From the NCBI GenBank assembly GCA_003676145.1, contig NAUB01000032.1, positions 1 through 64,000 of the forward strand: 64,000 bases of DNA, in the 5' to 3' direction. The notes below the pieces were generated by a model. It did not search any database and was not told the origin of the DNA. It saw nothing but the letters and a program-made list of their open reading frames with translations. Position numbers and translations under genes: made by a program. The DNA comes from a gamma proteobacterium symbiont of Stewartia floridana (GTDB taxonomy: Bacteria > Pseudomonadota > Gammaproteobacteria > Chromatiales > Chromatiaceae). Below are positions 1 through 64,000 of this stretch, piece by piece; positions within the stretch are counted from its first letter, which is position 1; the number at the start of each line of letters is the position of its first letter.

Positions 1-29
1 AGCGCCACTCGGCGTTGCTCGTCGTTCAT
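1..29 (-). CDS. 5' end of a gene running off the left edge (possibly urease-cluster)
   Basis: An ATG at position 29 opens nine codons (MNDEQRRVA) on the minus strand before the window ends. A purine-rich stretch (gaggagagagg) lies upstream, somewhat far for an ideal ribosome binding site. In many proteobacteria the genes after urtE are ureD and the urease structural genes, so a urease gene is the natural guess, but nine residues cannot identify it. Confidence 0.3.
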
Positions 30-99
30 TTGGAATCACCAAACCTCTCTCCTCGCGCCTTGATTGGCGCTTTTTCAGGCACAACAGGGCCAATTGGAC

Positions 100-117
100 T
101 AGTGTCAACAGGCCCTA
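100..117 (-). repeat. 18-bp repeat starting at a stop codon, copy 1
   Basis: Read on the minus strand this is TAGGGCCTGTTGACACTA. Its first three bases are the TAG stop of the small gene above it. The copy at 9343-9360 differs at one base and is in the opposite orientation, so the two form an inverted pair around the urt-putA region. No transposase lies between them. Confidence 0.7.
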
Positions 118-294
118 GTTGCGCCGGTTTCTTTTCAGTAGATATCTGAAACCGAAAAACAGAGGCAAGCCGATTGCCAGCATGAGTAACAGGTGTTCAA
201 CGAGATGCTCCATTGAGGCCGGACTATGGTGGGCCATCGCGGCGCTGCTGAAGAGTGCCAGCAGAGAGAAAACGAGCAAGCCAAGGGTCTTCAT
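115..294 (-). CDS. Small exported His-rich single-span membrane protein
   Basis: This 59-residue protein follows urtE by about 20 bases and is probably co-transcribed with it. A Sec signal peptide (about residues 1-21, ending AMA) leads into HHSPASMEHLVEH, a short segment with four His and two Met residues, then one membrane helix and a basic tail (KRNRR), giving an exported N-terminus. The ATG at 294 is preferred to a TTG at 303 because AGGAG is 10 bases from the ATG but only about one from the TTG. The family is not recognised. His/Met content beside a urea cluster could mean a metal (nickel) role, but this is a guess from context. Confidence 0.6.
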   Translation of the reverse strand: MKTLGLLVFSLLALFSSAAMAHHSPASMEHLVEHLLLMLAIGLPLFFGFRYLLKRNRRN

Positions 295-316
295 GATATC
301 CAAGCTCCTGTAGACG

Positions 317-1012
317 TTAGACAGTCAGGTATTGTCGAATCAGATCATCGTTAAGTTGACCCATCTCTCCGGCTGCAACATGGCGTCCCCTGTCCAGGAT
401 GCAGAAGCGATCAGCCACCTTGCGGGCGAAGGGTAACTTCTGTTCAACCAGTAATACCGTCAAACCGATCTCCTGATTCAGCTTTATTATTATATCACCA
501 ATCTCTTGTACAATATTAGGCTGAATCCCTTCGGTTGGTTCGTCGAGAATCAATAGTTGCGGGTCGATTACCAACGCCCTTCCTATCGCCAGCTGCTGTT
601 GCTGGCCACCGGAGAGGTCGCCGCCTTTTCGGTCGAGCATCTCTTTCAGAACCGGAAACAGCTCAAAGATGAAATCCGGGATTTTATTTCGCTCCGTTTT
701 GCGTACCGGCAGGCCGATGCGCAGATTCTCCTCCACCGTCAGCATGGGGAAGATCTGTCGACCCTGGGGCACATAGCCGATACCCAGCGGCGCTCTGCGT
801 TCCGGGATCAGTTTGCTGATCGATTCGCCTGAAAAATTGATATCTCCGGAGGCGATCGGCAACAGTCCCATAATGCACTGCAGCAGGGTGGTCTTGCCCA
901 CTCCGTTACGGCCCATCAGGCAGGTACATTGGCCTTTGGTGACATCCAGGTCCAGGTCCCACAGGGTGTGGGATTCACCGTAGTACTGATTCAGTTTCTC
1001 AATCTTCAGCAT
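317..1012 (-). CDS. urtE: Urea ABC transporter ATP-binding protein UrtE
   Basis: The second of two ATPases driving urea import, of the LivF-like branch of branched-chain-type transporters. It has Walker A GRNGVGKTT, signature LSGGQQQQ, Walker B LLILDEPTEGI and a downstream H-loop region (LLVEQKL), so it should be active. About 231 residues, normal for the family. An in-frame start exists at 1078, but the conserved family start (MLKIEKLNQYYG) begins at 1012, four bases after the urtD stop, so the longer reading is rejected. It is the last recognised transporter gene of the operon. Confidence 0.93.
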   Translation of the reverse strand: MLKIEKLNQYYGESHTLWDLDLDVTKGQCTCLMGRNGVGKTTLLQCIMGLLPIASGDINFSGESISKLIPERRAPLGIGYVPQGRQIFPMLTVEENLRIGLPVRKTERNKIPDFIFELFPVLKEMLDRKGGDLSGGQQQQLAIGRALVIDPQLLILDEPTEGIQPNIVQEIGDIIIKLNQEIGLTVLLVEQKLPFARKVADRFCILDRGRHVAAGEMGQLNDDLIRQYLTV

Positions 1013-1016
1013 AACC

Positions 1017-1859
1017 TTAGGCCTCACCCTGTTCGCCCAGATAGACTTCCACCACCCGGGGATCGTTCTGAACCTCATTCATACTGCCTTCCGCCAGTAC
1101 GCTGCCCTGGTGCAGCACAGTGACCTTGCGTGCGATGGAGCGAACAAAATCCATATCGTGCTCCACCACCACCACCGAGTGTTGCCCGGCCAGTGAGGTG
1201 AGCAGTTCAGCTGTGCGATCCATCTCCTGGTGGGTCATGCCGGCGACCGGCTCATCCACCAGTAACAGTTTCGGATCCTGCATCAGCAGCATGCCGATCT
1301 CCAGCCACTGTTTCTGTCCATGTGAGAGCGAACCGGCGAGCTGATAGCGATGCTCCTGCAGACCGATGGTCTCCAGTACCTCGTCGATGCGTTCCAGCTG
1401 CTGGCTGTGAAGGCGGGCAAACAGGGTGGGCCAGACCCGTTTGTCTCCGGCCATGGCAAGTTCCAGATTCTCGAACAGGGTATGGGATTCGAAAACGGTC
1501 GGCTTCTGAAACTTGCGTCCGATGCCGGCCTGGGCAATATCCGGCTCAGTGAGATGCAGCAGGTCGATATTCTGTCCGAAGTAGGCACTGCCGGTATCCG
1601 GACGGGTCTTGCCGGTTATGATGTCCATCATGGTGGTCTTGCCCGCACCATTGGGTCCAATGATGCAACGCAGTTCACCCGCATCGATATAGAGATTGAG
1701 ATTGTTGATCGCCTTGAAGCCATCAAAACTCACCGAGATATCTTCCAGGTAGAGAATGGTGCCGTGGCTGACATCGACCTCCAGACCGCTGGTCTGCAGC
1801 ATGAAGTCGAACACCCGGTCGCGCCGCATGGTATTGCGCAGTTGATCGAGGGCCTTCAT
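1017..1859 (-). CDS. urtD: Urea ABC transporter ATP-binding protein UrtD
   Basis: ATPase of the LivG-like branch. Walker A is GPNGAGKTT, the signature reads LSHGQKQWLEIG (the LSHGQ form typical of UrtD rather than LSGGQ) and Walker B is LLLVDEPVAGM. The first 30 or so residues before the ABC domain are a family extension (MKALDQLRNTMRRD). The start overlaps the end of urtC by four bases (ATGA type), which implies translational coupling. It should pair with UrtE under the membrane subunits UrtB and UrtC. Confidence 0.93.
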   Translation of the reverse strand: MKALDQLRNTMRRDRVFDFMLQTSGLEVDVSHGTILYLEDISVSFDGFKAINNLNLYIDAGELRCIIGPNGAGKTTMMDIITGKTRPDTGSAYFGQNIDLLHLTEPDIAQAGIGRKFQKPTVFESHTLFENLELAMAGDKRVWPTLFARLHSQQLERIDEVLETIGLQEHRYQLAGSLSHGQKQWLEIGMLLMQDPKLLLVDEPVAGMTHQEMDRTAELLTSLAGQHSVVVVEHDMDFVRSIARKVTVLHQGSVLAEGSMNEVQNDPRVVEVYLGEQGEA

Positions 1860-2944
1860 GTCTGCTTATCCTTGGCCCTGAACAGACCGATCACACCTTT
1901 CGGCAGAAAGATGGTTACCAATACAAACAGGGCACCCAGAGCAAACAGCCAGACCTCCGGCAGTGCTGCGGTAAAGTAGGTCTTGCCGTAGTTCACCATC
2001 AGTGCACCGGCGGCGGCGCCATACAGGGTTGCCCGGCCACCCACCGCCACCCAGATGACGATCTCGATGGAGTTCAAGGGTGAAAACTCACCAGGATTGA
2101 TTATCCCCACCTGGGGTACATAGAGCGCACCGGCAATACCGGCCAGCACAGCGGAGAAGGTGAAGATCGCGAGTTTCACATGTTCCACCTTGTAACCGGT
2201 GAAACGGGTTCTGTCTTCCGCGTCCCGGATCGCCACAGCCACCCGTCCGAGGCGGGATGTGACGATCAGCCGACAGGCCAGGTAACCCAAAGCGAGTGCC
2301 AGCGCCGAAGCGACGAACAGGGCGATCCGGGTGCTGTCCTCCTGCAGGCTGAAACCGAGGATGTCCTTGAAGTCGGTAAGTCCGTTGTTGCCGCCGAATC
2401 CCATTTCATTGCGGAAGAAGGCGAGCATCAGTGCATAGGTCAACGCCTGGGTAATGATCGACAGATAGACACCCGTCACCCTTGAGCGGAAGGCCAGCCA
2501 GCCAAACACAAAGGCGAGCACTCCGGGTACCACCATCACCATCAGCATGGCGAACCAGAACATATCGAAGCCATGCCAGAACCAGGGCAGGCTGTCCCAG
2601 TTGAGGAAGACCATGAAGTCGGGCAGTAACGGGTCTCCATAGACGCCCCGCTCACCGATCTGGCGCATCAGATACATACCCATGGCATAACCGCCAAGGG
2701 CAAAGAAGGCGCCATGACCAAGGCTGAGTATTCCCAGGTAACCCCACACCAGGTCAACCGCAACCGCAAGCAGGGCAAACGCCAGATACTTGCCCAGCAG
2801 AGCGACCGTATAAGTGGAGATATGCAGTGGATTGTCGGCTGTGGTGAACTGATTGAGGAGCGGAACAACCACTGCGATCAGCAGCAACAGTAGAAGGAAA
2901 ATCTGTCCACCCCGATCGGCCTTCAGCACGTTTAACATCTTCAT
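1856..2944 (-). CDS. urtC: Urea ABC transporter permease UrtC
   Basis: A polytopic membrane protein of the LivM family, 362 residues with about ten hydrophobic segments. The conserved core around GYLGILSLGHGAFFALGGYAMGMYL and the later GGRATLYGAAAGALMVNY region fit UrtC. It lies three bases after urtB and overlaps urtD by four bases. With UrtB it forms the membrane channel for urea. Nothing unusual is seen. Confidence 0.93.
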   Translation of the reverse strand: MKMLNVLKADRGGQIFLLLLLLIAVVVPLLNQFTTADNPLHISTYTVALLGKYLAFALLAVAVDLVWGYLGILSLGHGAFFALGGYAMGMYLMRQIGERGVYGDPLLPDFMVFLNWDSLPWFWHGFDMFWFAMLMVMVVPGVLAFVFGWLAFRSRVTGVYLSIITQALTYALMLAFFRNEMGFGGNNGLTDFKDILGFSLQEDSTRIALFVASALALALGYLACRLIVTSRLGRVAVAIRDAEDRTRFTGYKVEHVKLAIFTFSAVLAGIAGALYVPQVGIINPGEFSPLNSIEIVIWVAVGGRATLYGAAAGALMVNYGKTYFTAALPEVWLFALGALFVLVTIFLPKGVIGLFRAKDKQT

Positions 2945-2947
2945 GCG

Positions 2948-4567
2948 TTAGCCCTCCGCAGCCCGGCCCTTTTGAGGGAACAGTCCCTTGGGCCGCTTCT
3001 GGATGAACAGAATGATAAACACCAGTACCAGAATCTTTGCCAGTACCGCGCCTGACCAGGGTTCGAGGAACTTGTTGGCAACCCCAAGCGACATGCCACT
3101 GACCAGGGTGCCCCACAGATTGCCGACGCCGCCGAACACCACCACCATGAAGCTGTCGATGATGTAGGACTGTCCCAGATTGGGTCCCACGTTGGTCAAT
3201 TGACTCAACGCCACGCCGGCGATTCCGGCCACCCCGGATCCCAGACCGAAGGTCATGGCGTCGACCCACTCAGAGCGAACACCCATTGCACGGGCCATGG
3301 CGCGGTTTTGTGATACTGCTCTGACCTGTAGACCGAGAGCGGTCTTTTTCAAGACATAAAACAGTGCGGCGAAAACCAGCAGACAGAATACGATGATATA
3401 GAGCCGGTTGAGGGTCAGTGAAAGGGCGCTGTTGATCTCCCAGGCACCACTCATCCAGCTGGGTGTCTCCACCGAACGGTTCAGCGGTGAGAAAATTGAA
3501 CGTACCGTCTGTTGCAGGATCAGGCTGATACCAAAGGTCGCCAAAAGGGTCTCGAGTGAGCGTCCATAAAGAAACCGTATCACGCCTCTTTCAATGGCGA
3601 TGCCAACCAGTCCGGAGACAACAAACGCTATGGGTATGGCAATCAGCGTTGCAGTACCGATACTATCCGGCATCAACAGCTGAATAACATAAGTGGTGTA
3701 GGCGCCGATCATGATCAACTCGCCATGGGCCATGTTGATCACACCCATGACACCGAAGGTGATCGCCAGGCCGATTGCGGCCAGTACCAGTACCGAGCCG
3801 AGACTGAGACCAAAAAAGAGATTTTCAATCACCGCATAGAACTGCAATTTTGCATCGATACTGTCGAGCGCCTGCTTAATACTGCGGGCTAACGCTTTAT
3901 CATCGGTTTGCTGTTGAAGTTGGTTCAGCGCATTGCGAACGGAAGGGTGTATATTGCCGCTTAGCAGTGTCACCGCGCTATTGCGCTGTTTTGCATCATC
4001 TGAGCTGAGGTCTGACAGAGCAATGATGATCGACATTGATTCTGCGATCTCCTCATCCTGCTCCTGTGCAAGTATGGGTCGGATGATCTTGGCTTTCTCC
4101 AGATCTGCCTTATCGAGAATCTGTTTTACAGCGGCCAGGCGTTTCTCCCGATCCGGGTTTTTCAGATCGAAGCTGGCCAGTGCACTGCGTATCAGAGTAC
4201 GCATTTTGTTGTTGAGAGAAATCTTTTTTAAAGCTCGTTTTTTAACCTCGCCGAGCTCCTCAAGGCTGACTGCCTGTTGGATTTTATAGGTTTTACCCTG
4301 CTTCTCAGCAATCACCAGCTGCTTGGTCTTCTTTAATTTGAAAAGTCGACGCTCCAGCAGGGCTATGAGAATGCTTTGTGCCTGAGGGGATGCTGATTCA
4401 GCCAGTAGTTCTATTGCCTGATACTTCTGTTGAAACTTCTTGCCTTTGAGCAGTTCAACCGCCTGATCCAGTTTTGGCTCTGACGTATCGGCAAAGCTCG
4501 GCGTACCAGGTACGAGTAGCAGGAGAAGCAGCAGAACAACGGTTTTTATTTGATTGGTGATAGTCAT
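2948..4567 (-). CDS. urtB: Urea ABC transporter permease UrtB with periplasmic N-terminal extension
   Basis: 539 residues, much longer than a LivH-type permease. The first 26 residues are a signal peptide (hydrophobic, ending SFA), followed by about 200 charged helical residues resembling degenerate HEAT-type repeats, then the permease proper from about residue 245 (LGSVLVLAAIGLAITFGVMG). This layout is known for proteobacterial UrtB; the extension should sit in the periplasm. Permease motifs such as GVMGVINMAHGELIMIGAY are intact. A 250-base gap separates it from urtA, wider than the other gaps of the operon. Confidence 0.93.
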   Translation of the reverse strand: MTITNQIKTVVLLLLLLLVPGTPSFADTSEPKLDQAVELLKGKKFQQKYQAIELLAESASPQAQSILIALLERRLFKLKKTKQLVIAEKQGKTYKIQQAVSLEELGEVKKRALKKISLNNKMRTLIRSALASFDLKNPDREKRLAAVKQILDKADLEKAKIIRPILAQEQDEEIAESMSIIIALSDLSSDDAKQRNSAVTLLSGNIHPSVRNALNQLQQQTDDKALARSIKQALDSIDAKLQFYAVIENLFFGLSLGSVLVLAAIGLAITFGVMGVINMAHGELIMIGAYTTYVIQLLMPDSIGTATLIAIPIAFVVSGLVGIAIERGVIRFLYGRSLETLLATFGISLILQQTVRSIFSPLNRSVETPSWMSGAWEINSALSLTLNRLYIIVFCLLVFAALFYVLKKTALGLQVRAVSQNRAMARAMGVRSEWVDAMTFGLGSGVAGIAGVALSQLTNVGPNLGQSYIIDSFMVVVFGGVGNLWGTLVSGMSLGVANKFLEPWSGAVLAKILVLVFIILFIQKRPKGLFPQKGRAAEG

Positions 4568-4770
4568 CTTCCGTTATCAACTGAATCGTTCTTGGTCACT
4601 GGTATCAATCATCATTGCTACTTTTCCTGATAGAGGATTCGCCTCTGTTGCTGCATATTGGTTTTTCCATTTGCTTATAGAAAGATTCTGCAAAACCTTT
4701 TTACAAGTAAACGAAACTCGCAGTACGACTGAGTCGTACCCTGTAATCGATCCTGGTCTCTGGGATTGCT

Positions 4771-4790
4771 GGGCTCCTTCCCTGGAGCCC
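4771..4790 (-). terminator. Stem-loop between urtA and urtB
   Basis: A perfect 7-bp stem (GGGCTCC/GGAGCCC, 6-base loop) lies 28 bases after the urtA stop on the minus strand. It lacks a run of T after it, so it is more likely a partial terminator or mRNA-stabilising hairpin that lets the binding protein be made in excess over the permeases. Confidence 0.5.
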
Positions 4791-4817
4791 GGCAGGGGTT
4801 AGATAAAACTGAACAAG

Positions 4818-6119
4818 TTATTCGTAGTTCTGTCCTGAACACTTACTCGTCTTGACGTTGTAGTTACCGCAGGCGAGGGGGGCTCTCCAGTCAGAAATGA
4901 TATCCTTGGAGTCGGGCAGAAAGTCCGACCAGGCGTCACCGGCCACCAGGCCTGATGTCTCCCAGACCACTTCGAACTGTCCATCTTCCTGGATCTCACC
5001 AATCAAGACGGGTTTGGTGACATGATGGTTGGGCATCATCGCTGACAGACCGCCGGTAAGATTGGGAACAGCGACGCCAATAATGGCTTCCTGAACCGCT
5101 TCAGGATCTGTGGTGCCCGCCTTTTCGACCGCTTTAACCCACATATTGAAGCCGATGTAGTGGGCTTCCATTGGGTCGTTGGTTACCCGCTTGTTATCTT
5201 TGATGAAACTCTTCCAGGCCGTGATGAACTCCTCGTTGGCTTCGCTATCCACGCTCATGAAGTAGTTCCATGCGGCCAGGTGACCGACCAGTGGTTTGGT
5301 GTCGATACCCGAGAGCTCCTCTTCACCGACCGAGAAGGCAACGACCGGAATGTCCTCGGCAGAGATTCCCTGGTTACCAAGCTCTTTATAGAAGGGCACA
5401 TTGGCATCGCCATTGATGGTTGAGACCACGGCGGTCTTAACCCCGGTGGAACCGAATTTCTTGATATCCGAAACGATGGACTGCCAGTCGGAATGACCGA
5501 ACGGCGTGTAGTTGATCATGATGTCCTTGTCAGCCACTCCCTTGCCTTTCAGATAGGCTTCGAGAATCTTGTTGGTGGTCCGTGGGTAGACATAGTCGGT
5601 ACCGGCCAGAACCCAGCGTTTTACACCGATCTCATTCATCAGGTAGTCGACCGCTGGAATCGCCTGCTGGTTTGGTGCGGCACCGGTATAGAAAACGTTC
5701 TTGGAGGACTCTTCACCTTCATACTGTACCGGATAGAAGAGCAGGCCATTCAACTCCTCGACCACCGGGAGCACAGATTTTCTGGAAACCGAAGTCCAGT
5801 TACCGAAGATTGCAGAGACTTTGTGTTTGCTGAGCAGTTCACGGGCTTTTTCCGCGAATAAAGGCCAGTTTGAAGCAGGATCGACGACTACCGGCTCCAG
5901 CTGTTTGCCAAGCAGGCCACCGTTTGCATTCTGCTCTTTGATCAACATCAGCATGGTGTCTTTCAGAGTGGTCTCACTGATCGCCATGGTGCCGGAGAGT
6001 GAATGCAGAATACCGACCTTGATGGTATCGGATGCCTGTGCGATCGAAGTGATGGAGAGTGCAAGACCTGTAGCTGTGCCGAGAACCAATTGCTTTAGTT
6101 TCTGTTTCGATATGCTCAT
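4818..6119 (-). CDS. urtA: Urea-binding periplasmic protein UrtA
   Basis: 433 residues, with a signal peptide of about 29 residues (ending AQA) and a periplasmic branched-chain-type binding fold. The mature start (SDTIKVGILHSLSGTMAISE) and segments such as LNGLLFYPVQYEGEESSKNVFY and VLAGTDYVYPRTTN are characteristic of urea-binding UrtA/FmdD-type proteins rather than LivJ. First gene of the urt operon, transcribed from the sigma-54-type promoter just upstream. The 3' hairpin and gap before urtB suggest higher expression than the rest of the operon. Confidence 0.95.
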   Translation of the reverse strand: MSISKQKLKQLVLGTATGLALSITSIAQASDTIKVGILHSLSGTMAISETTLKDTMLMLIKEQNANGGLLGKQLEPVVVDPASNWPLFAEKARELLSKHKVSAIFGNWTSVSRKSVLPVVEELNGLLFYPVQYEGEESSKNVFYTGAAPNQQAIPAVDYLMNEIGVKRWVLAGTDYVYPRTTNKILEAYLKGKGVADKDIMINYTPFGHSDWQSIVSDIKKFGSTGVKTAVVSTINGDANVPFYKELGNQGISAEDIPVVAFSVGEEELSGIDTKPLVGHLAAWNYFMSVDSEANEEFITAWKSFIKDNKRVTNDPMEAHYIGFNMWVKAVEKAGTTDPEAVQEAIIGVAVPNLTGGLSAMMPNHHVTKPVLIGEIQEDGQFEVVWETSGLVAGDAWSDFLPDSKDIISDWRAPLACGNYNVKTSKCSGQNYE

Positions 6120-6172
6120 CTGTTATTTGTCCTATTTCGTTAGAGTCGACGTTTTGGTCTGAGGAGCCTTAT

Positions 6173-6188
6173 CGCATGTACTGTGCCA
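6173..6188 (-). promoter_or_regulatory. Sigma-54 (-24/-12) promoter for urtABCDE
   Basis: On the minus strand the sequence reads TGGCAC-AGTAC-ATGC, matching the sigma-54 consensus TGGCAC-N5-TTGC with the invariant GG and GC exactly ten bases apart. Transcription would start near 6162, leaving a leader of about 43 bases before the urtA ATG. Such control is expected for a nitrogen-scavenging transporter. Confidence 0.72.
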
Positions 6189-6218
6189 ATTATTAATAAT
6201 TGTTTTATTTCAACTAGA

Positions 6219-6268
6219 TAACTCATTTTGGTGCAGGCAGGTTATTTTATATGCACAGTTTTGGCGCT
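6219..6268 (-). promoter_or_regulatory. Candidate NtrC sites upstream of urtA
   Basis: At 6252-6268 the sequence TGCACA-GTTTT-GGCGCT fits the NtrC palindrome TGCACC-N5-GGTGCA with the correct 6-5-6 spacing. A second, weaker site at 6219-6235 has one perfect half (GGTGCA). They lie roughly 60-105 bases upstream of the predicted transcription start, where NtrC enhancer sites usually sit. Confidence 0.5.
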
Positions 6269-6459
6269 TCCTTGTTGCGGTTTTTCAATGTTCTGACCCA
6301 AAGCGGTGCGAAGGGTAAATGGGTAGAGCACCAGAAAGATGCATCTGGTTGTTTGCCTCTTGTAAAAGTTCGTTTTGGGGCAGAAAAGCGTCTTCTGTTA
6401 CCCCTGCATAAAAGGAAGCCGACTAAACTTTAATTAAAAAACGGTGACAGGAGTTGCAG

Positions 6460-9345
6460 GTGGACAGGTCGTTTGAAGACGAGATTCAACAGGTTGGCCG
6501 CCAAATGTGGCAACAGCGTCAGCTCAAGGGGGAGGAGAATCGATCCGGCTGGATCGAACGGTTGCTTCCCCAGTTGATCGCTGATCATCATTTGCGCACT
6601 CAGGCACTTCGATTTATCGATGCCGTGCCGATGCTGAATGATGACAGGAGCCTGGTAAGACATTTCAAGGAGTATTTCGGTGAAGTGGACCCGGAAAGTC
6701 TCCCCGCGCTGATCAGTTGGGGCATCAAACGGATCTCCCTCAACGCCATACCAGGTTTCATGGCGCCGGTGATCAGGGCCGCTGTGAAAGGTGTGGCGCA
6801 TCGATTCATCGGCGGTGAAACGGCGGCTGAGATCATCGATTCCATATCTGGGCTGCAGCGCAGGGGTATCCATACCAGCCTCGACCTGCTTGGTGAGGAG
6901 AGTGTCAGTGAAAAAGAGGCATTCGCCTATCAGCAGGCCTATCTTGATCTGATCCAGCAACTCGCCAGGCAAGGATTCGATGATCTGAATCTCTCTCTGA
7001 AAGTCTCTTCCCTCTATTCACAAATTACACCAGTCGATACGGATGGCGCCGTTGGGATTCTGTTAGAGCGTCTGACACCGATCTGTGATGCGGCGATGGA
7101 TGCGGGTATCAGCCTCTGTCTCGACATGGAGCAGTATGATTACAAAGCGATCATTCTACGACTATTCAAGCAACTCGCCATGCAGCCATCCTATCGGGAG
7201 TGGCAGGGTCTTGGGGTGGTGTTGCAGGCGTATCTCAAAGAGAGCGATGAGGATTTAACTGAACTGCTTGAGTGGGTTGAGCAGCGTGGAGTGCCTGTCT
7301 CTATCAGGTTGGTGCGTGGCGCCTATTGGGATATGGAGAGCGTGATTGCGCGACAGCAGGGCTGGCGCGTACCGGTGTGGCAGACAAAAGCTGAAACGGA
7401 TGCTTGTTATGAACGTTGTTTAAAACGGCTTTTTGCATCGCCTCTGATCTATCCTGCGATAGCAACCCATAACATCCGCAGTCTCGCCTGTGCCGTTGTG
7501 TTGGCCGATCAGATGCAGCGTTCGCCAGACAGTTATGAGTTTCAGATGTTGTACGGTATGTCTGACGAACTCGAGGATCTGATTACCCAGCGCGACCGGA
7601 AACTAAGGCTCTACATGCCGTATGGCGAGATGCTGCCAGGTATTGCCTATCTGGTTCGGCGCTTGCTCGAAAATACATCGGACCAGTCGATACTGCCGAT
7701 CTTGCAGAGTGCGGATATTGAGCGAGTTCTGGCGCCACCGCTGATTGGTGAGAATCGACGCTCGGAGTTTGAGGCGGAGTTCATCAATCAACCACTGCAC
7801 AGATTTACCCAACAGTCAGAACGCGAAAACTTTTCCGATGCATTGAGATCGGTAGATCAGAAGCTGGGTAAGACCTATCCACTGTTACTGACAGGCCATA
7901 TGGCAATCGAAGAGGCATTTCTTGAATCCACCAATCCAGCGAAACCTGATCAGCTAGTCGGACGTGTGGTTCGGGCGGCTGAGGATGATGCGGAAGTGGC
8001 TCTGCAGAGAGCGGTCGATGCGCAACGTGATTGGGGCCGGAAAAGCTTCGCTGAAAGGGCTGATCTGCTTCAAGCGGCGGCATCGAAGTTGATCGAGCAT
8101 CAGGATGAGTTTGCTGCCTGGGAGGTCAAAGAGGCGGGTAAAGGGTGGCAGGAGGCGAATGCGGATGTTGCAGAGGCGATCGATTTTCTAAACTACTATG
8201 CAAAAATCTCCCTTCGCTACGACACCATCGAACAGCCCAACATGCCCGGTGAGATCAATACACATGAATATCTTCCACTAGGGATCGGAGTCATCCTGCC
8301 GCCGTGGAATTTTCCATTGGCCATTCCTGTTGGAATGGTTGCTGCAGCGATCGTGTGTGGCAATTGTGTCGTCTTGAAGCCCGCTTCTGAGACACCCATC
8401 GTGGCATGGCGTTTCTGTAAACTTTTGCAAGAGATCGGTTTGCCAGAAGGCGTTGTGAACTATCTTCCTGGTAGTGGCGCTGTGATTGGCGAGGCGATGG
8501 TGCGTGATCCAAGAACCAATTTTGTCGCCTTTACCGGCTCCAAGGAGGTTGGACTGCATTTGCTAAACGTGGTGACCACGCTTTCTGAGTCCCAGCGTCA
8601 GATTAAAAAAGTGATTGCTGAAATGGGTGGAAAGAATGCCATCATCATTGATCAGGATGCGGATCTGGATGAGGCAGTGAAAGGGGTGGTCGAATCGGCC
8701 TTTGGTTACCAGGGGCAAAAATGCAGTGCCTGTTCGAGGGTGATTTGCGTGCAGGGAATTCACGATCTGTTTGTTGCAAGACTGGTCGATGCGGTCGAGA
8801 GTATACGGATCGGCGATCCGGCATTGCCCGGATATACAATGGGTCCACTGATCTCAGCAGCGGCCAGGCAACGAATTGTCGAGAAACTGGATGAGTGTGA
8901 ATTGACTGCCTCCTGTGTTTCCAGAGTTGAGTTGCCCACCTCCCTGCAGGGTCACTATTTGCCACCGATGGTTTTCAGTGATGTTCTGGAGGATTCGCCG
9001 TTGGCGCAGCAAGAGCTGTTTGCTCCAGTCGTGGCCATATTGAAGGCTAAGAGTTTTGTTGAGGCAATAGATATTGCCAATGATAGCGACTATGCACTGA
9101 CCGGCGGGGTATACAGCCGGTCACCTGAAAACCTGAGATTGGCAAAACAGAAGTTTGCTGTCGGCAATCTCTATCTGAATCGAAAGATAACCAGAGCCAA
9201 TGTGTATCGGCAACCTTTTGGTGGCTTCAGATTGAGTGGCACTGGTTTTAAAGCGGGTGGTCCTGACTACTTACTGCAGTTTATGCAGGCACGAAGCATT
9301 ACTGAAAACAGTATGCGTAAGGGGTTTTCGCCGGAAGCGCTTTAG
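6460..9345 (+). CDS. putA: Bifunctional proline dehydrogenase / glutamate semialdehyde dehydrogenase PutA (no DNA-binding domain)
   Basis: Oxidises proline to glutamate in two steps. The N-terminal half is the FAD-binding proline dehydrogenase barrel (about residues 130-450, with LKVSSLYSQITP and RLVRGAYWD). The C-terminal half is an aldehyde dehydrogenase (about 500-950) with PWNFPLAIPVGM, EMGGKNAIII and the catalytic Cys in GYQGQKCSACSRV near residue 754. At about 961 residues it lacks the N-terminal ribbon-helix-helix and the C-terminal extension of long PutA, so it should be purely enzymatic. A TTG at 6454 is possible, but ACAGGAG ends just before it, while the GTG at 6460 has normal spacing. 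Its TAG stop starts the 18-bp repeat. Confidence 0.95.
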   Translation: MDRSFEDEIQQVGRQMWQQRQLKGEENRSGWIERLLPQLIADHHLRTQALRFIDAVPMLNDDRSLVRHFKEYFGEVDPESLPALISWGIKRISLNAIPGFMAPVIRAAVKGVAHRFIGGETAAEIIDSISGLQRRGIHTSLDLLGEESVSEKEAFAYQQAYLDLIQQLARQGFDDLNLSLKVSSLYSQITPVDTDGAVGILLERLTPICDAAMDAGISLCLDMEQYDYKAIILRLFKQLAMQPSYREWQGLGVVLQAYLKESDEDLTELLEWVEQRGVPVSIRLVRGAYWDMESVIARQQGWRVPVWQTKAETDACYERCLKRLFASPLIYPAIATHNIRSLACAVVLADQMQRSPDSYEFQMLYGMSDELEDLITQRDRKLRLYMPYGEMLPGIAYLVRRLLENTSDQSILPILQSADIERVLAPPLIGENRRSEFEAEFINQPLHRFTQQSERENFSDALRSVDQKLGKTYPLLLTGHMAIEEAFLESTNPAKPDQLVGRVVRAAEDDAEVALQRAVDAQRDWGRKSFAERADLLQAAASKLIEHQDEFAAWEVKEAGKGWQEANADVAEAIDFLNYYAKISLRYDTIEQPNMPGEINTHEYLPLGIGVILPPWNFPLAIPVGMVAAAIVCGNCVVLKPASETPIVAWRFCKLLQEIGLPEGVVNYLPGSGAVIGEAMVRDPRTNFVAFTGSKEVGLHLLNVVTTLSESQRQIKKVIAEMGGKNAIIIDQDADLDEAVKGVVESAFGYQGQKCSACSRVICVQGIHDLFVARLVDAVESIRIGDPALPGYTMGPLISAAARQRIVEKLDECELTASCVSRVELPTSLQGHYLPPMVFSDVLEDSPLAQQELFAPVVAILKAKSFVEAIDIANDSDYALTGGVYSRSPENLRLAKQKFAVGNLYLNRKITRANVYRQPFGGFRLSGTGFKAGGPDYLLQFMQARSITENSMRKGFSPEAL

Positions 9346-9360
9346 GGTCTGTTGACACTA
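9343..9360 (+). repeat. 18-bp repeat starting at a stop codon, copy 2
   Basis: TAGGGTCTGTTGACACTA, where TAG is the putA stop codon. It matches the copy at 100-117 (opposite strand) at 17 of 18 positions. Both copies contain TTGACA, but no convincing -10 box follows at the right spacing, so a promoter role is doubtful. Confidence 0.7.
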
Positions 9361-9467
9361 ATGGTGGGATTTACTTATCACTATTCTTTTCAAAATTAGT
9401 CTTTTATATGGCGGTGTGTACAATACCAGGGATTGACGGGAGAGTCTGAGAACAGTCTAAACGGAAC

Positions 9468-11825
9468 ATGAAATCGATAAAGCAAGCGGTTTTAGACAAG
9501 CAGATCGATCTGCTCTTTTCCTACAGTGGCACTGTGGTGACCTCGGGAATCGCCGTTGGCTTGTTTGCCTGGATCTACTTTTCATTTGTCATCGATAGTC
9601 TCTGGCTGGTGCTCTGGGGTGTGTCACTGGTTGGCGTGAACCTGGCCAGACTCTATCTGCTACAGCGTTTCAAACGAATCAACAAAGCTCAGGCAATTCT
9701 CAGCATCTGGTTGCGCAGGCACCTTATTCTGACGTTTGTCAGCGGTCTGATATGGGGTTTGCTGAGTCTCGCCTATGATCCGAACTGGGCAACTTCTCAT
9801 CAGGTGATGCTGGTGATGCTGCTGACCGGATTGGCCGCCTTCAGTATTACGGCTTATGCCGCCGTACTTGAAGTCTATGTGGTGTTCCTTATTCCGTTGC
9901 TGCTTCCCCTGGAGCTGGATCTGGTGGCCAGGGGGGAAATCTTCACCTCGCTACTTGCTGTGCTGTTGCTGATGTTTGCCATCGGTATGCTGTTTGTCGC
10001 GAGACGCTTTTATATCCAGTACATTGAAAGTATCCATCTGTCGTTTGAACACCAGTTTCTGCAGAAAGAGTTGATGAATGGCTCTCAGCATTTGGAGAGT
10101 ATGGAGCACGCCTTAAAGAATGCTGAACAACAGTTTGACAATGTTCTGGAGACCTCTCTGGATGGGTATTGGGAGTGGGATCTGCAGAGAGATGATCTCT
10201 ATCTCTCACCGCGCTGGAAGGCGCAGTTGGGTTATAAGGATCACGAATTGAAAAGTGAACTGGAAACCTGGAAAAATCTACTCCATCCTGATGACCGAAA
10301 TGTGATTTTGGAGAAACTCGATAACTATCTGGAACACCCCAGAGGGCATTGGGAAGCGGAATTTCGTTTGCTCAATAAAAGTGGTGGTTATCGGGGGATT
10401 CTTGCAAGAGCCACGCCGACACTTGATGAGCAAGGTAAGTTGATCAGGCTGACCGGTGTGCATATCGATATCACAGAGCGGGTCAAAGCGGAGAACAAAA
10501 TAAAGAAGCTGGCCTACTACGACAGGCTCACCAAGCTGCCTAACCGGATGCTGTTCAATGACAGAATCAGCCATGCCATCTCCCAAGCCAAACATACCGG
10601 CCTGAAACTCTGCATTCTGTTTTTGGACCTGGACCGGTTTAAAAATATCAATGACAGTTTTGGTCATCCGGCGGGTGATCATGTATTGAAAATGATTGCG
10701 GAACGATTGCGAAAGGTTGTCAGGGAGGATGACACACTGGCGAGACTGGGTGGTGATGAGTTTGCGGTGCTGGTGGAGAACGTTCACCACTCTCATCATG
10801 CGGCACTGATGGCGGGTAAGATCAAAAGCAGTTTCGAAGAGAGTTTTGTGGTCGGTGGCCACGATTTCTATATCAGTGGCAGTATCGGTATTTCTGTCTA
10901 CCCAAACGATGGGGCTGATGCGGCCAGTCTGTTGAAAAATGCCGATGCGGCTATGTATAAGGCGAAGAGTATCGATCGGGGCGGTTTTCAGTTTTATACC
11001 GAAGAGTTGAGTGAAAATGCGTTGCAACACTACACCATCGATTCCGGTCTTCGTCAGGCTCTCAGCAAGCAGCAGTTTTCAGTTCTGTATCAACCCAAGA
11101 TCGATCTCTCATCCGGATCGATTAAAGGCGCTGAAGCACTGGTGCGTTGGAGGCATCCGCAACTGGGAGAGATCCCGCCGGAGCAGTTCATACCCATAGC
11201 GGAAGAGACGGGTCAGATCAGAGGGATTGGCGAGTGGGTATTGTCGCAAGCCTGTAAAACGGCACAGGAGTGGCAATCTCAAGGTCTTGATGTTGGCAGA
11301 ATGGCAGTCAATCTTTCAGGTATTCAACTTCTGAGTGACGATTTTCTGGAGACGGTGAAGAGTATTCTGCTGAAGACCGGTCTGCCGACAGAGCTGCTGG
11401 AGCTTGAGGTTACGGAAAACATACTGATGCGTGACAGTGAGAAGTCGATCAACACGCTGGACCAGTTGCAAAGCATGGGGATCAATATCGCCATCGATGA
11501 TTTCGGTACCGGCTATTCATCATTGGCCCAACTGACCACCCTGCCGGTTGATAAGTTGAAAATCGATCGTAGTTTTGTCACCACGGTCTGTCAGGACCAA
11601 CAGAGTGCGGAGATTTCGAGAACCATCATTGCTCTGGGCCGTACCCTCAACAAGGTGGTGATTGCCGAGGGAATCGAATACTCCGATCAACAGGATTTTC
11701 TGCGCCAGGAAGGTTGTGATGAGGGTCAGGGCTTTCTCTTCTCCAGGCCAATGACCAGTCGCCAGTTTATCGAATTCGCAGAAAATAACGGTCAGCAGGC
11801 CAGGTTGACCACCTTGCAGTCGTAA
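9468..11825 (+). CDS. Membrane-bound PAS-GGDEF-EAL c-di-GMP enzyme
   Basis: 785 residues. The first 190 or so hold about six membrane helices, then a short coiled-coil-like linker and a PAS/PAC domain (about 220-345, WEWDLQRDDLYLSPRWK to VHIDITERVKAE). The GGDEF domain (about 350-515) keeps the intact active site LGGDEFAVL near residue 427, so diguanylate cyclase activity is possible. The EAL domain (about 530-775) keeps EALVRW near residue 555, plus ENILM and DDFGTGYSSL, so phosphodiesterase activity is also possible. It would make or break c-di-GMP according to signals sensed by the membrane and PAS parts. A TACAAT -10-like hexamer lies at about 9419-9424. It has no operon partner. Confidence 0.92.
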   Translation: MKSIKQAVLDKQIDLLFSYSGTVVTSGIAVGLFAWIYFSFVIDSLWLVLWGVSLVGVNLARLYLLQRFKRINKAQAILSIWLRRHLILTFVSGLIWGLLSLAYDPNWATSHQVMLVMLLTGLAAFSITAYAAVLEVYVVFLIPLLLPLELDLVARGEIFTSLLAVLLLMFAIGMLFVARRFYIQYIESIHLSFEHQFLQKELMNGSQHLESMEHALKNAEQQFDNVLETSLDGYWEWDLQRDDLYLSPRWKAQLGYKDHELKSELETWKNLLHPDDRNVILEKLDNYLEHPRGHWEAEFRLLNKSGGYRGILARATPTLDEQGKLIRLTGVHIDITERVKAENKIKKLAYYDRLTKLPNRMLFNDRISHAISQAKHTGLKLCILFLDLDRFKNINDSFGHPAGDHVLKMIAERLRKVVREDDTLARLGGDEFAVLVENVHHSHHAALMAGKIKSSFEESFVVGGHDFYISGSIGISVYPNDGADAASLLKNADAAMYKAKSIDRGGFQFYTEELSENALQHYTIDSGLRQALSKQQFSVLYQPKIDLSSGSIKGAEALVRWRHPQLGEIPPEQFIPIAEETGQIRGIGEWVLSQACKTAQEWQSQGLDVGRMAVNLSGIQLLSDDFLETVKSILLKTGLPTELLELEVTENILMRDSEKSINTLDQLQSMGINIAIDDFGTGYSSLAQLTTLPVDKLKIDRSFVTTVCQDQQSAEISRTIIALGRTLNKVVIAEGIEYSDQQDFLRQEGCDEGQGFLFSRPMTSRQFIEFAENNGQQARLTTLQS

Positions 11826-11912
11826 CTGACTGAACATATAGGGTATTGGCGAATATTTGAGAAGATTGGCATCCACTTGAGGGGCATTGGGCGCCTGTTT
11901 TTCTTCTGCGCA

Positions 11913-11953
11913 ATAAAAAATCAGCTCCTGTTTAAACATCTCAGGAGCTGATT
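11913..11953 (-). terminator. Intrinsic terminator of the YjfB-like gene
   Basis: A 12-bp perfect stem (AATCAGCTCCTG at 11919-11930 pairing with 11942-11953, 11-base loop), followed on the minus strand by a TTTTTTATT run. It lies 36 bases after the stop of the small gene upstream. Confidence 0.88.
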
Positions 11954-11988
11954 GTGTGGGTCCAGCTTTCGACGATAATGCTGCCTGG

Positions 11989-12186
11989 CTAGACTTTTAC
12001 ATCGATGTTGTTGCCGAGGGAGGAGGAAGGGTTGGCTTTCGGTACGCTCTGCTCGACAGACTGCACCATCTGGACAGCGATCTGCTCCTGCATCTCCATG
12101 ACTTTCTTCTGCATGGCCACACTAGTCTCTGTTCCTGCATTAGCAACCATGCTGACTGCGGAAGTACTGACACCGGCAATGTCCAT
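11989..12186 (-). CDS. YjfB-like putative motility protein
   Basis: 65 residues starting MDIAGVSTSAVSMVANAG, then a helical stretch (AMQKKVMEMQEQIAVQMVQSV) and a flexible tail. This matches the small YjfB family of putative motility proteins, whose members begin MDIA and have an amphipathic MKK/M-rich helix. The ATG is preceded by CAGGAG at seven bases. It has its own sigma-28 promoter and its own terminator, so it is a single-gene unit. The flagellar-class promoter independently supports a motility link; the molecular role is unknown. Confidence 0.82.
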   Translation of the reverse strand: MDIAGVSTSAVSMVANAGTETSVAMQKKVMEMQEQIAVQMVQSVEQSVPKANPSSSLGNNIDVKV

Positions 12187-12225
12187 AACTCAACTCCTGA
12201 AATTCGCACTAGGGATTCACTCCAT

Positions 12226-12252
12226 GTAACGGCCTTTGTGGCGAAATCTTTA
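12226..12252 (-). promoter_or_regulatory. Sigma-28 (FliA) promoter of the YjfB-like gene
   Basis: On the minus strand TAAAGATT, 11 bases, GCCGTTAC matches the flagellar late-gene consensus TAAAGTTT-N11-GCCGATAA at 13 of 16 positions with exact spacing. The predicted start near 12219 leaves about 33 bases of leader. Confidence 0.75.
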
Positions 12253-12441
12253 GTCTGATCGGCGACTGGAAGGTTATGCGAAACCGCTCCCGTTCAGGCT
12301 TGATTGAAGGGTGGTTATTCTGTTGTAACTGATTGATAAATAGGTTTTAGTTCTTAGTATTGTTGCCTGGTTTGGTGACCGGTAAAGGACGCTTGCAAGC
12401 TGCTCTGTTGAGCCCGGCGTGGGGAATTAAAAGAGTGAGTT

Positions 12442-13437
12442 TCAAGACCTTCCCGACACCATCGAAGCGGCGATATTTGAAGCTTCCGGTCTCATCCGCT
12501 GGCGGTCAAACCATTGCCAGAACCTGTTCATGTCGCCGTTGTAGCCGGTCAATCGGGAGACCTCGTTGCCCTGCTCAAACAGCACAATGGTGGGGGTCGC
12601 GATCAGGCTCTTCTGCAGTGTCCAGCCAGCAGGTGGTTGTCTCGACAGGGTGCTGGCAATCGCCACCTCGGCCTGCCAGCGGTCAACAATGTCGGCCTTG
12701 AAATGTTGGCAGAAGTGACACCCTTGCACTTCGAAAACCACCAGCTGCTGTTGTGGATCAAGCTTTTCACCATCCAGTCTGGCTGTGGTGGTTGCTCGTA
12801 GCCGATGGCTCTCCTGATTGCCTGGGTAGATGACACCTGTGCCACCCAGGCCACAGTAGCCATTAGGATTCTTGACAAGGTAATCCTGATGGTAGGTTTC
12901 TGCCGCAGTGTAGTTGGTGAGTGGGGCGATCTCGGTGGTTATCCTGCCAAACTCGTTTGCCAGCAGGGCCTGTTGATAGATATCACGGGTTTCTATGGCG
13001 GTGGTGGTCTGTTCATCACTGTGGGTATAGATCGCACTGCGGTAGTTCGATCCCACATCGTTCCCCTGCCGGTCACCCTGAGTCGGATCATGGTTTTGCC
13101 AAAAACCGATCAATACTGCTTCCAGGCTGGTGGTGTTGGTATCAAATGTGACTTTTACCACCTCGGTATGGTTGCGCATCTCGCTCAGTCCCAGTTTGCG
13201 CAGCGACTCATGACTGAGAATTTTGCGATAGCTCGCTTCGATTTCACCATTCGCATAACCACTCTCCACATCGACGACACCCGGCAGCGCCGACATTCTC
13301 TTCTCAGCACCCCAGAAGCAGCCCATTCCAAGAATGATCGTGTCGAGATGGTCTTGCTGACTGTTGGCCTGGGTGATCTGAAAGGGAGCCAAAACCAGCA
13401 GCGCCAGGGTCATGACAGCTTTGCAACGGATTTTCAT
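12442..13437 (-). CDS. msrA: Exported peptide-methionine (S)-S-oxide reductase fused to a thioredoxin-like domain
   Basis: 331 residues. A signal peptide (about 1-24) is followed by an MsrA domain (about 32-215) with the catalytic Cys40 in GMGCFWG and the C-terminal resolving Cys in NPNGYCGLGGTGV. A second region (about 225-315) carries CHFC in VFEVQGCHFCQHF and a TPTIVLF segment with the cis-proline signature, that is, a thioredoxin-like fold. The likely role is periplasmic repair of oxidised methionine with a built-in thiol reductant or relay. The CxxC domain could replace the external thioredoxin that cytoplasmic MsrA uses, but would itself need a membrane electron source, not seen nearby. 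Confidence 0.88.
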   Translation of the reverse strand: MKIRCKAVMTLALLVLAPFQITQANSQQDHLDTIILGMGCFWGAEKRMSALPGVVDVESGYANGEIEASYRKILSHESLRKLGLSEMRNHTEVVKVTFDTNTTSLEAVLIGFWQNHDPTQGDRQGNDVGSNYRSAIYTHSDEQTTTAIETRDIYQQALLANEFGRITTEIAPLTNYTAAETYHQDYLVKNPNGYCGLGGTGVIYPGNQESHRLRATTTARLDGEKLDPQQQLVVFEVQGCHFCQHFKADIVDRWQAEVAIASTLSRQPPAGWTLQKSLIATPTIVLFEQGNEVSRLTGYNGDMNRFWQWFDRQRMRPEASNIAASMVSGRS

Positions 13438-13564
13438 ATCGGTGCCTGTAACGAATTGAGGTGAACTATCAATAGTTTAAGTTAATGACGATGGGTGAGT
13501 CCTCACGCAAATGTCACGAAAATATCACCGTTTAACGCGTCCTGCTGCAGTTGATCAATTGCCT

Positions 13565-13585
13565 GGGGCAGAGGGTCTCTGCCCC
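13565..13585. terminator. Hairpin between rsgA and msrA
   Basis: GGGGCAGAG and CTCTGCCCC pair perfectly (9 bp, 3-base loop) in the gap after the rsgA stop. There is no T run on either side, so an intrinsic terminator function is uncertain. Confidence 0.4.
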
Positions 13586-13620
13586 ATGACAATCGATTCA
13601 GGTTTCACGGGGTGAAGCAA

Positions 13621-14667
13621 TCAATCGGCGCCCTTTTTGAGCTTAAGTGATTCCTTCAAAGTGGTGCGGTAGAAGCGTCCGAGTGCACGATCCTTGGCCC
13701 GCTTCTGGGCGATGGTTGCGCTGTTCTGCTGCTGCTCCCGCATCAGTTTCTGATAGCTGATCAGACGTCGCTGATCCAGCTCCCCCTGTTCGATGGCTGA
13801 CACCACAGCACAGCCAGGCTCACCCTGGTGGGCACAATCGCCGAAGCGGCACTGTTGCGCAAGGCGGGTGATGTCGGAGAAGCTCTCCTCGATACCCTGC
13901 TCACAATCAAACAGCTGCAACTCCCTCATCCCCGGGGTATCGAGCAGAATGCCACCGCCAGGGATAAAGTGCAGCGACCGGCCAGTCGTGGTGTGGCGTC
14001 CCTTGCTGTCGTCCAGGCGGATCCCCTGTGTGGCCTGCTGGTTGCTACCCAGGAGTGTATTCACCAGAGTCGATTTTCCCACCCCGGAGGATCCCAACAG
14101 GGCGACGGTTCTGCCGCTCGTGCACCAGAGATTCAGCTCGGCGACGCTGTCGCTCTGTTGTCCATTCACAGGAACCACATTGAGCATTGGATCAATCGCC
14201 TGAATCTGCTGGACATAGGGCTCGGGGTTCGGGCAAAGGTCTGCCTTGCTGAGGACCACCACCGGCTCCACCCCTGCCTCTGCAGCGATTGCGAGATAGC
14301 GCTCGATACGGTTCAGATTGAACTCTTCATTGAGTGAGGTGACGATGAACAGGGTATCCACATTGGCTGCAATCAGCTGGCTGTCAACCTTGGTGCCGGC
14401 CGCCTTGCGGGCGAACAGAGTGATCCGCTCCAGCATTCTGTGAAACTGCTTGTCCTGTTGCAGCAGCAACCAGTCGCCAACCGTCATGGCAGGCATCGAG
14501 TGGATTATCGGCAGGGCGGTAATACCCATCTCCGTTTCGACTTCCAAGCGGGATCGATGCTGGGCGACTACCCGGCCGATTATGAAGGTTTGCAACTCCT
14601 CCAGAGAGAGTTGTTGTTGGAAAGAGGGTGACCAACCCAGTTGGGTTAATGATTTATGGTTAGACAT
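13621..14667 (-). CDS. rsgA: Ribosome small-subunit-dependent GTPase RsgA
   Basis: A circularly permuted GTPase that checks late maturation of the 30S subunit. After an OB-fold N-terminus it shows the permuted order G4 (LSKADL), G1 (GSSGVGKSTL), then G3 (DTPGMRE), and the C-terminal zinc knuckle ligands in CRFGDCAHQGEPGC. 348 residues, standard. The ATG at 14667 (MSNHKSLTQLGW) is preferred over an in-frame start at 14712, because CAGGGG lies at a good distance and the extra 15 residues are not family-like. A GC-rich hairpin (14726-14744) lies upstream. Confidence 0.93.
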   Translation of the reverse strand: MSNHKSLTQLGWSPSFQQQLSLEELQTFIIGRVVAQHRSRLEVETEMGITALPIIHSMPAMTVGDWLLLQQDKQFHRMLERITLFARKAAGTKVDSQLIAANVDTLFIVTSLNEEFNLNRIERYLAIAAEAGVEPVVVLSKADLCPNPEPYVQQIQAIDPMLNVVPVNGQQSDSVAELNLWCTSGRTVALLGSSGVGKSTLVNTLLGSNQQATQGIRLDDSKGRHTTTGRSLHFIPGGGILLDTPGMRELQLFDCEQGIEESFSDITRLAQQCRFGDCAHQGEPGCAVVSAIEQGELDQRRLISYQKLMREQQQNSATIAQKRAKDRALGRFYRTTLKESLKLKKGAD

Positions 14668-14940
14668 GAGTGCCCCTGATGCATAAACGCATCGTTCTAA
14701 AGACGATAACACTTGGGGCGTGGGCCCCGGTTATAAAAACCGGGCAGAGATTAACTGATGGTCAGCTGGCTGCCCGGGGGGTGTCGATTACACTCATTCA
14801 TACCCTCCGGTTTAGATTGGTTAACTGTCTGTAAAGTAGCAGAATCAGTCGAGCCGTTCAATGATCCGCCATGCTGAATGGGATCATTGCCGCAAAATAA
14901 TAGGGGTATTCTGGCATGAATATTGTCTGTCACGATCCCC

Positions 14941-15543
14941 ATGTCTCATTCGAAACCGAACAAACCGCTGCGTGTCATGCTGGTGGATGATAAGTCCGAC
15001 CGGCGGGAGATGATCGATTTTGCTCTGCAGGATATCGAGTGTGCACTGGTGGCTTGTGTCTCCGGTGACGGGGATCTGTTGTCTGCGGTACAGCAGTGTA
15101 ATCCGGATGTGATTCTGATCGATATCGAGGCACCGGGCAGGGACACGTTGGAGAGTCTTGAGTCGGTACAGAGTACGGTGCCCCGTCCCATGGTGATGTT
15201 CTCCCAGGATGACAATAACCGGACCATCCGGCGCGCTACACAGGCCGGGGTTAGCGCCTATGTAGTGGATGGTCTGCAGGGCAATCGGGTTCGCCCGATC
15301 ATCGATGCGGCTGTGGCCCGCTTCCAGCACTTCAACCATCTTGAGTCGGAGTTGAAAAAAGCCCATCAGCAGCTGAATGACCGGAAGGTGATCGACAAGG
15401 CTAAGGGGATCATTATGAAGCAGCGTGGAGTGAATGAGGAACAGGCCTATCAGGCGATGCGCAAACTGGCGATGGATACCAATCGTAAGATTGCCGAGGT
15501 GGCGCAGAACATCATCGAGGCGGCGAGTATCCTCTCAGGATGA
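14941..15543 (+). CDS. nasT: NasT-type ANTAR response regulator (transcription antiterminator)
   Basis: About 200 residues: a pseudo-receiver domain (LRVMLVDDKSDRREM, VILIDIEAPGRDTLESL, GVSAYVVDGL) and a C-terminal ANTAR RNA-binding domain (KAKGIIMKQRGVNEEQAYQAMRKLAM). The receiver wording is diagnostic of NasT, which binds paired hexaloop hairpins in nitrate-assimilation leader RNAs and prevents termination. The candidate target RNA starts about 245 bases downstream. NasT is usually held inactive by the nitrate sensor NasS; no separate nasS lies in this window. Start uncertain: ATG 14941 lacks a clear ribosome binding site, and a TTG at 14923 is in frame. Confidence 0.9.
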   Translation: MSHSKPNKPLRVMLVDDKSDRREMIDFALQDIECALVACVSGDGDLLSAVQQCNPDVILIDIEAPGRDTLESLESVQSTVPRPMVMFSQDDNNRTIRRATQAGVSAYVVDGLQGNRVRPIIDAAVARFQHFNHLESELKKAHQQLNDRKVIDKAKGIIMKQRGVNEEQAYQAMRKLAMDTNRKIAEVAQNIIEAASILSG

Positions 15544-15573
15544 GTGCCCTCGGATGGGCCAAAATTGTGCCTT

Positions 15574-15590
15574 TGCACAAAGTTGGTGAC
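15574..15590 (+). promoter_or_regulatory. Candidate NtrC site upstream of nrtA
   Basis: TGCACA-AAGTT-GGTGAC fits the NtrC palindrome TGCACC-N5-GGTGCA at 9 of 12 defined bases with correct spacing. It lies about 190 bases before the predicted sigma-54 start, within usual enhancer range. Confidence 0.45.
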
Positions 15591-15749
15591 TTTTTTTAGT
15601 GCATTTCTTGCCGTTTGATTACCTCGCGGTTAACTCGTTCTGGCATTCGATTGATCCACTCTCCCGCTCTATTCACTGATTTAACTCTTATAAAAAACAA
15701 CAACTAAGTTACTCCTGGTGGTCATGCATGTTGATCGCTGATTGAGACT

Positions 15750-15765
15750 TGGCATGTGGTTTGCT
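15750..15765 (+). promoter_or_regulatory. Sigma-54 (-24/-12) promoter of the nitrate assimilation operon
   Basis: TGGCAT-GTGGT-TTGCT matches TGGCAC-N5-TTGCW at all but one base, with the GG and GC ten bases apart. Transcription would start near 15775, only about a dozen bases before the first ANTAR hairpin, so the whole regulatory leader would be transcribed. Confidence 0.82.
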
Positions 15766-15787
15766 CTATGTTTGCAAAGGTTGAATT

Positions 15788-15819
15788 TGGTCCAAAGGCG
15801 GACCAGCCCAATGGCGGGC
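15788..15819 (+). promoter_or_regulatory. ANTAR-type double hexaloop motif 1 in the nrtA leader RNA
   Basis: Hairpin P1 has a 6-bp stem TGGTCC/GGACCA closing the loop AAAGGC. Directly abutting, hairpin P2 has a 4-bp stem GCCC/GGGC closing the loop AATGGC. Both six-base loops have A at position 1 and G at position 4, the recognition pattern of ANTAR antiterminators. Confidence 0.8.
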
Positions 15820-15841
15820 ATCCAACCGATTTACGAATTCA

Positions 15842-15875
15842 GGTCAATGCAGGCCGACCTAGGACAAAGGCGTCC
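15842..15875 (+). promoter_or_regulatory. ANTAR-type double hexaloop motif 2, overlapping the terminator
   Basis: The first hairpin has stem GGTC/GGCC (one G-U pair) around AATGCA. Six bases later a second has stem GGAC/GTCC around AAAGGC. Both loops keep A1 and G4. The right arm of the second (15872-15875) is part of the 5' arm of the intrinsic terminator, so the two structures exclude each other. The first stem is weak, and an alternative 5-bp AGGTC/GACCT pairing exists. Confidence 0.68.
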
Positions 15876-15922
15876 ACTTCCACACGATCTTCGATCGTGG
15901 CTGGGAGTGGGCGCTTTTTTTT
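15870..15922 (+). terminator. Regulated intrinsic terminator in the nrtA leader
   Basis: A 12-bp outer stem (15870-15881 with 15903-15914, two G-U pairs) and a 6-bp inner stem (CACGAT/ATCGTG, loop CTTCG) are followed by eight T. It sits about 50 bases before nrtA, so without antitermination the operon would be switched off. Confidence 0.92.
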
Positions 15923-15970
15923 GCCTGCTGATCAGTAGAGATTTTTTGACATTTACCAGAGGTGTTTTTC

Positions 15971-17377
15971 ATGAGTTCAAGCAGTTTCATCAAGAACAGC
16001 AGTCGCAGGGGTTTCCTGAAACGGGCGGCGTTGACTGTCGCTTTGTCTGCCGGTCTCGGTTTGGCAAGCGGTACCGCATCGGCAGAGATTGGCTATCCCG
16101 AAAAGGAGGACCTTAAGTTCGGTTTCATCAAATTGACCGATATGGCGCCATTGGCCATCGCCTACGAAAAGGGCTACTTCGAGGATGAGGGTTTGTACGT
16201 CACCCTGGAAGCCCAGGCCAACTGGAAGGTGCTGCTCGATGGGGTTATCGATGGGCAGTTGGAGGGCGCCCATATGCTGGCCGGTCAGCCCTTGGCTGCA
16301 ACCATCGGTTTCGGCACCAAGGCGCATATCGTCACCCCGTTCAGTATGGATCTCAATGGTAACGGCATAACCGTTTCCAACGCAGTGTGGGAGCAGATGA
16401 AACCTCATGTGCCGAAACAGGCCGATGGCAAACCGGTTCATCCGATCAAGGCGGACGCTCTGAAGCCGGTGGTCGATCAATACAAGAAGGACGGCAAGCC
16501 TTTCAAGATGGGTATGGTGTTTCCGGTATCGACCCACAACTACGAGCTGCGTTACTGGTTGGCAGCCGGGGGAATCAATCCGGGTTACTACGCGCCGCAC
16601 AAGGGTGATATCACTGGGCAGTTGAAGGCCGATGCGCTGCTTTCAGTAACCCCACCGCCACAGATGCCGGCAACCTTGGAGGCGGGCACCATCTACGGTT
16701 ACTGCGTGGGTGAACCCTGGAATCAACAGGCCGTATTCAAAGGGATCGGTGTGCCGGTGATTACCGACTATGAGATCTGGAAGGATAACCCGGAGAAGGT
16801 TTTCGGTATGACCAAGGAGTTCACGGAGAAGTATCCGAATACCACTATCCGGGTTGTGAAAGCGTTGATTCGTGCCGGTAAGTGGCTCGATGAGAACGAC
16901 AATGCCAACCGCCCCGAAGCGGTGAAGATTCTCTCTCAGCCCAACTATGTGGGGGCCGATTACGAAGTGATCGCCAACTCCATGACCGGCACCTTCGAGT
17001 ATGAAAAAGGGGATAAACGTTCGGTTCCCGACTTTAATGTCTTCTTCCGCTACAACGCCACCTATCCCTACTACTCGGATGCGGTCTGGTATCTGACCCA
17101 GATGCGTCGCTGGGGACAGATCTCGGAAAAGAAACCCGACAGCTGGTACGACAAAGTGGCTAAGAGTGTCTATCGGCCCGACATCTATCAGCAAGCGGCT
17201 GAATCCCTGATTGCCGAAGGCAAGATGAAAGCGGACGAATTCCCCGATTTCAAAACAGAAACCGGTTATCGCAAACCTCAGACCGAATTCATCGATGAGG
17301 TGACATTCGATGGCACCAAACCCAATGAGTACATCGACAGTTTCAGCATCGGTCTGAAGGGGGATGAACAGGTTTGA
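15971..17377 (+). CDS. nrtA: Nitrate ABC transporter substrate-binding protein NrtA (Tat-exported)
   Basis: 468 residues. The N-terminus carries a perfect twin-arginine motif (SRRGFLKRA) and a hydrophobic stretch ending ASA, so it is exported folded by the Tat route. The mature part is the NrtA/CmpA/NasF nitrate-nitrite binding fold ([57 protein letters not shown]). The ATG at 15971 follows AGAGG at eight bases; a GTG at 15962 is less likely. First gene of the operon nrtABC-nirBD-nasA. A 9-bp hairpin follows its stop. Confidence 0.94.
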
Positions 17378-17386
17378 TTCGGTAAA

Positions 17387-17407
17387 GGGTGCGGCTGAGC
17401 CGCGCCC
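17387..17407 (+). other. Stem-loop between nrtA and nrtB
   Basis: A 9-bp stem (GGGTGCGGC with GCCGCGCCC, one G-U pair, TGA loop) lies 10 bases after nrtA without a T run. Such hairpins after a binding-protein gene usually stabilise the upstream mRNA and raise its yield over the permease. Confidence 0.5.
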
Positions 17408-17491
17408 GGATCCGGCTAGAGCTTTCATGGTTGAGCAGGGACGCTCTGAATCGGTTCGGAGAAGTACCGGCCTATCAACAGGAAAATCAAG

Positions 17492-18520
17492 ATGGCAACT
17501 TCAATTTCATCAAAGACATTCAACCTGCCATGGCTCGAGTCGATGCTCAATCGCTTGGCCAGTGACCAGTTCGGTAAATCCGTCACCCAGTTGATCAAGC
17601 AACTGTTGGTACCCCTCATTGCCCTGGTGATATTTCTCGGACTCTGGAATGTGGGCGCCAAACATGTGGAGACCTCGCTGGGTGTATTGCCCGGTCCGGT
17701 GAAAGTCTGGGAGCAGACTCAGTCTTTGTACCAGGAACACAATGCGGAACGGGCGAAAGCGGACGCTTTCTACGAACGCATGCAGGGACGTATCGACAAG
17801 GCGGTAGCCGCCGGTCAGCCGGAAGAGCGCATCGAGCGGATGCGGGCCAGAAAATATACCGGCAAAGAGACCTTTTTCGATCAAATTCTGACCAGCCTGC
17901 TGACCGTGATGGTGGGTTTTGTGGTTGCCTCATTGATTGCCATTCCGATCGGTATTGTCTGCGGTATGAGCGCTACTCTCTATACGGCGATCAACCCCTT
18001 GATCCAGATCTTCAAACCGGTCTCGCCCCTCGCCTGGTTACCACTTGTGACGATGGTGGTCTCGGCACTCTATGTGAGCGATGATCCACTCTTCTCCAAA
18101 TCATTTCTCAACTCGGCGATTACCGTCACGCTGTGTTGTCTCTGGCCCACCATCATCAATACCACGGTGGGTGTCTCCGGGGTCGATAAGGATCTGATCA
18201 ATGTCAGCCGGGTATTGCGACTCAACGCCTTCACCAAGACGCTGAAGATTGTACTGCCTTCAGCGATTCCGATGATCTTCACCGGTCTGCGTCTGTCGCT
18301 GGGTATCGGCTGGATGGTGCTGATCGCCGCCGAGATGCTGGCGCAGAATCCCGGCCTGGGCAAGTTCGTCTGGGACGAGTTTCAAAACGGCAGCTCCGAC
18401 TCCCTGGCGAGGATCATGGTGGCGGTACTGGTGATCGGTTTTATCGGTTTTCTGCTCGATCGCGGCATGTTGATGCTGCAGCGGAGCTTCAGCTGGGACA
18501 AGAACGCGGTACTGCGTTAA
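17492..18520 (+). CDS. nrtB: Nitrate ABC transporter permease NrtB
   Basis: 342 residues with about six membrane helices and the binding-protein-dependent permease signature (GLRLSLGIGWMVLIAAEMLAQNPGLGKFVWDEF, an EAA-loop region). Between the first helix and the rest lies a charged segment of about 60 residues (NAERAKADAFYERM and following), probably a periplasmic insertion seen in NrtB proteins. It is followed 38 bases later by nrtC. With NrtA and NrtC it imports nitrate and nitrite. Confidence 0.93.
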   Translation: MATSISSKTFNLPWLESMLNRLASDQFGKSVTQLIKQLLVPLIALVIFLGLWNVGAKHVETSLGVLPGPVKVWEQTQSLYQEHNAERAKADAFYERMQGRIDKAVAAGQPEERIERMRARKYTGKETFFDQILTSLLTVMVGFVVASLIAIPIGIVCGMSATLYTAINPLIQIFKPVSPLAWLPLVTMVVSALYVSDDPLFSKSFLNSAITVTLCCLWPTIINTTVGVSGVDKDLINVSRVLRLNAFTKTLKIVLPSAIPMIFTGLRLSLGIGWMVLIAAEMLAQNPGLGKFVWDEFQNGSSDSLARIMVAVLVIGFIGFLLDRGMLMLQRSFSWDKNAVLR

Positions 18521-18558
18521 GTATTTCAGCCATGTCATGAATTGATTGGATTAACAGT

Positions 18559-20766
18559 ATGAACAACTATCTGAATATCGACCATGTGAGTATCACCTTC
18601 CCGACCGATAACGGTCCGTTGAATGTGCTAAACGATGTGGATCTGAAAGTCTCCCAGGGGGAGTTCATCTCTCTCATCGGTCACTCGGGCTGTGGTAAGT
18701 CCACGGTGCTGAATATTGTGGCCGGCCTGCTGAATGCCACCGAGGGTGGGGTGATACTCGAAGAGAAAGAGGTTACCGAACCCGGGCCGGATCGGGCGGT
18801 GGTGTTTCAGAACCACTCCCTGCTGCCCTGGCTGACCGTCTATGACAATGTACGTCTGGCGGTGGATCAGGTCTTCAAAAAGAGTAAATCGAAAGAGGAG
18901 CGGCATCGCTGGACTCTGCACAATCTGGAACTGGTGCATATGTCCCATGCCCTCGATCGCAAACCGGATGAGATATCGGGCGGTATGAAACAGCGTGTCG
19001 GTATTGCTCGCGCTTTGGCGATGGAACCGAAAGTGCTGCTGATGGACGAACCCTTCGGTGCGCTCGACTCATTGACCCGCACCCACATGCAGGACTCCCT
19101 GATGGAGATTCAGGCGCGGCTCAACAATACGGTAATCATGATCACCCACGATGTGGATGAGGCGGTACTGCTCTCCGATCGGATCATCATGATGACCAAC
19201 GGTCCTTCCGCCACCATCGGTGAGATTCTCAACATCGATCTGCCCAAGCCACGCAACCGTCTGGCTCTGGCGGAGAACCCGGTCTACAACCACTACCGGG
19301 CAGAAGTGGTGCGCTTTCTTCATGAACGTCATCAGCAGCCGGAAGAGGAGAAAGTTCAGCCGCAGGCTAAGGTTGAGGTAGAAAGCGACACCGTGGTCGA
19401 TCTTTCGGCCTGGTTGAAATCGAGCCAATCGGCCAGTGGTAAAACCCTTGAAAAGGATCATCTTACTCTCGGTTTTATCCCGCTGACCGACTGTGCTCCC
19501 CTGGTGGTGGCGAAAGAGAAGGGCTTCTTTCACCAGCAGGGATTGAATGTGGAGCTGTCGCGGGAGAACTCCTGGGCCAATATCCGCGACAAGGTGGGTA
19601 TCGGTATGCTCGATGGGGCGCAGATGCTGGCGGCCATGCCCCTGGCCAGTGCGCTGGGTGTGAGCGGTTCTGTGCCGATGATCACCGGCATGAGTCTCGA
19701 CCTCAACGGTAACGGCATTACCGTATCCAAGGATATCCATCAACGCATGGTGGCCAGCGGTGAAAGGGATCTCGATAGTCTGGCCGGCAGTGGTCGGGCG
19801 TTGAAAAAAGTGATCGAGGAGAACCGGGCTGCCGGTGGCAAGCCGCTGATGTTCGCCACGGTGTTTCCCTACTCATCCCACAACTATCTGCTGCGCTACT
19901 GGCTGGCCGCCTCAGGCATCGACCCGGATAACGACATTCAACTGACAGTGGTACCGCCACCGCAGATGGTCAACTATCTGCAGGCCGGGGTGATCTCGGG
20001 TTTCTGTGTCGGTGAACCCTGGAATACCCTGGCGGTATGCAACGGCCTGGGTCATACCCTGGCAGCCAGTTACGACATCTGGAACAACCATCCGGAGAAG
20101 GTGTTTGGTGTGGCCAGCAGTTGGGCGGCCGCCAATCCGAATACCCACCAGGCGGTGATCACCGCCTTGATCAAGGCCTGTGAGTGGATCGATCAGGCGG
20201 AAAACCGCAAAGAGGTTTGCGAACTGCTGAGTCAGGGACGCTACGTCAATGCGCCTCAGGAGATACTGGAGAAGTCGATGCTCGGCACATTTCAGTTCTC
20301 CCGTGACGAGGCGGCTGTGGAGCGGGCCGACTTTAATGTCTTCAATCGTTACAACGCCAACTTTCCCTGGCGTTCCCATGCGATCTGGTTTTTAACCCAG
20401 ATGGTTCGCTGGGGTCAGTTACGGGATCCGTTCGATATGCAACGAATCGCCAAGCTGGTCTATCAACCGGAGATCTACCGTAAGGCCGCCGCTTCCCTCT
20501 CCATTGATCTGCCACAGAGTGACATCAAATCGGAAGGGATCCATGGCGAAGCCTGGCAGCTTGCCGGGGAGCAGCAGAACCTGACCATGGGTTCGGATCT
20601 GTTCTTCGATGGTAAAGCCTTCGATCCGCAGCAACCCATCGACTATCTGACCGAACAGCCGGTCAGCAGCCTGGGTTGCTCGATTGAAGCCCTGCTGCAG
20701 GCCAATCCATCCAAGCGGTCCCTATCACCGGATACCGAGCCTTTGACTGAAGAGGCAAGCCAATGA
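18559..20766 (+). CDS. nrtC: Nitrate ABC transporter ATPase with fused NrtA-like regulatory domain NrtC
   Basis: 735 residues in two parts. Residues 1-265 are an ABC ATPase (Walker A GHSGCGKST, signature ISGGMKQRVG, Walker B VLLMDEPFGAL, ITHDVDEAV). Residues about 300-690 are a second copy of the NrtA fold (LTLGFIPLTDCAPLVVAKEKGFF, SSHNYLLRYWLAASGID, GFCVGEPWNTLAV), in the cytoplasm. This arrangement is that of cyanobacterial NrtC, where the extra domain senses nitrate and lets ammonium inhibit transport. Here it might also stand in for a missing NasS, which has the same fold. The stop overlaps the nirB start by four bases. Confidence 0.94.
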   Translation: MNNYLNIDHVSITFPTDNGPLNVLNDVDLKVSQGEFISLIGHSGCGKSTVLNIVAGLLNATEGGVILEEKEVTEPGPDRAVVFQNHSLLPWLTVYDNVRLAVDQVFKKSKSKEERHRWTLHNLELVHMSHALDRKPDEISGGMKQRVGIARALAMEPKVLLMDEPFGALDSLTRTHMQDSLMEIQARLNNTVIMITHDVDEAVLLSDRIIMMTNGPSATIGEILNIDLPKPRNRLALAENPVYNHYRAEVVRFLHERHQQPEEEKVQPQAKVEVESDTVVDLSAWLKSSQSASGKTLEKDHLTLGFIPLTDCAPLVVAKEKGFFHQQGLNVELSRENSWANIRDKVGIGMLDGAQMLAAMPLASALGVSGSVPMITGMSLDLNGNGITVSKDIHQRMVASGERDLDSLAGSGRALKKVIEENRAAGGKPLMFATVFPYSSHNYLLRYWLAASGIDPDNDIQLTVVPPPQMVNYLQAGVISGFCVGEPWNTLAVCNGLGHTLAASYDIWNNHPEKVFGVASSWAAANPNTHQAVITALIKACEWIDQAENRKEVCELLSQGRYVNAPQEILEKSMLGTFQFSRDEAAVERADFNVFNRYNANFPWRSHAIWFLTQMVRWGQLRDPFDMQRIAKLVYQPEIYRKAAASLSIDLPQSDIKSEGIHGEAWQLAGEQQNLTMGSDLFFDGKAFDPQQPIDYLTEQPVSSLGCSIEALLQANPSKRSLSPDTEPLTEEASQ

Positions 20767-23216
20767 AAAAACAGAAACTGATCCTGATCGGCAACGGCAT
20801 GGCCGGGGTTCGCACCCTGGAAGAGCTGCTCAAACTGGAAGCCGATTTATATGACATTAGCGTGTTCGGCGCTGAGCCCCATCCCAACTACAACCGCATC
20901 ATGCTCTCCCCGGTATTGGCCGGTGAGAAGCAGGTGGAAGAGATCGTGCTCAACAGTCGGGAGTGGTATGCGGAAAACCATATCACCCTGCATACCGGCG
21001 ATCCGGTGACTGCCATCGATCGTAAGGCCAGGCAGATCACAACCGCTTCGGGAATGAGCGCATCCTACGATCGTCTGTTGCTGGCTACCGGCTCCAATCC
21101 ATTCATTATTCCCGTGCCTGGGCACGATCTGCCCGGGGTGGTGGGGTTCCGCGATATTCAGGATGTGGAGACCATGCTGGCGTCTGCCCGCCAATACAAA
21201 AAGGCGGTGGTGATCGGTGGCGGGCTGCTGGGACTGGAGGCGGCCAACGGTCTGAAGAAGAACGGTATGGATGTGACGGTGGTCCATCTGATGGATATGC
21301 TCATGGAGCGCCAGCTGGACAAGCCGGCCGCCACTCTGTTGAAGGCTTCACTGGAGGAGGGCGGATTGAAGTTTCTGATGGAGGCACAGACCGAGGCGAT
21401 CCTTGGTGATCAACGGGTGACCGGCGTGCGCTTCAAGGATGGCACTGAGATCGATACCGATCTGGTGGTGATGGCCGTCGGAATCCGTCCCAACATGGCC
21501 CTGGCCGATGCGGCAGGGCTCCATTGCGAGCGAGGCATCGTGGTCAACGATACCCTGCAGACCTTCGACCCCCGCATCTATGCGGTGGGTGAATGTGTGC
21601 AGCACCGAAACAATACCTACGGTCTGGTAGCACCCCTGTTCGAACAGGCCAAGGTCTGCGCCAACCATCTGGCCCAGCTTGGTTATGGCCGCTATCAGGG
21701 ATCGGTTACCTCGACAAAACTGAAGGTGACGGGGATCGATCTCTTCTCTGCCGGTGAGTTCAACGAGGCAGAGGGTGACGAAACCCTGGTGCTGCAGGAT
21801 CCCGCTCAAGGAGTCTACAAAAAGCTGGTGATCCGGGATAACCGCATCAAAGGCGCTGTGATGTATGGCGACACCATGGATGGCAGCTGGTATTTCCAAC
21901 TGTTGCGGGAAGCGACCGATATCTCCAGTTTCCGCAACACTATTCTGTTCGGTCAGCACGACCTGGGTGATGCGGGACATGGGGAGGAGACCCGGGTCGG
22001 CATGCTCTCCGATGAGGCAGAGATCTGTGGTTGTAACGGAGTCTGTAAAGGGGAGATCGTCAACGCCATTACCAGTCAGGGTCTGTTCACCCTGGATGAG
22101 GTGCGAGCTCACACCAAGGCTTCCGCCTCCTGCGGATCCTGTACCGGCATGGTGGAAGCGTTGCTGGCTTCCACGGTCGGCGAGGGTTATGCGGCCACGC
22201 CGAGCAAGAAGGCGGTCTGCGGTTGCACCAGCTACAGCCATGATGAAGTGCGCAAGGCGATCAGCGAGCTTGGGTTGAAATCGATGCCTGAGCTGTTCGA
22301 TAAGCTCGACTGGGGTACCCCGGATGGTTGTCCAAGCTGTCGGCCTGCCCTCAACTACTATCTGCTGGCCGCCTGGCCGGCCGAGTATCGGGACGACGCC
22401 CAATCACGTTTCATCAATGAGCGGGCCCACGGCAATATCCAGAAGGATGGCAGTTACTCTGTGGTGCCACGGATGTTTGGCGGTCTCTGCAGCGCCGATG
22501 ATCTGCGCGCCATCGCCGATGTGGCGGATAAATTCGAGGTGCCGGAGATCAAGGTCACCGGTGGTCAGCGGATCGATCTGTTCGGTGTGAAGAAGGAGCA
22601 GCTACCGGCGGTATGGAAGGATCTCTCCGAGGCCGGGTTCGTTTCCGGACATGCCTATGGCAAGGCCCTGCGTACGGTAAAAACCTGTGTCGGTAAAAAC
22701 TGGTGCCGCTTCGGCACTCAGGACTCCACCGGACTGGGCGTGAAGCTGGAAGAGCTGACCTGGGGCTCGTGGATGCCCCACAAGTTCAAGCTGGCGGTCT
22801 CCGGCTGTCCCCGTAACTGCGCTGAAGCGACCATCAAGGATCTGGGTGTGGTCTGTGTCGACTCCGGTTATGAGCTGCACATCGGCGGCAATGGGGGAAT
22901 CAAGGTGCGGGTCACCGACCTGCTCTGCAAGGTTGAGAGCGAACAGGAGGTGTTGGAGTACACCGGTGCCTTCATCCAGTGCTACCGGGAGGAGGCCCGC
23001 TATCTGGAGCGTACCGCACCCTGGGTGGAACGGGTCAGTCTGAACTATGTGAAGCAGCGTGTCGTGGAAGACAAGGTGGGTAGAAAGGCCCTCTATGAGC
23101 GCTTCAAACTGAGTCAGCAGTACGCTCAGGTCGACCCCTGGAAGGCGCGTGCCGAAGGGGCTGAGACCCATGAATTCACACCATTGAGCATCGACCGTAT
23201 GAGGGCTGCATCATGA
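20763..23216 (+). CDS. nirB: NAD(P)H-dependent nitrite reductase large subunit NirB
   Basis: 817 residues; reduces nitrite to ammonium in the cytoplasm. Order: FAD/NAD-binding oxidoreductase (about 1-300, LIGNGMAGVRTLEEL, VVIGGGLLGLEAANGLKK), two BFD-type [2Fe-2S] motifs (CGCNGVCKG with SCGSCTG; CGCTSYSHDEV with GCPSCRP), ferredoxin-like half-domain, then the sirohaem/[4Fe-4S] domain with its four ligating Cys in CVGKNWCRFG and SGCPRNCAEA. All cofactor motifs are intact. It overlaps nrtC and nirD by four bases each, which implies coupled translation. Confidence 0.95.
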   Translation: MKKQKLILIGNGMAGVRTLEELLKLEADLYDISVFGAEPHPNYNRIMLSPVLAGEKQVEEIVLNSREWYAENHITLHTGDPVTAIDRKARQITTASGMSASYDRLLLATGSNPFIIPVPGHDLPGVVGFRDIQDVETMLASARQYKKAVVIGGGLLGLEAANGLKKNGMDVTVVHLMDMLMERQLDKPAATLLKASLEEGGLKFLMEAQTEAILGDQRVTGVRFKDGTEIDTDLVVMAVGIRPNMALADAAGLHCERGIVVNDTLQTFDPRIYAVGECVQHRNNTYGLVAPLFEQAKVCANHLAQLGYGRYQGSVTSTKLKVTGIDLFSAGEFNEAEGDETLVLQDPAQGVYKKLVIRDNRIKGAVMYGDTMDGSWYFQLLREATDISSFRNTILFGQHDLGDAGHGEETRVGMLSDEAEICGCNGVCKGEIVNAITSQGLFTLDEVRAHTKASASCGSCTGMVEALLASTVGEGYAATPSKKAVCGCTSYSHDEVRKAISELGLKSMPELFDKLDWGTPDGCPSCRPALNYYLLAAWPAEYRDDAQSRFINERAHGNIQKDGSYSVVPRMFGGLCSADDLRAIADVADKFEVPEIKVTGGQRIDLFGVKKEQLPAVWKDLSEAGFVSGHAYGKALRTVKTCVGKNWCRFGTQDSTGLGVKLEELTWGSWMPHKFKLAVSGCPRNCAEATIKDLGVVCVDSGYELHIGGNGGIKVRVTDLLCKVESEQEVLEYTGAFIQCYREEARYLERTAPWVERVSLNYVKQRVVEDKVGRKALYERFKLSQQYAQVDPWKARAEGAETHEFTPLSIDRMRAAS

Positions 23217-23542
23217 ACGACTGGATCCCTGTAACCAAGCTTGAAGAGATCCCCAGACTGGGCGCCCGTAAACTGCAGGCAGGTGAGCTGGATATCGCCC
23301 TGTTTCGTACCGGTAGTGATGAGGTCTTTGCCCTGCGGGACCGCTGTCCCCATCGGGGAGGCCCCCTGTCGCAAGGCATCGTTCATGGGGAGGCGGTGAC
23401 CTGCCCGCTGCACAACTGGAAGATCGATCTGCAGAGTGGTGAAGTGCAGGGTCCGGACCAGGGCTGTGTGCACAGCTTCGCAGTGAGGATCGAAGAGGGG
23501 GTGGTCTATCTCGATATCGCCTCTCTGGAGTCCGCGGCTTGA
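23213..23542 (+). CDS. nirD: Nitrite reductase small subunit NirD (Rieske-type)
   Basis: 109 residues with a full Rieske ligand set: Cys45-x-His47 (CPH) and Cys64-x2-His67 (CPLH). Some NirD proteins, such as the E. coli one, lack these ligands, so this one probably binds a [2Fe-2S] cluster. It pairs with NirB, whose gene it overlaps by four bases. A 99-base gap without an obvious promoter separates it from nasA. Confidence 0.93.
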   Translation: MNDWIPVTKLEEIPRLGARKLQAGELDIALFRTGSDEVFALRDRCPHRGGPLSQGIVHGEAVTCPLHNWKIDLQSGEVQGPDQGCVHSFAVRIEEGVVYLDIASLESAA

Positions 23543-23641
23543 GCGGTGCCATTTACCCTTTGAATTGACTGGTGTACTGAATGTGCCGGCAACGACAGAA
23601 TAGTGATTTTAAGCAGCTATCGATGAAACGGATCCCTGCCC

Positions 23642-26308
23642 ATGCCTGAGACGATCAACACAACCTGTCCCTATTGCGGGGTCGGTTGCGGCCTGCTGGT
23701 CGAGCCTGACGTCGACGGCGGCTGGCGGATTCAGGGAGATCCCGACCACCCATCCAATCAGGGGCGCCTCTGCTCCAAGGGTAGCGCACTCAACGAAACC
23801 CTGGATCTGGATGGCCGTCTGCTGTCACCGATGGTCGACGGCAAACCGGCGGATTGGAATCTGGCGATCGAGCGGGTTGCCAGCCGTTTTCGTCAGGTGG
23901 TCGACGAGCATGGCCCGGATGCGGTGGCCTTCTACGTATCCGGCCAGCTGCTGACCGAAGACTACTATGTGGCGAACAAGCTGATGAAGGGCTTCATCGG
24001 TTCGGGCAACATCGACACCAACTCCCGGCTCTGTATGTCCTCATCGGTGGCCGGTCACAAACGGGCCTTTGGTTCAGACACGGTGCCGGGTTGTTATGAG
24101 GATTTCGAGCAGGCGGAACTGATTGTTCTCACCGGTTCCAACACCGCCTGGTGCCATCCGGTGCTGTATCGACGTATCGTCAAGGCGAAGGAGAACAATC
24201 CGGCCCTGAAGGTGGTGGTGATCGATCCCCGGGAGACTGCCACCTGTGAGATTGCCGATCTGCACCTGCCCCTCAAGCCGGGCAGTGACAGCCTGCTGTT
24301 CAATGGTCTGCTCAGCTTTCTGGATCGTCACGATGCCAAAGACCAGGACTTTGTCGCCTCCCATACCGAAGGTCTGCAAGAGGCGTTGAAGCGCGCCCAC
24401 TGGTATGCCCCCTCAGCCCAGGCAACCGCTGAGCATTGTGGTCTGCCGGTGGATGATCTGCTGACCCTGTTTCACTGGTTTCTGGTCAAACAGCGGGTGG
24501 TCACCCTCTACTCCCAGGGGATCAATCAGACCTCCAGCGGTACCGATAAGGTCAATGGAATCATCAACTGCCATCTCTACACCGGACGGATCGGTCAGCC
24601 AGGCATGGGGCCCTTCTCCATTACCGGTCAGCCCAACGCCATGGGAGGCCGGGAAGTGGGGGCATTGAGTAACCAGCTGGCCTGCCACATGGATATCGAG
24701 AACCGGGATCATCGCTCACTGGTAGGGCGCTTCTGGCAAAGCGATTCAGTGACGGAGAGACCAGGCCTCAAGGCGGTGGATCTCTACCGGGCCGTTGAGA
24801 CGGGAGGGATCAAGGCGCTCTGGGTGATGGCCACCAATCCGGCGGTCAGTATGCCGGATGCCAATCAGGTCGCAAGGGCGCTCGACAAGTGTGAGTTTCT
24901 GGTGGTCTCGGACTGTATGGCCGAGACCGATACCGCCCGCTATGCGGATGTGCTGCTGCCCGCCCAGGGTTGGGGTGAGAAGTCGGGTACCGTAACCAGT
25001 TCCGAACGTACCATCAGTCGTCAGCACCGTTTTCTGGCGTCGGCCGGAGAGGCCAAGCCAGACTGGTGGATTGTCAGTCAGGTGGCGCAAAGGATGGGTT
25101 ATCAAGGGTTTGATTATCACTCCGCACAGCAGATCTTCAGCGAATATGCGGAGCTCTCCGGATTCGAGAATGGCGGCCGGCGTGATTTCGATATTTCCGC
25201 CCTGGCCGGGCTCGATGCGGATTCCTACGATCGGTTGAAGCCGGTCCAGTGGCCGGTGGTGAACGGCCAGGCCAAAGGAACGCCCAGGCTGTTCAGCGAT
25301 GGTCGGTTCTATACCCCATCGGGACGTGCGCAGTTTGTTGCAGTGACCCCGCAGCCGCCGGGCAACTTTCCTTCAGATCCCTATCCTCTGGTACTCAACA
25401 CAGGCCGGGTCAGGGATCAGTGGCACACCATGACCCGAACCGGTAAATCCCCTCGTTTGTCCGGTCACGACAATGAGCCGTTTGCCGAAATCCATCCTCT
25501 GGATGCGGATAACAACCAGCTGGTGGAGGGTGGTCTGGTCAGGGTCAGCAGTCGCTGGGGCGAAGTGGTGGTCCGCGCCCGTCTGAGTGAACATCAGCAG
25601 TTGGGGCAGATCTTTGTGCCGATGCACTGGAACGATCAGTTTGCCAGCAACGCAACCGTCGATTGCCTGGTCAACCCGGCGCTCGATCCAATCTCCGGAC
25701 AGCCGGAGTTCAAACACACACCGGTGACAATCGAAGCCTATAAACCCGCTTGGTACGGTTTTCTGCTGACCCGTGAACGAGTCATGCTGGAACATGCGAC
25801 CTACTGGGCGAAGGCGAAACGGGATGGTCTTTGGCACTTCGAATTGGCTGGAGAGACCACCGCGGAGGATTGGTCCGAGCTGGCCCGCAACCTGCTCAGC
25901 TCGGCCAGCGATACCGGTCAATGGGCCGAGATGATGGACAGTGCCGGTGGTCAATACCGGGGTGTCAGTGTCAACGATGGCCAGCTGCAGAGCTGCCTTT
26001 TCATCGGCCCGGATCACAATCTGCCGAAGCGGGACTGGCTGGTGCAACTGTTTGCTAAAAAACACCTTTCCCGCCAGGAGCGACTACGCTTGCTCGCCGG
26101 CGCACCAATCAATGCCCAGGAGGATGCAGGCAAGACAGTCTGTGCCTGTTTCGGGGTGGGTTTGAACACCTTGGTCAGCGCGATCGAGGATCAGGGGCTT
26201 CAGACTACCCAGGCGATCGGTGAAAAGCTCAAGGCGGGTACCAACTGCGGCTCCTGCCTGTCGGAGATCAATCGTCTGATCAAAGAGAGACAGGTTCAAA
26301 CGGCGTAA
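23642..26308 (+). CDS. nasA: Assimilatory nitrate reductase catalytic subunit NasA
   Basis: 888 residues; reduces nitrate to nitrite in the cytoplasm. The N-terminal [4Fe-4S] ligands are in CPYCGVGCGLLV and CSKGSALNE, followed by the bis-MGD molybdopterin domains (SRLCMSSSVAGHKRAFG, MATNPAVSMPDANQV) and the C-terminal MGD domain (LVLNTGRVRDQWHTMTRTG). The end (about 835-885) is a BFD-like [2Fe-2S] domain with Cys pairs CACFG and CGSC. No signal peptide, as expected for an assimilatory enzyme. No NasC-type flavoprotein partner is encoded nearby, so electrons may come from ferredoxin or an unlinked reductase. Confidence 0.94.
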   Translation: MPETINTTCPYCGVGCGLLVEPDVDGGWRIQGDPDHPSNQGRLCSKGSALNETLDLDGRLLSPMVDGKPADWNLAIERVASRFRQVVDEHGPDAVAFYVSGQLLTEDYYVANKLMKGFIGSGNIDTNSRLCMSSSVAGHKRAFGSDTVPGCYEDFEQAELIVLTGSNTAWCHPVLYRRIVKAKENNPALKVVVIDPRETATCEIADLHLPLKPGSDSLLFNGLLSFLDRHDAKDQDFVASHTEGLQEALKRAHWYAPSAQATAEHCGLPVDDLLTLFHWFLVKQRVVTLYSQGINQTSSGTDKVNGIINCHLYTGRIGQPGMGPFSITGQPNAMGGREVGALSNQLACHMDIENRDHRSLVGRFWQSDSVTERPGLKAVDLYRAVETGGIKALWVMATNPAVSMPDANQVARALDKCEFLVVSDCMAETDTARYADVLLPAQGWGEKSGTVTSSERTISRQHRFLASAGEAKPDWWIVSQVAQRMGYQGFDYHSAQQIFSEYAELSGFENGGRRDFDISALAGLDADSYDRLKPVQWPVVNGQAKGTPRLFSDGRFYTPSGRAQFVAVTPQPPGNFPSDPYPLVLNTGRVRDQWHTMTRTGKSPRLSGHDNEPFAEIHPLDADNNQLVEGGLVRVSSRWGEVVVRARLSEHQQLGQIFVPMHWNDQFASNATVDCLVNPALDPISGQPEFKHTPVTIEAYKPAWYGFLLTRERVMLEHATYWAKAKRDGLWHFELAGETTAEDWSELARNLLSSASDTGQWAEMMDSAGGQYRGVSVNDGQLQSCLFIGPDHNLPKRDWLVQLFAKKHLSRQERLRLLAGAPINAQEDAGKTVCACFGVGLNTLVSAIEDQGLQTTQAIGEKLKAGTNCGSCLSEINRLIKERQVQTA

Positions 26309-26345
26309 AGAGATTTAGTTTATTTTAAAGGTAAAGGAGAGAGTC

Positions 26346-26759
26346 ATGACACCTGAACAGATCACTCATGTGAAATCGAGTTGGTCCAAAGTTGAACCGA
26401 TTGCCGATCAGGCAGCGGCGCTTTTTTATGGTCGATTGTTTGAGGTTTATCCAGAAGTCAAACCCTACTTCAAGGGTGATATGGAGGCTCAGGGCAAGAA
26501 GCTGATGAGCATGATCGGAACGGCTGTCGGCAGTCTGGATAACCTGGAGCCGCTGTTGCCGGTTATCCGGGAATCGGGTAAACGGCATGCTGAGTACGGT
26601 GTGCAGGCAGTGGATTATGACAAAGTTGCTGATGCCTTGCTCTGGACCTTGGGAGAGGGATTGGGTGATGCCTTTACCGACGAAGTTAAAGACGCCTGGG
26701 TTGTTACCTATACGGCTTTAGCCGGTGTGATGAAGGAGGGAGCTGAAGAGGTGGCATAG
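26346..26759 (+). CDS. Single-domain bacterial haemoglobin
   Basis: 137 residues of the Vitreoscilla-haemoglobin type, without the reductase part of a flavohaemoglobin. Position-equivalent residues are visible: Tyr28 (B10) in LFYGRLF, Gln49 (E7) in AQGKKLM and the proximal His81 (F8) in KRHAEYGV. It starts at an ATG after AAGGAGAG, 37 bases downstream of nasA, and is probably co-transcribed. Next to nitrate and nitrite reductases it may detoxify nitric oxide formed as a side product, or supply oxygen; this is inferred from family and position. It is the last gene of the operon. Confidence 0.9.
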   Translation: MTPEQITHVKSSWSKVEPIADQAAALFYGRLFEVYPEVKPYFKGDMEAQGKKLMSMIGTAVGSLDNLEPLLPVIRESGKRHAEYGVQAVDYDKVADALLWTLGEGLGDAFTDEVKDAWVVTYTALAGVMKEGAEEVA

Positions 26760-26819
26760 AAGGAATGACATCACGCCATCACTGATTTGACTGATGGGCT
26801 CGAACGGATATGAGTAATA

Positions 26820-26986
26820 AGTCCGCAAATAAACGCTAATGAACGCAAATAAGAGTCGCGAATTGAACTCGTGACTCATAGAGTAAACTGGCTACTGTTC
26901 GACGTCCATTTGTGGCTTGAATCGAAGATTTCAACCTATCCTTCGCACAGCAATCATTGGCGTTTATTCGCGTTCATTTGCGGACT
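26820..26986. repeat. Long imperfect palindromic repeat, copy 1
   Basis: The left arm starts AGTCCGCAAATAAACGC and the right arm is its inverted partner ending TTTGCGGACT at 26986. The 31-base arms match at 27 positions. About 105 bases of unrelated sequence lie between. Within each arm the unit AAT-x-AACGC repeats every 9 bases. It contains no gene and lies between the globin gene and the terminator of the convergent rhodanese gene. Confidence 0.75.
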
Positions 26987-26989
26987 AAA

Positions 26990-27021
26990 AAACAAAACAC
27001 CCTGCGAAAGAGCAGGGTGTT
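26990..27021 (-). terminator. Intrinsic terminator of the rhodanese gene
   Basis: A 10-bp stem AACACCCTGC/GCAGGGTGTT (loop of six bases) is followed on the minus strand by TTGTTTTTTAG. It lies about 28 bases after the stop codon. Confidence 0.85.
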
Positions 27022-27049
27022 AAAGGTCTCAGTAAAACATGAGTTACGA

Positions 27050-27793
27050 TCAGTCGACAGGGGTCAAAGTAAGCGCCTCATACTGATCCGGATCGTTCTG
27101 ATAGGCATTGCGATAGTTGACCTTGGTGGTCCAGGGCAGTTGCTGGAAATTGCGCCAGCCATCCTTGTCCGGATTCATGTCGTTTCTCTCCACATAGACA
27201 TCGGCGCTGTCACTGTCCATTGCACCATTGTTGTTCAGGTCGAGCGCAACAGGTGAGCCATCTGTATCGAGCAGGATGGTGCCACCATCATAGGCGTATT
27301 TGTATTGTCCGACAAAACCTTCCCAGATATTTCTCACATTGGTAAAGGCGGGTCCATCGATACCGTACTCGGAAGGGTTGGCCAGTACGTTGCCCGCACC
27401 GACGCTGCGTGAGCCGGTTCTGCAGAGTGTCATGATCAGACGCTCTGTATCCCCATTTGCCAGTTCGTAGACTTCCCAGTAGAAGTTCTCTTCTGTCTGG
27501 CTATCACAACCGCTACAGACTCGTGGATAGGGAATATTGAAACTGCGTTTCGGATGACCTGCCGCAAACTCTTCCATGGTGCGAACATCGACCAGCAGAG
27601 CTCTGCCACTGCGCCCCCGATGTTTGGCATGAGCGTATCCACGGGATTTAAGTGCCTGGTAGGCCTCTGCAGCACTGATCTCGGAATGGTAGAGGCGTTC
27701 CTTGAAGTAGCGGTTGCCATCAGCCAGGATGTCAGTGGATAAGGGAACCGATAAAAAAGAGGTGACCAATGCAATAGTCTTGATAAGTTTCAT
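27050..27793 (-). CDS. Exported rhodanese-domain protein with EF-hand-like calcium loops
   Basis: 247 residues. A signal peptide (about 1-24) precedes a rhodanese domain (about 40-160) with the active Cys in LCRTGSRSVG and the upstream DVRTMEEFAAGH motif. An extra CSGC pair lies inside the domain. After the rhodanese part, acidic segments resemble EF-hand loops (DTDGSPVALDLNNNGAMDSD and NDMNPDKDG). It is a periplasmic sulfurtransferase-like or thiol-linked protein of unknown substrate. AAGGAGAG precedes the ATG. It is a monocistronic unit with its own terminator, convergent to the nitrate operon. Confidence 0.82.
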   Translation of the reverse strand: MKLIKTIALVTSFLSVPLSTDILADGNRYFKERLYHSEISAAEAYQALKSRGYAHAKHRGRSGRALLVDVRTMEEFAAGHPKRSFNIPYPRVCSGCDSQTEENFYWEVYELANGDTERLIMTLCRTGSRSVGAGNVLANPSEYGIDGPAFTNVRNIWEGFVGQYKYAYDGGTILLDTDGSPVALDLNNNGAMDSDSADVYVERNDMNPDKDGWRNFQQLPWTTKVNYRNAYQNDPDQYEALTLTPVD

Positions 27794-28129
27794 AACTCTC
27801 TCCTTGCAATTATGACGACAGCTGACTTTGAGTGGATGTGGATTTGTGCTTCTTTAATTCACTTACCGGAGGGGATTGGGTCACTGCCAAAAATCATTTA
27901 TCTATTTGTTTGTTTATTAACCATGTATTGCTCATGCAAACGGTGCCAATCTTATAGTAGGGGTTGCTATATAAAAATGAACAAAGTCTCAATTTTTTGT
28001 TATAGACGCATGATCGTCATGGAATAGGGTTTAAGTCAGGCAACGCAGATGGATCAGTCAACCAGAGAAAAATAATTAAACATTGAAATATATTGGCTGA
28101 AAGAAATTGCACCTTTCAGCAGCAATAAG
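27794..28129. other. Intergenic region, nothing recognised
   Basis: 336 AT-rich bases between the divergent 5' end of the rhodanese gene and the 3' end of the transglycosylase gene. A 71-codon reading frame at 27812-28027 has no ribosome binding site and an odd composition and is not called. The rhodanese promoter should lie at the left end. Confidence 0.5.
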
Positions 28130-28828
28130 CTACGGATAATAGGATTCGAAGTATGAGAGTGCCGGTAGCTGTTGTCGGGTCTCATGATCCACTCTGCCGT
28201 AGGTGAGATCGAAGAGTCCTTTAGGCGTGTAGTCACCATTGATGACCTGCTTCAGTCTGGCAACACGCAGTTCGTTGCGTTCAGGATGTTTTTCGATATT
28301 GAAAGTCTCCGGTGCAATGATCATCGCCAGTAAAGCGAGAAACTGATCATCACTGATCTCGTCGAATGGCCGATCGAAATAGTGGTTTGCCGCCTGTTCG
28401 AAACCTTTTGCCTTCGGTCCAAGGTAGACTGTATTGATGAAGCGTCTGAGTTGCATCTCCTTCGGCATCAGAGGATCGAGAACAAAACGGGCGATCAGGG
28501 TCTGCTTGATTTTGGCGATGCCGGGGCTGAAGCGTTCAAAATAGATTGTCTTCACCAGGGCTTGGGTAATGGTGGTAATGCCTGCGCCTGGGGTTGTGAA
28601 ATCCATGCCTGAGTGTTGATAGAAGTTCGGGTCTTCAATTTTTAGCAGTGCCGCCTTTCGCTTCACTGTGAGTGATGAGAGTGTCAGGGAATAGGCAGCC
28701 GTTCTCTCCTTTGGTATGACTCTTTCGACTGTGTATCGGTAGGCGGACTGTAACTCCCAGCCATAGTATCCGACGATTGCCAACAGCAAGAGGCTTGCTG
28801 CGATCCATGTCCGGTTTAGCGTTTTCAC
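28130..28828 (-). CDS. Monofunctional peptidoglycan glycosyltransferase (GT51, MtgA-like)
   Basis: 232 residues. One N-terminal membrane anchor (about 8-26) is followed by a GT51 domain with the catalytic Glu in EDPNFYQHSG near residue 65, the GAGITTITQALVKTIYF motif and INTVYLGPKAKGFEQA. No transpeptidase domain. It polymerises lipid II glycan strands in the periplasm. The GTG at 28828 is the start used by this reading. It diverges from the sigma factor gene to its right, with about 210 bases between them. The TITQ-A-LVK version replaces the usual TITQQLVKN, a mild variant. Confidence 0.86.
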   Translation of the reverse strand: MKTLNRTWIAASLLLLAIVGYYGWELQSAYRYTVERVIPKERTAAYSLTLSSLTVKRKAALLKIEDPNFYQHSGMDFTTPGAGITTITQALVKTIYFERFSPGIAKIKQTLIARFVLDPLMPKEMQLRRFINTVYLGPKAKGFEQAANHYFDRPFDEISDDQFLALLAMIIAPETFNIEKHPERNELRVARLKQVINGDYTPKGLFDLTYGRVDHETRQQLPALSYFESYYP

Positions 28829-29039
28829 TGGTTATCAGCGTCCATCCTGTTGACTCAATCCGCTCATGGGTCTGTCAACCGATTCGCCACGAGTGCGTTA
28901 TATGGAGAGTGATGTTACACAAACAGGATAGCCGATTGAAACCGCTGAAATTGATCCTATGCACGCTTAACGGTGTATCATGGACGCTGCATTGCATGAA
29001 AAAACTACACCGTAGTGGGCTCCATGGGTGCAGCCGATG

Positions 29040-29639
29040 CTGAAACAACCTATTGATTCCATAGCTGTTATGCAGGAGTTGGCTTTGCCGGGGGATGGAC
29101 TGGACAGTAACCAGGCGCTGAATCGTTTTCTCTCGGGCGTCGAGCGCCGGGCGCTGCGCATGGCGAGCGTCTCCGTGGGCAATGTGGACGATGCCCTGGA
29201 TCTGGTTCAGGATGCAATGATGAAGCTGGCAAGTCGTTATGCACAACGCTCCGAAGATCAGTGGGGGCCGTTGTTTCAACGTATCTTACAGAACAGCATC
29301 AGGGACTGGCATCGCCGCGCCTGGGTGAAGAACCGCTGGCGCCGCTTTATCGGAAGTGCAGAGGAGTCGGATGCGGCAGATCCACTACAGGACTATCCGG
29401 ACAGCCGGCAGACGGAATCGGTGGAGAGGCTTCAGCAACAGGATGCGATTGCCTGTCTGGAACAGGCGATCCATAACCTCTCCCTGAGACAACAGCAGGC
29501 ATTTATGTTGAGATTGTGGGAAGGATTGAGTGTGGAGGAGACGGCAAAGGTCATGGGGTGCTCCCAGGGGAGCGTAAAAACCCACTACTCCCGAGCCGTA
29601 TCCGCTTTGAGAGAGAAGCTGGAGGATCACTGGCCATGA
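29040..29639 (+). CDS. ECF-like sigma-70 family RNA polymerase sigma factor
   Basis: About 199 residues with region 2 (NVDDALDLVQDAMMKLASRY and the DWHRRAWVKNRW segment) and region 4 (LSLRQQQAFMLRLWEGLSVEETAKVMGCSQGSVKTHYSRAVSALREKL). The family is the sigma factor found beside DUF3619 and DUF3106 genes in beta- and gammaproteobacteria. The ATG at 29040 is chosen; starts at 29028 or 29070 are possible. Its stop overlaps the next gene by four bases (ATGA), so sigma factor and partner are translated together, a hallmark of sigma/anti-sigma pairs. Confidence 0.87.
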   Translation: MKQPIDSIAVMQELALPGDGLDSNQALNRFLSGVERRALRMASVSVGNVDDALDLVQDAMMKLASRYAQRSEDQWGPLFQRILQNSIRDWHRRAWVKNRWRRFIGSAEESDAADPLQDYPDSRQTESVERLQQQDAIACLEQAIHNLSLRQQQAFMLRLWEGLSVEETAKVMGCSQGSVKTHYSRAVSALREKLEDHWP

Positions 29640-30013
29640 GATCGGATGACGCGTTTCTCAAAGAGGTCAAACAGCAACTGCAGAAGAGTAGCGATGAGCT
29701 GGATGAGCTGACCCTCGCCAAACTCGGCGCGGCCCGCCGGCGTGCTGTGGAGGCCGGCAGTCGACCGGCCGTTTACCGCTTTGGCGATGTGTTGTCCTTG
29801 GGTCGAGGCAGTATGACCATCCTGATGCTGGCCGGGTTGTTGTTGATCGCTTCCGCTGTTCTGTTGAATAGAGCCAATACGCCAGAGCAGCAGCAGGCGC
29901 AGTCGATCACTCTGCTGGAGGATATGGAACTGTTGGGTGCCGCGCAGGAGTTGGAGTTTTACCAGCAGCTTGATTTCTATCTATGGGTGACGGATGAACA
30001 GGATTCAGGCTGA
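29636..30013 (+). CDS. DUF3619 family single-span membrane protein, possible anti-sigma factor
   Basis: 125 residues. A cytoplasmic helical N-terminus (SDDAFLKEVKQQLQKSSDELDELTLAKLGAARRRAVEAG), one membrane helix (about 60-78, MTILMLAGLLLIASAVLL) and a short acidic tail. The arrangement (cytoplasmic sigma-binding-like helices, one span, small outer part) and the four-base overlap with the sigma gene suggest an anti-sigma role; this is inference. The true start is the ATG at 29636; longer in-frame readings inside the sigma gene are artefacts. Confidence 0.8.
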   Translation: MRSDDAFLKEVKQQLQKSSDELDELTLAKLGAARRRAVEAGSRPAVYRFGDVLSLGRGSMTILMLAGLLLIASAVLLNRANTPEQQQAQSITLLEDMELLGAAQELEFYQQLDFYLWVTDEQDSG

Positions 30014-30212
30014 GTGGAGTCTGTTGCTGTTTCTGACAACCTCTGCGGTATTGGCCGGTGAGGCACAGTCCGGAGCTGAAGAGCCTCCCAGTATGGAGCT
30101 GCTGGAGTTTCTGGGTGGCTTTGAAACCCCGGAAGGGGAGTGGCTGGATCCTCTGCTGCTGGTGGATGACCGGCAAGCTCAGCAAGATGACGTGGTACAG
30201 GAAAATGATTAG
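29994..30212 (+). CDS. Small exported acidic protein
   Basis: 72 residues: a signal peptide (about 1-21, ending LAGEA) and an acidic, Leu-rich mature part (MELLEFLGGFETPEGEWLDPLLL). It overlaps the DUF3619 gene by 20 bases and the DUF3106 gene by eight, so it is held within the operon by coupling. The equivalent slot in related clusters often encodes a short hypothetical protein. No function is assigned. Confidence 0.7.
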   Translation: MNRIQAEWSLLLFLTTSAVLAGEAQSGAEEPPSMELLEFLGGFETPEGEWLDPLLLVDDRQAQQDDVVQEND

Positions 30213-30699
30213 GTGCTGGTTAACGATAGGCCTGCTGCTTATGGTATCTCCATTGATGGCGGAGGATCTCTCCTGGGCTGGGATGAGCGATAGCCAGCAG
30301 AAGCTGCTGGCGCCATTGGCCGAACAGTGGGAGAGTCTGCCGGAATCCCGACGGCAGCGACTCCTCAAAGGGGCGGAACGTTGGTCACAGATGACATCGG
30401 AGCAGCGGGATCGGGCGAAATCACGTCTTGAGACCTGGCGCGATCTGAGCGCGGATCAAAAGCAGTTGGTGCGGGAGCGCTTCCGGGAGTTTGTTGCGCT
30501 GGAGCCGCAACAGCGACAGCTGGTACTGGATCGCTATCAGCGCTTTCAGAACCTCTCGGTGGATGAGCGCAAGGCGCTGCGCAAACGCTGGCAGAGTATG
30601 TCGCCACAACAGCGGCAACGGGCACTCAAACGCTCGAAGATACTGCGACGCCTGACACCGCAACAGAGACAACGGCTATTGAAAAAGTTGAAACAGTAG
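30205..30699 (+). CDS. DUF3106 family exported protein, Arg/Gln-rich
   Basis: 164 residues. A signal peptide (about 1-19) is followed by repeated helical units of the type W-x-L-s-x-x-q-R-x-x-L-x-x-r (for example MTSEQRDRAKSRLETWRDLS, LSVDERKALRKRWQSMS, LTPQQRQRLLKKLKQ). The repeats look like those of periplasmic Spy/CpxP-like or heavy-metal resistance helical proteins, but DUF3106 has no known function. The start at 30205 (ACAGGA just upstream) is chosen over longer in-frame readings that lack a signal peptide. Confidence 0.8.
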   Translation: MIRCWLTIGLLLMVSPLMAEDLSWAGMSDSQQKLLAPLAEQWESLPESRRQRLLKGAERWSQMTSEQRDRAKSRLETWRDLSADQKQLVRERFREFVALEPQQRQLVLDRYQRFQNLSVDERKALRKRWQSMSPQQRQRALKRSKILRRLTPQQRQRLLKKLKQ

Positions 30700-30701
30700 C
30701 C

Positions 30702-31583
30702 ATGGATCGTTATATCGCATCGGCCCTGCTGATCTGCTGTCTGATTGGGGATGCACAGGGGGCGCCACTTGAATGGGAGTGGCTGGATGAGATCGGCCCG
30801 CCACCCCAGTCCAGTCTGGCTGTGAATCTCGGCCTTGACGATGCGGATGGCTGGAGCCGTCAACTGGATCTCAGTCTGGCGGGGCCACTCTTCTCCCGGT
30901 TTGATTTCTCCTACGGAAAAAGTCATGTGGAATCGGATCAGGCGCAACTGGAGACCGACTACTATTCACTCGGTTTTACAACCGATCCTCTGGCGGAAGT
31001 CGCTATCTCGGCTGGCTTTGAGGAGTGGGGCGATGAGGATGCATTGACCATCGAAACCCTGTGGCTCGGTTTCACCTTCAACCTCGGCGACCTGTCGGTT
31101 ACCCTGGTGCCTCAACAGCGGGATATTCGCTTGCAGGTCAGCGACTGGTATCGACGTCGTGCCGACCATGTGGATCTGGAGAGTCGGGATATCGGTCTCA
31201 TGCTGAGCTATTTTACCGCCGACGGCTGGGTCTTCAGTGGCAGCTATTTCAACTACGACTACTCGGAGAACGTCAGTCGTCTCGATGAGGACGATCGGGT
31301 CATCTATATCTTTCCCCTCGATACCCTGGATCTGGCCAGTGGTCTGGATGACTACCGCTACTCGATCGGTATCGGCAAACTGATCGGCGAGATCAGTGTC
31401 GATCTGGATTGGAGTCGCAGTCGTTCCGCCGTGGATGGCAACTATGCCACTGTCACCAGTCTCTTATTCGATATCCCCCTCAACGATCAATTCAGTCTGA
31501 ATATCATGGGTGGCGTGCAGGATGTGGATTACGCCGAGGATAAGATCCTTTTTTCCAATCTCGGGCTGACCCTCTTCTGGTAA
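30702..31583 (+). CDS. Predicted outer-membrane beta-barrel protein
   Basis: 293 residues with a short signal peptide (ending AQG or QGA) and alternating polar/hydrophobic beta strands throughout (for example LDLSLAGPLFSRFDFSYGKS, YYSLGFTTDPLAEVAISAGF). It ends in an aromatic residue (LGLTLFW), as transported outer-membrane barrels do. It starts two bases after the DUF3106 stop and is thus the last gene of the sigma operon. The family is not recognised. It may be an output or sensed target of the sigma factor system. Confidence 0.72.
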   Translation: MDRYIASALLICCLIGDAQGAPLEWEWLDEIGPPPQSSLAVNLGLDDADGWSRQLDLSLAGPLFSRFDFSYGKSHVESDQAQLETDYYSLGFTTDPLAEVAISAGFEEWGDEDALTIETLWLGFTFNLGDLSVTLVPQQRDIRLQVSDWYRRRADHVDLESRDIGLMLSYFTADGWVFSGSYFNYDYSENVSRLDEDDRVIYIFPLDTLDLASGLDDYRYSIGIGKLIGEISVDLDWSRSRSAVDGNYATVTSLLFDIPLNDQFSLNIMGGVQDVDYAEDKILFSNLGLTLFW

Positions 31584-31715
31584 ATCCGTACCCACAGCCA
31601 ATAAAAAACTTAGAACATTTCCTGTCAACCAGTTCGCATTGATTGCGTTAATCCCTTTAGAGGACGGATCAAATCGTCTGATAAGGACTAGTCAATCAAT
31701 AACGAGGAAATGGTA

Positions 31716-33551
31716 ATGAAAGTTTTTTTAGACAACTGGTTTCTGCCCGGCTTGCTCAGTCTGATGTTTCTGCTGACAGGGTGCGGTGGAGGCGGCAGTT
31801 CCGATTCCACCGGGGAGAGCGGGACTGAAGAGAGTGGAAGATTAGTGATCGGCGTGACCGACGCCCCCGGGGACTTCAGCAGCTATACCGTGGATGTGAT
31901 CTCACTTACCCTGACCAAGCAGAATGGTGCGGTGGTGGATACACTGCCGCTCAATACCCGTATCGATTTTGCTCAGTACACGGATATGACCGAGTTCGTC
32001 ACAGCGGCGACGGTACCCTCAGGACGCTATGTAAAGGCCGATATGGTGGTGGACTACAGCAATGCGGAAATCTGGGTGGAAGGCGAGAGTGGCGAGTTGC
32101 TGGAAGTGCCACCGGCTAACATTCTCAATGAGGCCGGTGAGACGCTGAGCCAGCTTGAGCTATCGGTACATATCGAAGGCAGGCAGTCATTGAGGATCGC
32201 ACCGGGTATACCGGCCCATCTCACCCTCGATTTCGACCTCAATACCTCGAATCATGTGGATCTCAGTGGCGCGGAGCCGCTATTGACCGTTCAGCCGATC
32301 CTGCTGGCGGATGTGGAGCTCGATCGTCCCAAGCCCCATCGTCTGCGCGGGCCTCTACTGGATGTGGATAGTGAGAACAGTGAGTTCGAGATCAGCATCC
32401 GACCATTCCGTCACCGCTTCAATCGGCAGAATCGTTTCGGCGAGTTGACGGTGAGTGTTTCCGATGAGACCTACTATGAGATCGATGGCGAAACCTATCA
32501 GGGAGAGAGTGGGCTGGCTGCATTGGATGAACTCCCCACATTCACAGCAACCCTGGCGGTCGGTGAGTTGCAGCGCAACAACAACCGGTTCACCTATCAG
32601 GCTACTGAAGTCTATGCCGGTTCCAGCGTACCTGGCGGCGATCTCGATGTGGTAAGAGGCAATGTGATCGCCCGTAGTGGTGACCAGTTGACGGTCAGAG
32701 GGGCGACGCTGATGCGTGCGGATGGTTCGGTGGTCTTTCGGGATACCATCGATGTGCAGTTGGATGGGGAGACTGTCGTCAAGAAGCAGCTGTCCACCGA
32801 GGAGCATGATAGCGGTGAGATATCAGTCGGTCAGCGGGTACTGGTGTTCGGCAGCCTGGATTCAGCCGAGTCGAGTCTGGCTGCGGATCATCTGAGGATG
32901 CTGGTGACGGTTCTCAGCAGTACCAGGGTCGATGATGAGAGCGCTCTGGTGGTTGACCTGCAGAAGATCGATGGCCGGCCGGTTTCGCTTTTCGATTTCA
33001 GCGGTACCGGCAGTAGCGCGGCGACCGATGCCGATCCGGAAAACTACGAAGTGGATCATGGTGCGCTGGATATCTCACAGATCAATGCGGGTGTGCCGTT
33101 GCGGGTGATTGGCTTTGTTACCCCATTCGCCACAGCACCGGCGGATTTCACGGCGCAAAGCCTGGTTGACCTGACTGAGGTTGCGGCGGTGTTGACCCTG
33201 GGTTACGGCAGTGGCAGTGCGAATGCGTTCAGCGCCATCTCGGCAGAGGGCCTGACTCTCGATCTGAGCGATGCGGAGCTTTTTCATCACCTGGGTCGGG
33301 CCGGTATCGTGATCGACCTGACTGAGCTGGCTGTGGAACCGGTGATCGTACCCCATGACGATGCAGAGGGCAGTTTCTGGATCGAGGAGGGGGAGACTCT
33401 GCAGCTGCATACTGATTTTGCCAACTTTGCCGAAGATCTGGCGTCGAGAGTCGAGGCGGGCAGTCTGGTAAAAGGGTTGCTTGCCAGTGGCGACTATGTG
33501 GATCAGAGCGGCGTGCTCACCAGCAGGATGGTTGTCGTCAAACTGCTCTGA
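31716..33551 (+). CDS. DUF4382-domain lipoprotein
   Basis: 611 residues. A lipobox (LLTGCGGGG) gives Cys at about residue 25 as the lipidated residue, followed by a Gly/Ser/acidic linker. A DUF4382 domain follows (RLVIGVTDAPGDFSSYTVDVISLTLTK, about 45-200). The rest consists of several OB-like beta segments (about 210-610, as in DUF5666-type repeats). The second ATG (31716) is preferred to 31710, since GAGG is eight rather than two bases away. It lies 130 bases after the barrel gene, so it may have its own promoter. Likely an outer-membrane lipoprotein; no enzyme motif is seen. Confidence 0.82.
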   Translation: MKVFLDNWFLPGLLSLMFLLTGCGGGGSSDSTGESGTEESGRLVIGVTDAPGDFSSYTVDVISLTLTKQNGAVVDTLPLNTRIDFAQYTDMTEFVTAATVPSGRYVKADMVVDYSNAEIWVEGESGELLEVPPANILNEAGETLSQLELSVHIEGRQSLRIAPGIPAHLTLDFDLNTSNHVDLSGAEPLLTVQPILLADVELDRPKPHRLRGPLLDVDSENSEFEISIRPFRHRFNRQNRFGELTVSVSDETYYEIDGETYQGESGLAALDELPTFTATLAVGELQRNNNRFTYQATEVYAGSSVPGGDLDVVRGNVIARSGDQLTVRGATLMRADGSVVFRDTIDVQLDGETVVKKQLSTEEHDSGEISVGQRVLVFGSLDSAESSLAADHLRMLVTVLSSTRVDDESALVVDLQKIDGRPVSLFDFSGTGSSAATDADPENYEVDHGALDISQINAGVPLRVIGFVTPFATAPADFTAQSLVDLTEVAAVLTLGYGSGSANAFSAISAEGLTLDLSDAELFHHLGRAGIVIDLTELAVEPVIVPHDDAEGSFWIEEGETLQLHTDFANFAEDLASRVEAGSLVKGLLASGDYVDQSGVLTSRMVVVKLL

Positions 33552-33571
33552 TACTCGATCAAAACCTTGAT

Positions 33572-33593
33572 GCCCTCTCCCTCGGGGGAGGGC
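33572..33593. terminator. Hairpin between convergent genes (CCCTCTCCC type)
   Basis: GCCCTCTCCC, TCG, then GGGGAGGGC fold into a strong stem between the DUF4382 gene and the convergent cyclotransferase gene. No T run follows on either strand. It belongs to the hairpin family repeated at 34.7, 44.8 and 63.1 kb. Confidence 0.5.
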
Positions 33594-33615
33594 TCATGGT
33601 AAGTCTCAAAACGGT

Positions 33616-34131
33616 CTATCCCAATCCGTCGAGGTAGATGGCCATTTCCAACGCATGCCTGGCGCTGTTCGGATCGATGATCGCTTCGATACGCTCGATT
33701 CGGTCGAGGTAGGTGGTTGGCAACTGATGTTCTCTGGCGCCACTCAATACATGGTGTTTATACCAACTGTAGGGTTTCAATAGAGAATCGATGTGAGTGG
33801 CGTAGTAGGTAAAAGCGGTCAGGCTTTCAGCAGATCCAGTCAACAAGCTAACCTGTTTCTCTTCATAGCCGTACCCCAGCCCTTCGTGCCGATCAAGTTC
33901 CGCTTTTTCAGCTTGAGCGATTTCAAACACCACACCGATGACCCGATGTTGCGGATTGTGGGTCTCCAGTGCATCGCATTTGGCCGAACCGTCCCGGCTT
34001 CTTTTATGAAAGCGCAGTTCGTGCGCCTCAAGCGTGGCGGTAGATCTGAATCGTGCCGAAGGTACTCGTTCCCTGAGGCGCCTGGATGACATATTCGAAC
34101 CATAGGCGAAATAGAGCATTGGATCTTTCAC
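33616..34131 (-). CDS. Gamma-glutamylcyclotransferase-like protein
   Basis: 171 residues with the family signature YFAYGSNMSSRRL at the N-terminus and the probable catalytic Glu in DRHEGLGYGY near residue 83. Members release 5-oxoproline from gamma-glutamyl peptides; the substrate here is not certain. It follows the DUF1330 gene by 12 bases on the minus strand, so the two form a small operon. Confidence 0.87.
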   Translation of the reverse strand: MKDPMLYFAYGSNMSSRRLRERVPSARFRSTATLEAHELRFHKRSRDGSAKCDALETHNPQHRVIGVVFEIAQAEKAELDRHEGLGYGYEEKQVSLLTGSAESLTAFTYYATHIDSLLKPYSWYKHHVLSGAREHQLPTTYLDRIERIEAIIDPNSARHALEMAIYLDGLG

Positions 34132-34143
34132 ACCGACTGACCC

Positions 34144-34431
34144 TTACGCTTCATAGGTTAGCAGATCCATCTCAGCCGCCTCCTGACGAAGCGGAATCAA
34201 GGCTTGATACTGAGGGGAAGTGTACCAGTCGTTGAGGGCCTGCATGGCGGGAAATTCGATGACAACCGTGTCACTATGTTGATGACTTCCGGATAGAACC
34301 GCCGACAAACTACCCCGGAAGAGCAGGGATCCCTGCCAGGGCTCAAGAGTGGCGGGTACCTTGCTGCGATACTCCTGCCACTTTTCGTTCTCTTTCACCG
34401 TGATATGTCCAATGAGGTAAGCCTTTGCCAT
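34144..34431 (-). CDS. DUF1330 family protein
   Basis: 95 residues of the small ferredoxin-like (dimeric alpha-beta barrel) DUF1330 family: AYLIGHITVKENEKWQEYRSKV, the VVIEFPAMQALNDWYTSPQYQALIPLRQ segment. Function unknown; related folds include monooxygenases and YciI-like proteins. It is upstream of the cyclotransferase in the same operon. Confidence 0.85.
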   Translation of the reverse strand: MAKAYLIGHITVKENEKWQEYRSKVPATLEPWQGSLLFRGSLSAVLSGSHQHSDTVVIEFPAMQALNDWYTSPQYQALIPLRQEAAEMDLLTYEA

Positions 34432-34867
34432 AGGTCTGTCCTTTTCGCTTGGTCGGTTTATTGTTGATTGTTTGGGCGGTGGATGGTTATTGAGGTTCCA
34501 GCGGATCTTACAACAACCACCTTTTTCTTATGAGATTATCCGATTAACAGGTAAGTTGTAAGCCGTCACATTCTGCTTGAAAGAGATATACTGCGCCTTT
34601 GTGATAGCAGTTCTGGCCTATCGAGTATATGACATGAAAAGAGTTAACCAATATATAAGATGAAAGTTGGAAGAACCACGCAATCATCATCGTGCCAACC
34701 AGATGGAGAGAGTAGCTCCCCTCTCTCATCAAGGGAGAGGGGCTCAGGCGCCTCTCCTTGACTGATATCGAGTTAACAGATCAACAGTGAGTGTAAGAGT
34801 GAGCGTTGAATCATTTTCCTGTGTCGAAACTGATTTCCTGATAACAAATTGGATCGAGTGATTTTTT
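34432..34867. other. Intergenic region with repeat
   Basis: 436 bases between divergent genes. The right half holds the hairpin repeat at 34690-34791. The remainder, including the AT-rich stretch at 34590-34660, shows no reading frame that looks coding; it should contain promoters for both flanking genes. Confidence 0.5.
34690..34791 (+). repeat. Intergenic repeat with GAGAGGGG hairpin, copy 1
   Basis: A segment of about 100 bases shares blocks with 63111-63213: GTGCCAA, AGAGAGTAGCTCCCCTCT, GGGAGAGGGGCT, TCTCCT and GAGTTAAC followed by a CAGTGA block. The core CCCCTCTC/GAGAGGGG forms a hairpin. Confidence 0.65.
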
Positions 34868-36406
34868 ATGAGTGATCAATCTGCAGCAACTGTCTCCAAT
34901 CGACTGCGCCTGTTGGGTTTCTCTCTGACCGTGTTTCTCTCCTCAGCCGCGTTGCTGGTGCTGGAGATCCTCGCCGGTCGGTTGCTGGCACCCCATATCG
35001 GGGTATCCCTCTATACCTGGACGTCGATCATCGGAGTGATTCTCGCTGGGTTGTCACTTGGCAACTGGCTGGGTGGGGTTTGGGCAGACCGGGGTGCCGA
35101 CGGACGGGTGGCTGGGGTTGCCATGGCGCTGGCGGGTATCTATGCGATGCTGGCTCTACCACTGATGGATGGTCTGGGTGGTTTACTGGCTGCGCAACAG
35201 GTCGGTCTGCTCGGATCGAGTTTCGTTTTTGCCTTTACTCTGTTTGCGCCGCCCGCCGTGGCGATCGGCATCGTCACGCCCCTGCTGACAACCCGCGCCC
35301 TCGATCTGGATCCCCGGGCCGGGCATGTGGTCGGCAGGATGCACGCTCTGGCGGCCATTGGCAGTATCGTCGGTACCTTCGCCGCCGGATATTGGCTGGT
35401 TCAGTCGTTCGGCTCCCGCGCCATCCTGTTCGGCACTGGTGTTGGGTTGATCCTGCTCGCCGCCCCCTTTCTGATGAGAATGCGATTGCCGGTTTTGGTC
35501 ATATTGGTATTGGCGACCCTGTTCTCTGCGCTTCTGAGTCTCTCCCAACAGGGGCTTCGGGGCTCCTGCGACCGGGAGAGTCAATACTTCTGCATCCGTG
35601 TTGTGGATCGCAGCAGTGACGCTCCGTTTGGCCAGGCTCGCGGCATGGTGCTTGACCATCTGCTCCACGGTATCAACCACGACACCGATCCAAGAATCAT
35701 CATTGCCCCCTATGTGCATGCCATCGATGAACTTGTCTATGCACACTTCAATCAACGTTATGATGCGGGTCTGGAGTGGTTCTTTCTTGGAGGAGGCAGC
35801 TACACTCATCCCCGCGCCGTTCAGGCGTTGAGCCCGGAGTCCTCGGTTACTGTGGCCGAGCTCGATCCGATGGTGACCCTGACCGCCGTGGAGAAGCTCT
35901 ACCTGGAACCGGAAGCGATGCGTATCCTGCACGAAGATGGGCGTCGGGCCCTGACGGCAGAGAGCGGTAAATTCGATGTCATCGTTGGCGATGTATTTCA
36001 CGATGTGGCGATCCCCGAGCATATGGTCACGCTGGAGTTTGCCGAGATTGTCCGCCATAGATTAAATGCCGACGGTATCTACCTCATGAACATCGTTGAT
36101 GCCTTCCCCGACCCCAGGCTCGTTCGTGCCGTCACCAAAACCCTCAGCGAGGTGTTCACCCACGTCGATCTCTGGATGGAGGGTGTGCCTGGTGCAGAAC
36201 GGGTTACCTTTGTCTTGAGTGCCACCAACAGTGAACGACCGGCGGAGATGGTTCAAGCCCGATTCGGCTTTGAACGAACCTGGTTTCGGGTGACAGAAAA
36301 ACTGATGGCCCTTGGAAAGCCACTGGATGAGTTGCCGATACTTACCGATGACTATGCTCCGGTGGAGCGACTGATTGCCGGCCTGTTGCTTGGTGAGCGT
36401 GATTAG
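34868..36406 (+). CDS. Fused MFS-type membrane domain / spermidine synthase-like protein
   Basis: 512 residues. The first 215 or so form about seven membrane helices, followed by a spermidine synthase-like Rossmann domain (about 230-490) with GGGSYTHPRAV, AELDPMVT and VGDVFHDVAIPEHMVT. The Asp residues expected for catalysis appear present, but the family's aminopropyl transfer activity has not generally been proven for the fused form. No partner SpeD gene lies nearby. The start is an ATG after an AT-rich stretch; it is a single gene. Confidence 0.85.
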   Translation: MSDQSAATVSNRLRLLGFSLTVFLSSAALLVLEILAGRLLAPHIGVSLYTWTSIIGVILAGLSLGNWLGGVWADRGADGRVAGVAMALAGIYAMLALPLMDGLGGLLAAQQVGLLGSSFVFAFTLFAPPAVAIGIVTPLLTTRALDLDPRAGHVVGRMHALAAIGSIVGTFAAGYWLVQSFGSRAILFGTGVGLILLAAPFLMRMRLPVLVILVLATLFSALLSLSQQGLRGSCDRESQYFCIRVVDRSSDAPFGQARGMVLDHLLHGINHDTDPRIIIAPYVHAIDELVYAHFNQRYDAGLEWFFLGGGSYTHPRAVQALSPESSVTVAELDPMVTLTAVEKLYLEPEAMRILHEDGRRALTAESGKFDVIVGDVFHDVAIPEHMVTLEFAEIVRHRLNADGIYLMNIVDAFPDPRLVRAVTKTLSEVFTHVDLWMEGVPGAERVTFVLSATNSERPAEMVQARFGFERTWFRVTEKLMALGKPLDELPILTDDYAPVERLIAGLLLGERD

Positions 36407-36502
36407 GAAAAATATCACCGGCGACGCCGGTCGCTCCTCGTTTCAAATAGATCAAATACAGCTGAACTGGCGAATGCTGTGAAATAATCAGCTTAACTGG
36501 CA

Positions 36503-37345
36503 TCAGACAGGTGAGCGTTGGCTTTTATCACTCCAGAGGATCACCAGGCCTGAGATGACAATCAGGCAGCAGCCCACAACCACCGGCCTGCTCAGTGGTT
36601 CAGCAAAAATTAACACCCCGAGGGAGACACCAAACAGCAGTCTTGTGTATCTGAATGGAGTCACCGCTGAGACTTCACCGGTGCGCATCGCTTTCATTAA
36701 CCCTGAGTAGGCAATAACGCCAAACAATACTGTCCCCAGCAGATAGAGGGCTGTTGTGGGGTCAGGAAAGACAAACGGAAGTCTCTGCCAGGCAGAAATA
36801 ACCAAACCGGCAAGCACGATCGATACAAAGCCATAGAAGCCCAGTATGGAAACGCCCAGTGTCGACGGCGCCGCACGGCTGGCAAGATCGCGCCCGGCAA
36901 AGCCAAGCATGCCGAGCAGCGCGAATATGGAGAGAATTGAGAAGCTTTCACTACCTGGACGTACGATCACAACGACGCCGAGCAGGCCGATGAATATGGC
37001 GATCCACCTCCGCCAGCCAACTTTTTCATGAAAAAAGAGTGCTGCACCCAAAACGACAAATATTGGCGCAGCCTGGAGAATGACCGTGGTGGAGGAAAGT
37101 GTGGTGTAAGCCAGCGCCAGCACATAAAACAGTCGACCGATTACTTCGAATAGAATACGAGTCTGCATCGGGCGGGAGAAGGCTTCTTTTGTGAACAGGT
37201 GTTGACCACTCAAGCTGGCCATTAGTGCGAATACAAGAGTACCGCCTAACCCAAAAACAGTGAGTATCTGACCGGCTGGTATTGACTGGGTGACACTCTT
37301 GATCAGTGCATCCTCAATGGCAAAGCAGGCCATTGAGATAACCAT
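36503..37345 (-). CDS. EamA/DMT family transporter with no standard start codon
   Basis: 280 residues counted from the first ATG, with two EamA repeats and about nine to ten membrane helices; the second repeat ends SGLVILWSDK. The ATG at 37345 falls inside the first helix (MVISMACFAIEDALIK). Homologues usually have about ten more residues, and the frame stays open upstream (RENLVGSVW) to a TAA with no ATG, GTG or TTG. An ATT at 37384 preceded by AAGAGA at about eight bases, or a CTG at 37363, could be the real start. Substrate unknown; probably metabolite export. Confidence 0.82.
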   Translation of the reverse strand: MVISMACFAIEDALIKSVTQSIPAGQILTVFGLGGTLVFALMASLSGQHLFTKEAFSRPMQTRILFEVIGRLFYVLALAYTTLSSTTVILQAAPIFVVLGAALFFHEKVGWRRWIAIFIGLLGVVVIVRPGSESFSILSIFALLGMLGFAGRDLASRAAPSTLGVSILGFYGFVSIVLAGLVISAWQRLPFVFPDPTTALYLLGTVLFGVIAYSGLMKAMRTGEVSAVTPFRYTRLLFGVSLGVLIFAEPLSRPVVVGCCLIVISGLVILWSDKSQRSPV

Positions 37346-37504
37346 CCAAACACTGCCGACCAGGTTTTCGCGATGCGTTGAAATGTAATTGTCTCTTTGT
37401 TAATAACTGAGTGTAAGCATCGCCTTGATTGAAGCTATTGCTTACAGCCTGCTATTGGTTGCCCTATCCTGACGCGACACTTTAACGTGTTGCTTGGGTC
37501 GTCT

Positions 37505-38602
37505 TTAGTTGTCAGCGAACTTGAGTGCAATGTGATTGAACTCACCTTCCAGCACTTTGAACGCCTCCACGATGACAGGGTCAAAGTGGCTCCCTGAGGT
37601 CTCCAGAATGATATCAACCGCAGTCTCATGACTATAGGCTTCTTTGTAGACCCGTTTATTCACCAATGCATCATAGACATCCGCCAGGGCCATCAGCCTG
37701 CCGGAAATGGGTATCTGAGAACCTTTAAGGCCTTGGGGGTAACCGCTGCCGTCCCATTTTTCATGGTGTGTAAGCGTAACCTCTTTTGCCATTGATAGAA
37801 ATTCAGTTGTACCGAAATCACACTCTGCCTTGACCAGGGCATCGTAGCCGAGTTGGGAATGGGTGCGCATAATAACCCATTCGTCTGCAGTCAGTTTTCC
37901 GGGTTTCATTAGAATCTGGTCGGGTATGCCCACCTTGCCAATATCGTGCAGGGGTGCTGAACGAAACAATCGATCGATCGTCTCTTCAGTAAGATAGTCT
38001 TTGTACTCTGTATGGTCTTGCAACTCTTCGCAAAGCAAGCGAATGTAGTATTGTGTTCGCTTGATATGATTGCCGGTCTCATTGTCGCGCGTCTCTGCCA
38101 GTGATGCCATGCAACGTATCGCTACATCCTGAGTACGCCTGATCTCTTCGGTTCGCTCTTTAACCCGTAGTTCCAGCAGGCTGTTTTCGTCACTTAATAT
38201 CCGTTTTCCTTTCGCTAACGCCAGGTGGTTCGCAACCCGGCTCTCTACGATGGGAGGACTGATTGGTTTGGTGATATAGTCGACCGCGCCTAGCGTGAAG
38301 CCACGTAGTTCATCGTCGACTTCACTCTTTACAGTCAGGAATATGACAGGAATATCACGCGTCAATGGATTCTGTTTGAGTCGCTGACAGACCTCGTAGC
38401 CGTCTATATCCGGCATCAGTATGTCGAGTAAGATCAGATCAGGGATAAGGTCCTCTTGGGTAGCACGCTGTAGCGCTGTCTCACCATCTTTAGCGACGAA
38501 TACCTGATAGTTCTGATTCAATATTTCAACCAGCACATCAATATAAAATTTTTCGTCATCGACCAATAGAATACGTGCTTTCTGTTCATTCTGGTTTGTC
38601 AT
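37505..38602 (-). CDS. Response regulator with HD-GYP c-di-GMP phosphodiesterase domain
   Basis: 365 residues. The receiver domain (about 8-125) has its phosphorylation Asp in LILLDILMPDIDG and the conserved Lys in YITKPIS. The HD-GYP domain (about 160-345) keeps HDIGKVGIPD and the HHEKWDGSGYPQGLKG signature, so it should hydrolyse c-di-GMP. Its start lies 17 bases inside the end of the hybrid kinase gene, so the kinase upstream is the obvious phosphodonor. Confidence 0.92.
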   Translation of the reverse strand: MTNQNEQKARILLVDDEKFYIDVLVEILNQNYQVFVAKDGETALQRATQEDLIPDLILLDILMPDIDGYEVCQRLKQNPLTRDIPVIFLTVKSEVDDELRGFTLGAVDYITKPISPPIVESRVANHLALAKGKRILSDENSLLELRVKERTEEIRRTQDVAIRCMASLAETRDNETGNHIKRTQYYIRLLCEELQDHTEYKDYLTEETIDRLFRSAPLHDIGKVGIPDQILMKPGKLTADEWVIMRTHSQLGYDALVKAECDFGTTEFLSMAKEVTLTHHEKWDGSGYPQGLKGSQIPISGRLMALADVYDALVNKRVYKEAYSHETAVDIILETSGSHFDPVIVEAFKVLEGEFNHIALKFADN

Positions 38603-41600
38603 CTGTCACCGCCAGCAGTCGTCCTTTAAGAGCTAGTAAAGTAGTTATAGCTTTATCAAAGTCATAATTATCAACATGAGTTTTCAACTCGATAAGCGAA
38701 TCCGCGAGGCTTGAATTCTGAGCCAGAACCAGGGGGGCGAGTTTATCAAGTAAGCCTGACGATGTGACATCACCTTGTTTAAGAGCGGTGTCTATCTGCT
38801 GAAGTAGTTGTTGAACGTCATCACTACTTGCTTCGTCGTTGGTGCCGTCCCCGATCTGAGTCCTGTCAATCTTGTTTTGCAGTAACTTAATGCTGTCAAA
38901 TACGGTACTTGCCTGTTTTTCGAATATCTCTTGCAGGTTTGTGATCTGAAGTTTGTCAGATGGAGCAAGTACCGCATCCAATAGGTTGCGTGTCGCCTCC
39001 TGTAGGCTATTTGCCCCAATACTACCGGAAACGCCCTGCAAGGTATGTAGCAGGCGCTTGAGTGTGTCCCATTCACTTGAACGAAGCAGTTCCGATACCT
39101 GGCTTGTGCAATCCCGATACCGCTGTTGGAATTCCAGCAGGAGTTTTATGTAGAGGCGCTGATTTCCACCAACCCGTTTAGTCCCCCAGGTCAGATCTAT
39201 GCCTGCAACTTTATCAGGAAGATCGTAACTCGGAACATGAGCCGAGACCGCCTGTATATCGGCTAGGGGACGATCATCTACGGGCAGCCAGGCCAGCAGT
39301 GTGCTTGACAGCCTGTCCGGATCGATCGGCTTGGATAGGTAGTCATCCATGCCGGCAGCCAGGCAGCGCTCCCGGTCGCCCCGCATTGCATGAGCGGTCA
39401 TCGCAATGATCCGCACGTAGGTATTTTTGAGTTCGTTTCGCACCCGGCGTGTGGTTTCGAGACCATCGAGACCTGGCATCTGTAGGTCCATGAATACCAG
39501 ATCAAAATTGATCTCTTTGATCTTCTTAAGTGCCTCCTCACCGCTATTGACGACAACAACCAGCAGACCGAGCTTTTCCAGCAGTTCACGGGCGACTTGC
39601 TGATTGATCACATTGTCTTCGACCAGCAGCACCTGCCCTTTGAAGCGACGGGACTTGATTTGCCGCTTTTGCGTTTGCTTGGTTTGCCCAAACAGGACTT
39701 CACTGATGTTGTCAAACAGGGTTGATGGGCTGATTGGTTTTATCAGTACACTTTCCACACCCAGGCGATCCGTATGCATCAATAGATCCTGATGGTCATA
39801 GGCCGTAATCATAATGATTGGTATTGATTGTGATACGTCGAGTTCAGTGCGGATATGTTCAATCGCCTGCACACCATCGATCTCCGGCATCCGCCAGTCA
39901 ATGATCAACAGACGGATATCGTCAACTGTTTGTAGTGCCGCATAGGCCTGTTTGGCAGAAGATACTGCCGTAACCGAAAAAGAGAATGATTCAAGCGTCT
40001 TTTGTATCACCTCGCGTGTGGTGTCATTGTCTTCGACAATCAATACCTTCATGCCACGCATGAAATCTTTGAAAACGAACTCGTCTTCCTTTTGCTTCCT
40101 GGCTACTGTCAATGGAATATAAAAACTGAACTCACTGCCTTGACCGGGCTCGCTCTTTACATTGATCTTTCCGCCCATCAGTCTTACAAGATTATTGCTG
40201 ATACTGAGTCCCAGGCCAGTGCCTCCATGGCGGCGTGTGGTTGATGCGTCGGCCTGCACGAACGCCTCAAACAGACGCGCCACTTTTTCCGGCTCTATAC
40301 CAATGCCGCTATCTTTTACAGAGAACCTCACTTTGATATCTGAGCCGCTCTGCTCTTCCAGATCAACCGATAAGAGAATTTCCCCGTCAGCGGTAAATTT
40401 AATCGCATTCTGCGCAAGATTGATGAGTACCTGACCGATTCTCAATGGATCGCCAATCAATTTCTGCGGAATTCTCAAGTCCTGCTTAAAGATGAACTCA
40501 AGTCCTTTCTGCTCAGCTTTGATTGAGATCAAGCTGGAAAGGTTTTCCAGAATTGAATCCAGTTTGAATTCACTCTGTTCAATCTGTAGCTTGCCCGCTT
40601 CAATCTTTGAAAAGTCGAGGATGTCATTCAGAATGCCCAGCAGATTGATTGATGACAGTTTGATTTTACTCAGGTAGTCAAACTGCTTTTCAGTCAGGTC
40701 GGTATCCAGGGCCAAGTGAGTCATGCCGATGATCGCATTCATCGGGGTGCGGATTTCATGGCTCATGTTCGCCAGGAAGTCACTCTTGAAGCGATTTGCC
40801 TGGCGTTGCAGCTTCATCGCTTTCTTGATCTCTTTTTCAACCCGTATTCGTTCAGTTAAGTTGACCAGAACCCCGAGGTGCATCATCTCACCCTGCATGC
40901 GAATGGGAATGGCGGATAGCAGACCCTCAATCAGATTGCCTTTCAGGGTCTTTATGCCAATACGCATGTTCCTTACAGCTCTTTTTGTTTGTAATTCAGT
41001 CAATACCCGTTCACGATCGGCGGGATCGGCATAAAAACCAGCCATATTCATGCCGATGATTGATGAACCGTCTGCCTCGATCTCCAGAAGTGATTGTTCA
41101 TTGGATATTCTGATAACACCTTTCATGTCGCTGACCACAATCGCAACAGGCACAGCATTTATAATCAGGTTGAGTTGCGCTTCATTCTGTTTCGCCAGTT
41201 GGTGTTTTCTGCGTAGCCGCAACAGCCAGATTACAAATACCAACACCACAGACATCGCCGCACCAATAACACGCCAGACGGTCGTGTAGTCCACCGCCAC
41301 ATCGTAACGTATCGACATCCATCTCTGTTTTATTTCGTTTTTTTGTTCTTCCGTCATACTGCGGATGGCTTCATCCAGAACTTCAACCAGAATCGGCCAA
41401 TCCTTGCGTACCCCGACTGAAAGCTGATACTGATAGGGAGTCGGCGCTCCGACCTTGATGTTGGTCAGGCCATTTTTGCGGATCAGGTGACTTCCGACCG
41501 TCAGGTTGCCCACATACCCATCGATCTCATTAAGGGCAAGTCGCTGCAGACCGTTCAATGCATTGGGTACCAATATCAACTCAATGCCCGGATAATCCTG

Positions 41601-42872
41601 TTTGAGGAACTCTTCAGCGACATAGCCCTTTACCACGCCGATCTTCCGCCCAACGAAGTCCTCAAGGCCATTCACAAAGGGGTATTTATCACCGACAAAG
41701 ATGACAAAAGGGAAGTCCAGATAGGGCTGGGTGAAATCGAGAAACTCTCGTCTCTCCGGTGTATCCACCAAGGCAGGCAGCAGGTCCAGTTGACGATTTC
41801 TTGCCGCGTCCAAGACCTCTTGCCAAGTCAGATCCTTTTTTACATCGATTGATAAATGTAAAACACTGGAGAAATAGCTGACATAGTCTGAAGAGAGGCC
41901 TTGGTATACGCCATTTTCATCAACAAACTCTATTGGATCCCAGGCAGTATCGATGCCAACGCGTAGCCTACCAATTTGGTTCAACCAGGCTCTCTGCTCT
42001 GCAGTCAGATTCAGTAACCTCCGGTCAGATGAACGTGGCTTGGGCATTGATATCCAACGATTCAGAATCTGTTGGTGCTCTGCATCAGTGATAGATCGCA
42101 ATGCCTTGTTCATAGCTGAGACAAGAGGCTTCAGGGAGTCATTCCGGTTAATCGCAAAACGTTGCTGAGATGATCCTATTCCCGCATCACCACTGAAGTG
42201 AAGGTTGACCAGTTGCTGCTCTTGAATCACCCACTGTGCCACTGCCCGGGTACCGATATAGGCATCTGCTTTATTCCAGGATACAGCTTGCAGGGCCTCA
42301 TGGGTGTTGAGTACGGGCAAGAGTTTTATCTCTGGATGCAACTCCTGCAGCTGACGCATGGTGGAAAATCCATCTTCAACGGCAACGACCTTCCCTTTGA
42401 GGGATTCGATATCTGACAGATCCTGACGGCTGGAACGCGTGACGATAGCCTTGTGGGTCTGAAAAAAAGGCTCAGTAAAATAGAGGTCCCTCTCACGCTC
42501 CTGGTTTTTCACCACCGATGCCGCCACCGGCAATTCACCCTCGCGCACCTTCTGCAGCATCTGTTTGAATGTCGGTCCGGGATCTGTTTTGAATTCAATC
42601 CCAAGCCGCTCTGAGATCAGTCTCAAGTAATCGGCAGCAATGCCTCGATGCTCATCGTCCAGCATGAAATCGATAGGCGGCCAACTGCCGTCCACGCCAA
42701 TCTCCACGATGGGATGTGCCTCCAGCCAGGCAGTTTCTTCGGTCGTCAGGCCAAGATCGGAGGATTGCCGGGGAGGTTGTGCTGCGTGAAGAGAGGCAAG
42801 GTAGACCAACGACACAATGGCCGTGCACGTGGTAACCGCTGATCGTACAAATGAGGGCACCGACATTTCCAC
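38586..42872 (-). CDS. BvgS-like hybrid sensor histidine kinase, two periplasmic sensors
   Basis: 1428 residues. Signal/first helix, two tandem SBP_bac_3 solute-binding domains (about 35-275 and 285-515) in the periplasm, one membrane helix (about 530-550), PAS (about 560-685), HisKA with phospho-His in NMSHEIRTPMNAIIG near 706, HATPase, receiver 1 (Asp in LLIIDWRMPEIDG near 990), receiver 2 (LVFMDLQMPGLDG near 1127) and an HPt domain with His in LLHTLQGVSGSIGA near 1275. All phosphorelay residues are present. It overlaps the HD-GYP gene, so the relay probably ends in c-di-GMP breakdown. The ligand is unknown; sensors of this type bind small amino-acid-like molecules. Confidence 0.93.
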   Translation of the reverse strand: MEMSVPSFVRSAVTTCTAIVSLVYLASLHAAQPPRQSSDLGLTTEETAWLEAHPIVEIGVDGSWPPIDFMLDDEHRGIAADYLRLISERLGIEFKTDPGPTFKQMLQKVREGELPVAASVVKNQERERDLYFTEPFFQTHKAIVTRSSRQDLSDIESLKGKVVAVEDGFSTMRQLQELHPEIKLLPVLNTHEALQAVSWNKADAYIGTRAVAQWVIQEQQLVNLHFSGDAGIGSSQQRFAINRNDSLKPLVSAMNKALRSITDAEHQQILNRWISMPKPRSSDRRLLNLTAEQRAWLNQIGRLRVGIDTAWDPIEFVDENGVYQGLSSDYVSYFSSVLHLSIDVKKDLTWQEVLDAARNRQLDLLPALVDTPERREFLDFTQPYLDFPFVIFVGDKYPFVNGLEDFVGRKIGVVKGYVAEEFLKQDYPGIELILVPNALNGLQRLALNEIDGYVGNLTVGSHLIRKNGLTNIKVGAPTPYQYQLSVGVRKDWPILVEVLDEAIRSMTEEQKNEIKQRWMSIRYDVAVDYTTVWRVIGAAMSVVLVFVIWLLRLRRKHQLAKQNEAQLNLIINAVPVAIVVSDMKGVIRISNEQSLLEIEADGSSIIGMNMAGFYADPADRERVLTELQTKRAVRNMRIGIKTLKGNLIEGLLSAIPIRMQGEMMHLGVLVNLTERIRVEKEIKKAMKLQRQANRFKSDFLANMSHEIRTPMNAIIGMTHLALDTDLTEKQFDYLSKIKLSSINLLGILNDILDFSKIEAGKLQIEQSEFKLDSILENLSSLISIKAEQKGLEFIFKQDLRIPQKLIGDPLRIGQVLINLAQNAIKFTADGEILLSVDLEEQSGSDIKVRFSVKDSGIGIEPEKVARLFEAFVQADASTTRRHGGTGLGLSISNNLVRLMGGKINVKSEPGQGSEFSFYIPLTVARKQKEDEFVFKDFMRGMKVLIVEDNDTTREVIQKTLESFSFSVTAVSSAKQAYAALQTVDDIRLLIIDWRMPEIDGVQAIEHIRTELDVSQSIPIIMITAYDHQDLLMHTDRLGVESVLIKPISPSTLFDNISEVLFGQTKQTQKRQIKSRRFKGQVLLVEDNVINQQVARELLEKLGLLVVVVNSGEEALKKIKEINFDLVFMDLQMPGLDGLETTRRVRNELKNTYVRIIAMTAHAMRGDRERCLAAGMDDYLSKPIDPDRLSSTLLAWLPVDDRPLADIQAVSAHVPSYDLPDKVAGIDLTWGTKRVGGNQRLYIKLLLEFQQRYRDCTSQVSELLRSSEWDTLKRLLHTLQGVSGSIGANSLQEATRNLLDAVLAPSDKLQITNLQEIFEKQASTVFDSIKLLQNKIDRTQIGDGTNDEASSDDVQQLLQQIDTALKQGDVTSSGLLDKLAPLVLAQNSSLADSLIELKTHVDNYDFDKAITTLLALKGRLLAVTDDKPE

Positions 42873-43209
42873 TCTCTGTCGCCAGCTCAGAGTTGCTCTG
42901 AAGCCGGATATTGTTATGGTTTTACGTTATTTTCCCTACAACGATAACAAGTATACCCTTTCACTCTGGAGACTACGAAGGAATTATATTCCTGTCAGTG
43001 GAGAGCTTTCAGTCTGCTCCTCAATTCTCATGCATAGATCGGGCACGCCAATGGATGGGTGGCCGTCCTGTAGCGACTTCGATCAACCTTTCAAGTGAAA
43101 TACCTGAATCGGGATAGCCGCCATATGTGCCGCAATGCAACAAATGCATTGGTGCATTAAGACGCACTTGATAGAGTCAATATTGGATGTTCCTGTTTTT
43201 TCTGATTTT
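42873..43209. other. Intergenic region, nothing recognised
   Basis: 337 bases between the kinase start and the end of the next minus-strand gene. It must hold the kinase promoter. Two overlapping plus-strand frames lack ribosome binding sites and family features and are not called. Confidence 0.5.
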
Positions 43210-44223
43210 TTACGGTAGTAAATTCTTTTCGCCAAGCATTCGCCGCCACACCCACTGCAATGCCTCGACGTCAGGGCGTTCGGCGGGGGTACGTGTGGGC
43301 GGGATCAAAGGGCGTATGACGCCTTCCTGTCGCTGCCCGATGACGAAGGAGAAGATGTAGCGAGGTTCAAATCCCATACGTAAATCGGTGATCTCCAAGC
43401 GACCATCAACTTCCCGTACCCGATAGAAGCCCTTGGTGAACCAGCGCAGTCGCTGTACAGCGTAGGTATCGCTGATTGACGAGAGTAGGCTGTCGTTGCT
43501 TGGATAGTGTTCGAATTGAATCTCAGGTAACGGATCGAGCAGAGAGTAGTAGCCCTCCCGGTAGCCATCCGGGTCCATCGCGACGATGCGCCAGAGCAGC
43601 AGATTGAAGGGTGTCGGTGTCGCGATCAACCGATCGTACTCAGCACCTTGGCGGGCCAGTTCATTTTCGGCAGTGTCACGCACCTGCGCCTGGATGAAGA
43701 TGGCAAGTGCGAGATAGAGTGTACTCAGGCCAAGTCCAACCTTGTTCGCGACTTGTCCGGTGGTCAGCCTGGGATTGCCGAAAGCCGCCCAAAGCACCCC
43801 GACGAGCAGCATTAGCGTATACAAGGGGTCGATAATAAAGATGCTGCCGAGCCCGACCGGTGGCCCGTTACCTGGCCAGAAGAGCTGTGTGCCGTAGATG
43901 GTAATCGCATCGAGCAAGGCGTGGGTTGCGAATGCGAGCCAGACGAGCAAGGACCAGCGAGTGATAGATGCACCATCTTTCGCATGCAGGCGCGCCAGCC
44001 CCGCCCCCAGGATTGGGGCGACGACGGTGTGTGTGATAAGGGAGTGGCTGAAGCCCCGGTGATTGGTCACGGCCGCCACGTCGTCCGCGTGGGGCAGGAA
44101 TATATCGAGATCAGGCATTCCGCCGAATATGGCCCCCCAGATGAGTGCCTTACGGCCAACCCGAGCACCGAGCGTCGCGTGGCCAACAGCAGCGCCAAGT
44201 AATATCTGAGTGAACGGATCCAT
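43210..44223 (-). CDS. YdjM-like membrane-bound metal-dependent hydrolase
   Basis: 337 residues from the ATG at 44223 (GGAG nine bases upstream). The N-terminal part has the family signature MDPFTQILLGAAVGHATLG, GGMPDLDIFLPHADD and TNHRGFSHSLITH, with the Asp and His residues that bind metal, followed by four to five membrane helices. The C-terminal 120 residues lie outside the membrane domain and have no recognised motif. Family members are linked to envelope functions in some bacteria, but the substrate is not known. Confidence 0.85.
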   Translation of the reverse strand: MDPFTQILLGAAVGHATLGARVGRKALIWGAIFGGMPDLDIFLPHADDVAAVTNHRGFSHSLITHTVVAPILGAGLARLHAKDGASITRWSLLVWLAFATHALLDAITIYGTQLFWPGNGPPVGLGSIFIIDPLYTLMLLVGVLWAAFGNPRLTTGQVANKVGLGLSTLYLALAIFIQAQVRDTAENELARQGAEYDRLIATPTPFNLLLWRIVAMDPDGYREGYYSLLDPLPEIQFEHYPSNDSLLSSISDTYAVQRLRWFTKGFYRVREVDGRLEITDLRMGFEPRYIFSFVIGQRQEGVIRPLIPPTRTPAERPDVEALQWVWRRMLGEKNLLP

Positions 44224-44240
44224 ACACAATTACTCCGGTT

Positions 44241-44567
44241 TTACCCATCAAAGTGATTCTTGCAGTGATTTTGCAAGAAAGACCAGAATGAATCACCTTC
44301 GATTTCTCCATGTTTCTCTACCAGAGCGGTTTCAATATTGACCAGGTATTTGTCATAAACCGTCACTCTTTCATGTTTCAAAGGGGAGGCACAGTAACAG
44401 GTTTCAAACCACTCGATTGTGTTTGGCGCAATGATCTTGGCCCGCTGCATCGATGCAACGATCTCAGCACCATCCGGTTCCTGGTTCGCGACTGTTCCGT
44501 CAACTAAAACCTTGTAAAAGGCTGGAAGCTTACTGAGTATGAAGTTTGCTCGGACTCGATATTCCAC
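44241..44567 (-). CDS. Hypothetical protein
   Basis: 108 residues from a GTG start, 17 bases upstream of the YdjM-like gene on the same strand and probably co-transcribed with it. It is soluble, alpha/beta, with a short Cys-containing motif ETCYCASPLKHER and a helical acidic C-terminus (EKHGEIEGDSFWSFLQNH). I do not recognise a family. Confidence 0.65.
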   Translation of the reverse strand: MEYRVRANFILSKLPAFYKVLVDGTVANQEPDGAEIVASMQRAKIIAPNTIEWFETCYCASPLKHERVTVYDKYLVNIETALVEKHGEIEGDSFWSFLQNHCKNHFDG

Positions 44568-44790
44568 AACGGCCTCATAGTGTTCTGCGTCTTTAGAACC
44601 GGTTGAGCGGTAAAGTTGCGTATGCCTTCCGGAGTGATGGCGAATTGATCAATTCAATCTTAGCAGTTGCTTAGAAACTAAGTGGGGTAGCGTCCTAATG
44701 TGTGCGTCGACTTCCTGTTTAGATGACCAATCGAGATGTGGTATTTGGACTCAGCTAGATAACCACTCAATGAAGCCCGGCAGTAAGATA

Positions 44791-44820
44791 AAAAGCCCCT
44801 CTCCCGCAAGGAGAGAGGGG
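44791..44820 (-). terminator. Intrinsic terminator after the ceramidase-like gene
   Basis: CCCCTCTC (44796-44803) pairs with GAGAGGGG (44813-44820) and the minus strand continues CTTTTTAT. It lies about 50 bases after the gene. The stem belongs to the hairpin family repeated in this window. Confidence 0.78.
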
Positions 44821-44867
44821 TATGCGGAGTTCAAACTATTGCAGGCGGTAGCTGGTTATCAGGGTGC

Positions 44868-45620
44868 TTACGCTATAGGTTTCCGTCTTTGCAGCATAAG
44901 CAAAATCGAGTAACAACCGGCAGCCGCCAAAAGATGTTTGACTGTGTGTCCACTGACTATCTCTCCTGTTATATGAAATACCTGCGAATCGTATGCCTCC
45001 GCCGCTTTTGCCAGGGCGTATAACAGAAGTGCCACGATGAGCAGGCTCTGATGTGTATAGCCATTTCTGAATAACATCATGAAGAAGGGTAGTGTCAGCA
45101 GCGGGATGAACTGCACCCACGCATAGAGACGCAGATCCTCGAAGAAGTACCCATAGAGAACGCTACTGATACCAACAATGACGAGTGGGATCAACAGACC
45201 GGCCAGGCGCCGATTGACATATTCACTCATGAGTGCTGTTAGAAATCCCATGAATCCAACACTCATCGGGAACCGATCCCAGACAAGGGCCTGATCATTT
45301 GGGCTCCAGTGATAGTGGATCGAACCAAAGCACACCAGGCTTATACCCACAAACATCACAAGCCAACCACTATGCCCCGGGCCTGCATGATTTTTCAGGC
45401 AGAATGCGATACCCAAGGCGCCGACGAGCAGAAAGGCGAGGTTGGATAGTACGTCGAGAAAGTTAGGGATCCCAAGGAAGCTGTCAGTATCAATAAAGCG
45501 ATGATAGGCCTCATCTTGTGGAATCGGATCAATCATTAGCAGTAAGACGAGCGGAAACAGCAAGAGAGACAAAAGTACAGCGTGCCGCCAATTAAATTGT
45601 TGTAACAGGTTGCTGGTCAT
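44868..45620 (-). CDS. Ceramidase-like seven-helix membrane hydrolase (CREST superfamily)
   Basis: 250 residues with about seven to eight membrane helices. Conserved motifs of alkaline ceramidases and related transmembrane hydrolases are visible: NFLDVLSNLAFL, FGSIHYHWSPND followed by VWDRFPMSVGF, and the late HTVKHLLAA with paired His. These residues bind a metal and cleave amide bonds in the family. The bacterial substrate is unknown; ceramide itself is unlikely unless the organism is host-associated. It has its own terminator. Confidence 0.83.
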   Translation of the reverse strand: MTSNLLQQFNWRHAVLLSLLLFPLVLLLMIDPIPQDEAYHRFIDTDSFLGIPNFLDVLSNLAFLLVGALGIAFCLKNHAGPGHSGWLVMFVGISLVCFGSIHYHWSPNDQALVWDRFPMSVGFMGFLTALMSEYVNRRLAGLLIPLVIVGISSVLYGYFFEDLRLYAWVQFIPLLTLPFFMMLFRNGYTHQSLLIVALLLYALAKAAEAYDSQVFHITGEIVSGHTVKHLLAAAGCYSILLMLQRRKPIA

Positions 45621-46014
45621 TCAATCCTCAAATGAAGGTTGTCTTTTACTTGCTGTGTGATTTGTGAATACCAAGCTGTAGCTATTGTGTCTGCTCTCTT
45701 AGATTGTAGATCGTGTGGCTGCTTAACGTTTTTAAGGCTGGAAACAGAAGAGTGCTCTATCTTTTTTACAATAAATGTCACCCTAAACAGATGTGTGAAC
45801 CTGATGTCTCTAAATTTTATTATTTGGACGTTAGTGGAGGTCGGACTGAAAACATCACATTAATACGCGCCCAAGCATCAAACTGAGCACTTGTCTTGTC
45901 CGTGATGCTCAAAGAAAAGATTCAATAAATATTCGATACCCCCTGGCGATTAACTGGTTGCCAGTAACTTTTCCCTAACCAGTATCCCTCCCGTAATGGG
46001 TTTTAGTATAGGAT
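45621..46014. other. Intergenic region, nothing recognised
   Basis: 394 bases between two minus-strand genes, AT-rich near 45770-45830. A 74-codon plus-strand frame (45639-45863) has no support and is not called. The promoter of the ceramidase-like gene should lie at the left. Confidence 0.5.
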
Positions 46015-46626
46015 CTAGGCTAACCGAACCAAAAGCGCAGGACGATGAATTGGCGGCACTTTCTTGATCCCGCCAACGAAATACTCCCCTGGACCATCAT
46101 GGCAGAGAAGAATTGAATAGAAGCCACCTCCGGATGTAACCAGGGCGATGATGTCCGTGGCCTTGTTGGTTGCAGCTCGTTCGGCGACTGTCCAGGCATC
46201 AGCAGGATAGAAGCCGGTTGCGTCGTTTGGTAGTGCGGCGCGGAAGGTGGCCTTTACCTGATTGTTGATCACTTGATTTTCAACAGTACCCATGTGAAAC
46301 ACTTTCATGCCGCCCTGGTAGGTTCCCCGGGCGATCAGGCAGCCACTCATGAAGCCGGTCAATACATCGGTGCCCTGGCCGACATAAGCGGTGCGACCCG
46401 GGATGTAGTCGAGCCAGGTGTGGGGGATCGGTGAGTTGAGGGGCATTTGATAGACCCGGGCCGGGCGTCTGAACAGTCCTCGCCGCTGCTGCTGGTTGGT
46501 GCCGTTATAGCGCATGGCGCTGGCGCCACTGACGCTCTGGACGATGGCGCCGTTCTGCTGCTGCGCCACGGTGGCGGGTTTCTGCCAGCGAATCTTTGCA
46601 TCAGCAACCAGTGCGTGTTCGATCAT
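46015..46626 (-). CDS. Unknown protein with CNF/BLF1-like Cys-His deamidase motif
   Basis: 203 residues, no signal peptide or membrane helix. The segment TGFMSGCLIARG (Cys96) followed by VFHMGT (His111) resembles the LSGC motif and downstream His of CNF1/BLF1-type toxins and their CheD-like fold, which deamidate glutamine. The Cys-His spacing is 15 residues, as recalled for CNF1 (C866/H881). The N-terminal 60 residues are polar and Gln/Arg-rich (GTNQQQRRGLFRRP) and may be a targeting or linker region. Ribosome site GGGGAAG. It stands alone, with the edge of a palindromic repeat 25 bases before its start. The assignment rests on the motif only; it could be another Cys-His enzyme. Confidence 0.55.
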   Translation of the reverse strand: MIEHALVADAKIRWQKPATVAQQQNGAIVQSVSGASAMRYNGTNQQQRRGLFRRPARVYQMPLNSPIPHTWLDYIPGRTAYVGQGTDVLTGFMSGCLIARGTYQGGMKVFHMGTVENQVINNQVKATFRAALPNDATGFYPADAWTVAERAATNKATDIIALVTSGGGFYSILLCHDGPGEYFVGGIKKVPPIHRPALLVRLA

Positions 46627-46650
46627 TGTCTTCCCCTTTTATATTTTTTA

Positions 46651-46802
46651 AGTCCGCAAATGAACGCTAATGAACGCAAATGAGTTTTTTCAATCGATAG
46701 GTTACAAGATAGACTGAAATCGACAGCTTGTGGGGTGGTTTCTAATTAGAGTGCTTTAACCAGTTTATTCTTATCCGCAATATTTGCGTTCATTTGCGGA
46801 CT
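46651..46802. repeat. Long imperfect palindromic repeat, copy 2
   Basis: The left arm (46651-46681) starts AGTCCGCAAATGAACGC and the right arm ends with the inverse TTTGCGGACT at 46802. The outer 21 bases of the arms match with one exception. The left arm is almost identical to the left arm at 26820. About 100 bases of unrelated sequence fill the centre. It lies just upstream of the deamidase-like gene. Confidence 0.75.
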
Positions 46803-46846
46803 AAATAAAAAAGGCCCCAATCATCGCATCAGCAGGATCAGTATAA

Positions 46847-47470
46847 CTAGATCCTGTTCTGATCCCGCAATACCTTCACCTGGAACAGAGCGTTGCGCTC
46901 CTCCTCCTCGAGTGCGTTTTCGATGAACTTTATGGTCTCTTTGTACTGAGGGATGATGTTGTAGCGCAGCGCGTTGACCCGCTTCTGGGCTTTGCGCTGT
47001 TCCGCGATCAGTCGGTTGAGGCTCATCGAGACCTCGCCCATTTTTGCCAGCAGCAGGGAGGCTTCGCCGAAGTGTCGGCGGGTATCGTCAAAGCTGGGAT
47101 CGGTTCCCAACAGGCCGACCGGGTTGAGGGGCTTCACTTCGCCGCTTACCGAGGGAAACTCCACGCCCAGGTTGCGGCGCGGGAGTACCTTTAATTCGAG
47201 CACCTGCTGTACCCCGAGCACCGTCTGGTTGATCGCCCGGCTGCCCATGCGCATCTGCAGCAGGCTCAGCCAGTGGTAGGCGAGTTTGACCGCCTGATGG
47301 GCCTGATCCCGGATCTCCCGATATTCACCGATGCGCTGATAGACCAGGCGGGTCAGCAACTCCCGTTTGCGCTCCAGCAGGCTGTGACCCTGCTGCAGAA
47401 AGTTGAGCTGTCGCTTCAGCTGCAACAGGGTGTTTTTGGTCGGTGCGGCCTTGATGCGTTTTACGGTCAT
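46847..47470 (-). CDS. V/A-type ATPase subunit D (central stalk)
   Basis: 207 residues, mainly two long coiled-coil helices at the ends (PTKNTLLQLKRQLNFLQQGHSLLERKRELL; ALRYNIIPQYKETIKFIENALEEEERNALFQVKVL), the typical subunit D that turns inside the A3B3 head. It overlaps subunit B by four bases and is the last gene of the operon. Confidence 0.9.
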   Translation of the reverse strand: MTVKRIKAAPTKNTLLQLKRQLNFLQQGHSLLERKRELLTRLVYQRIGEYREIRDQAHQAVKLAYHWLSLLQMRMGSRAINQTVLGVQQVLELKVLPRRNLGVEFPSVSGEVKPLNPVGLLGTDPSFDDTRRHFGEASLLLAKMGEVSMSLNRLIAEQRKAQKRVNALRYNIIPQYKETIKFIENALEEEERNALFQVKVLRDQNRI

Positions 47471-48846
47471 ACGCTCTGCCGATGGTATTTGGCGATTTCG
47501 GTTTCGTTGACCCGGGTGAGTGCCTGGGGCGGGAAGGTGGAGAGCAGATCCCAGGCCAGGTTGAGGGTCTCTTCGATGCTGCGATCCTCATCCTCACTCT
47601 GTCTTACGAAACGGCTTTCAAAGGCGTCGGCAAACTCCAGGTAGCGGCGGTCCCGGGTGGAGAGCTCATCCGCACCGATGATGGAGGCCAGGTTACGGGT
47701 CTCCAGGGCTCTGGCGTAGAGGGCGTAGAGCTGGTTGGAGACATGGGGATGATCTTCCCGGGTGAAGTCCTTGCCGATGCCGTCTTTCATCAGTCGGGAG
47801 AGAGATGGTGAGATGTGCACCGGTGGATAGATGCCCTGATTGTGCAGCTCACGGCTGAGCACGATCTGCCCCTCGGTGATGTAACCGGTCAGGTCGGGGA
47901 TCGGGTGGGTGATGTCGTCACTGGGCATGCTCAGCACCGGCACCAGGGTGATCGATCCATGGCGGTCCTTGATACGCCCGGAGCGCTCATAGATCTCCGC
48001 CAGGTCGGAGTAGAGATAGCCGGGATAGCCCTTTCTGGCGGGTACGTCGCCCTTGGCGGTGGCCACCTCGCGCAGGGCTTCTGCGTAGTGGGTCATGTCG
48101 GTCATTACCACCAGCACGTGGCGGTCGAGATCAAAGGCCAGGTACTCGGCGGCGGTGAGCGCCATACGCGGCAGGGTGAGCCGTTCCACCGGGGGATCGT
48201 CGGCCATGTTGACGAACATCACCACGTTGCCGAGTACGCCGGAGGAGGCGAACTCCTCCTGGAAGAAGCGGGCATCCGCATAGGAGACACCCATTGCGGC
48301 AAACACCACGGAGAAGCGGCTGTCGTCGTCAGGCAGTTTGGCCTGGCGTACGATCTGAGCGGCGAGGCGGTTGTGGGGCAGACCGGAGGCGGAGAAGATC
48401 GGCAGCTTCTGTCCCCTGACCAGGGAGTTGAGTCCGTCGATGGTGGAGATGCCGGTCTGGATGAACTCTTTCGGGTAGGTGCGGGCCGCCGGGTTGAAGG
48501 CGGCGGCGCTGATGCTGCGACGCAGGCTGGAGACGATCGGGGGACGGTAGTCCCGTGGCTCTCCCAGGCCGTTGAAGATGCGGCCGAGGATCTCCGGTGA
48601 GAGAGCGATCTCCACCGGCTCGTCGAGAAAGCGTACCCAGGTACTCTCCAGGTCGAGCTCGGAGGTCCCCTCGAAGACCTGGATCAGCACCTCTTCATCG
48701 GAGCTGCGGATGACCTGGCCGTTGCGGGTGTTACCCTGTTGATCGCGGATATGCACCCGGTCGCCGAAGGCGATGTTGGGGACGTTGGCTACGGTCAGCA
48801 GGCCGCCGCGGGCGGAGGAGGCGGTTCGATACTCCTTGGCACTCAT
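47467..48846 (-). CDS. V/A-type ATPase subunit B (non-catalytic nucleotide-binding)
   Basis: 459 residues of the F1-alpha/V1-B family. As usual for V-type B subunits the P-loop is degenerate (SASGLPHNRLAAQI), while MTDMTHYAEALREV and SLTLVP-like segments are conserved. It forms the A3B3 hexamer with the neighbouring subunit A. It overlaps A and D by four bases each. Confidence 0.94.
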   Translation of the reverse strand: MSAKEYRTASSARGGLLTVANVPNIAFGDRVHIRDQQGNTRNGQVIRSSDEEVLIQVFEGTSELDLESTWVRFLDEPVEIALSPEILGRIFNGLGEPRDYRPPIVSSLRRSISAAAFNPAARTYPKEFIQTGISTIDGLNSLVRGQKLPIFSASGLPHNRLAAQIVRQAKLPDDDSRFSVVFAAMGVSYADARFFQEEFASSGVLGNVVMFVNMADDPPVERLTLPRMALTAAEYLAFDLDRHVLVVMTDMTHYAEALREVATAKGDVPARKGYPGYLYSDLAEIYERSGRIKDRHGSITLVPVLSMPSDDITHPIPDLTGYITEGQIVLSRELHNQGIYPPVHISPSLSRLMKDGIGKDFTREDHPHVSNQLYALYARALETRNLASIIGADELSTRDRRYLEFADAFESRFVRQSEDEDRSIEETLNLAWDLLSTFPPQALTRVNETEIAKYHRQSV

Positions 48847-50645
48847 GCTGGCTGTTCTCCTCGTTGCGCGTATTCGGAATGGATCTCCTTGAAGTCGTTC
48901 AGGGCTTCTTCCCGGAAGGCTTTGAGCTGATCGGTCTGGTTGGAGTCGTAGAGCTCCTTGCAGCGCCTCAGGCGGGCCAGTACCGACATCTCGGAGAGCT
49001 CCTGTACGGGAACTCCAAGCTCAATCAGATCAGCCCCCGCATCGTAGACCGAGAGGATCAGATCGAGCAGCATGAACTGCTTCTCCGGTGAGGAGAAGGT
49101 GTCCACCGGATCGAGGGCGCTCTGCTGCAGCACGCCCTCCTTGATCAAAGCGGCGCCCTCCAGCACCCAGCGCTGGGCAGAGGAGAGGGCTTCCGGTCCC
49201 ACCAGGTTGACGATACGCGAGAGCTCTGCATCACGGGCCAGCATGCCCAGTGCCTGGGAGCGTCTCTTCTCCCACTCGCGGTCGATGTTCTCATGCCACC
49301 ATTCGGCGGCAGTACTGACATCCGCCGAGAAGCTGTCGACCCAGTCGATGGCCGGGTAGTGACGGGCATCCGCCAGCTCCTTGGAGAGGGCCCAGAAGGT
49401 CTGGATGATCTCTTTGGTATGGCTGGTGACCGGCTCGGAGAAGTCACCGCCCGGGGGCGAGACCGCGCCGATCAGGGTCACCGATCCCTTACCGCTGTCC
49501 ATGGTGTCGACCCGTCCGGCGCGCTCGTAGAAGGCGGCAAGCCGGGAGGCCAGGTAGGCGGGATAACCCTCTTCCACGGGCATCTGGCCGAGACGGCCGG
49601 AGACCTCGCGCAGCGCTTCCGCCCAGCGGCTGGTGGAGTCGGCCAGCATCACCACGTCGTAGCCTTGATCCCGATAGTATTCGGCGATAGTGATGCCCAC
49701 GTAGATGGAGGCCTCACGGGCCACCACCGGCATGTTGGAGGTGTTGGCGATGAGCAGGGTTCTGTCCATCAGGGGCCGGCCGGTGTAGGGGTCTTTCAGC
49801 TTCGGAAAGCTGTCGAGTACATCCACCAGCTCGTTGCCGCGCTCACCGCAGCCTACATAGATGACGATGTCCGCATTGGCCCAACGGGCGACCTGGTGCT
49901 GAACCACTGTCTTGCCGGCACCGAAGGGGCCCGGTACGGCGCACTTACTCCCCTTAAGCAGGGGGAAGAAGGTGTCGAGGATGCGCTGTCCGGTGATCAG
50001 AGGTTCGACACCGTTGTCCCGGCTCTGGTAGGGGCGGGGGCGTCTTACCGGCCAGCGGTGGTAGAGTTTCAGGTGGTGTATCTCACCCTGCTGATCCCGT
50101 ACCTGGCCGATGCTCTCCTCCAGGTGGTAATCGCCTTCCGGAGCGAGTTCGATCAGCTGTCCGGAGATGTTGGGTGGAACCAGGATCCGGTGTTCCACTG
50201 TCTCGGTCTCCTGGACCCGGCCGAGCACTGCGCCGTTGATGATCGGCATGTTCGGTTCCAGGTTCTCCGACGGTACGAAGTGCCAGACCTTGTCCCGATC
50301 CAGGGGCAGTGGGCTGAGGCCTCTGGGGATCTGATCGCCGGCCTTCAGGAACATCGCCTCCAGCGGGCGCTGCACACCGTCGAAGATGCCGCCGATCAGG
50401 CCTGGGCCCAGCTCCACGGAGAGGGGATGTCCAAGCCCTTCCACCGGTTCTCCGGGGCGTACCATCTCGGTCGATTCGTAGATCTGCGCCAAGGCCTCGT
50501 TACCCTCCAGCGAGATCACCTCACCATAGAGTCCGAGGCTGCCGATGCGGACCTGCTCGCCGTTCTGCACGCCGGGCAGCTCGATGGTGACGATCGGGCC
50601 GTTGATATCTTTGATTTTGCCTTTTTTATTGGATGTCGTGTTCAT
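48843..50645 (-). CDS. V/A-type ATPase subunit A (catalytic)
   Basis: 600 residues with the full P-loop GPFGAGKTVVQHQ, the catalytic region VGCGERGNELVDVL, the LADSTSRWAEALREVSGRL motif and the non-homologous insertion of V/A-type A subunits in the N-terminal third. It hydrolyses or synthesises ATP according to the direction of ion flow. Starts two bases after the subunit E stop. Confidence 0.95.
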   Translation of the reverse strand: MNTTSNKKGKIKDINGPIVTIELPGVQNGEQVRIGSLGLYGEVISLEGNEALAQIYESTEMVRPGEPVEGLGHPLSVELGPGLIGGIFDGVQRPLEAMFLKAGDQIPRGLSPLPLDRDKVWHFVPSENLEPNMPIINGAVLGRVQETETVEHRILVPPNISGQLIELAPEGDYHLEESIGQVRDQQGEIHHLKLYHRWPVRRPRPYQSRDNGVEPLITGQRILDTFFPLLKGSKCAVPGPFGAGKTVVQHQVARWANADIVIYVGCGERGNELVDVLDSFPKLKDPYTGRPLMDRTLLIANTSNMPVVAREASIYVGITIAEYYRDQGYDVVMLADSTSRWAEALREVSGRLGQMPVEEGYPAYLASRLAAFYERAGRVDTMDSGKGSVTLIGAVSPPGGDFSEPVTSHTKEIIQTFWALSKELADARHYPAIDWVDSFSADVSTAAEWWHENIDREWEKRRSQALGMLARDAELSRIVNLVGPEALSSAQRWVLEGAALIKEGVLQQSALDPVDTFSSPEKQFMLLDLILSVYDAGADLIELGVPVQELSEMSVLARLRRCKELYDSNQTDQLKAFREEALNDFKEIHSEYAQRGEQPA

Positions 50646-50647
50646 GA

Positions 50648-51280
50648 TTAGAGTGCCTGTCCGTCACCAACTGGGGGCAGCAGCCGTTCGACCAGCGCCT
50701 GGTGGACCTTACGCTCCAGACGGGTGAGTCGACCCTCGAAAGTGTGGTCGATCTGCACCCGCTGATCCGCGGTGGTTACCAGGCATCCGCCAACGGTGTT
50801 GAGCGTCTCCTCCAGCAATTGAAATTTTTTACCGGCCACCAGGTTATCGGTCAGTTTCTGCCATTCGGGCTTGAGCCGGCGCAGGTCCTCCGGGTTGACC
50901 TTCACCAGCAATTGATCCTCGTCGATCTGTGACGCGGCCTGCGTCAGCAGCCCCTGCAGCAGTTCGAAATATTGGCTCTGATCCTTGCAGTAGTCGGCCA
51001 TCCGTACTTTAAGCCGGTCCACCACCACCTGCACCAGGTTCCAGCGCATGTGATCCATCTTGCTGTGCAGCTTCAACTCATCCGCCTGAACCTTGCGCAG
51101 ATAGGCCCGGTCGGCTTGGGATTTGGCCAGCAGGGTCTCCTTCTCTTCCCGCAGATGGAGTTTGTCGCTGGCTTCCCTGAGAATGTTTTTACGTCCCGCA
51201 TCGGCGCGGCTGTGGCACTCGCTGGCCATCTGTTCGGCGCGATCGATGATTGCTTTTTCAAGGGCTTCGACCTGGTTCAC
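50648..51280 (-). CDS. V/A-type ATPase subunit E (peripheral stalk)
   Basis: 210 residues; a long charged N-terminal coiled coil (IIDRAEQMASECHSRADAGRKN and following) and a compact C-terminal part (KKFQLLEETLNTVGGCLVTTADQRVQIDHTFEGRLTRLERKV) characteristic of subunit E, which pairs with the small coiled-coil subunit at the operon start to make the stator stalk. Confidence 0.87.
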   Translation of the reverse strand: MNQVEALEKAIIDRAEQMASECHSRADAGRKNILREASDKLHLREEKETLLAKSQADRAYLRKVQADELKLHSKMDHMRWNLVQVVVDRLKVRMADYCKDQSQYFELLQGLLTQAASQIDEDQLLVKVNPEDLRRLKPEWQKLTDNLVAGKKFQLLEETLNTVGGCLVTTADQRVQIDHTFEGRLTRLERKVHQALVERLLPPVGDGQAL

Positions 51281-51294
51281 TCGTGATCTCCTGG

Positions 51295-51618
51295 TTAACC
51301 GCCGGTGAGTTGTTTCAAGGTTTCGTCGAGCTCGGACTGAAAGTTGTCCGAGTCATGCAGCGAAGGCACTTCCGAGAGTACGATGCGTCCCCCTTCGTTG
51401 CGGATCTGCTGCAGCAGTTTCGACTCCAGCCGGTTGACCGACTGCTCAATGATCAGCAGCGCCCGCTGCTTCTGCTGCAACAGACCGGAGAGGAGCTCAT
51501 CCAGTGTTGCCGTGTCGGGCTCGGTCAGGGTTTCGAATCCGATCAGACGAAAGCCATCACCTAAGGTATGGCTGCCGACAAAGATGTTGCGGACGCTGTG
51601 GCTGCTGGACTCTGACAT
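51295..51618 (-). CDS. V/A-type ATPase subunit F (rotor)
   Basis: 107 residues with the Rossmann-like F fold (IFVGSHTLGDGFRLIGFETL, LLIIEQSVNRLESKLL, RIVLSEVPSL). It binds subunit D on the central stalk and modulates activity. It lies between K and E in the operon. Confidence 0.85.
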   Translation of the reverse strand: MSESSSHSVRNIFVGSHTLGDGFRLIGFETLTEPDTATLDELLSGLLQQKQRALLIIEQSVNRLESKLLQQIRNEGGRIVLSEVPSLHDSDNFQSELDETLKQLTGG

Positions 51619-51622
51619 GGTT

Positions 51623-52063
51623 TCAGATCTTATCGAGCAGCAGGATACTCATGACCAGGCCATAGATGGCGATACCTTCAGCCAGTCCCAGATAGATCAG
51701 GGTTCGACCGAAGATCTCCGGTTTTTCCGCCAGTACCGCCAGTGAGGCGGCGCCGATCGGTCCCACCGCGATACCCGCGCCGATGGTACTCAGGGCGGTG
51801 GGGATACCCACACCGATGATTCCCAGGCCGAGGCCGATGGAGATCTCACCACTGGCTTCCACCGCCGGTTCCACGGCTGCCATGACATCCTGGGCACCGA
51901 TGAAGATCAGTGCCGCCTGGGCACACACGAAGACCACCAGGTTCATGGCGATGGTGGGCTTGAACCAGGGTTTGGTAACTTTTGCCGGCTGCATCTCCAT
52001 GACGATGCCGGTGGCGATCAGGCCAACGATGCCGAGTGTCATTACCGCGATAAGCCAGTACAT
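51623..52063 (-). CDS. V/A-type ATPase subunit K (proteolipid ring)
   Basis: 146 residues with four membrane helices arranged as two hairpins. Only the last hairpin holds the ion-binding carboxylate, the Glu of LIYLGLAEGIAIYGL, so there is one site per four helices as in eukaryote-type V-ATPases. In Na+-binding rings such as E. hirae this Glu is followed by Thr; here it is Gly, which leans towards H+ as coupling ion, though this is not proof. Confidence 0.9.
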   Translation of the reverse strand: MYWLIAVMTLGIVGLIATGIVMEMQPAKVTKPWFKPTIAMNLVVFVCAQAALIFIGAQDVMAAVEPAVEASGEISIGLGLGIIGVGIPTALSTIGAGIAVGPIGAASLAVLAEKPEIFGRTLIYLGLAEGIAIYGLVMSILLLDKI

Positions 52064-52122
52064 AGTGTGCTCCTCTTGCTGTTTTTCAGTTCAATCATCA
52101 ATCCCCTCCCGAAGTCACGGTT

Positions 52123-53985
52123 TCAGGAGAGTGTCAGGGGTTTGAAGGCCTTGCCGTCGCCCGCATAGAAACGGGAGAAGCCTTCGTAAAATTCCAAACG
52201 CAGGACCTGGATGGCGACGATCAGCCCCTCCAGTACCAGGATGAATACATTGCCCAGGACCACGGTGATCCAGTGACCGGTATCACCCATCATGCCGGCC
52301 AGGGTGAACACCGCAATCGCCAGCGCCACATGGTTCAGACTGAACGCCGCGACACGCAGAAACGAGAGGGTGTTGGAGGCATAGCCGGTGATGGTCTCGA
52401 AGGTCTCGATGAAGGCGACCAGGATACGTTCGCCGATGGAGGCTTCCTGTTCTATCAGTTTGTGGGCAAAGATACCGATCAGGGTGAGGATCGCCAGGGT
52501 GGCCCAGAAGCCGCCCACCGATCCCTCCGCATAGAGGCTGTAGCCGCTGCCCAGCATGCCACTGTAGAGCAGTAGCGAGAGCAGGCCGTTGTCGCCGAAC
52601 AGGGCGCCCAGTCGATCACCCTGCACCAGGTGGTTGAGAATATTCAGCAGGGAGGAGATGACGATGAAGCCGATTCCCCACAGCAGGGCCACGGTAAGCA
52701 TGTAGAGCGGATCGCTGAGAGGGGCGATCCACCAGGCATGAAACAGATGCTCGAAGCCGAAGATACTGCCATACAGGAGCCCAAACACCATCGAGGAGAT
52801 CCCGGCGGCCACGCCGAACGGGGTGAAGCTGCCCAGCTTGCGGCGCCAGATCAGTGCGGCACCGAGGATCACCGCACCATGCCCCACATCGCCAAACATC
52901 ATGCCGAACATCAGGATGTAGGTGAGGGCGAAAAGATGGGTCGGATTGACCTCACCGTAACGGGGTACCCCATACTGCATCACCAGGGATGAGAAGGGTT
53001 TGAAGAGGCGGCTGTGGCGCATCACCGAGGGTACGATGGCGCGCTCCTCAGGCAGTGGGTCGCGGCTCTCCAGCACGAAGGCATTCGGCAGTTTCTGCTG
53101 CAGCGCCTCTTCCACCTGGGCCATATCCTCGGCGGGTACCCAGCCCTGCAGGCGCGCCAGCTTGCCGCTTCTACGGGCCGCTTCGCCGAGTGCCACGTAG
53201 GGGGCGGCCAGGTGCAGGGTGTGGGCGGCCTGCTCCAGGCCCTCCAGTGCGTTGGCCCGCCAGGCAACGATCTCCAGGTTGAGCTGTTGTGAGTTCTCAT
53301 CCACCGCCGTGTGGCGTTCCGCCAGTCGGCTCTTCGCTGTCTCCGGCTCTGTGTGCAGTTCCGGGGGAATATCCAGCGGTCGAAAACCGGCGGTGTCGAG
53401 AACCGATTTCAGCTTCGAATGCTCGGTTCGCTTGGCGCCGATGATCAGCACATGGCTCTCTTTTTCACTCTGCAGAAAAGGGAACAGCAGATAGCCGTCG
53501 AGACCGATGGCATCCTTGAGTTGTTCCACCCGGTTACTGGATACCATGCCGATGCTGGATTCCAGGAAGGGTTGATCCTGCTGCAGTTGACCCAGGTCCA
53601 CATCCAGATTGCTGAAATTCGCCAGGCTGGTCTCGAGCTGGTTGATGTTGCGCGACTCTTCGGTGAGACGGCGTTGCCGCTCCTCGAAGTCGGAACAGGT
53701 CTCCCAGGCCTCGCCCAGCCACTGGTTGGCCTCCTCCAGTTCCGCTGCGGTGATGGCGGTCACTTCGCCATCGAATGGGGCCGGTGTGTAGCTTACCAGG
53801 GCGCTGATCTTATCCAGCCGGCTCTTTGCCTGGTTGTACTGCTCACGGAAGTGCTGTCCCGGAATCTCGGTCAGGGCGTTTTCCGCATAGGGACGGTTGT
53901 CCGGGCTGAAACTGTTGAGACCGGCCAGGATCACCGAAGCACCGGGCAGGTCCTCGTTGAGTACCTTGATGCTGATCTGTTTCAT
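52123..53985 (-). CDS. V/A-type ATPase subunit I (membrane stator, a-like)
   Basis: 620 residues: cytoplasmic N-terminal half with coiled coils (about 1-310) and about seven to eight membrane helices (about 325-600). The essential Arg that faces the ring is in LSFLRVAAFSLNHVALA. The ATG at 53985 (MKQISIKVLNED) is favoured over one at 54003, which would add six non-family residues. It forms the ion half-channels with subunit K. Confidence 0.92.
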   Translation of the reverse strand: MKQISIKVLNEDLPGASVILAGLNSFSPDNRPYAENALTEIPGQHFREQYNQAKSRLDKISALVSYTPAPFDGEVTAITAAELEEANQWLGEAWETCSDFEERQRRLTEESRNINQLETSLANFSNLDVDLGQLQQDQPFLESSIGMVSSNRVEQLKDAIGLDGYLLFPFLQSEKESHVLIIGAKRTEHSKLKSVLDTAGFRPLDIPPELHTEPETAKSRLAERHTAVDENSQQLNLEIVAWRANALEGLEQAAHTLHLAAPYVALGEAARRSGKLARLQGWVPAEDMAQVEEALQQKLPNAFVLESRDPLPEERAIVPSVMRHSRLFKPFSSLVMQYGVPRYGEVNPTHLFALTYILMFGMMFGDVGHGAVILGAALIWRRKLGSFTPFGVAAGISSMVFGLLYGSIFGFEHLFHAWWIAPLSDPLYMLTVALLWGIGFIVISSLLNILNHLVQGDRLGALFGDNGLLSLLLYSGMLGSGYSLYAEGSVGGFWATLAILTLIGIFAHKLIEQEASIGERILVAFIETFETITGYASNTLSFLRVAAFSLNHVALAIAVFTLAGMMGDTGHWITVVLGNVFILVLEGLIVAIQVLRLEFYEGFSRFYAGDGKAFKPLTLS

Positions 53986-54057
53986 CGGCAGGGGGCTAAA
54001 CATCAGCAGTCCCTCGATCGGCTTGATGCGGATTGTCGTGGTTAACCGGCCGCTGGA

Positions 54058-55113
54058 TCATGCCGCCTCCTCGGAGCCTGGGGAACCTTTGATGCCGGAA
54101 ACCGCTTCATCCAGCAGCTCGTTGTTCATTCCCAACAGCTTGCCCTGGATGATGGCGTAGAGACGCCAGATGTCCGTATCCCGGCTGATCAGATAGCAGA
54201 GTGCAGCGACCACTCCGTCGCGACTGCCAAGCATCAGTTTGCGTAACTCGTCGGAGACCCAGAAGTCGAGTCGCTGTCTGGCATCGGTGATGTTGATACT
54301 GCCGGCCAGCAGGCTGTGAAAGGGATCGGGCAGCTGCTCGATGATGGTATCCAGACCCTCCACATTGGCCAGCTCCATCAGTTTATCCCGCTGTATCTGT
54401 CCACCGTATGGAATCAACAGGTAGTAGACCTCACTGGGTGCGAACTGATAGACCAGGCGATAGCGCATCAGCCAGAGGATGTTCTGCCGGTCCACCATGC
54501 AGCCAATGGCTCTTTTCAGGCCGCGCTTGTCGCTGCAGTCGGTGATGTTGGCCTGGGCCAGCATGCCGGTGTAGTAGAGCCGATCGATGGCGGCGCCGAG
54601 AGAGAAGTTCTCATGCTGCTCTTCGTAGATGGTACGGGCCTGGCTGGCGATCTGGGAGTAGGGTCCCCGCTCCAGCTGGCGCAGCATCTCCTGGACGTTT
54701 TCCGCCTGCAGCAGCGCTTCGTGAGGCAAGCGGATGTTCTCCGGCAGGGCGTAGAGATTATGGCGTATCTCCTGGATGCCCAGACTGTTCCACTTGCCCT
54801 GGATCAGTGTCTTCAGATTGTAGAGCTCATATTTGCGTGGCCAGTAGAGGATCAGTCCCCGTGAGCGACCGCTCAGAGGTCGCAGCAGAACCTTCAGTTC
54901 ATTCATCAGCTGCTGCAGCAGATGGTGTTCCACCAGGCCGCTCTTCTGGCGGGTTTCGATCTCCTGTTCGAAGATTGGTTGCAGATCGAAACGCTCCCCG
55001 AGTTGATGCAGGGACATCTGCTTGAGTATCCGGATATCCTCAGCGGAGAGCAGTCTGGAGGCGAAGATTCCGACCCGGGTCTTGAGGTAAGCCTGATCCC
55101 GTTGTGAATTCAT
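54058..55113 (-). CDS. V/A-type ATPase subunit C (rotor-ring coupler)
   Basis: 351 residues, all-helical, three-lobed family (SRGLILYWPRKYELYNLKTLIQGK, IGCMVDRQNILWLMRYRLVYQFAPSEVYYLLIPYGG). It connects the D/F stalk to the proteolipid ring. It lies second in this operon, between the small stalk subunit and subunit I; in Thermus the C gene lies later, so the gene order is rearranged. Confidence 0.88.
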   Translation of the reverse strand: MNSQRDQAYLKTRVGIFASRLLSAEDIRILKQMSLHQLGERFDLQPIFEQEIETRQKSGLVEHHLLQQLMNELKVLLRPLSGRSRGLILYWPRKYELYNLKTLIQGKWNSLGIQEIRHNLYALPENIRLPHEALLQAENVQEMLRQLERGPYSQIASQARTIYEEQHENFSLGAAIDRLYYTGMLAQANITDCSDKRGLKRAIGCMVDRQNILWLMRYRLVYQFAPSEVYYLLIPYGGQIQRDKLMELANVEGLDTIIEQLPDPFHSLLAGSINITDARQRLDFWVSDELRKLMLGSRDGVVAALCYLISRDTDIWRLYAIIQGKLLGMNNELLDEAVSGIKGSPGSEEAA

Positions 55114-55122
55114 CAGTTGGGC

Positions 55123-55449
55123 TCAGTCCTCGTCGGCCTTGGTGTCGATCAGTACCGCAAAGGCGGCGTCCAGCGCATCCTCTTCACGCGCCTCGGCGTA
55201 TTCGCGCAGCTGGGCGTGGCGTTCATCGAAACGTTTTTTCAGTTCGGCGATGGTCTGTTCGGCGCGACTCTCTGCCTTCTCCATGAAGCTGTTGTGAAGC
55301 TCCGGGATACGGGACTCGAAATGTTGCTCTTTGGTCTTGGCCTCCTGCAACGCCTCCTGAATGATACGCTCCCGCTGCTCTTCGGCCTTGTTGTGAATCT
55401 GTTGTGCCCTGTTTTCGGCTTCGAGTAAGCGCTGCAGTGACTCTTCCAT
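55123..55449 (-). CDS. V/A-type ATPase subunit G/H-like (peripheral stalk)
   Basis: 108 residues, almost entirely a charged coiled coil (LLEAENRAQQIHNKAEEQRERIIQEALQEAKTKEQHF), which fits the small stator subunit that pairs with E. First gene of the nine-gene operon. An AGGGG lies just upstream of the ATG. Confidence 0.83.
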   Translation of the reverse strand: MEESLQRLLEAENRAQQIHNKAEEQRERIIQEALQEAKTKEQHFESRIPELHNSFMEKAESRAEQTIAELKKRFDERHAQLREYAEAREEDALDAAFAVLIDTKADED

Positions 55450-55895
55450 AAACCCCTATGCCCCCATGGTTTGTTTTGACAGCAAATTGTTTTCAGAGGT
55501 TGTGTAAGGGAGACGTTTCTGGGCGTCTCCGAAGCACATAGATAGTGTAGTCAATTTGACCGTTCCATGTGGACTAATATCGTTCGGGCTTGGTTGAGCT
55601 AGATCATGAATCCCATGGATTTTGTTGTTTATCCGGACGGTGGATCTGAGGGCGTTTTCTGTTTGCACGATGGGTAGGTTGTTGGTTGGTGGTTGAGTAA
55701 GCGCTGAGGTGCTTCGTGGTGTTTAATATTGCCTATGCTACTCGATCTCTGATGTTTGAAAACTTCACCGATCTGTTGCGGCCCTGCTGTTCTGTTTTAC
55801 CATTGTATTTGTTTTCGCGGATCTGAAAGCTGTTGTCACTCTGTGGAAATTTTCATGACCAGGCACTGCTACGGTTAAAGCTAAGGCAGGCTTGA
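55450..55895. other. Intergenic region upstream of the V-type ATPase operon
   Basis: 446 bases. It contains the promoter of the ATPase operon and a 7-bp hairpin GGAGACG/CGTCTCC at 55508-55529 that would lie in the leader RNA. A 70-codon minus-strand frame (55456-55668) has no ribosome site and no family features. Nothing else is recognised. Confidence 0.5.
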
Positions 55896-56336
55896 TCAAG
55901 CCTTGGCGATAGGCTGTAAGATGGTTATTGTCTTGGGCAGCTGCAGGCTCAATCTGCGTTTGATTTCATCCAGTTCAGTTTGCTTGTAAGCCCGCCGTTG
56001 CGTGGTACCCCAGACTGTACCGGGCCACCAGGGATCACTGCTGTTGCGTCCCAGGATATGGATATGCATCTGACGTACGATGTTGCCAATCGCTGCGGTA
56101 TTGAGTTTTTCGATGCTCTGGTCGGTCTTGATGAACTGGGAGATCTGGTTGATCTCCTCGAACAGCCGCTTCTGCTGCTCGGGCGCCAGTTGGTGTAGCT
56201 CATCACAATCGACCCTGGGGACCAGGATGTACCAGGGCAGCAAGGCGTTATTCATCAACAGCAGCTGGCTCAATTCCATTTCCGCAAGCAGATAGCAATC
56301 CGCCGCCAGTCTTGGGTCGAGGCTGAAGGCTGGCAT
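55896..56336 (-). CDS. HIT-family nucleotide hydrolase-like protein
   Basis: 146 residues with the histidine triad as QMHIHILGR followed by DPWWPGTVWG. The first His is replaced by Gln, a form common in proteobacterial HIT proteins; the central catalytic His remains. Members hydrolyse or transfer nucleoside monophosphates; the substrate is not known. It starts eight bases after the DUF971 gene, as part of a small minus-strand operon. Confidence 0.88.
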   Translation of the reverse strand: MPAFSLDPRLAADCYLLAEMELSQLLLMNNALLPWYILVPRVDCDELHQLAPEQQKRLFEEINQISQFIKTDQSIEKLNTAAIGNIVRQMHIHILGRNSSDPWWPGTVWGTTQRRAYKQTELDEIKRRLSLQLPKTITILQPIAKA

Positions 56337-56344
56337 ATCGGTTA

Positions 56345-56737
56345 TCAGGCTCCACCTTCACGGGGAATCAGCTCCGGCTCTTGTCGCTGATGGCCCACCG
56401 CTTTGAGCTTCTCCAGGTAGGCCTGCCACAGCTCATCATGGTGCTTGCCCAGGTTGTAGAGATACTGCCAGTCGTAGAGTCCTGAGTTGTGGCCGTCATC
56501 GAAGTGGATCTTCACCGCATATTGTCCGATCGGTTCGATCTGGGTGATGGTGACCAGCTCTTTGCCTTTCTCAAGTTTAGCCGTGGCCGGGCTATGGCCC
56601 CGGGTCTCTGCCGAAGGGGAATAGACCCGTAGGTATTCACAGGGCAGGGCAAAGTGGGCGCCGTCATCGAAGGCGATATCGAGAAAGCGGCTCTGTTGAT
56701 GGACTTTGATATCCACCGGGCGAGGTTTAGAGCTCAT
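56345..56737 (-). CDS. DUF971 / gamma-butyrobetaine hydroxylase-like N-terminal domain protein
   Basis: 130 residues: KPRPVDIKVHQQSRFLDIAFDDGAHFALPCEYLRVYSPSAE and FDDGHNSGLYDWQYLYNLG match the DUF971 family, small single-domain relatives of the zinc-binding N-terminus of gamma-butyrobetaine hydroxylase. Members are often linked to iron-sulfur or apo-protein functions, but the biochemical role is unsettled. Co-transcribed with the HIT gene. Confidence 0.87.
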   Translation of the reverse strand: MSSKPRPVDIKVHQQSRFLDIAFDDGAHFALPCEYLRVYSPSAETRGHSPATAKLEKGKELVTITQIEPIGQYAVKIHFDDGHNSGLYDWQYLYNLGKHHDELWQAYLEKLKAVGHQRQEPELIPREGGA

Positions 56738-56886
56738 GTTGATATAAGGTCCTAAATTCGTTGTCTTTGATGCAGCCGGTCATTTGGCCATTCTCACGCT
56801 GCGATTGATTGCTATCGATTGTTTTGAAATCGTCGCCGACAGATAGTTTCAAGGGTTTGTCTGTATCAAGTTGAAATCTCAGTCAC

Positions 56887-57939
56887 TCATGGTTGTTGCG
56901 GGGGCAGTGGTTTGGCTTCCGGCCAGCCCGAGGCGTGACGGTGAATCAGATTGGCGAACATTTCGATATGTTTCGGTTCGTCATTCAGGGCCGGTATATA
57001 GTTGTATTCCGAGCCTCCACCCTGAAGAAAATAGTCCCTGTTCTCCACCCCGATCTCCTCCAGGGTCTCCAGGCAGTCGGTGGCGAAAGCGGGGCAGACC
57101 ACCTGCACGCTCTTGATCCCATCGGCCGCCCACTGTTTGAGGGTCTCATCGGTGTAGGGCTTGACCCACTCCTGGGCACCAAAACGGGATTGGAAGGCGA
57201 GCAGCCACTGCTCCTCATTCAGCCCCAATCGCTCGACCACCGCCTGGGCCGTGGCCCGGCACTGATCCGGATAGGGATCCCCCGCCTGGTAGTAGTCTTT
57301 GGGGATGCCATGAAAGGAGAACAGCAGTTTGTCTGCGCTTCCATGGGTCATCCGGTAGTCGGCGATCTGGCTGCTCAGGGCGTCGATATAGTCCGGCTCG
57401 TGATGGTAACGCTGGATGAATCTGACCTCGGGTATCCAGCGCCACTGTTGCAGTTCGGTGGTGAACGCATCGAAGATCGAAGCGGTGGTGGTGGCCGAGT
57501 ATTGGGGATAGAGGGGCAATACCAGCACTCTTTGAATATTCCGCTCACGCAACTGTTTCAGGGTGTCAGCGATTGATGGATTGCCATAGCGCATCGCCAG
57601 AGCGACACTTACCTGGCCGTTGAATCTTGGCTTGATCGCTTGCTCGATGGCGTCCCGCTGCTGTTTTGAGATCACCAGCAGCGGCGATCCCTGGTCGGTC
57701 CAGATTGAGGCGTAGGCCTTGGCGGAGCGCTTGGGCCTGACCCGCAGGACGATGCCGTGCAGAATGATCTGCCAGATCAGTTTCGGAATCGCCACGATTC
57801 TCGGATCGCTGAGGAACTCCGCCAGGTAGCGTCGTACCGCGCTGGTGGTTGGGGCGTCGGGTGTGCCCAGGTTGATCAGCAGAATAGCCAGGCCGCCATC
57901 CGGCATCGAGAGTTGAGGTTTTTGATTCAGATATTTCAT
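56887..57939 (-). CDS. hemH: Ferrochelatase HemH
   Basis: 350 residues; inserts iron into protoporphyrin IX, the last step of haem synthesis. Visible are the N-terminal LLINLGTPDAP, the catalytic His in FSFHGIPKDYY and the later Glu in CLETLEEIGVENR with GGGSEYNYIPALN. It overlaps the next upstream gene by four bases. Haem demand from globin and cytochromes fits its presence. Confidence 0.94.
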   Translation of the reverse strand: MKYLNQKPQLSMPDGGLAILLINLGTPDAPTTSAVRRYLAEFLSDPRIVAIPKLIWQIILHGIVLRVRPKRSAKAYASIWTDQGSPLLVISKQQRDAIEQAIKPRFNGQVSVALAMRYGNPSIADTLKQLRERNIQRVLVLPLYPQYSATTTASIFDAFTTELQQWRWIPEVRFIQRYHHEPDYIDALSSQIADYRMTHGSADKLLFSFHGIPKDYYQAGDPYPDQCRATAQAVVERLGLNEEQWLLAFQSRFGAQEWVKPYTDETLKQWAADGIKSVQVVCPAFATDCLETLEEIGVENRDYFLQGGGSEYNYIPALNDEPKHIEMFANLIHRHASGWPEAKPLPPQQP

Positions 57940-58871
57940 GGTATTCGGGGTAAGTTCCGGTTGGCTGAGCGAATTCTTGCTTCAACCCGAGCCCGTTTCA
58001 ACAGGTCTTTATTGTGTATTTTCGGATAGAGGGACCAGAAACGGTCGATCTTTTCCGGTTGTTTCACCGCCAATTGTTCCAGTCTTTCGCGACACTCGCC
58101 ACTGATATATGGAAGCATCAGAAACTGTGGCGCCTTCCAGGCGATGTAATCTTCGATCAATGGAGCGTTTTCCGCATCATAGCCCGATTCAGCAAGCAGT
58201 AGCGCGGGAAACTCGAGATCCCGCGGTTGGCTCTCTTCATGCGGCATCATCTCGTTCTCACCATTCCGATGGAACCAGCCTGTGCAGGGTTGGGATCCGG
58301 CTCTGTGCCGAACCGTCGCCTCAAGAATCGAGGCATGCAGCCGGGGGTTGTCGTCGTCATGGTTGGGCTGGCCACGTTGATCCAAATGAGATGAGATGAA
58401 ACTGAGATCCTCTGTTTCCGCCGCGATCCATTTGGCTGGTCTGTCGTAGAGTGCCATTTCAGTTTCTGTTCGACAGCTCTGCAGCAGTGCCAACGGTTGC
58501 TGACCGGTCTCATCCAGCAGCCACTGTTCATAGCGATCTGTCATCGGGAATGGCAGCTGACTCAATACGGGCTGCAGACTTTCGATCAGCCTGTCGCTGG
58601 CAGCGATCATGGTGCGGATGTCGAACAGGGGATTGACGGGCACCTGCTTCAGTCCGCCGGTTTCGGACCAGCGTCCAAAAGTGAAATATTGCTGGGCGCC
58701 CAACGGCGTGTTGGCCCAGAGTCCCTGAGGGGAGTCGCTGAGTACCTGGATCTCCCAAACCTGGCCGTTGGCGCTGAGTGCGCGGGCGGCATCAAGTTCG
58801 AAGACCTGGAGTAGCCCGTTGAACGGATTGAGCCGTCGGATACTGAATGCGCTGTTTGGAACCTCTTGCAT
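57936..58871 (-). CDS. Hypothetical protein upstream of hemH
   Basis: 311 residues, soluble, with no signal peptide. The first 130 residues look like alternating beta strands (GQVWEIQVLSDSPQGLWANT, QQYFTFGRWSETGG); the rest is helical with a basic C-terminus. It overlaps the hemH start by four bases, so the two are translated together. I do not recognise the family. A long palindromic repeat lies just upstream. Confidence 0.7.
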   Translation of the reverse strand: MQEVPNSAFSIRRLNPFNGLLQVFELDAARALSANGQVWEIQVLSDSPQGLWANTPLGAQQYFTFGRWSETGGLKQVPVNPLFDIRTMIAASDRLIESLQPVLSQLPFPMTDRYEQWLLDETGQQPLALLQSCRTETEMALYDRPAKWIAAETEDLSFISSHLDQRGQPNHDDDNPRLHASILEATVRHRAGSQPCTGWFHRNGENEMMPHEESQPRDLEFPALLLAESGYDAENAPLIEDYIAWKAPQFLMLPYISGECRERLEQLAVKQPEKIDRFWSLYPKIHNKDLLKRARVEARIRSANRNLPRIP

Positions 58872-58895
58872 CGCTACAGCCTATCAGCGGATTAA

Positions 58896-58990
58896 CCGCC
58901 AATAAACGCCAATCACCGCAAAATGCCCAATTCACCTCTACCCTAAGGTCTCTTATGCGGCATTTTGCGGTGATTGGCGTCCATTCGCGG
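58896..58990. repeat. Long imperfect palindromic repeat, divergent copy
   Basis: Left arm 58896-58927 and right arm 58959-58990 are inverted copies matching at 29 of 32 bases, built from the same kind of unit (CGCCAATAAACGCCAATCACCGC). The centre is only 31 bases, so the whole could fold into one long hairpin. It lies between PEPCK and the hypothetical gene. Confidence 0.72.
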
Positions 58991-59063
58991 CCTGCTAGAT
59001 CACAAATGCGTGCTGCGGCTGATTGTGCGTAGCCCCTTGAATCCCTGAGCGAAGCTTATCGGT

Positions 59064-60923
59064 TCAATCGCAGCTGGCGGAGAGGTCCCAGTATTTCGGC
59101 GAGTGGTACAAGCGTGCCAGTTGCAGCTCCCGCTCAAGCTCCATCTCCCTGGGCAGGTGATCGCCGAAACGGGTGAACAGCTCTTCCTGGTCAACGGTTT
59201 CGTGACGCGCAATCTCCCGATCGATATTCATGATTTCAAAGAAATCGTCCATGTTGAAATCGAGTCCCTCCCAGTTGATCGCCGCATGCGAGGGGACCCA
59301 GCCCAATGGGCTCTCCACCGCATGGCCGGTGCCGTTGCAGCGATCCACGATCCACTTCAGCACGCGCATGTTTTCACTGAATCCCGGCCAGATGAAACGG
59401 CCGTGCTGATCCTTGCGAAACCAGTTGACGCGGAAGATGGCGGGTGGTGTGGCAACGTTCTTGCGTCCGATTCGCAGCCAGTGCTTGAGGTATTCCGCCA
59501 TGTTGTAGCCACAGAACGGCAGCATCGCCATCGGATCGCGTCGCATCGAGGCCTGATTGATGGAGGCGGCGGTCGCCTCCGAGCCCATGGTGGCTGCCAT
59601 ATAGACCCCGTGCTCCCAGTTGTAGCTCTGGAACACCAGCGGAAAGTTGTGGCTGACCCGGCCGCCAAACAGAAACGCGGTGATCGGTACGCCGTCCGGG
59701 TTTTCCCATTCAGGGTCGATCGAGGGGCAGGCTGAGGCGGGTGCGGTAAAGCGTGCGTTCGGATGCGCCGCCGGGCGACCGCAGCCAATTACCCAATCGT
59801 CGCCGCGCCAGTCGATCATGTGTTCCGGAGGATCCTCGGTCAATCCCTCCCACCAGATGTCCCCATCATCGGTCAGGGCGCAGTTGGTGAAGATGCAGTT
59901 CTCCTGTAACGCGGCGAGGGCGTTTGGATTGGATGATTCATTGGTTCCCGGGGCGACACCGAAGAGACCGTATTCAGGATTGATGGCGTAGAATTTACCA
60001 TCTTCCGGATTGGGTTTTATCCAGGCAATGTCGTCACCGATGGTGGTGACTTTCCAATCCTCGAAGCCTTTCGGCGACTTCAGCATGGCGAAGTTGGTTT
60101 TGCCGCAGGCGCTGGGGAAGGCGGCAGCAACATAGTGCTTTTTCTTTTCAGGGGTTTCCACGCCCATGATCAGCATATGCTCGGCCAGCCAGCCCTCGTC
60201 CCGGCCCATCACCGAGGCGATACGCAGGGCGAAGCACTTTTTACCCAGCAGAGCGTTGCCCCCATAGCCGCTGCCGAAGGACCAGATCTCCCGCGATTCA
60301 GGGAAATGGGTAATGTATTTGTCCTCGATATTGCCGGCACAGGGCCAGGGTACATCCGCTTCACCCGGCGCCAGCGGGGCGCCTACCGAATGCACGCAGG
60401 GTACGAATTCCCCATCGTCACCGAGTACATCGAGCACCGCTTGCCCCATCCGGGTCATGATGCGTTGACTCACCGCCACATAGGGTGAGTCGGAGATTTC
60501 GACGCCGATATGGGCAATATGGGAGCCGAGGGGGCCCATGCTGAACGGGATCACATACAGGGTTCGGCCCCGCATGCAATCCTTGAACAGTCCCTTGAGG
60601 ATGGTTTTCATCTTCCCCGGCTCCATCCAGTTGTTGGTTGGACCGGCATCCTCTTCGTTTTGTGAGCAGATATAGGTGCGCTCCTCAACGCGAGCCACAT
60701 CGCTTGGATGGGAGCGGGCCAGATAACTGTTGGGTCGCTTGTCTGGATTGAGGCGGATAAAAGTACCGCCGTTTACCATCTCATCGCACAAGCGGTCGTA
60801 CTCTTCCTGTGAGCCGTCACACCAGTAGATGCGGTCCGGATTACAGAGCTGGGCGATCTCATCAACCCAATTCAAAAGTTTTTGATTGCTTGTGCGTGAA
60901 GCGCCATCATGTTTTCTGGTCAT
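59064..60923 (-). CDS. pckG: Phosphoenolpyruvate carboxykinase (GTP)
   Basis: 619 residues of the GTP-dependent family. The kinase-1a P-loop reads [14 protein letters not shown], followed by TIGDDIAWI and the nucleotide-binding region with FLFGGR. Full length. It links oxaloacetate and PEP, for gluconeogenesis or anaplerosis. The ATG start has an upstream region of about 380 bases of its own. Confidence 0.95.
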
Positions 60924-61301
60924 GGTGATTGTCCAACACTGTTTTTCGTTTGTTTACGAGTAGTTAACTGTCCAGGCTTTTGGCCTTATCGCGATACAGA
61001 CAGGGGGTGGATCTGCATCGGATGGTGAAGCAGGTGCATCAGTATAGGAAACCAACAAGAAATCCGCTATCCAGGTATAAATATAGTTTATAGGGTTTCA
61101 TATATTCCGTTATCGAAGGCTCCAAAAGGGTTGGACTCCTGTTGACAGAGAGTGAATTTCAGGGTCTCCAGTTCACCCCTGTTGCCTTGATTTTGATAAG
61201 GTTTTTATACCCATCCAGAGATGATGTAAGCGTTGCCGGCTTAATAATGGTGCTGATTTGCTCTAGAATGGCGCGGGTCCACCAGCCGTCCAACCTGCCT
61301 C
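60924..61301. other. Divergent intergenic region between pckG and nth
   Basis: 378 bases, AT-rich around 61060-61110, with no coding frame or repeat recognised. Promoters for both genes should lie here. Confidence 0.5.
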
Positions 61302-61934
61302 ATGAATAAAGAAAAACGACAGGCCATCTTTGAGCGACTTCAAGCGGCCAATCCCAATCCCACCACGGAACTCAACTACCAAACCCCTTTCGAACTCTTA
61401 GTGGCGGTCATACTTTCGGCGCAAGCCACCGACAAGGGGGTGAACAAGGCGACCGATAAGCTGTTTCCGGTGGCCAATACACCGCAGAAGATCCATGACC
61501 TGGGGCTCGAGGGGTTGAAGCAGTACATCAAGACCATTGGTCTGTTCAACAACAAAGCGAAGAATATTATCGAGACCTGTCGTATCCTGATGGAGAGCCA
61601 TGCAGGAGAGGTGCCGCAGCAGCGTAAGGCACTCGAAGCCCTCCCCGGTGTGGGGCGTAAAACCGCCAATGTGGTACTGAATACCGCATTTGGCCATCCG
61701 ACCATGGCGGTGGATACCCATATATTCAGGGTATCGAACCGAACCCGGATCGCTCCGGGCAAGACGCCGCTGGAAGTGGAGAAGAAACTGCTGCGTTTTA
61801 CGCCGGAGGTTTTTTTACAGGATGCACACCACTGGTTGATTCTACACGGGCGATATACCTGTGTGGCACGCAAACCGAGATGCGGCAGCTGTGTGATTGA
61901 AGATCTTTGTGAATACAAAGAGAAGACGGAATAG
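61302..61934 (+). CDS. nth: Endonuclease III (DNA glycosylase/AP lyase)
   Basis: 210 residues; removes oxidised pyrimidines. The helix-hairpin-helix with catalytic Lys is in LPGVGRKTANVVL, the catalytic Asp in VDTHIFRVSNR, and the [4Fe-4S] cluster ligands follow the standard C-x6-C-x2-C-x5-C spacing at the C-terminus. Starts with ATG. First of a plus-strand run; DUF302 follows in 33 bases. Confidence 0.96.
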   Translation: MNKEKRQAIFERLQAANPNPTTELNYQTPFELLVAVILSAQATDKGVNKATDKLFPVANTPQKIHDLGLEGLKQYIKTIGLFNNKAKNIIETCRILMESHAGEVPQQRKALEALPGVGRKTANVVLNTAFGHPTMAVDTHIFRVSNRTRIAPGKTPLEVEKKLLRFTPEVFLQDAHHWLILHGRYTCVARKPRCGSCVIEDLCEYKEKTE

Positions 61935-61967
61935 AACCTGGTTCGTCGATTAACAAAGGAGTCCAAG

Positions 61968-62420
61968 ATGAAAACGATAACGATCCTGCTGGTAAGTCTG
62001 TTGTTCAGTGTTGGCCTGGCCCGGGCGGATGGCGGTCTGGTGACCCTGCCCAGTCAGTTCGGTTTCGAGGAGACGGTGAATCGTTTTGTGGCCGCCGTGG
62101 AGGGGGCTGAGCTGAAGGTGTTCAGTAAAATCGATCACAGTGCGGGGGCAAAAAAGGTTGGTCAAACCCTGCGTCCAACCCTGTTGATTATCTTTGGCAG
62201 CCCGAAAGTGGGCACCGCGCTGATGACCAGCGATCAGCGGGCCGGCATCGATCTGCCGATGAAGGCGCTGGTCTGGGAGGATGATCAGGCCAAGGTCTGG
62301 CTGGGTTACAATCATCCTGACGGACTGTTCGACCGATTCGCCATCAACGACCGGGAAAAGGTCAGAAAGAAAGTGACCGGTGCGCTGCAGAAGTTTGCCA
62401 TGAAAGCCACTCAGCCCTAG
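61968..62420 (+). CDS. Exported DUF302 domain protein
   Basis: 150 residues. A signal peptide (about 1-20) precedes the DUF302 domain (SQFGFEETVNRFVAAVEGAELKVFSKIDHS, LLIIFGSPKVGTALMTSDQRAGIDLPMKALVWED). Function unknown. AAAGGAG precedes the ATG. It lies eight bases before the DUF1841 gene. Confidence 0.88.
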   Translation: MKTITILLVSLLFSVGLARADGGLVTLPSQFGFEETVNRFVAAVEGAELKVFSKIDHSAGAKKVGQTLRPTLLIIFGSPKVGTALMTSDQRAGIDLPMKALVWEDDQAKVWLGYNHPDGLFDRFAINDREKVRKKVTGALQKFAMKATQP

Positions 62421-62427
62421 ATATCTG

Positions 62428-62859
62428 ATGTTTAGCAACGATCGTAACCAGCTGCGTCAGGTGTTTTTCGAGGCCTGGCGAAAACACTCTGCAGGAGATG
62501 CCCTGCAACCTCTGGAAGAGATGGTCGCAACGGTGATTCAGCAACACCCGGAGTATCATCGACTGCTCAACGACCGGGAGCAGGGTATCGACAAGGACTA
62601 TCTGCCGGAGGGCGGTGAAACCAACCCCTTTCTGCATATGGCCATGCATCTCACCCTGATCGAACAGGTCTCCACCGATCGTCCTCCCGGCATCAGCGGT
62701 TTATACCAAAGGTTCTGTCAGCGCAAAGGGGATACCCATGAGGTCGAACACCAGCTGATGGAGTGTTTGGGGCGTATTCTTTGGGAAGCTCAGGTTGAGA
62801 AAAGAATGCCGGACGAACAGGCCTATTTTGAGTGTGTCGAACGGCTGGTCGAATCATGA
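62428..62859 (+). CDS. DUF1841 family protein
   Basis: 143 residues, all-helical, matching DUF1841 (MFSNDRNQLRQVFFEAWRK, NPFLHMAMHLTLIEQVSTDRPPGI). The paired His in HMAMH could bind metal. Function unknown. The next gene overlaps its stop by four bases. Confidence 0.85.
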   Translation: MFSNDRNQLRQVFFEAWRKHSAGDALQPLEEMVATVIQQHPEYHRLLNDREQGIDKDYLPEGGETNPFLHMAMHLTLIEQVSTDRPPGISGLYQRFCQRKGDTHEVEHQLMECLGRILWEAQVEKRMPDEQAYFECVERLVES

Positions 62860-63053
62860 GAGCTGAGCAGAACTTCAGCAACTGTACCCTCTGCCGGGTA
62901 ATGCGTGGGTTGGCTTTCGGCGGTATCGGTGCTGCGGTTGGCGGCTACGGCGCGCTGTTTTTCGGCGTTGATCGGAATGAGGCTGTCTACTACGCGTTGT
63001 TCGGCGCATTCGCGTTAACGGTTTTTATTCTACGCAAGAGAAAACCGGATTAG
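62856..63053 (+). CDS. Small membrane protein
   Basis: 65 residues from the ATG at 62856, which overlaps the DUF1841 stop (ATGA). A short Cys pair (NCTLCRVMRG) precedes two hydrophobic helices and a basic end (RKRKPD). An in-frame upstream start would lie inside DUF1841 and is rejected. Family not recognised. Confidence 0.7.
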   Translation: MRAEQNFSNCTLCRVMRGLAFGGIGAAVGGYGALFFGVDRNEAVYYALFGAFALTVFILRKRKPD

Positions 63054-63110
63054 GCTGTGCCTGTAAGCGTGGGAGCAAATTGTAAGGAAGTTATATAAAT
63101 AACAACCATC

Positions 63111-63213
63111 AGTGTGCCAAACAGTCGAGAGAGTAGCTCCCCTCTGCCCTTGTGGGAGAGGGGCTTGAAAGAAGTATCTCCTCGGTAAATTTTGAGTTAA
63201 CGGAACAGCAGTG
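63111..63213 (+). repeat. Intergenic repeat with GAGAGGGG hairpin, copy 2
   Basis: Shares the ordered blocks of 34690-34791 (GTGCCAA, AGAGAGTAGCTCCCCTCT, GGGAGAGGGGCT, TCTCCT, GAGTTAAC, CAGTGA). Its last block directly abuts the ATG of the glycosyltransferase gene. Confidence 0.65.
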
Positions 63214-64000
63214 ATGCAGAATAAAAAGACCATAATGTTTTGTGAAGGTAATATCGATGGCACCATCGGTGGGTCCTATTACAGTTTGCTCTTTCTGACC
63301 CGGGGACTGGATCGATCCAAATACACCCCCGTTGTTGTGTTTCATAGAGATAATGCCTTGATCCCGGAGTACAACAAGGCAGGTGTCAGAACCCTGGTGG
63401 TACCCTCATTCGATCCGATTCTGTTTCAAACCAGTAAAATGCCCCTCTTGAAACCGATCATCAAGATCGTTCAGAAACTGGCTAATCTATTCGGCTATCT
63501 GTTTGTCTACGGCAATAAATATAAAAGACTGCTGCAGGAGAACTCAGTTGACCTGTTGCATCTGAACAACTCCATCATCCGCAACAACAACTGGATCGTA
63601 GCAGCGTTGATGGCGAGGGTTCCCTGCATAACCCATGAGCGTGGCATCAATGAGCACTACCCGGCTATCTCTAAGTTTCTTGCCAAGCGTCTGAAGGCGA
63701 TTATCAGTATCTCAAACTCGGTTACCGAAAGACTGACCGATAACGGTGTTGATAGGGAACAGATCATCACCATACACAACGGTATCGATCCGGATGATGT
63801 CAGGCTGAAGGTGTCGGATCAGGATATGCTGCAGCAGCTGAAGATTGGTGATGACTTCAATGTGATTGGGGTGATTGGCAATATCAAAGAGTGGAAAGGG
63901 CAGGAGGTTGCTGTCAGGGCGATGCGCAAGGTGGTCGATGCTTTCCCGAAAACGGTTTGCCTTTTGATCGGGGATACCTCGAAAGAGGATGCCTACTACC
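63214..64000 (+). CDS. GT4-type glycosyltransferase, cut by the window end
   Basis: The first 262 codons of a glycosyltransferase of the GT-B/GT4 kind. N-terminal acceptor-binding half: CEGNIDGTIGGSYYSLLFLTRGLD, LHLNNSIIRNNNWIVAALMARVPCITHERG. The inter-domain HNGID motif and the start of the donor domain (VIGVIGNIKEWKGQEVAVRAM) follow, after which the window ends. Likely part of a polysaccharide or lipopolysaccharide locus further right. The start codon lies at the end of a repeat, with no strong ribosome site. Confidence 0.88.
   Translation, partial: MQNKKTIMFCEGNIDGTIGGSYYSLLFLTRGLDRSKYTPVVVFHRDNALIPEYNKAGVRTLVVPSFDPILFQTSKMPLLKPIIKIVQKLANLFGYLFVYGNKYKRLLQENSVDLLHLNNSIIRNNNWIVAALMARVPCITHERGINEHYPAISKFLAKRLKAIISISNSVTERLTDNGVDREQIITIHNGIDPDDVRLKVSDQDMLQQLKIGDDFNVIGVIGNIKEWKGQEVAVRAMRKVVDAFPKTVCLLIGDTSKEDAYY

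Follow-up and report, generated by a model that had tools for sequence, protein, structure and literature searches.

The nitrate assimilation operon nrtABC-nirBD-nasA of this symbiont is preceded by a leader that holds a sigma-54-type promoter, four hairpins with A1/G4 hexaloops (A at loop position 1 and G at position 4), and an intrinsic terminator that overlaps the last hairpin. Judging by the folding models, this leader reads better as a switch (hairpins H3 and H4) joined to a separate, self-folding module (H1 and H2) than as the two tandem pairs proposed in an earlier note on this DNA, because H4 flips with the terminator while H1–H2 fold unchanged. The window analyzed here is a stretch of 64,000 nucleotides from the gammaproteobacterial symbiont of the clam Stewartia floridana (contig NAUB01000032.1, positions 1–64,000), and all features below are given in window coordinates on the + strand. 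The genus is Candidatus Thiodiazotropha. The best named match of the NasT protein comes from Candidatus Thiodiazotropha sp. ex Monitilora ramsayi (locus L038, 89%).

The gene directly upstream of the leader, nasT (14941–15543), encodes a response-regulator receiver domain and an ANTAR RNA-binding domain (Pfam Response_reg, 9.7e-11; ANTAR, 1.3e-21) and is the presumed antiterminator. A gap of 427 bp separates it from the genes downstream, all on the same strand: nrtA (15971–17377; Pfam NMT1_2, 7.7e-98), coding for a nitrate-binding transport protein with a Tat-type signal recognized by eye, nrtB (17492–18520; permease, Pfam BPD_transp_1), nrtC (18559–20766), nirB (20763–23216; nitrite reductase large subunit), nirD (23213–23542; small subunit, named by its position and its conserved counterpart in relatives), and nasA (23642–26308; assimilatory nitrate reductase, Pfam Molybdopterin, Molydop_binding, and Fer2_BFD). 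The nrtC product joins an ABC ATPase and a NasS-like nitrate-binding domain in one protein, a candidate partner of NasT.

The promoter is a −24/−12 element with a GG-N10-GC core (TGGCATGTGGTTTGC, 15750–15764), read directly from the sequence and matching the sigma-54 consensus. About 160 bp 5′ of it lies an NtrC-like dyad (15574–15590) that matches 9 of the 12 letters of the NtrC consensus and is weak taken alone. Downstream, the hairpin scan finds four hairpins, each closed by a C:G pair: H1 (15788–15805; 6 bp, loop AAAGGC), H2 (15806–15819; 4 bp, loop AATGGC), H3 (15842–15855; 4 bp including one G-U, loop AATGCA), and H4 (15862–15875; 4 bp, loop AAAGGC), the last of which also appears in the folds. 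In the folding models, an outer stem GGTTG/CAACC encloses H1 and H2 in an upstream module (15779–15827). The terminator (15870–15922) emerges from the folds with a 13-bp lower stem (arms 15870–15882 and 15902–15914), a 2-nt bulge, a 7-bp upper stem, and eight T (15915–15922). A consensus terminator scan does not list it and has its sole match elsewhere. The 3′ arm of H4 and the terminator have bases 15870–15875 in common. Thus, the promoter, the four A1/G4 loops, the shared last hairpin, and the position of nasT are as the earlier note had described them, and it was also right that four hexaloops exceed the two of the published motif.

H3 and H4 correspond to the hairpins P1 and P2 of known ANTAR antiterminators. 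The ANTAR motif for EutV is described by A1/G4 hexaloops and a P2 that overlaps the terminator (PMC3369931, PMC3369936), and a SELEX study on NasR reports a C:G closing pair on the hexaloop (PMC7496416). In the window, H3 and H4 are two adjacent hairpins with A1/G4 hexaloops on stems of at least 3 bp, and the linker between them is short (6 nt, against 4–15 nt in 60 leaders for which short spacing had been a selection criterion). H3–H4 therefore has the anatomy of an ordinary ANTAR P1–P2 antiterminator, and this kind of switch is already known.

The folding models separate the two halves of the leader. The whole leader folds far better than its dinucleotide shuffles (z −5.55, with 0 of 200 as good), mostly owing to the terminator; for the leader without it, z is −1.13 and 20 of 200 shuffles are as good. 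H4 overlaps and excludes the terminator: its modeled pairing probability is 0.96–0.98 before the terminator is transcribed and 0.00 thereafter. H1 (0.99–1.00), H2 (0.98–0.99), and their outer stem (0.88–0.94) are predicted to pair with or without the terminator. H3 is modeled at only 0.33–0.41, its competitor in the 105-nt fold being an alternative pairing with a ten-base loop. The terminator has a predicted energy of −32.8 kcal/mol. If H4 forms, the remainder is left with −16.6 kcal/mol, and six bases separate the shortened stem from the T run.

To place this leader among others, we counted as leaders those loci in which one hexaloop overlaps a terminator and a second lies upstream of it, with C:G or U:G as closing pair. 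This yielded 113 distinct leaders, of which 82 come from NasT-protein loci (L008–L117) and a further 31 from an RNA model of the P1–P2 pair, which matched in 45 of 369 genomes of the class search and 29 of 194 of the family search. L001–L007, L119, L120, exact duplicates, and loci from L178 on are left out of the counts. Leaders first found at L118–L177 were picked by the P1–P2 model and are biased to good P1–P2 pairs. Likewise, the counts of P1–P2 base pairs (24 of 60 rows aligned) are partly circular, because the rows were chosen for having those hairpins. The stretch between promoter and P1 played no role in selection, so a test of loop types there is free of this circularity.

Two hexaloops are the commonest state (66 leaders), followed by three (37) and four (10); the figures are 57, 32, and 5 in 94 clusters and 50, 23, and 9 in the NasT-protein loci only. 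Four occur in seven of the nine leaders from the genus that come with the NasT type of the window, in L018 and L020 from two further genera of the family, and in one leader from outside it (L140). The upstream test covered leaders in which promoter and P1 are 25 nt or more apart (88 of the 113, or 69 of the 94 clusters). Dinucleotide shuffles of the 69 non-redundant leaders yield 1.7 upstream A1/G4 hexaloops, the leaders themselves 41, whereas the 15 other combinations of position 1 and position 4 stay at background (24 against 20.4). Without removal of duplicates, 56 are found in the 88 leaders against 2.0. At least one such loop is present in 36 of the 69; the largest number in 60 shuffles is 5. 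The extra upstream hexaloops are thus real as a sequence feature. Across all leaders with extra hexaloops, the minimum-energy fold leaves 41 of the 57 upstream loops open, and in 47 the closing pair exceeds a probability of 0.5. In L018, one of the four-hexaloop leaders outside the genus, neither upstream hexaloop is formed, and the model pairs H1 with H2. Upstream C1/C4 hexaloops are also somewhat enriched (8 in 88 leaders, 6 after duplicate removal, against 1.65 in shuffles of the 88).

The opposite strand of 80 NasT loci served as a control and gave no leader with C:G closing pairs only, and two (L087 and L099) when U:G was allowed. These two look like true leaders, since they stand directly before a divergent nirB-nasA operon. 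Both are three-hexaloop leaders on the minus strand, and in reversed-locus coordinates their P2 lies near 8513 and 8709. Transcription of the operon there leads away from nasT, and regulator and target can thus lie on different strands. A Mesorhizobium locus (L066) has two separate dual-hexaloop leaders (8031–8063 and 11563–11595), ∼3.5 kb apart.

A strong sigma-54 match lies at most 70 nt 5′ of the first hexaloop in 83 of the 113 leaders, against 0.14 expected from mononucleotide shuffles. NtrC-like sites with at least 9 of 12 letters are present upstream in 53 of 83 leaders, compared with 8.5% of mononucleotide shuffles; the best site of the window has 9. Nitrogen control of the leader through sigma-54 and NtrC is therefore likely.

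Within the genus, nine leaders could be compared, namely those accompanied by the NasT type of the window (87–100% identity). All nine keep A1 and G4 in H2, H3, and H4, and seven keep them in H1. In the other two (L010 and L016), the H1 stem is preserved and the loop begins with C, so that A1 is lost. By eye, a hairpin with a different loop stands at the place of H1 in L017, L157, and L164, whereas in L019 and L168 the upstream module is down to one hexaloop hairpin; H1 is present in L018 and L020 from related genera. Over ten alignment rows, all cells of H2 are paired, and three of its pairs show two-sided changes. In H1, 85% of cells are paired, with two outer pairs each failing in four of the ten rows. 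Because its loop is altered or lost among relatives, H1 appears as the optional and least conserved element, and H2-H3-H4 as the usual set in the lineage of the window. The GGTTG/CAACC closing stem is misaligned by MAFFT and was left out of the pair count. In 40 non-redundant upstream units, matched flanks pair slightly better than mismatched ones (p = 0.006), with 7 of 40 past the 5% mark, and the stem looks convincing in some lineages only. A closing stem as a general feature of upstream units was too weakly favored to be kept, and we claim it for the window lineage alone.

Three genomes of the genus (G006, G015, and G019) keep the leader of the nitrate transporter and have no NasT match (L178, about 4010–4180; L179, about 3850–4020; L212, about 1750–1920). 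G006 and G015 encode a NIT-ANTAR (NasR-type) protein; no ANTAR protein was found in G019. In all three leaders, H1 is gone and G4 of the P1 loop has changed to C on a largely kept P1 stem, and H2 and P2 retain A1/G4. In G109 (L023), a stop interrupts the nasT frame and only the terminator-overlapping P2 hexaloop is left, which looks like a joint decay of the regulator and its docking hairpins. From these losses, loop letters tend to go along with NasT, in cases that are few and related.

The genome of the window encodes NasT with its receiver and ANTAR domains, and a stand-alone NasS was not found in the 4.55 Mb, which are ∼97% complete, so that a miss is possible. NMT1_2 matches five proteins of this genome: NrtA (329 bits), the fused NrtC domain (310 bits), and three others at 26–49 bits. 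In a tree of 54 sequences drawn from 144 proteins, NasS of Guyparkeria and Alcanivoracaceae forms a group with the C-terminal half of NrtC (support 0.86), and NrtA stands apart from it; the deeper nodes are weak (0.24–0.56). A full-length NasS-like match (46–49% identity) occurs in 11 of 22 genomes of the genus, exactly those with NasT; the other 11 gave no such match. In nine of the 11, it sits within a frame of 737–761 residues, long enough for the fusion, and the ATPase part was seen in G000, G002, G018, and G013 (L038). The match lies in a frame of ∼500 residues in G004 and G009, in G004 behind a separate ATPase. G015 and G019 have nrtA, nrtB, the ATPase, and nasA and lack both NasT and the NasS-like domain. 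The joint loss is not independent evidence, because the genes share an operon. In Paracoccus, NasS holds NasT until nitrate binds, and NasT binds the nasA leader (PMC3795266); we infer that the fused NrtC domain may act in place of NasS. A second ANTAR protein is encoded in the genome (frame of 194 amino acids, G000:C24:206614–206766, L002), for which no terminator-type leader was found in the genome. Two further genome matches of the P1–P2 model (E 0.035 and 0.45) were rejected, being inside long open frames and without a terminator-overlapping leader; one leader, and not a regulon, was therefore found in the genome.

In several respects, the system resembles those already described. With the dual-hexaloop leaders of EutV/eut, NasR/nasF, and AmiR/amiE (PMC3369931, PMC3369936), it has in common the A1/G4 hexaloops, the overlap of P2 with the terminator, and the nearby ANTAR gene; unlike them, it adds two hexaloops in a closed upstream module without a tie to the terminator. 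With NasS–NasT control in Paracoccus (PMC3795266, PMC5424462) and Bradyrhizobium (PMC6759348), it shares the NasT homologue, a leader between regulator and nas genes, and the nitrate operon, but here no stand-alone NasS was found, the NasS-like domain resides on the transporter ATPase, and four A1/G4 hexaloops are present. Cyanobacterial NrtC with its C-terminal regulatory domain (PDB codes 8wm7 and 8w9m) has the same fusion of ATPase and NrtA-like domain and aligns over residues 3–653. In contrast, the NrtC of the window belongs to a NasT operon, and its domain groups with gammaproteobacterial NasS, in a tree that contains no cyanobacterial domains.

At gathering scores, Rfam has no match in the whole window, and a plasmid collection gave no DNA match to the leader. 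Below threshold, the full model of P11 (RF00625; sigma-54 element, hexaloop hairpins, and terminator with GGACAAAGGCGUCC) matches 15738–15915 at 18.6 bits, far below its cut-off of 70, and narK RNA (RF03032; sigma-54 element, one annotated hexaloop hairpin, and GACAAAGACGUC P2) matches over its full length at 17.2 bits with a cut-off of 43.2. The closed two-hexaloop module of the window has no equivalent in P11. Other leaders match P11 or narK RNA as well, mostly below threshold. The sole P11 match over the cut-off (L217:1501–1640) carries A1/G4 in three hexaloops, with a G:C closing pair on the middle one, and narK RNA passes in one of 20 leader loci searched (L142:1467–1537). The scores alone prove nothing, because a ctRNA and three miRNA families, unrelated to these, reach similar scores on the terminator part when searched alongside. 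By the layout of their models, P11 and narK RNA look like NasT/NasR-type leaders.

We consider it highly probable, from the anatomy, the mutually exclusive folds, the conservation, and the loop excess observed here, that H3–H4 is a switch of antitermination under the control of NasT, with NasT binding and the nitrate and nitrogen inputs as its presumed parts. At low nitrogen, a transcript would start from the sigma-54 promoter, probably through NtrC, and would by default fold into the terminator, whereupon transcription stops. Nitrate would set NasT free to bind the hexaloops and to hold H4 closed. A closed H4 would remove the lower terminator stem and leave six bases before the T run, so that polymerase would read into nrtABC-nirBD-nasA. 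For H1–H2, we lean toward a docking role for NasT. This module is made first and would fold whatever the terminator does; it may load NasT early on the nascent RNA and thereby raise the local NasT concentration. It would resemble the “recruitment hairpin” of EutV, but multiplied. In the EutV model, a dimer first sits on the recruitment hairpin and from there moves to the antitermination hairpin, and the structural work leaves open why ANTAR antitermination needs a terminator-free P1 (PMC8934654). By analogy, a module that offers one or two hexaloops would add to this recruitment.

Other explanations of H1–H2 have to be weighed against docking. The earlier note took the four hexaloops as two tandem pairs that could give a sharper or graded response; on this view, two equivalent P1–P2 pairs would each bind one NasT dimer and respond cooperatively. 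The four loops in the window are indeed grouped 2 + 2, with H1 directly adjoining H2, but the pairs are unequal: only H3–H4 overlaps a terminator, and H1–H2 has none of its own. The gap between H1 and H2 is 2 nt when 4-bp stems are counted, against 4–15 nt in 60 P1–P2 pairs, and H1 is often lost while H2 stays, leaving three hexaloops in relatives rather than 2 + 2. That note had looked to homologous leaders for a fallback to one pair. None is seen in the window lineage, but two full pairs are not kept either, and we regard equivalent pairs as unlikely. A plain dual-hexaloop switch, in which only H3–H4 matters and H1–H2, its loops unbound, goes back to an ancient duplication or caps the 5′ end structurally, appears similarly improbable. 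It would agree with the prevalence of two-hexaloop leaders, with the variability of H1 even inside the genus, with the persistence of H2 in the three genomes that lack a NasT match, of which two encode a NasR-type protein, and with some upstream hexaloops elsewhere that remain unformed in the models. The confinement of the upstream excess to A1/G4 loops speaks against it, as do stems that vary with compensation around constant loops, H2 with its three two-sided pairs in particular. That the hairpins arose by chance beside an ordinary terminator has next to no probability: A1/G4 hexaloops taken singly are frequent, with 67 along the + strand of the window, but the opposite-strand control, the excess over shuffles, and the conservation in relatives are all contrary to it.

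EutX RNA titrates EutV. By analogy, the terminated leader (∼145 nt) might be released with H1–H2 intact, soak up free NasT, and set a threshold, an explanation that we judge doubtful and that is compatible with docking. The module stays folded in the modeled RNA that includes the terminator (0.99, 0.99, and 0.94), the related P11 is registered in Rfam as a Pseudomonas small RNA whose model runs from the sigma-54 element to the terminator, and EutX has an extra single hexaloop beside its dual motif (PMC8934654). Against this, a single leader was found in the genome, so decoy and target would arise from one promoter. A wider proposal, which we offer with little confidence, would join docking and decoy: the NasS-like domain of the importer ATPase may keep NasT at the membrane and let it go on nitrate import, a hexaloop array of which only the last hexaloop controls the terminator would collect it, terminated transcripts would be pre-folded decoys that reset the threshold, and arrays of three or four hexaloops would be common in nitrate leaders.

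Work on the Pseudomonas nirBD/P11 leader may mention extra hairpins. In the main-text passages searched of the open-licence PMC literature, no ANTAR terminator leader with three or four hexaloops was found described, and the nearest case there is the extra hexaloop of EutX (PMC8934654). The class is thus known, and within the literature searched, a multi-hexaloop array with a closed docking module was not found.

The hexaloop count suggests that nitrate leaders have more potential binding sites than the definition of a “dual hexaloop” allows for. Natural leaders, some of them in close relatives, carry one, two, or three hexaloops 5′ of the switch hairpin and provide material for tests of loading, hand-off, and decoy. 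Nitrate assimilation in the genus differs among symbiont clades from waters with different nitrate supply (PMC11168628), and the switch would therefore be ecologically relevant.
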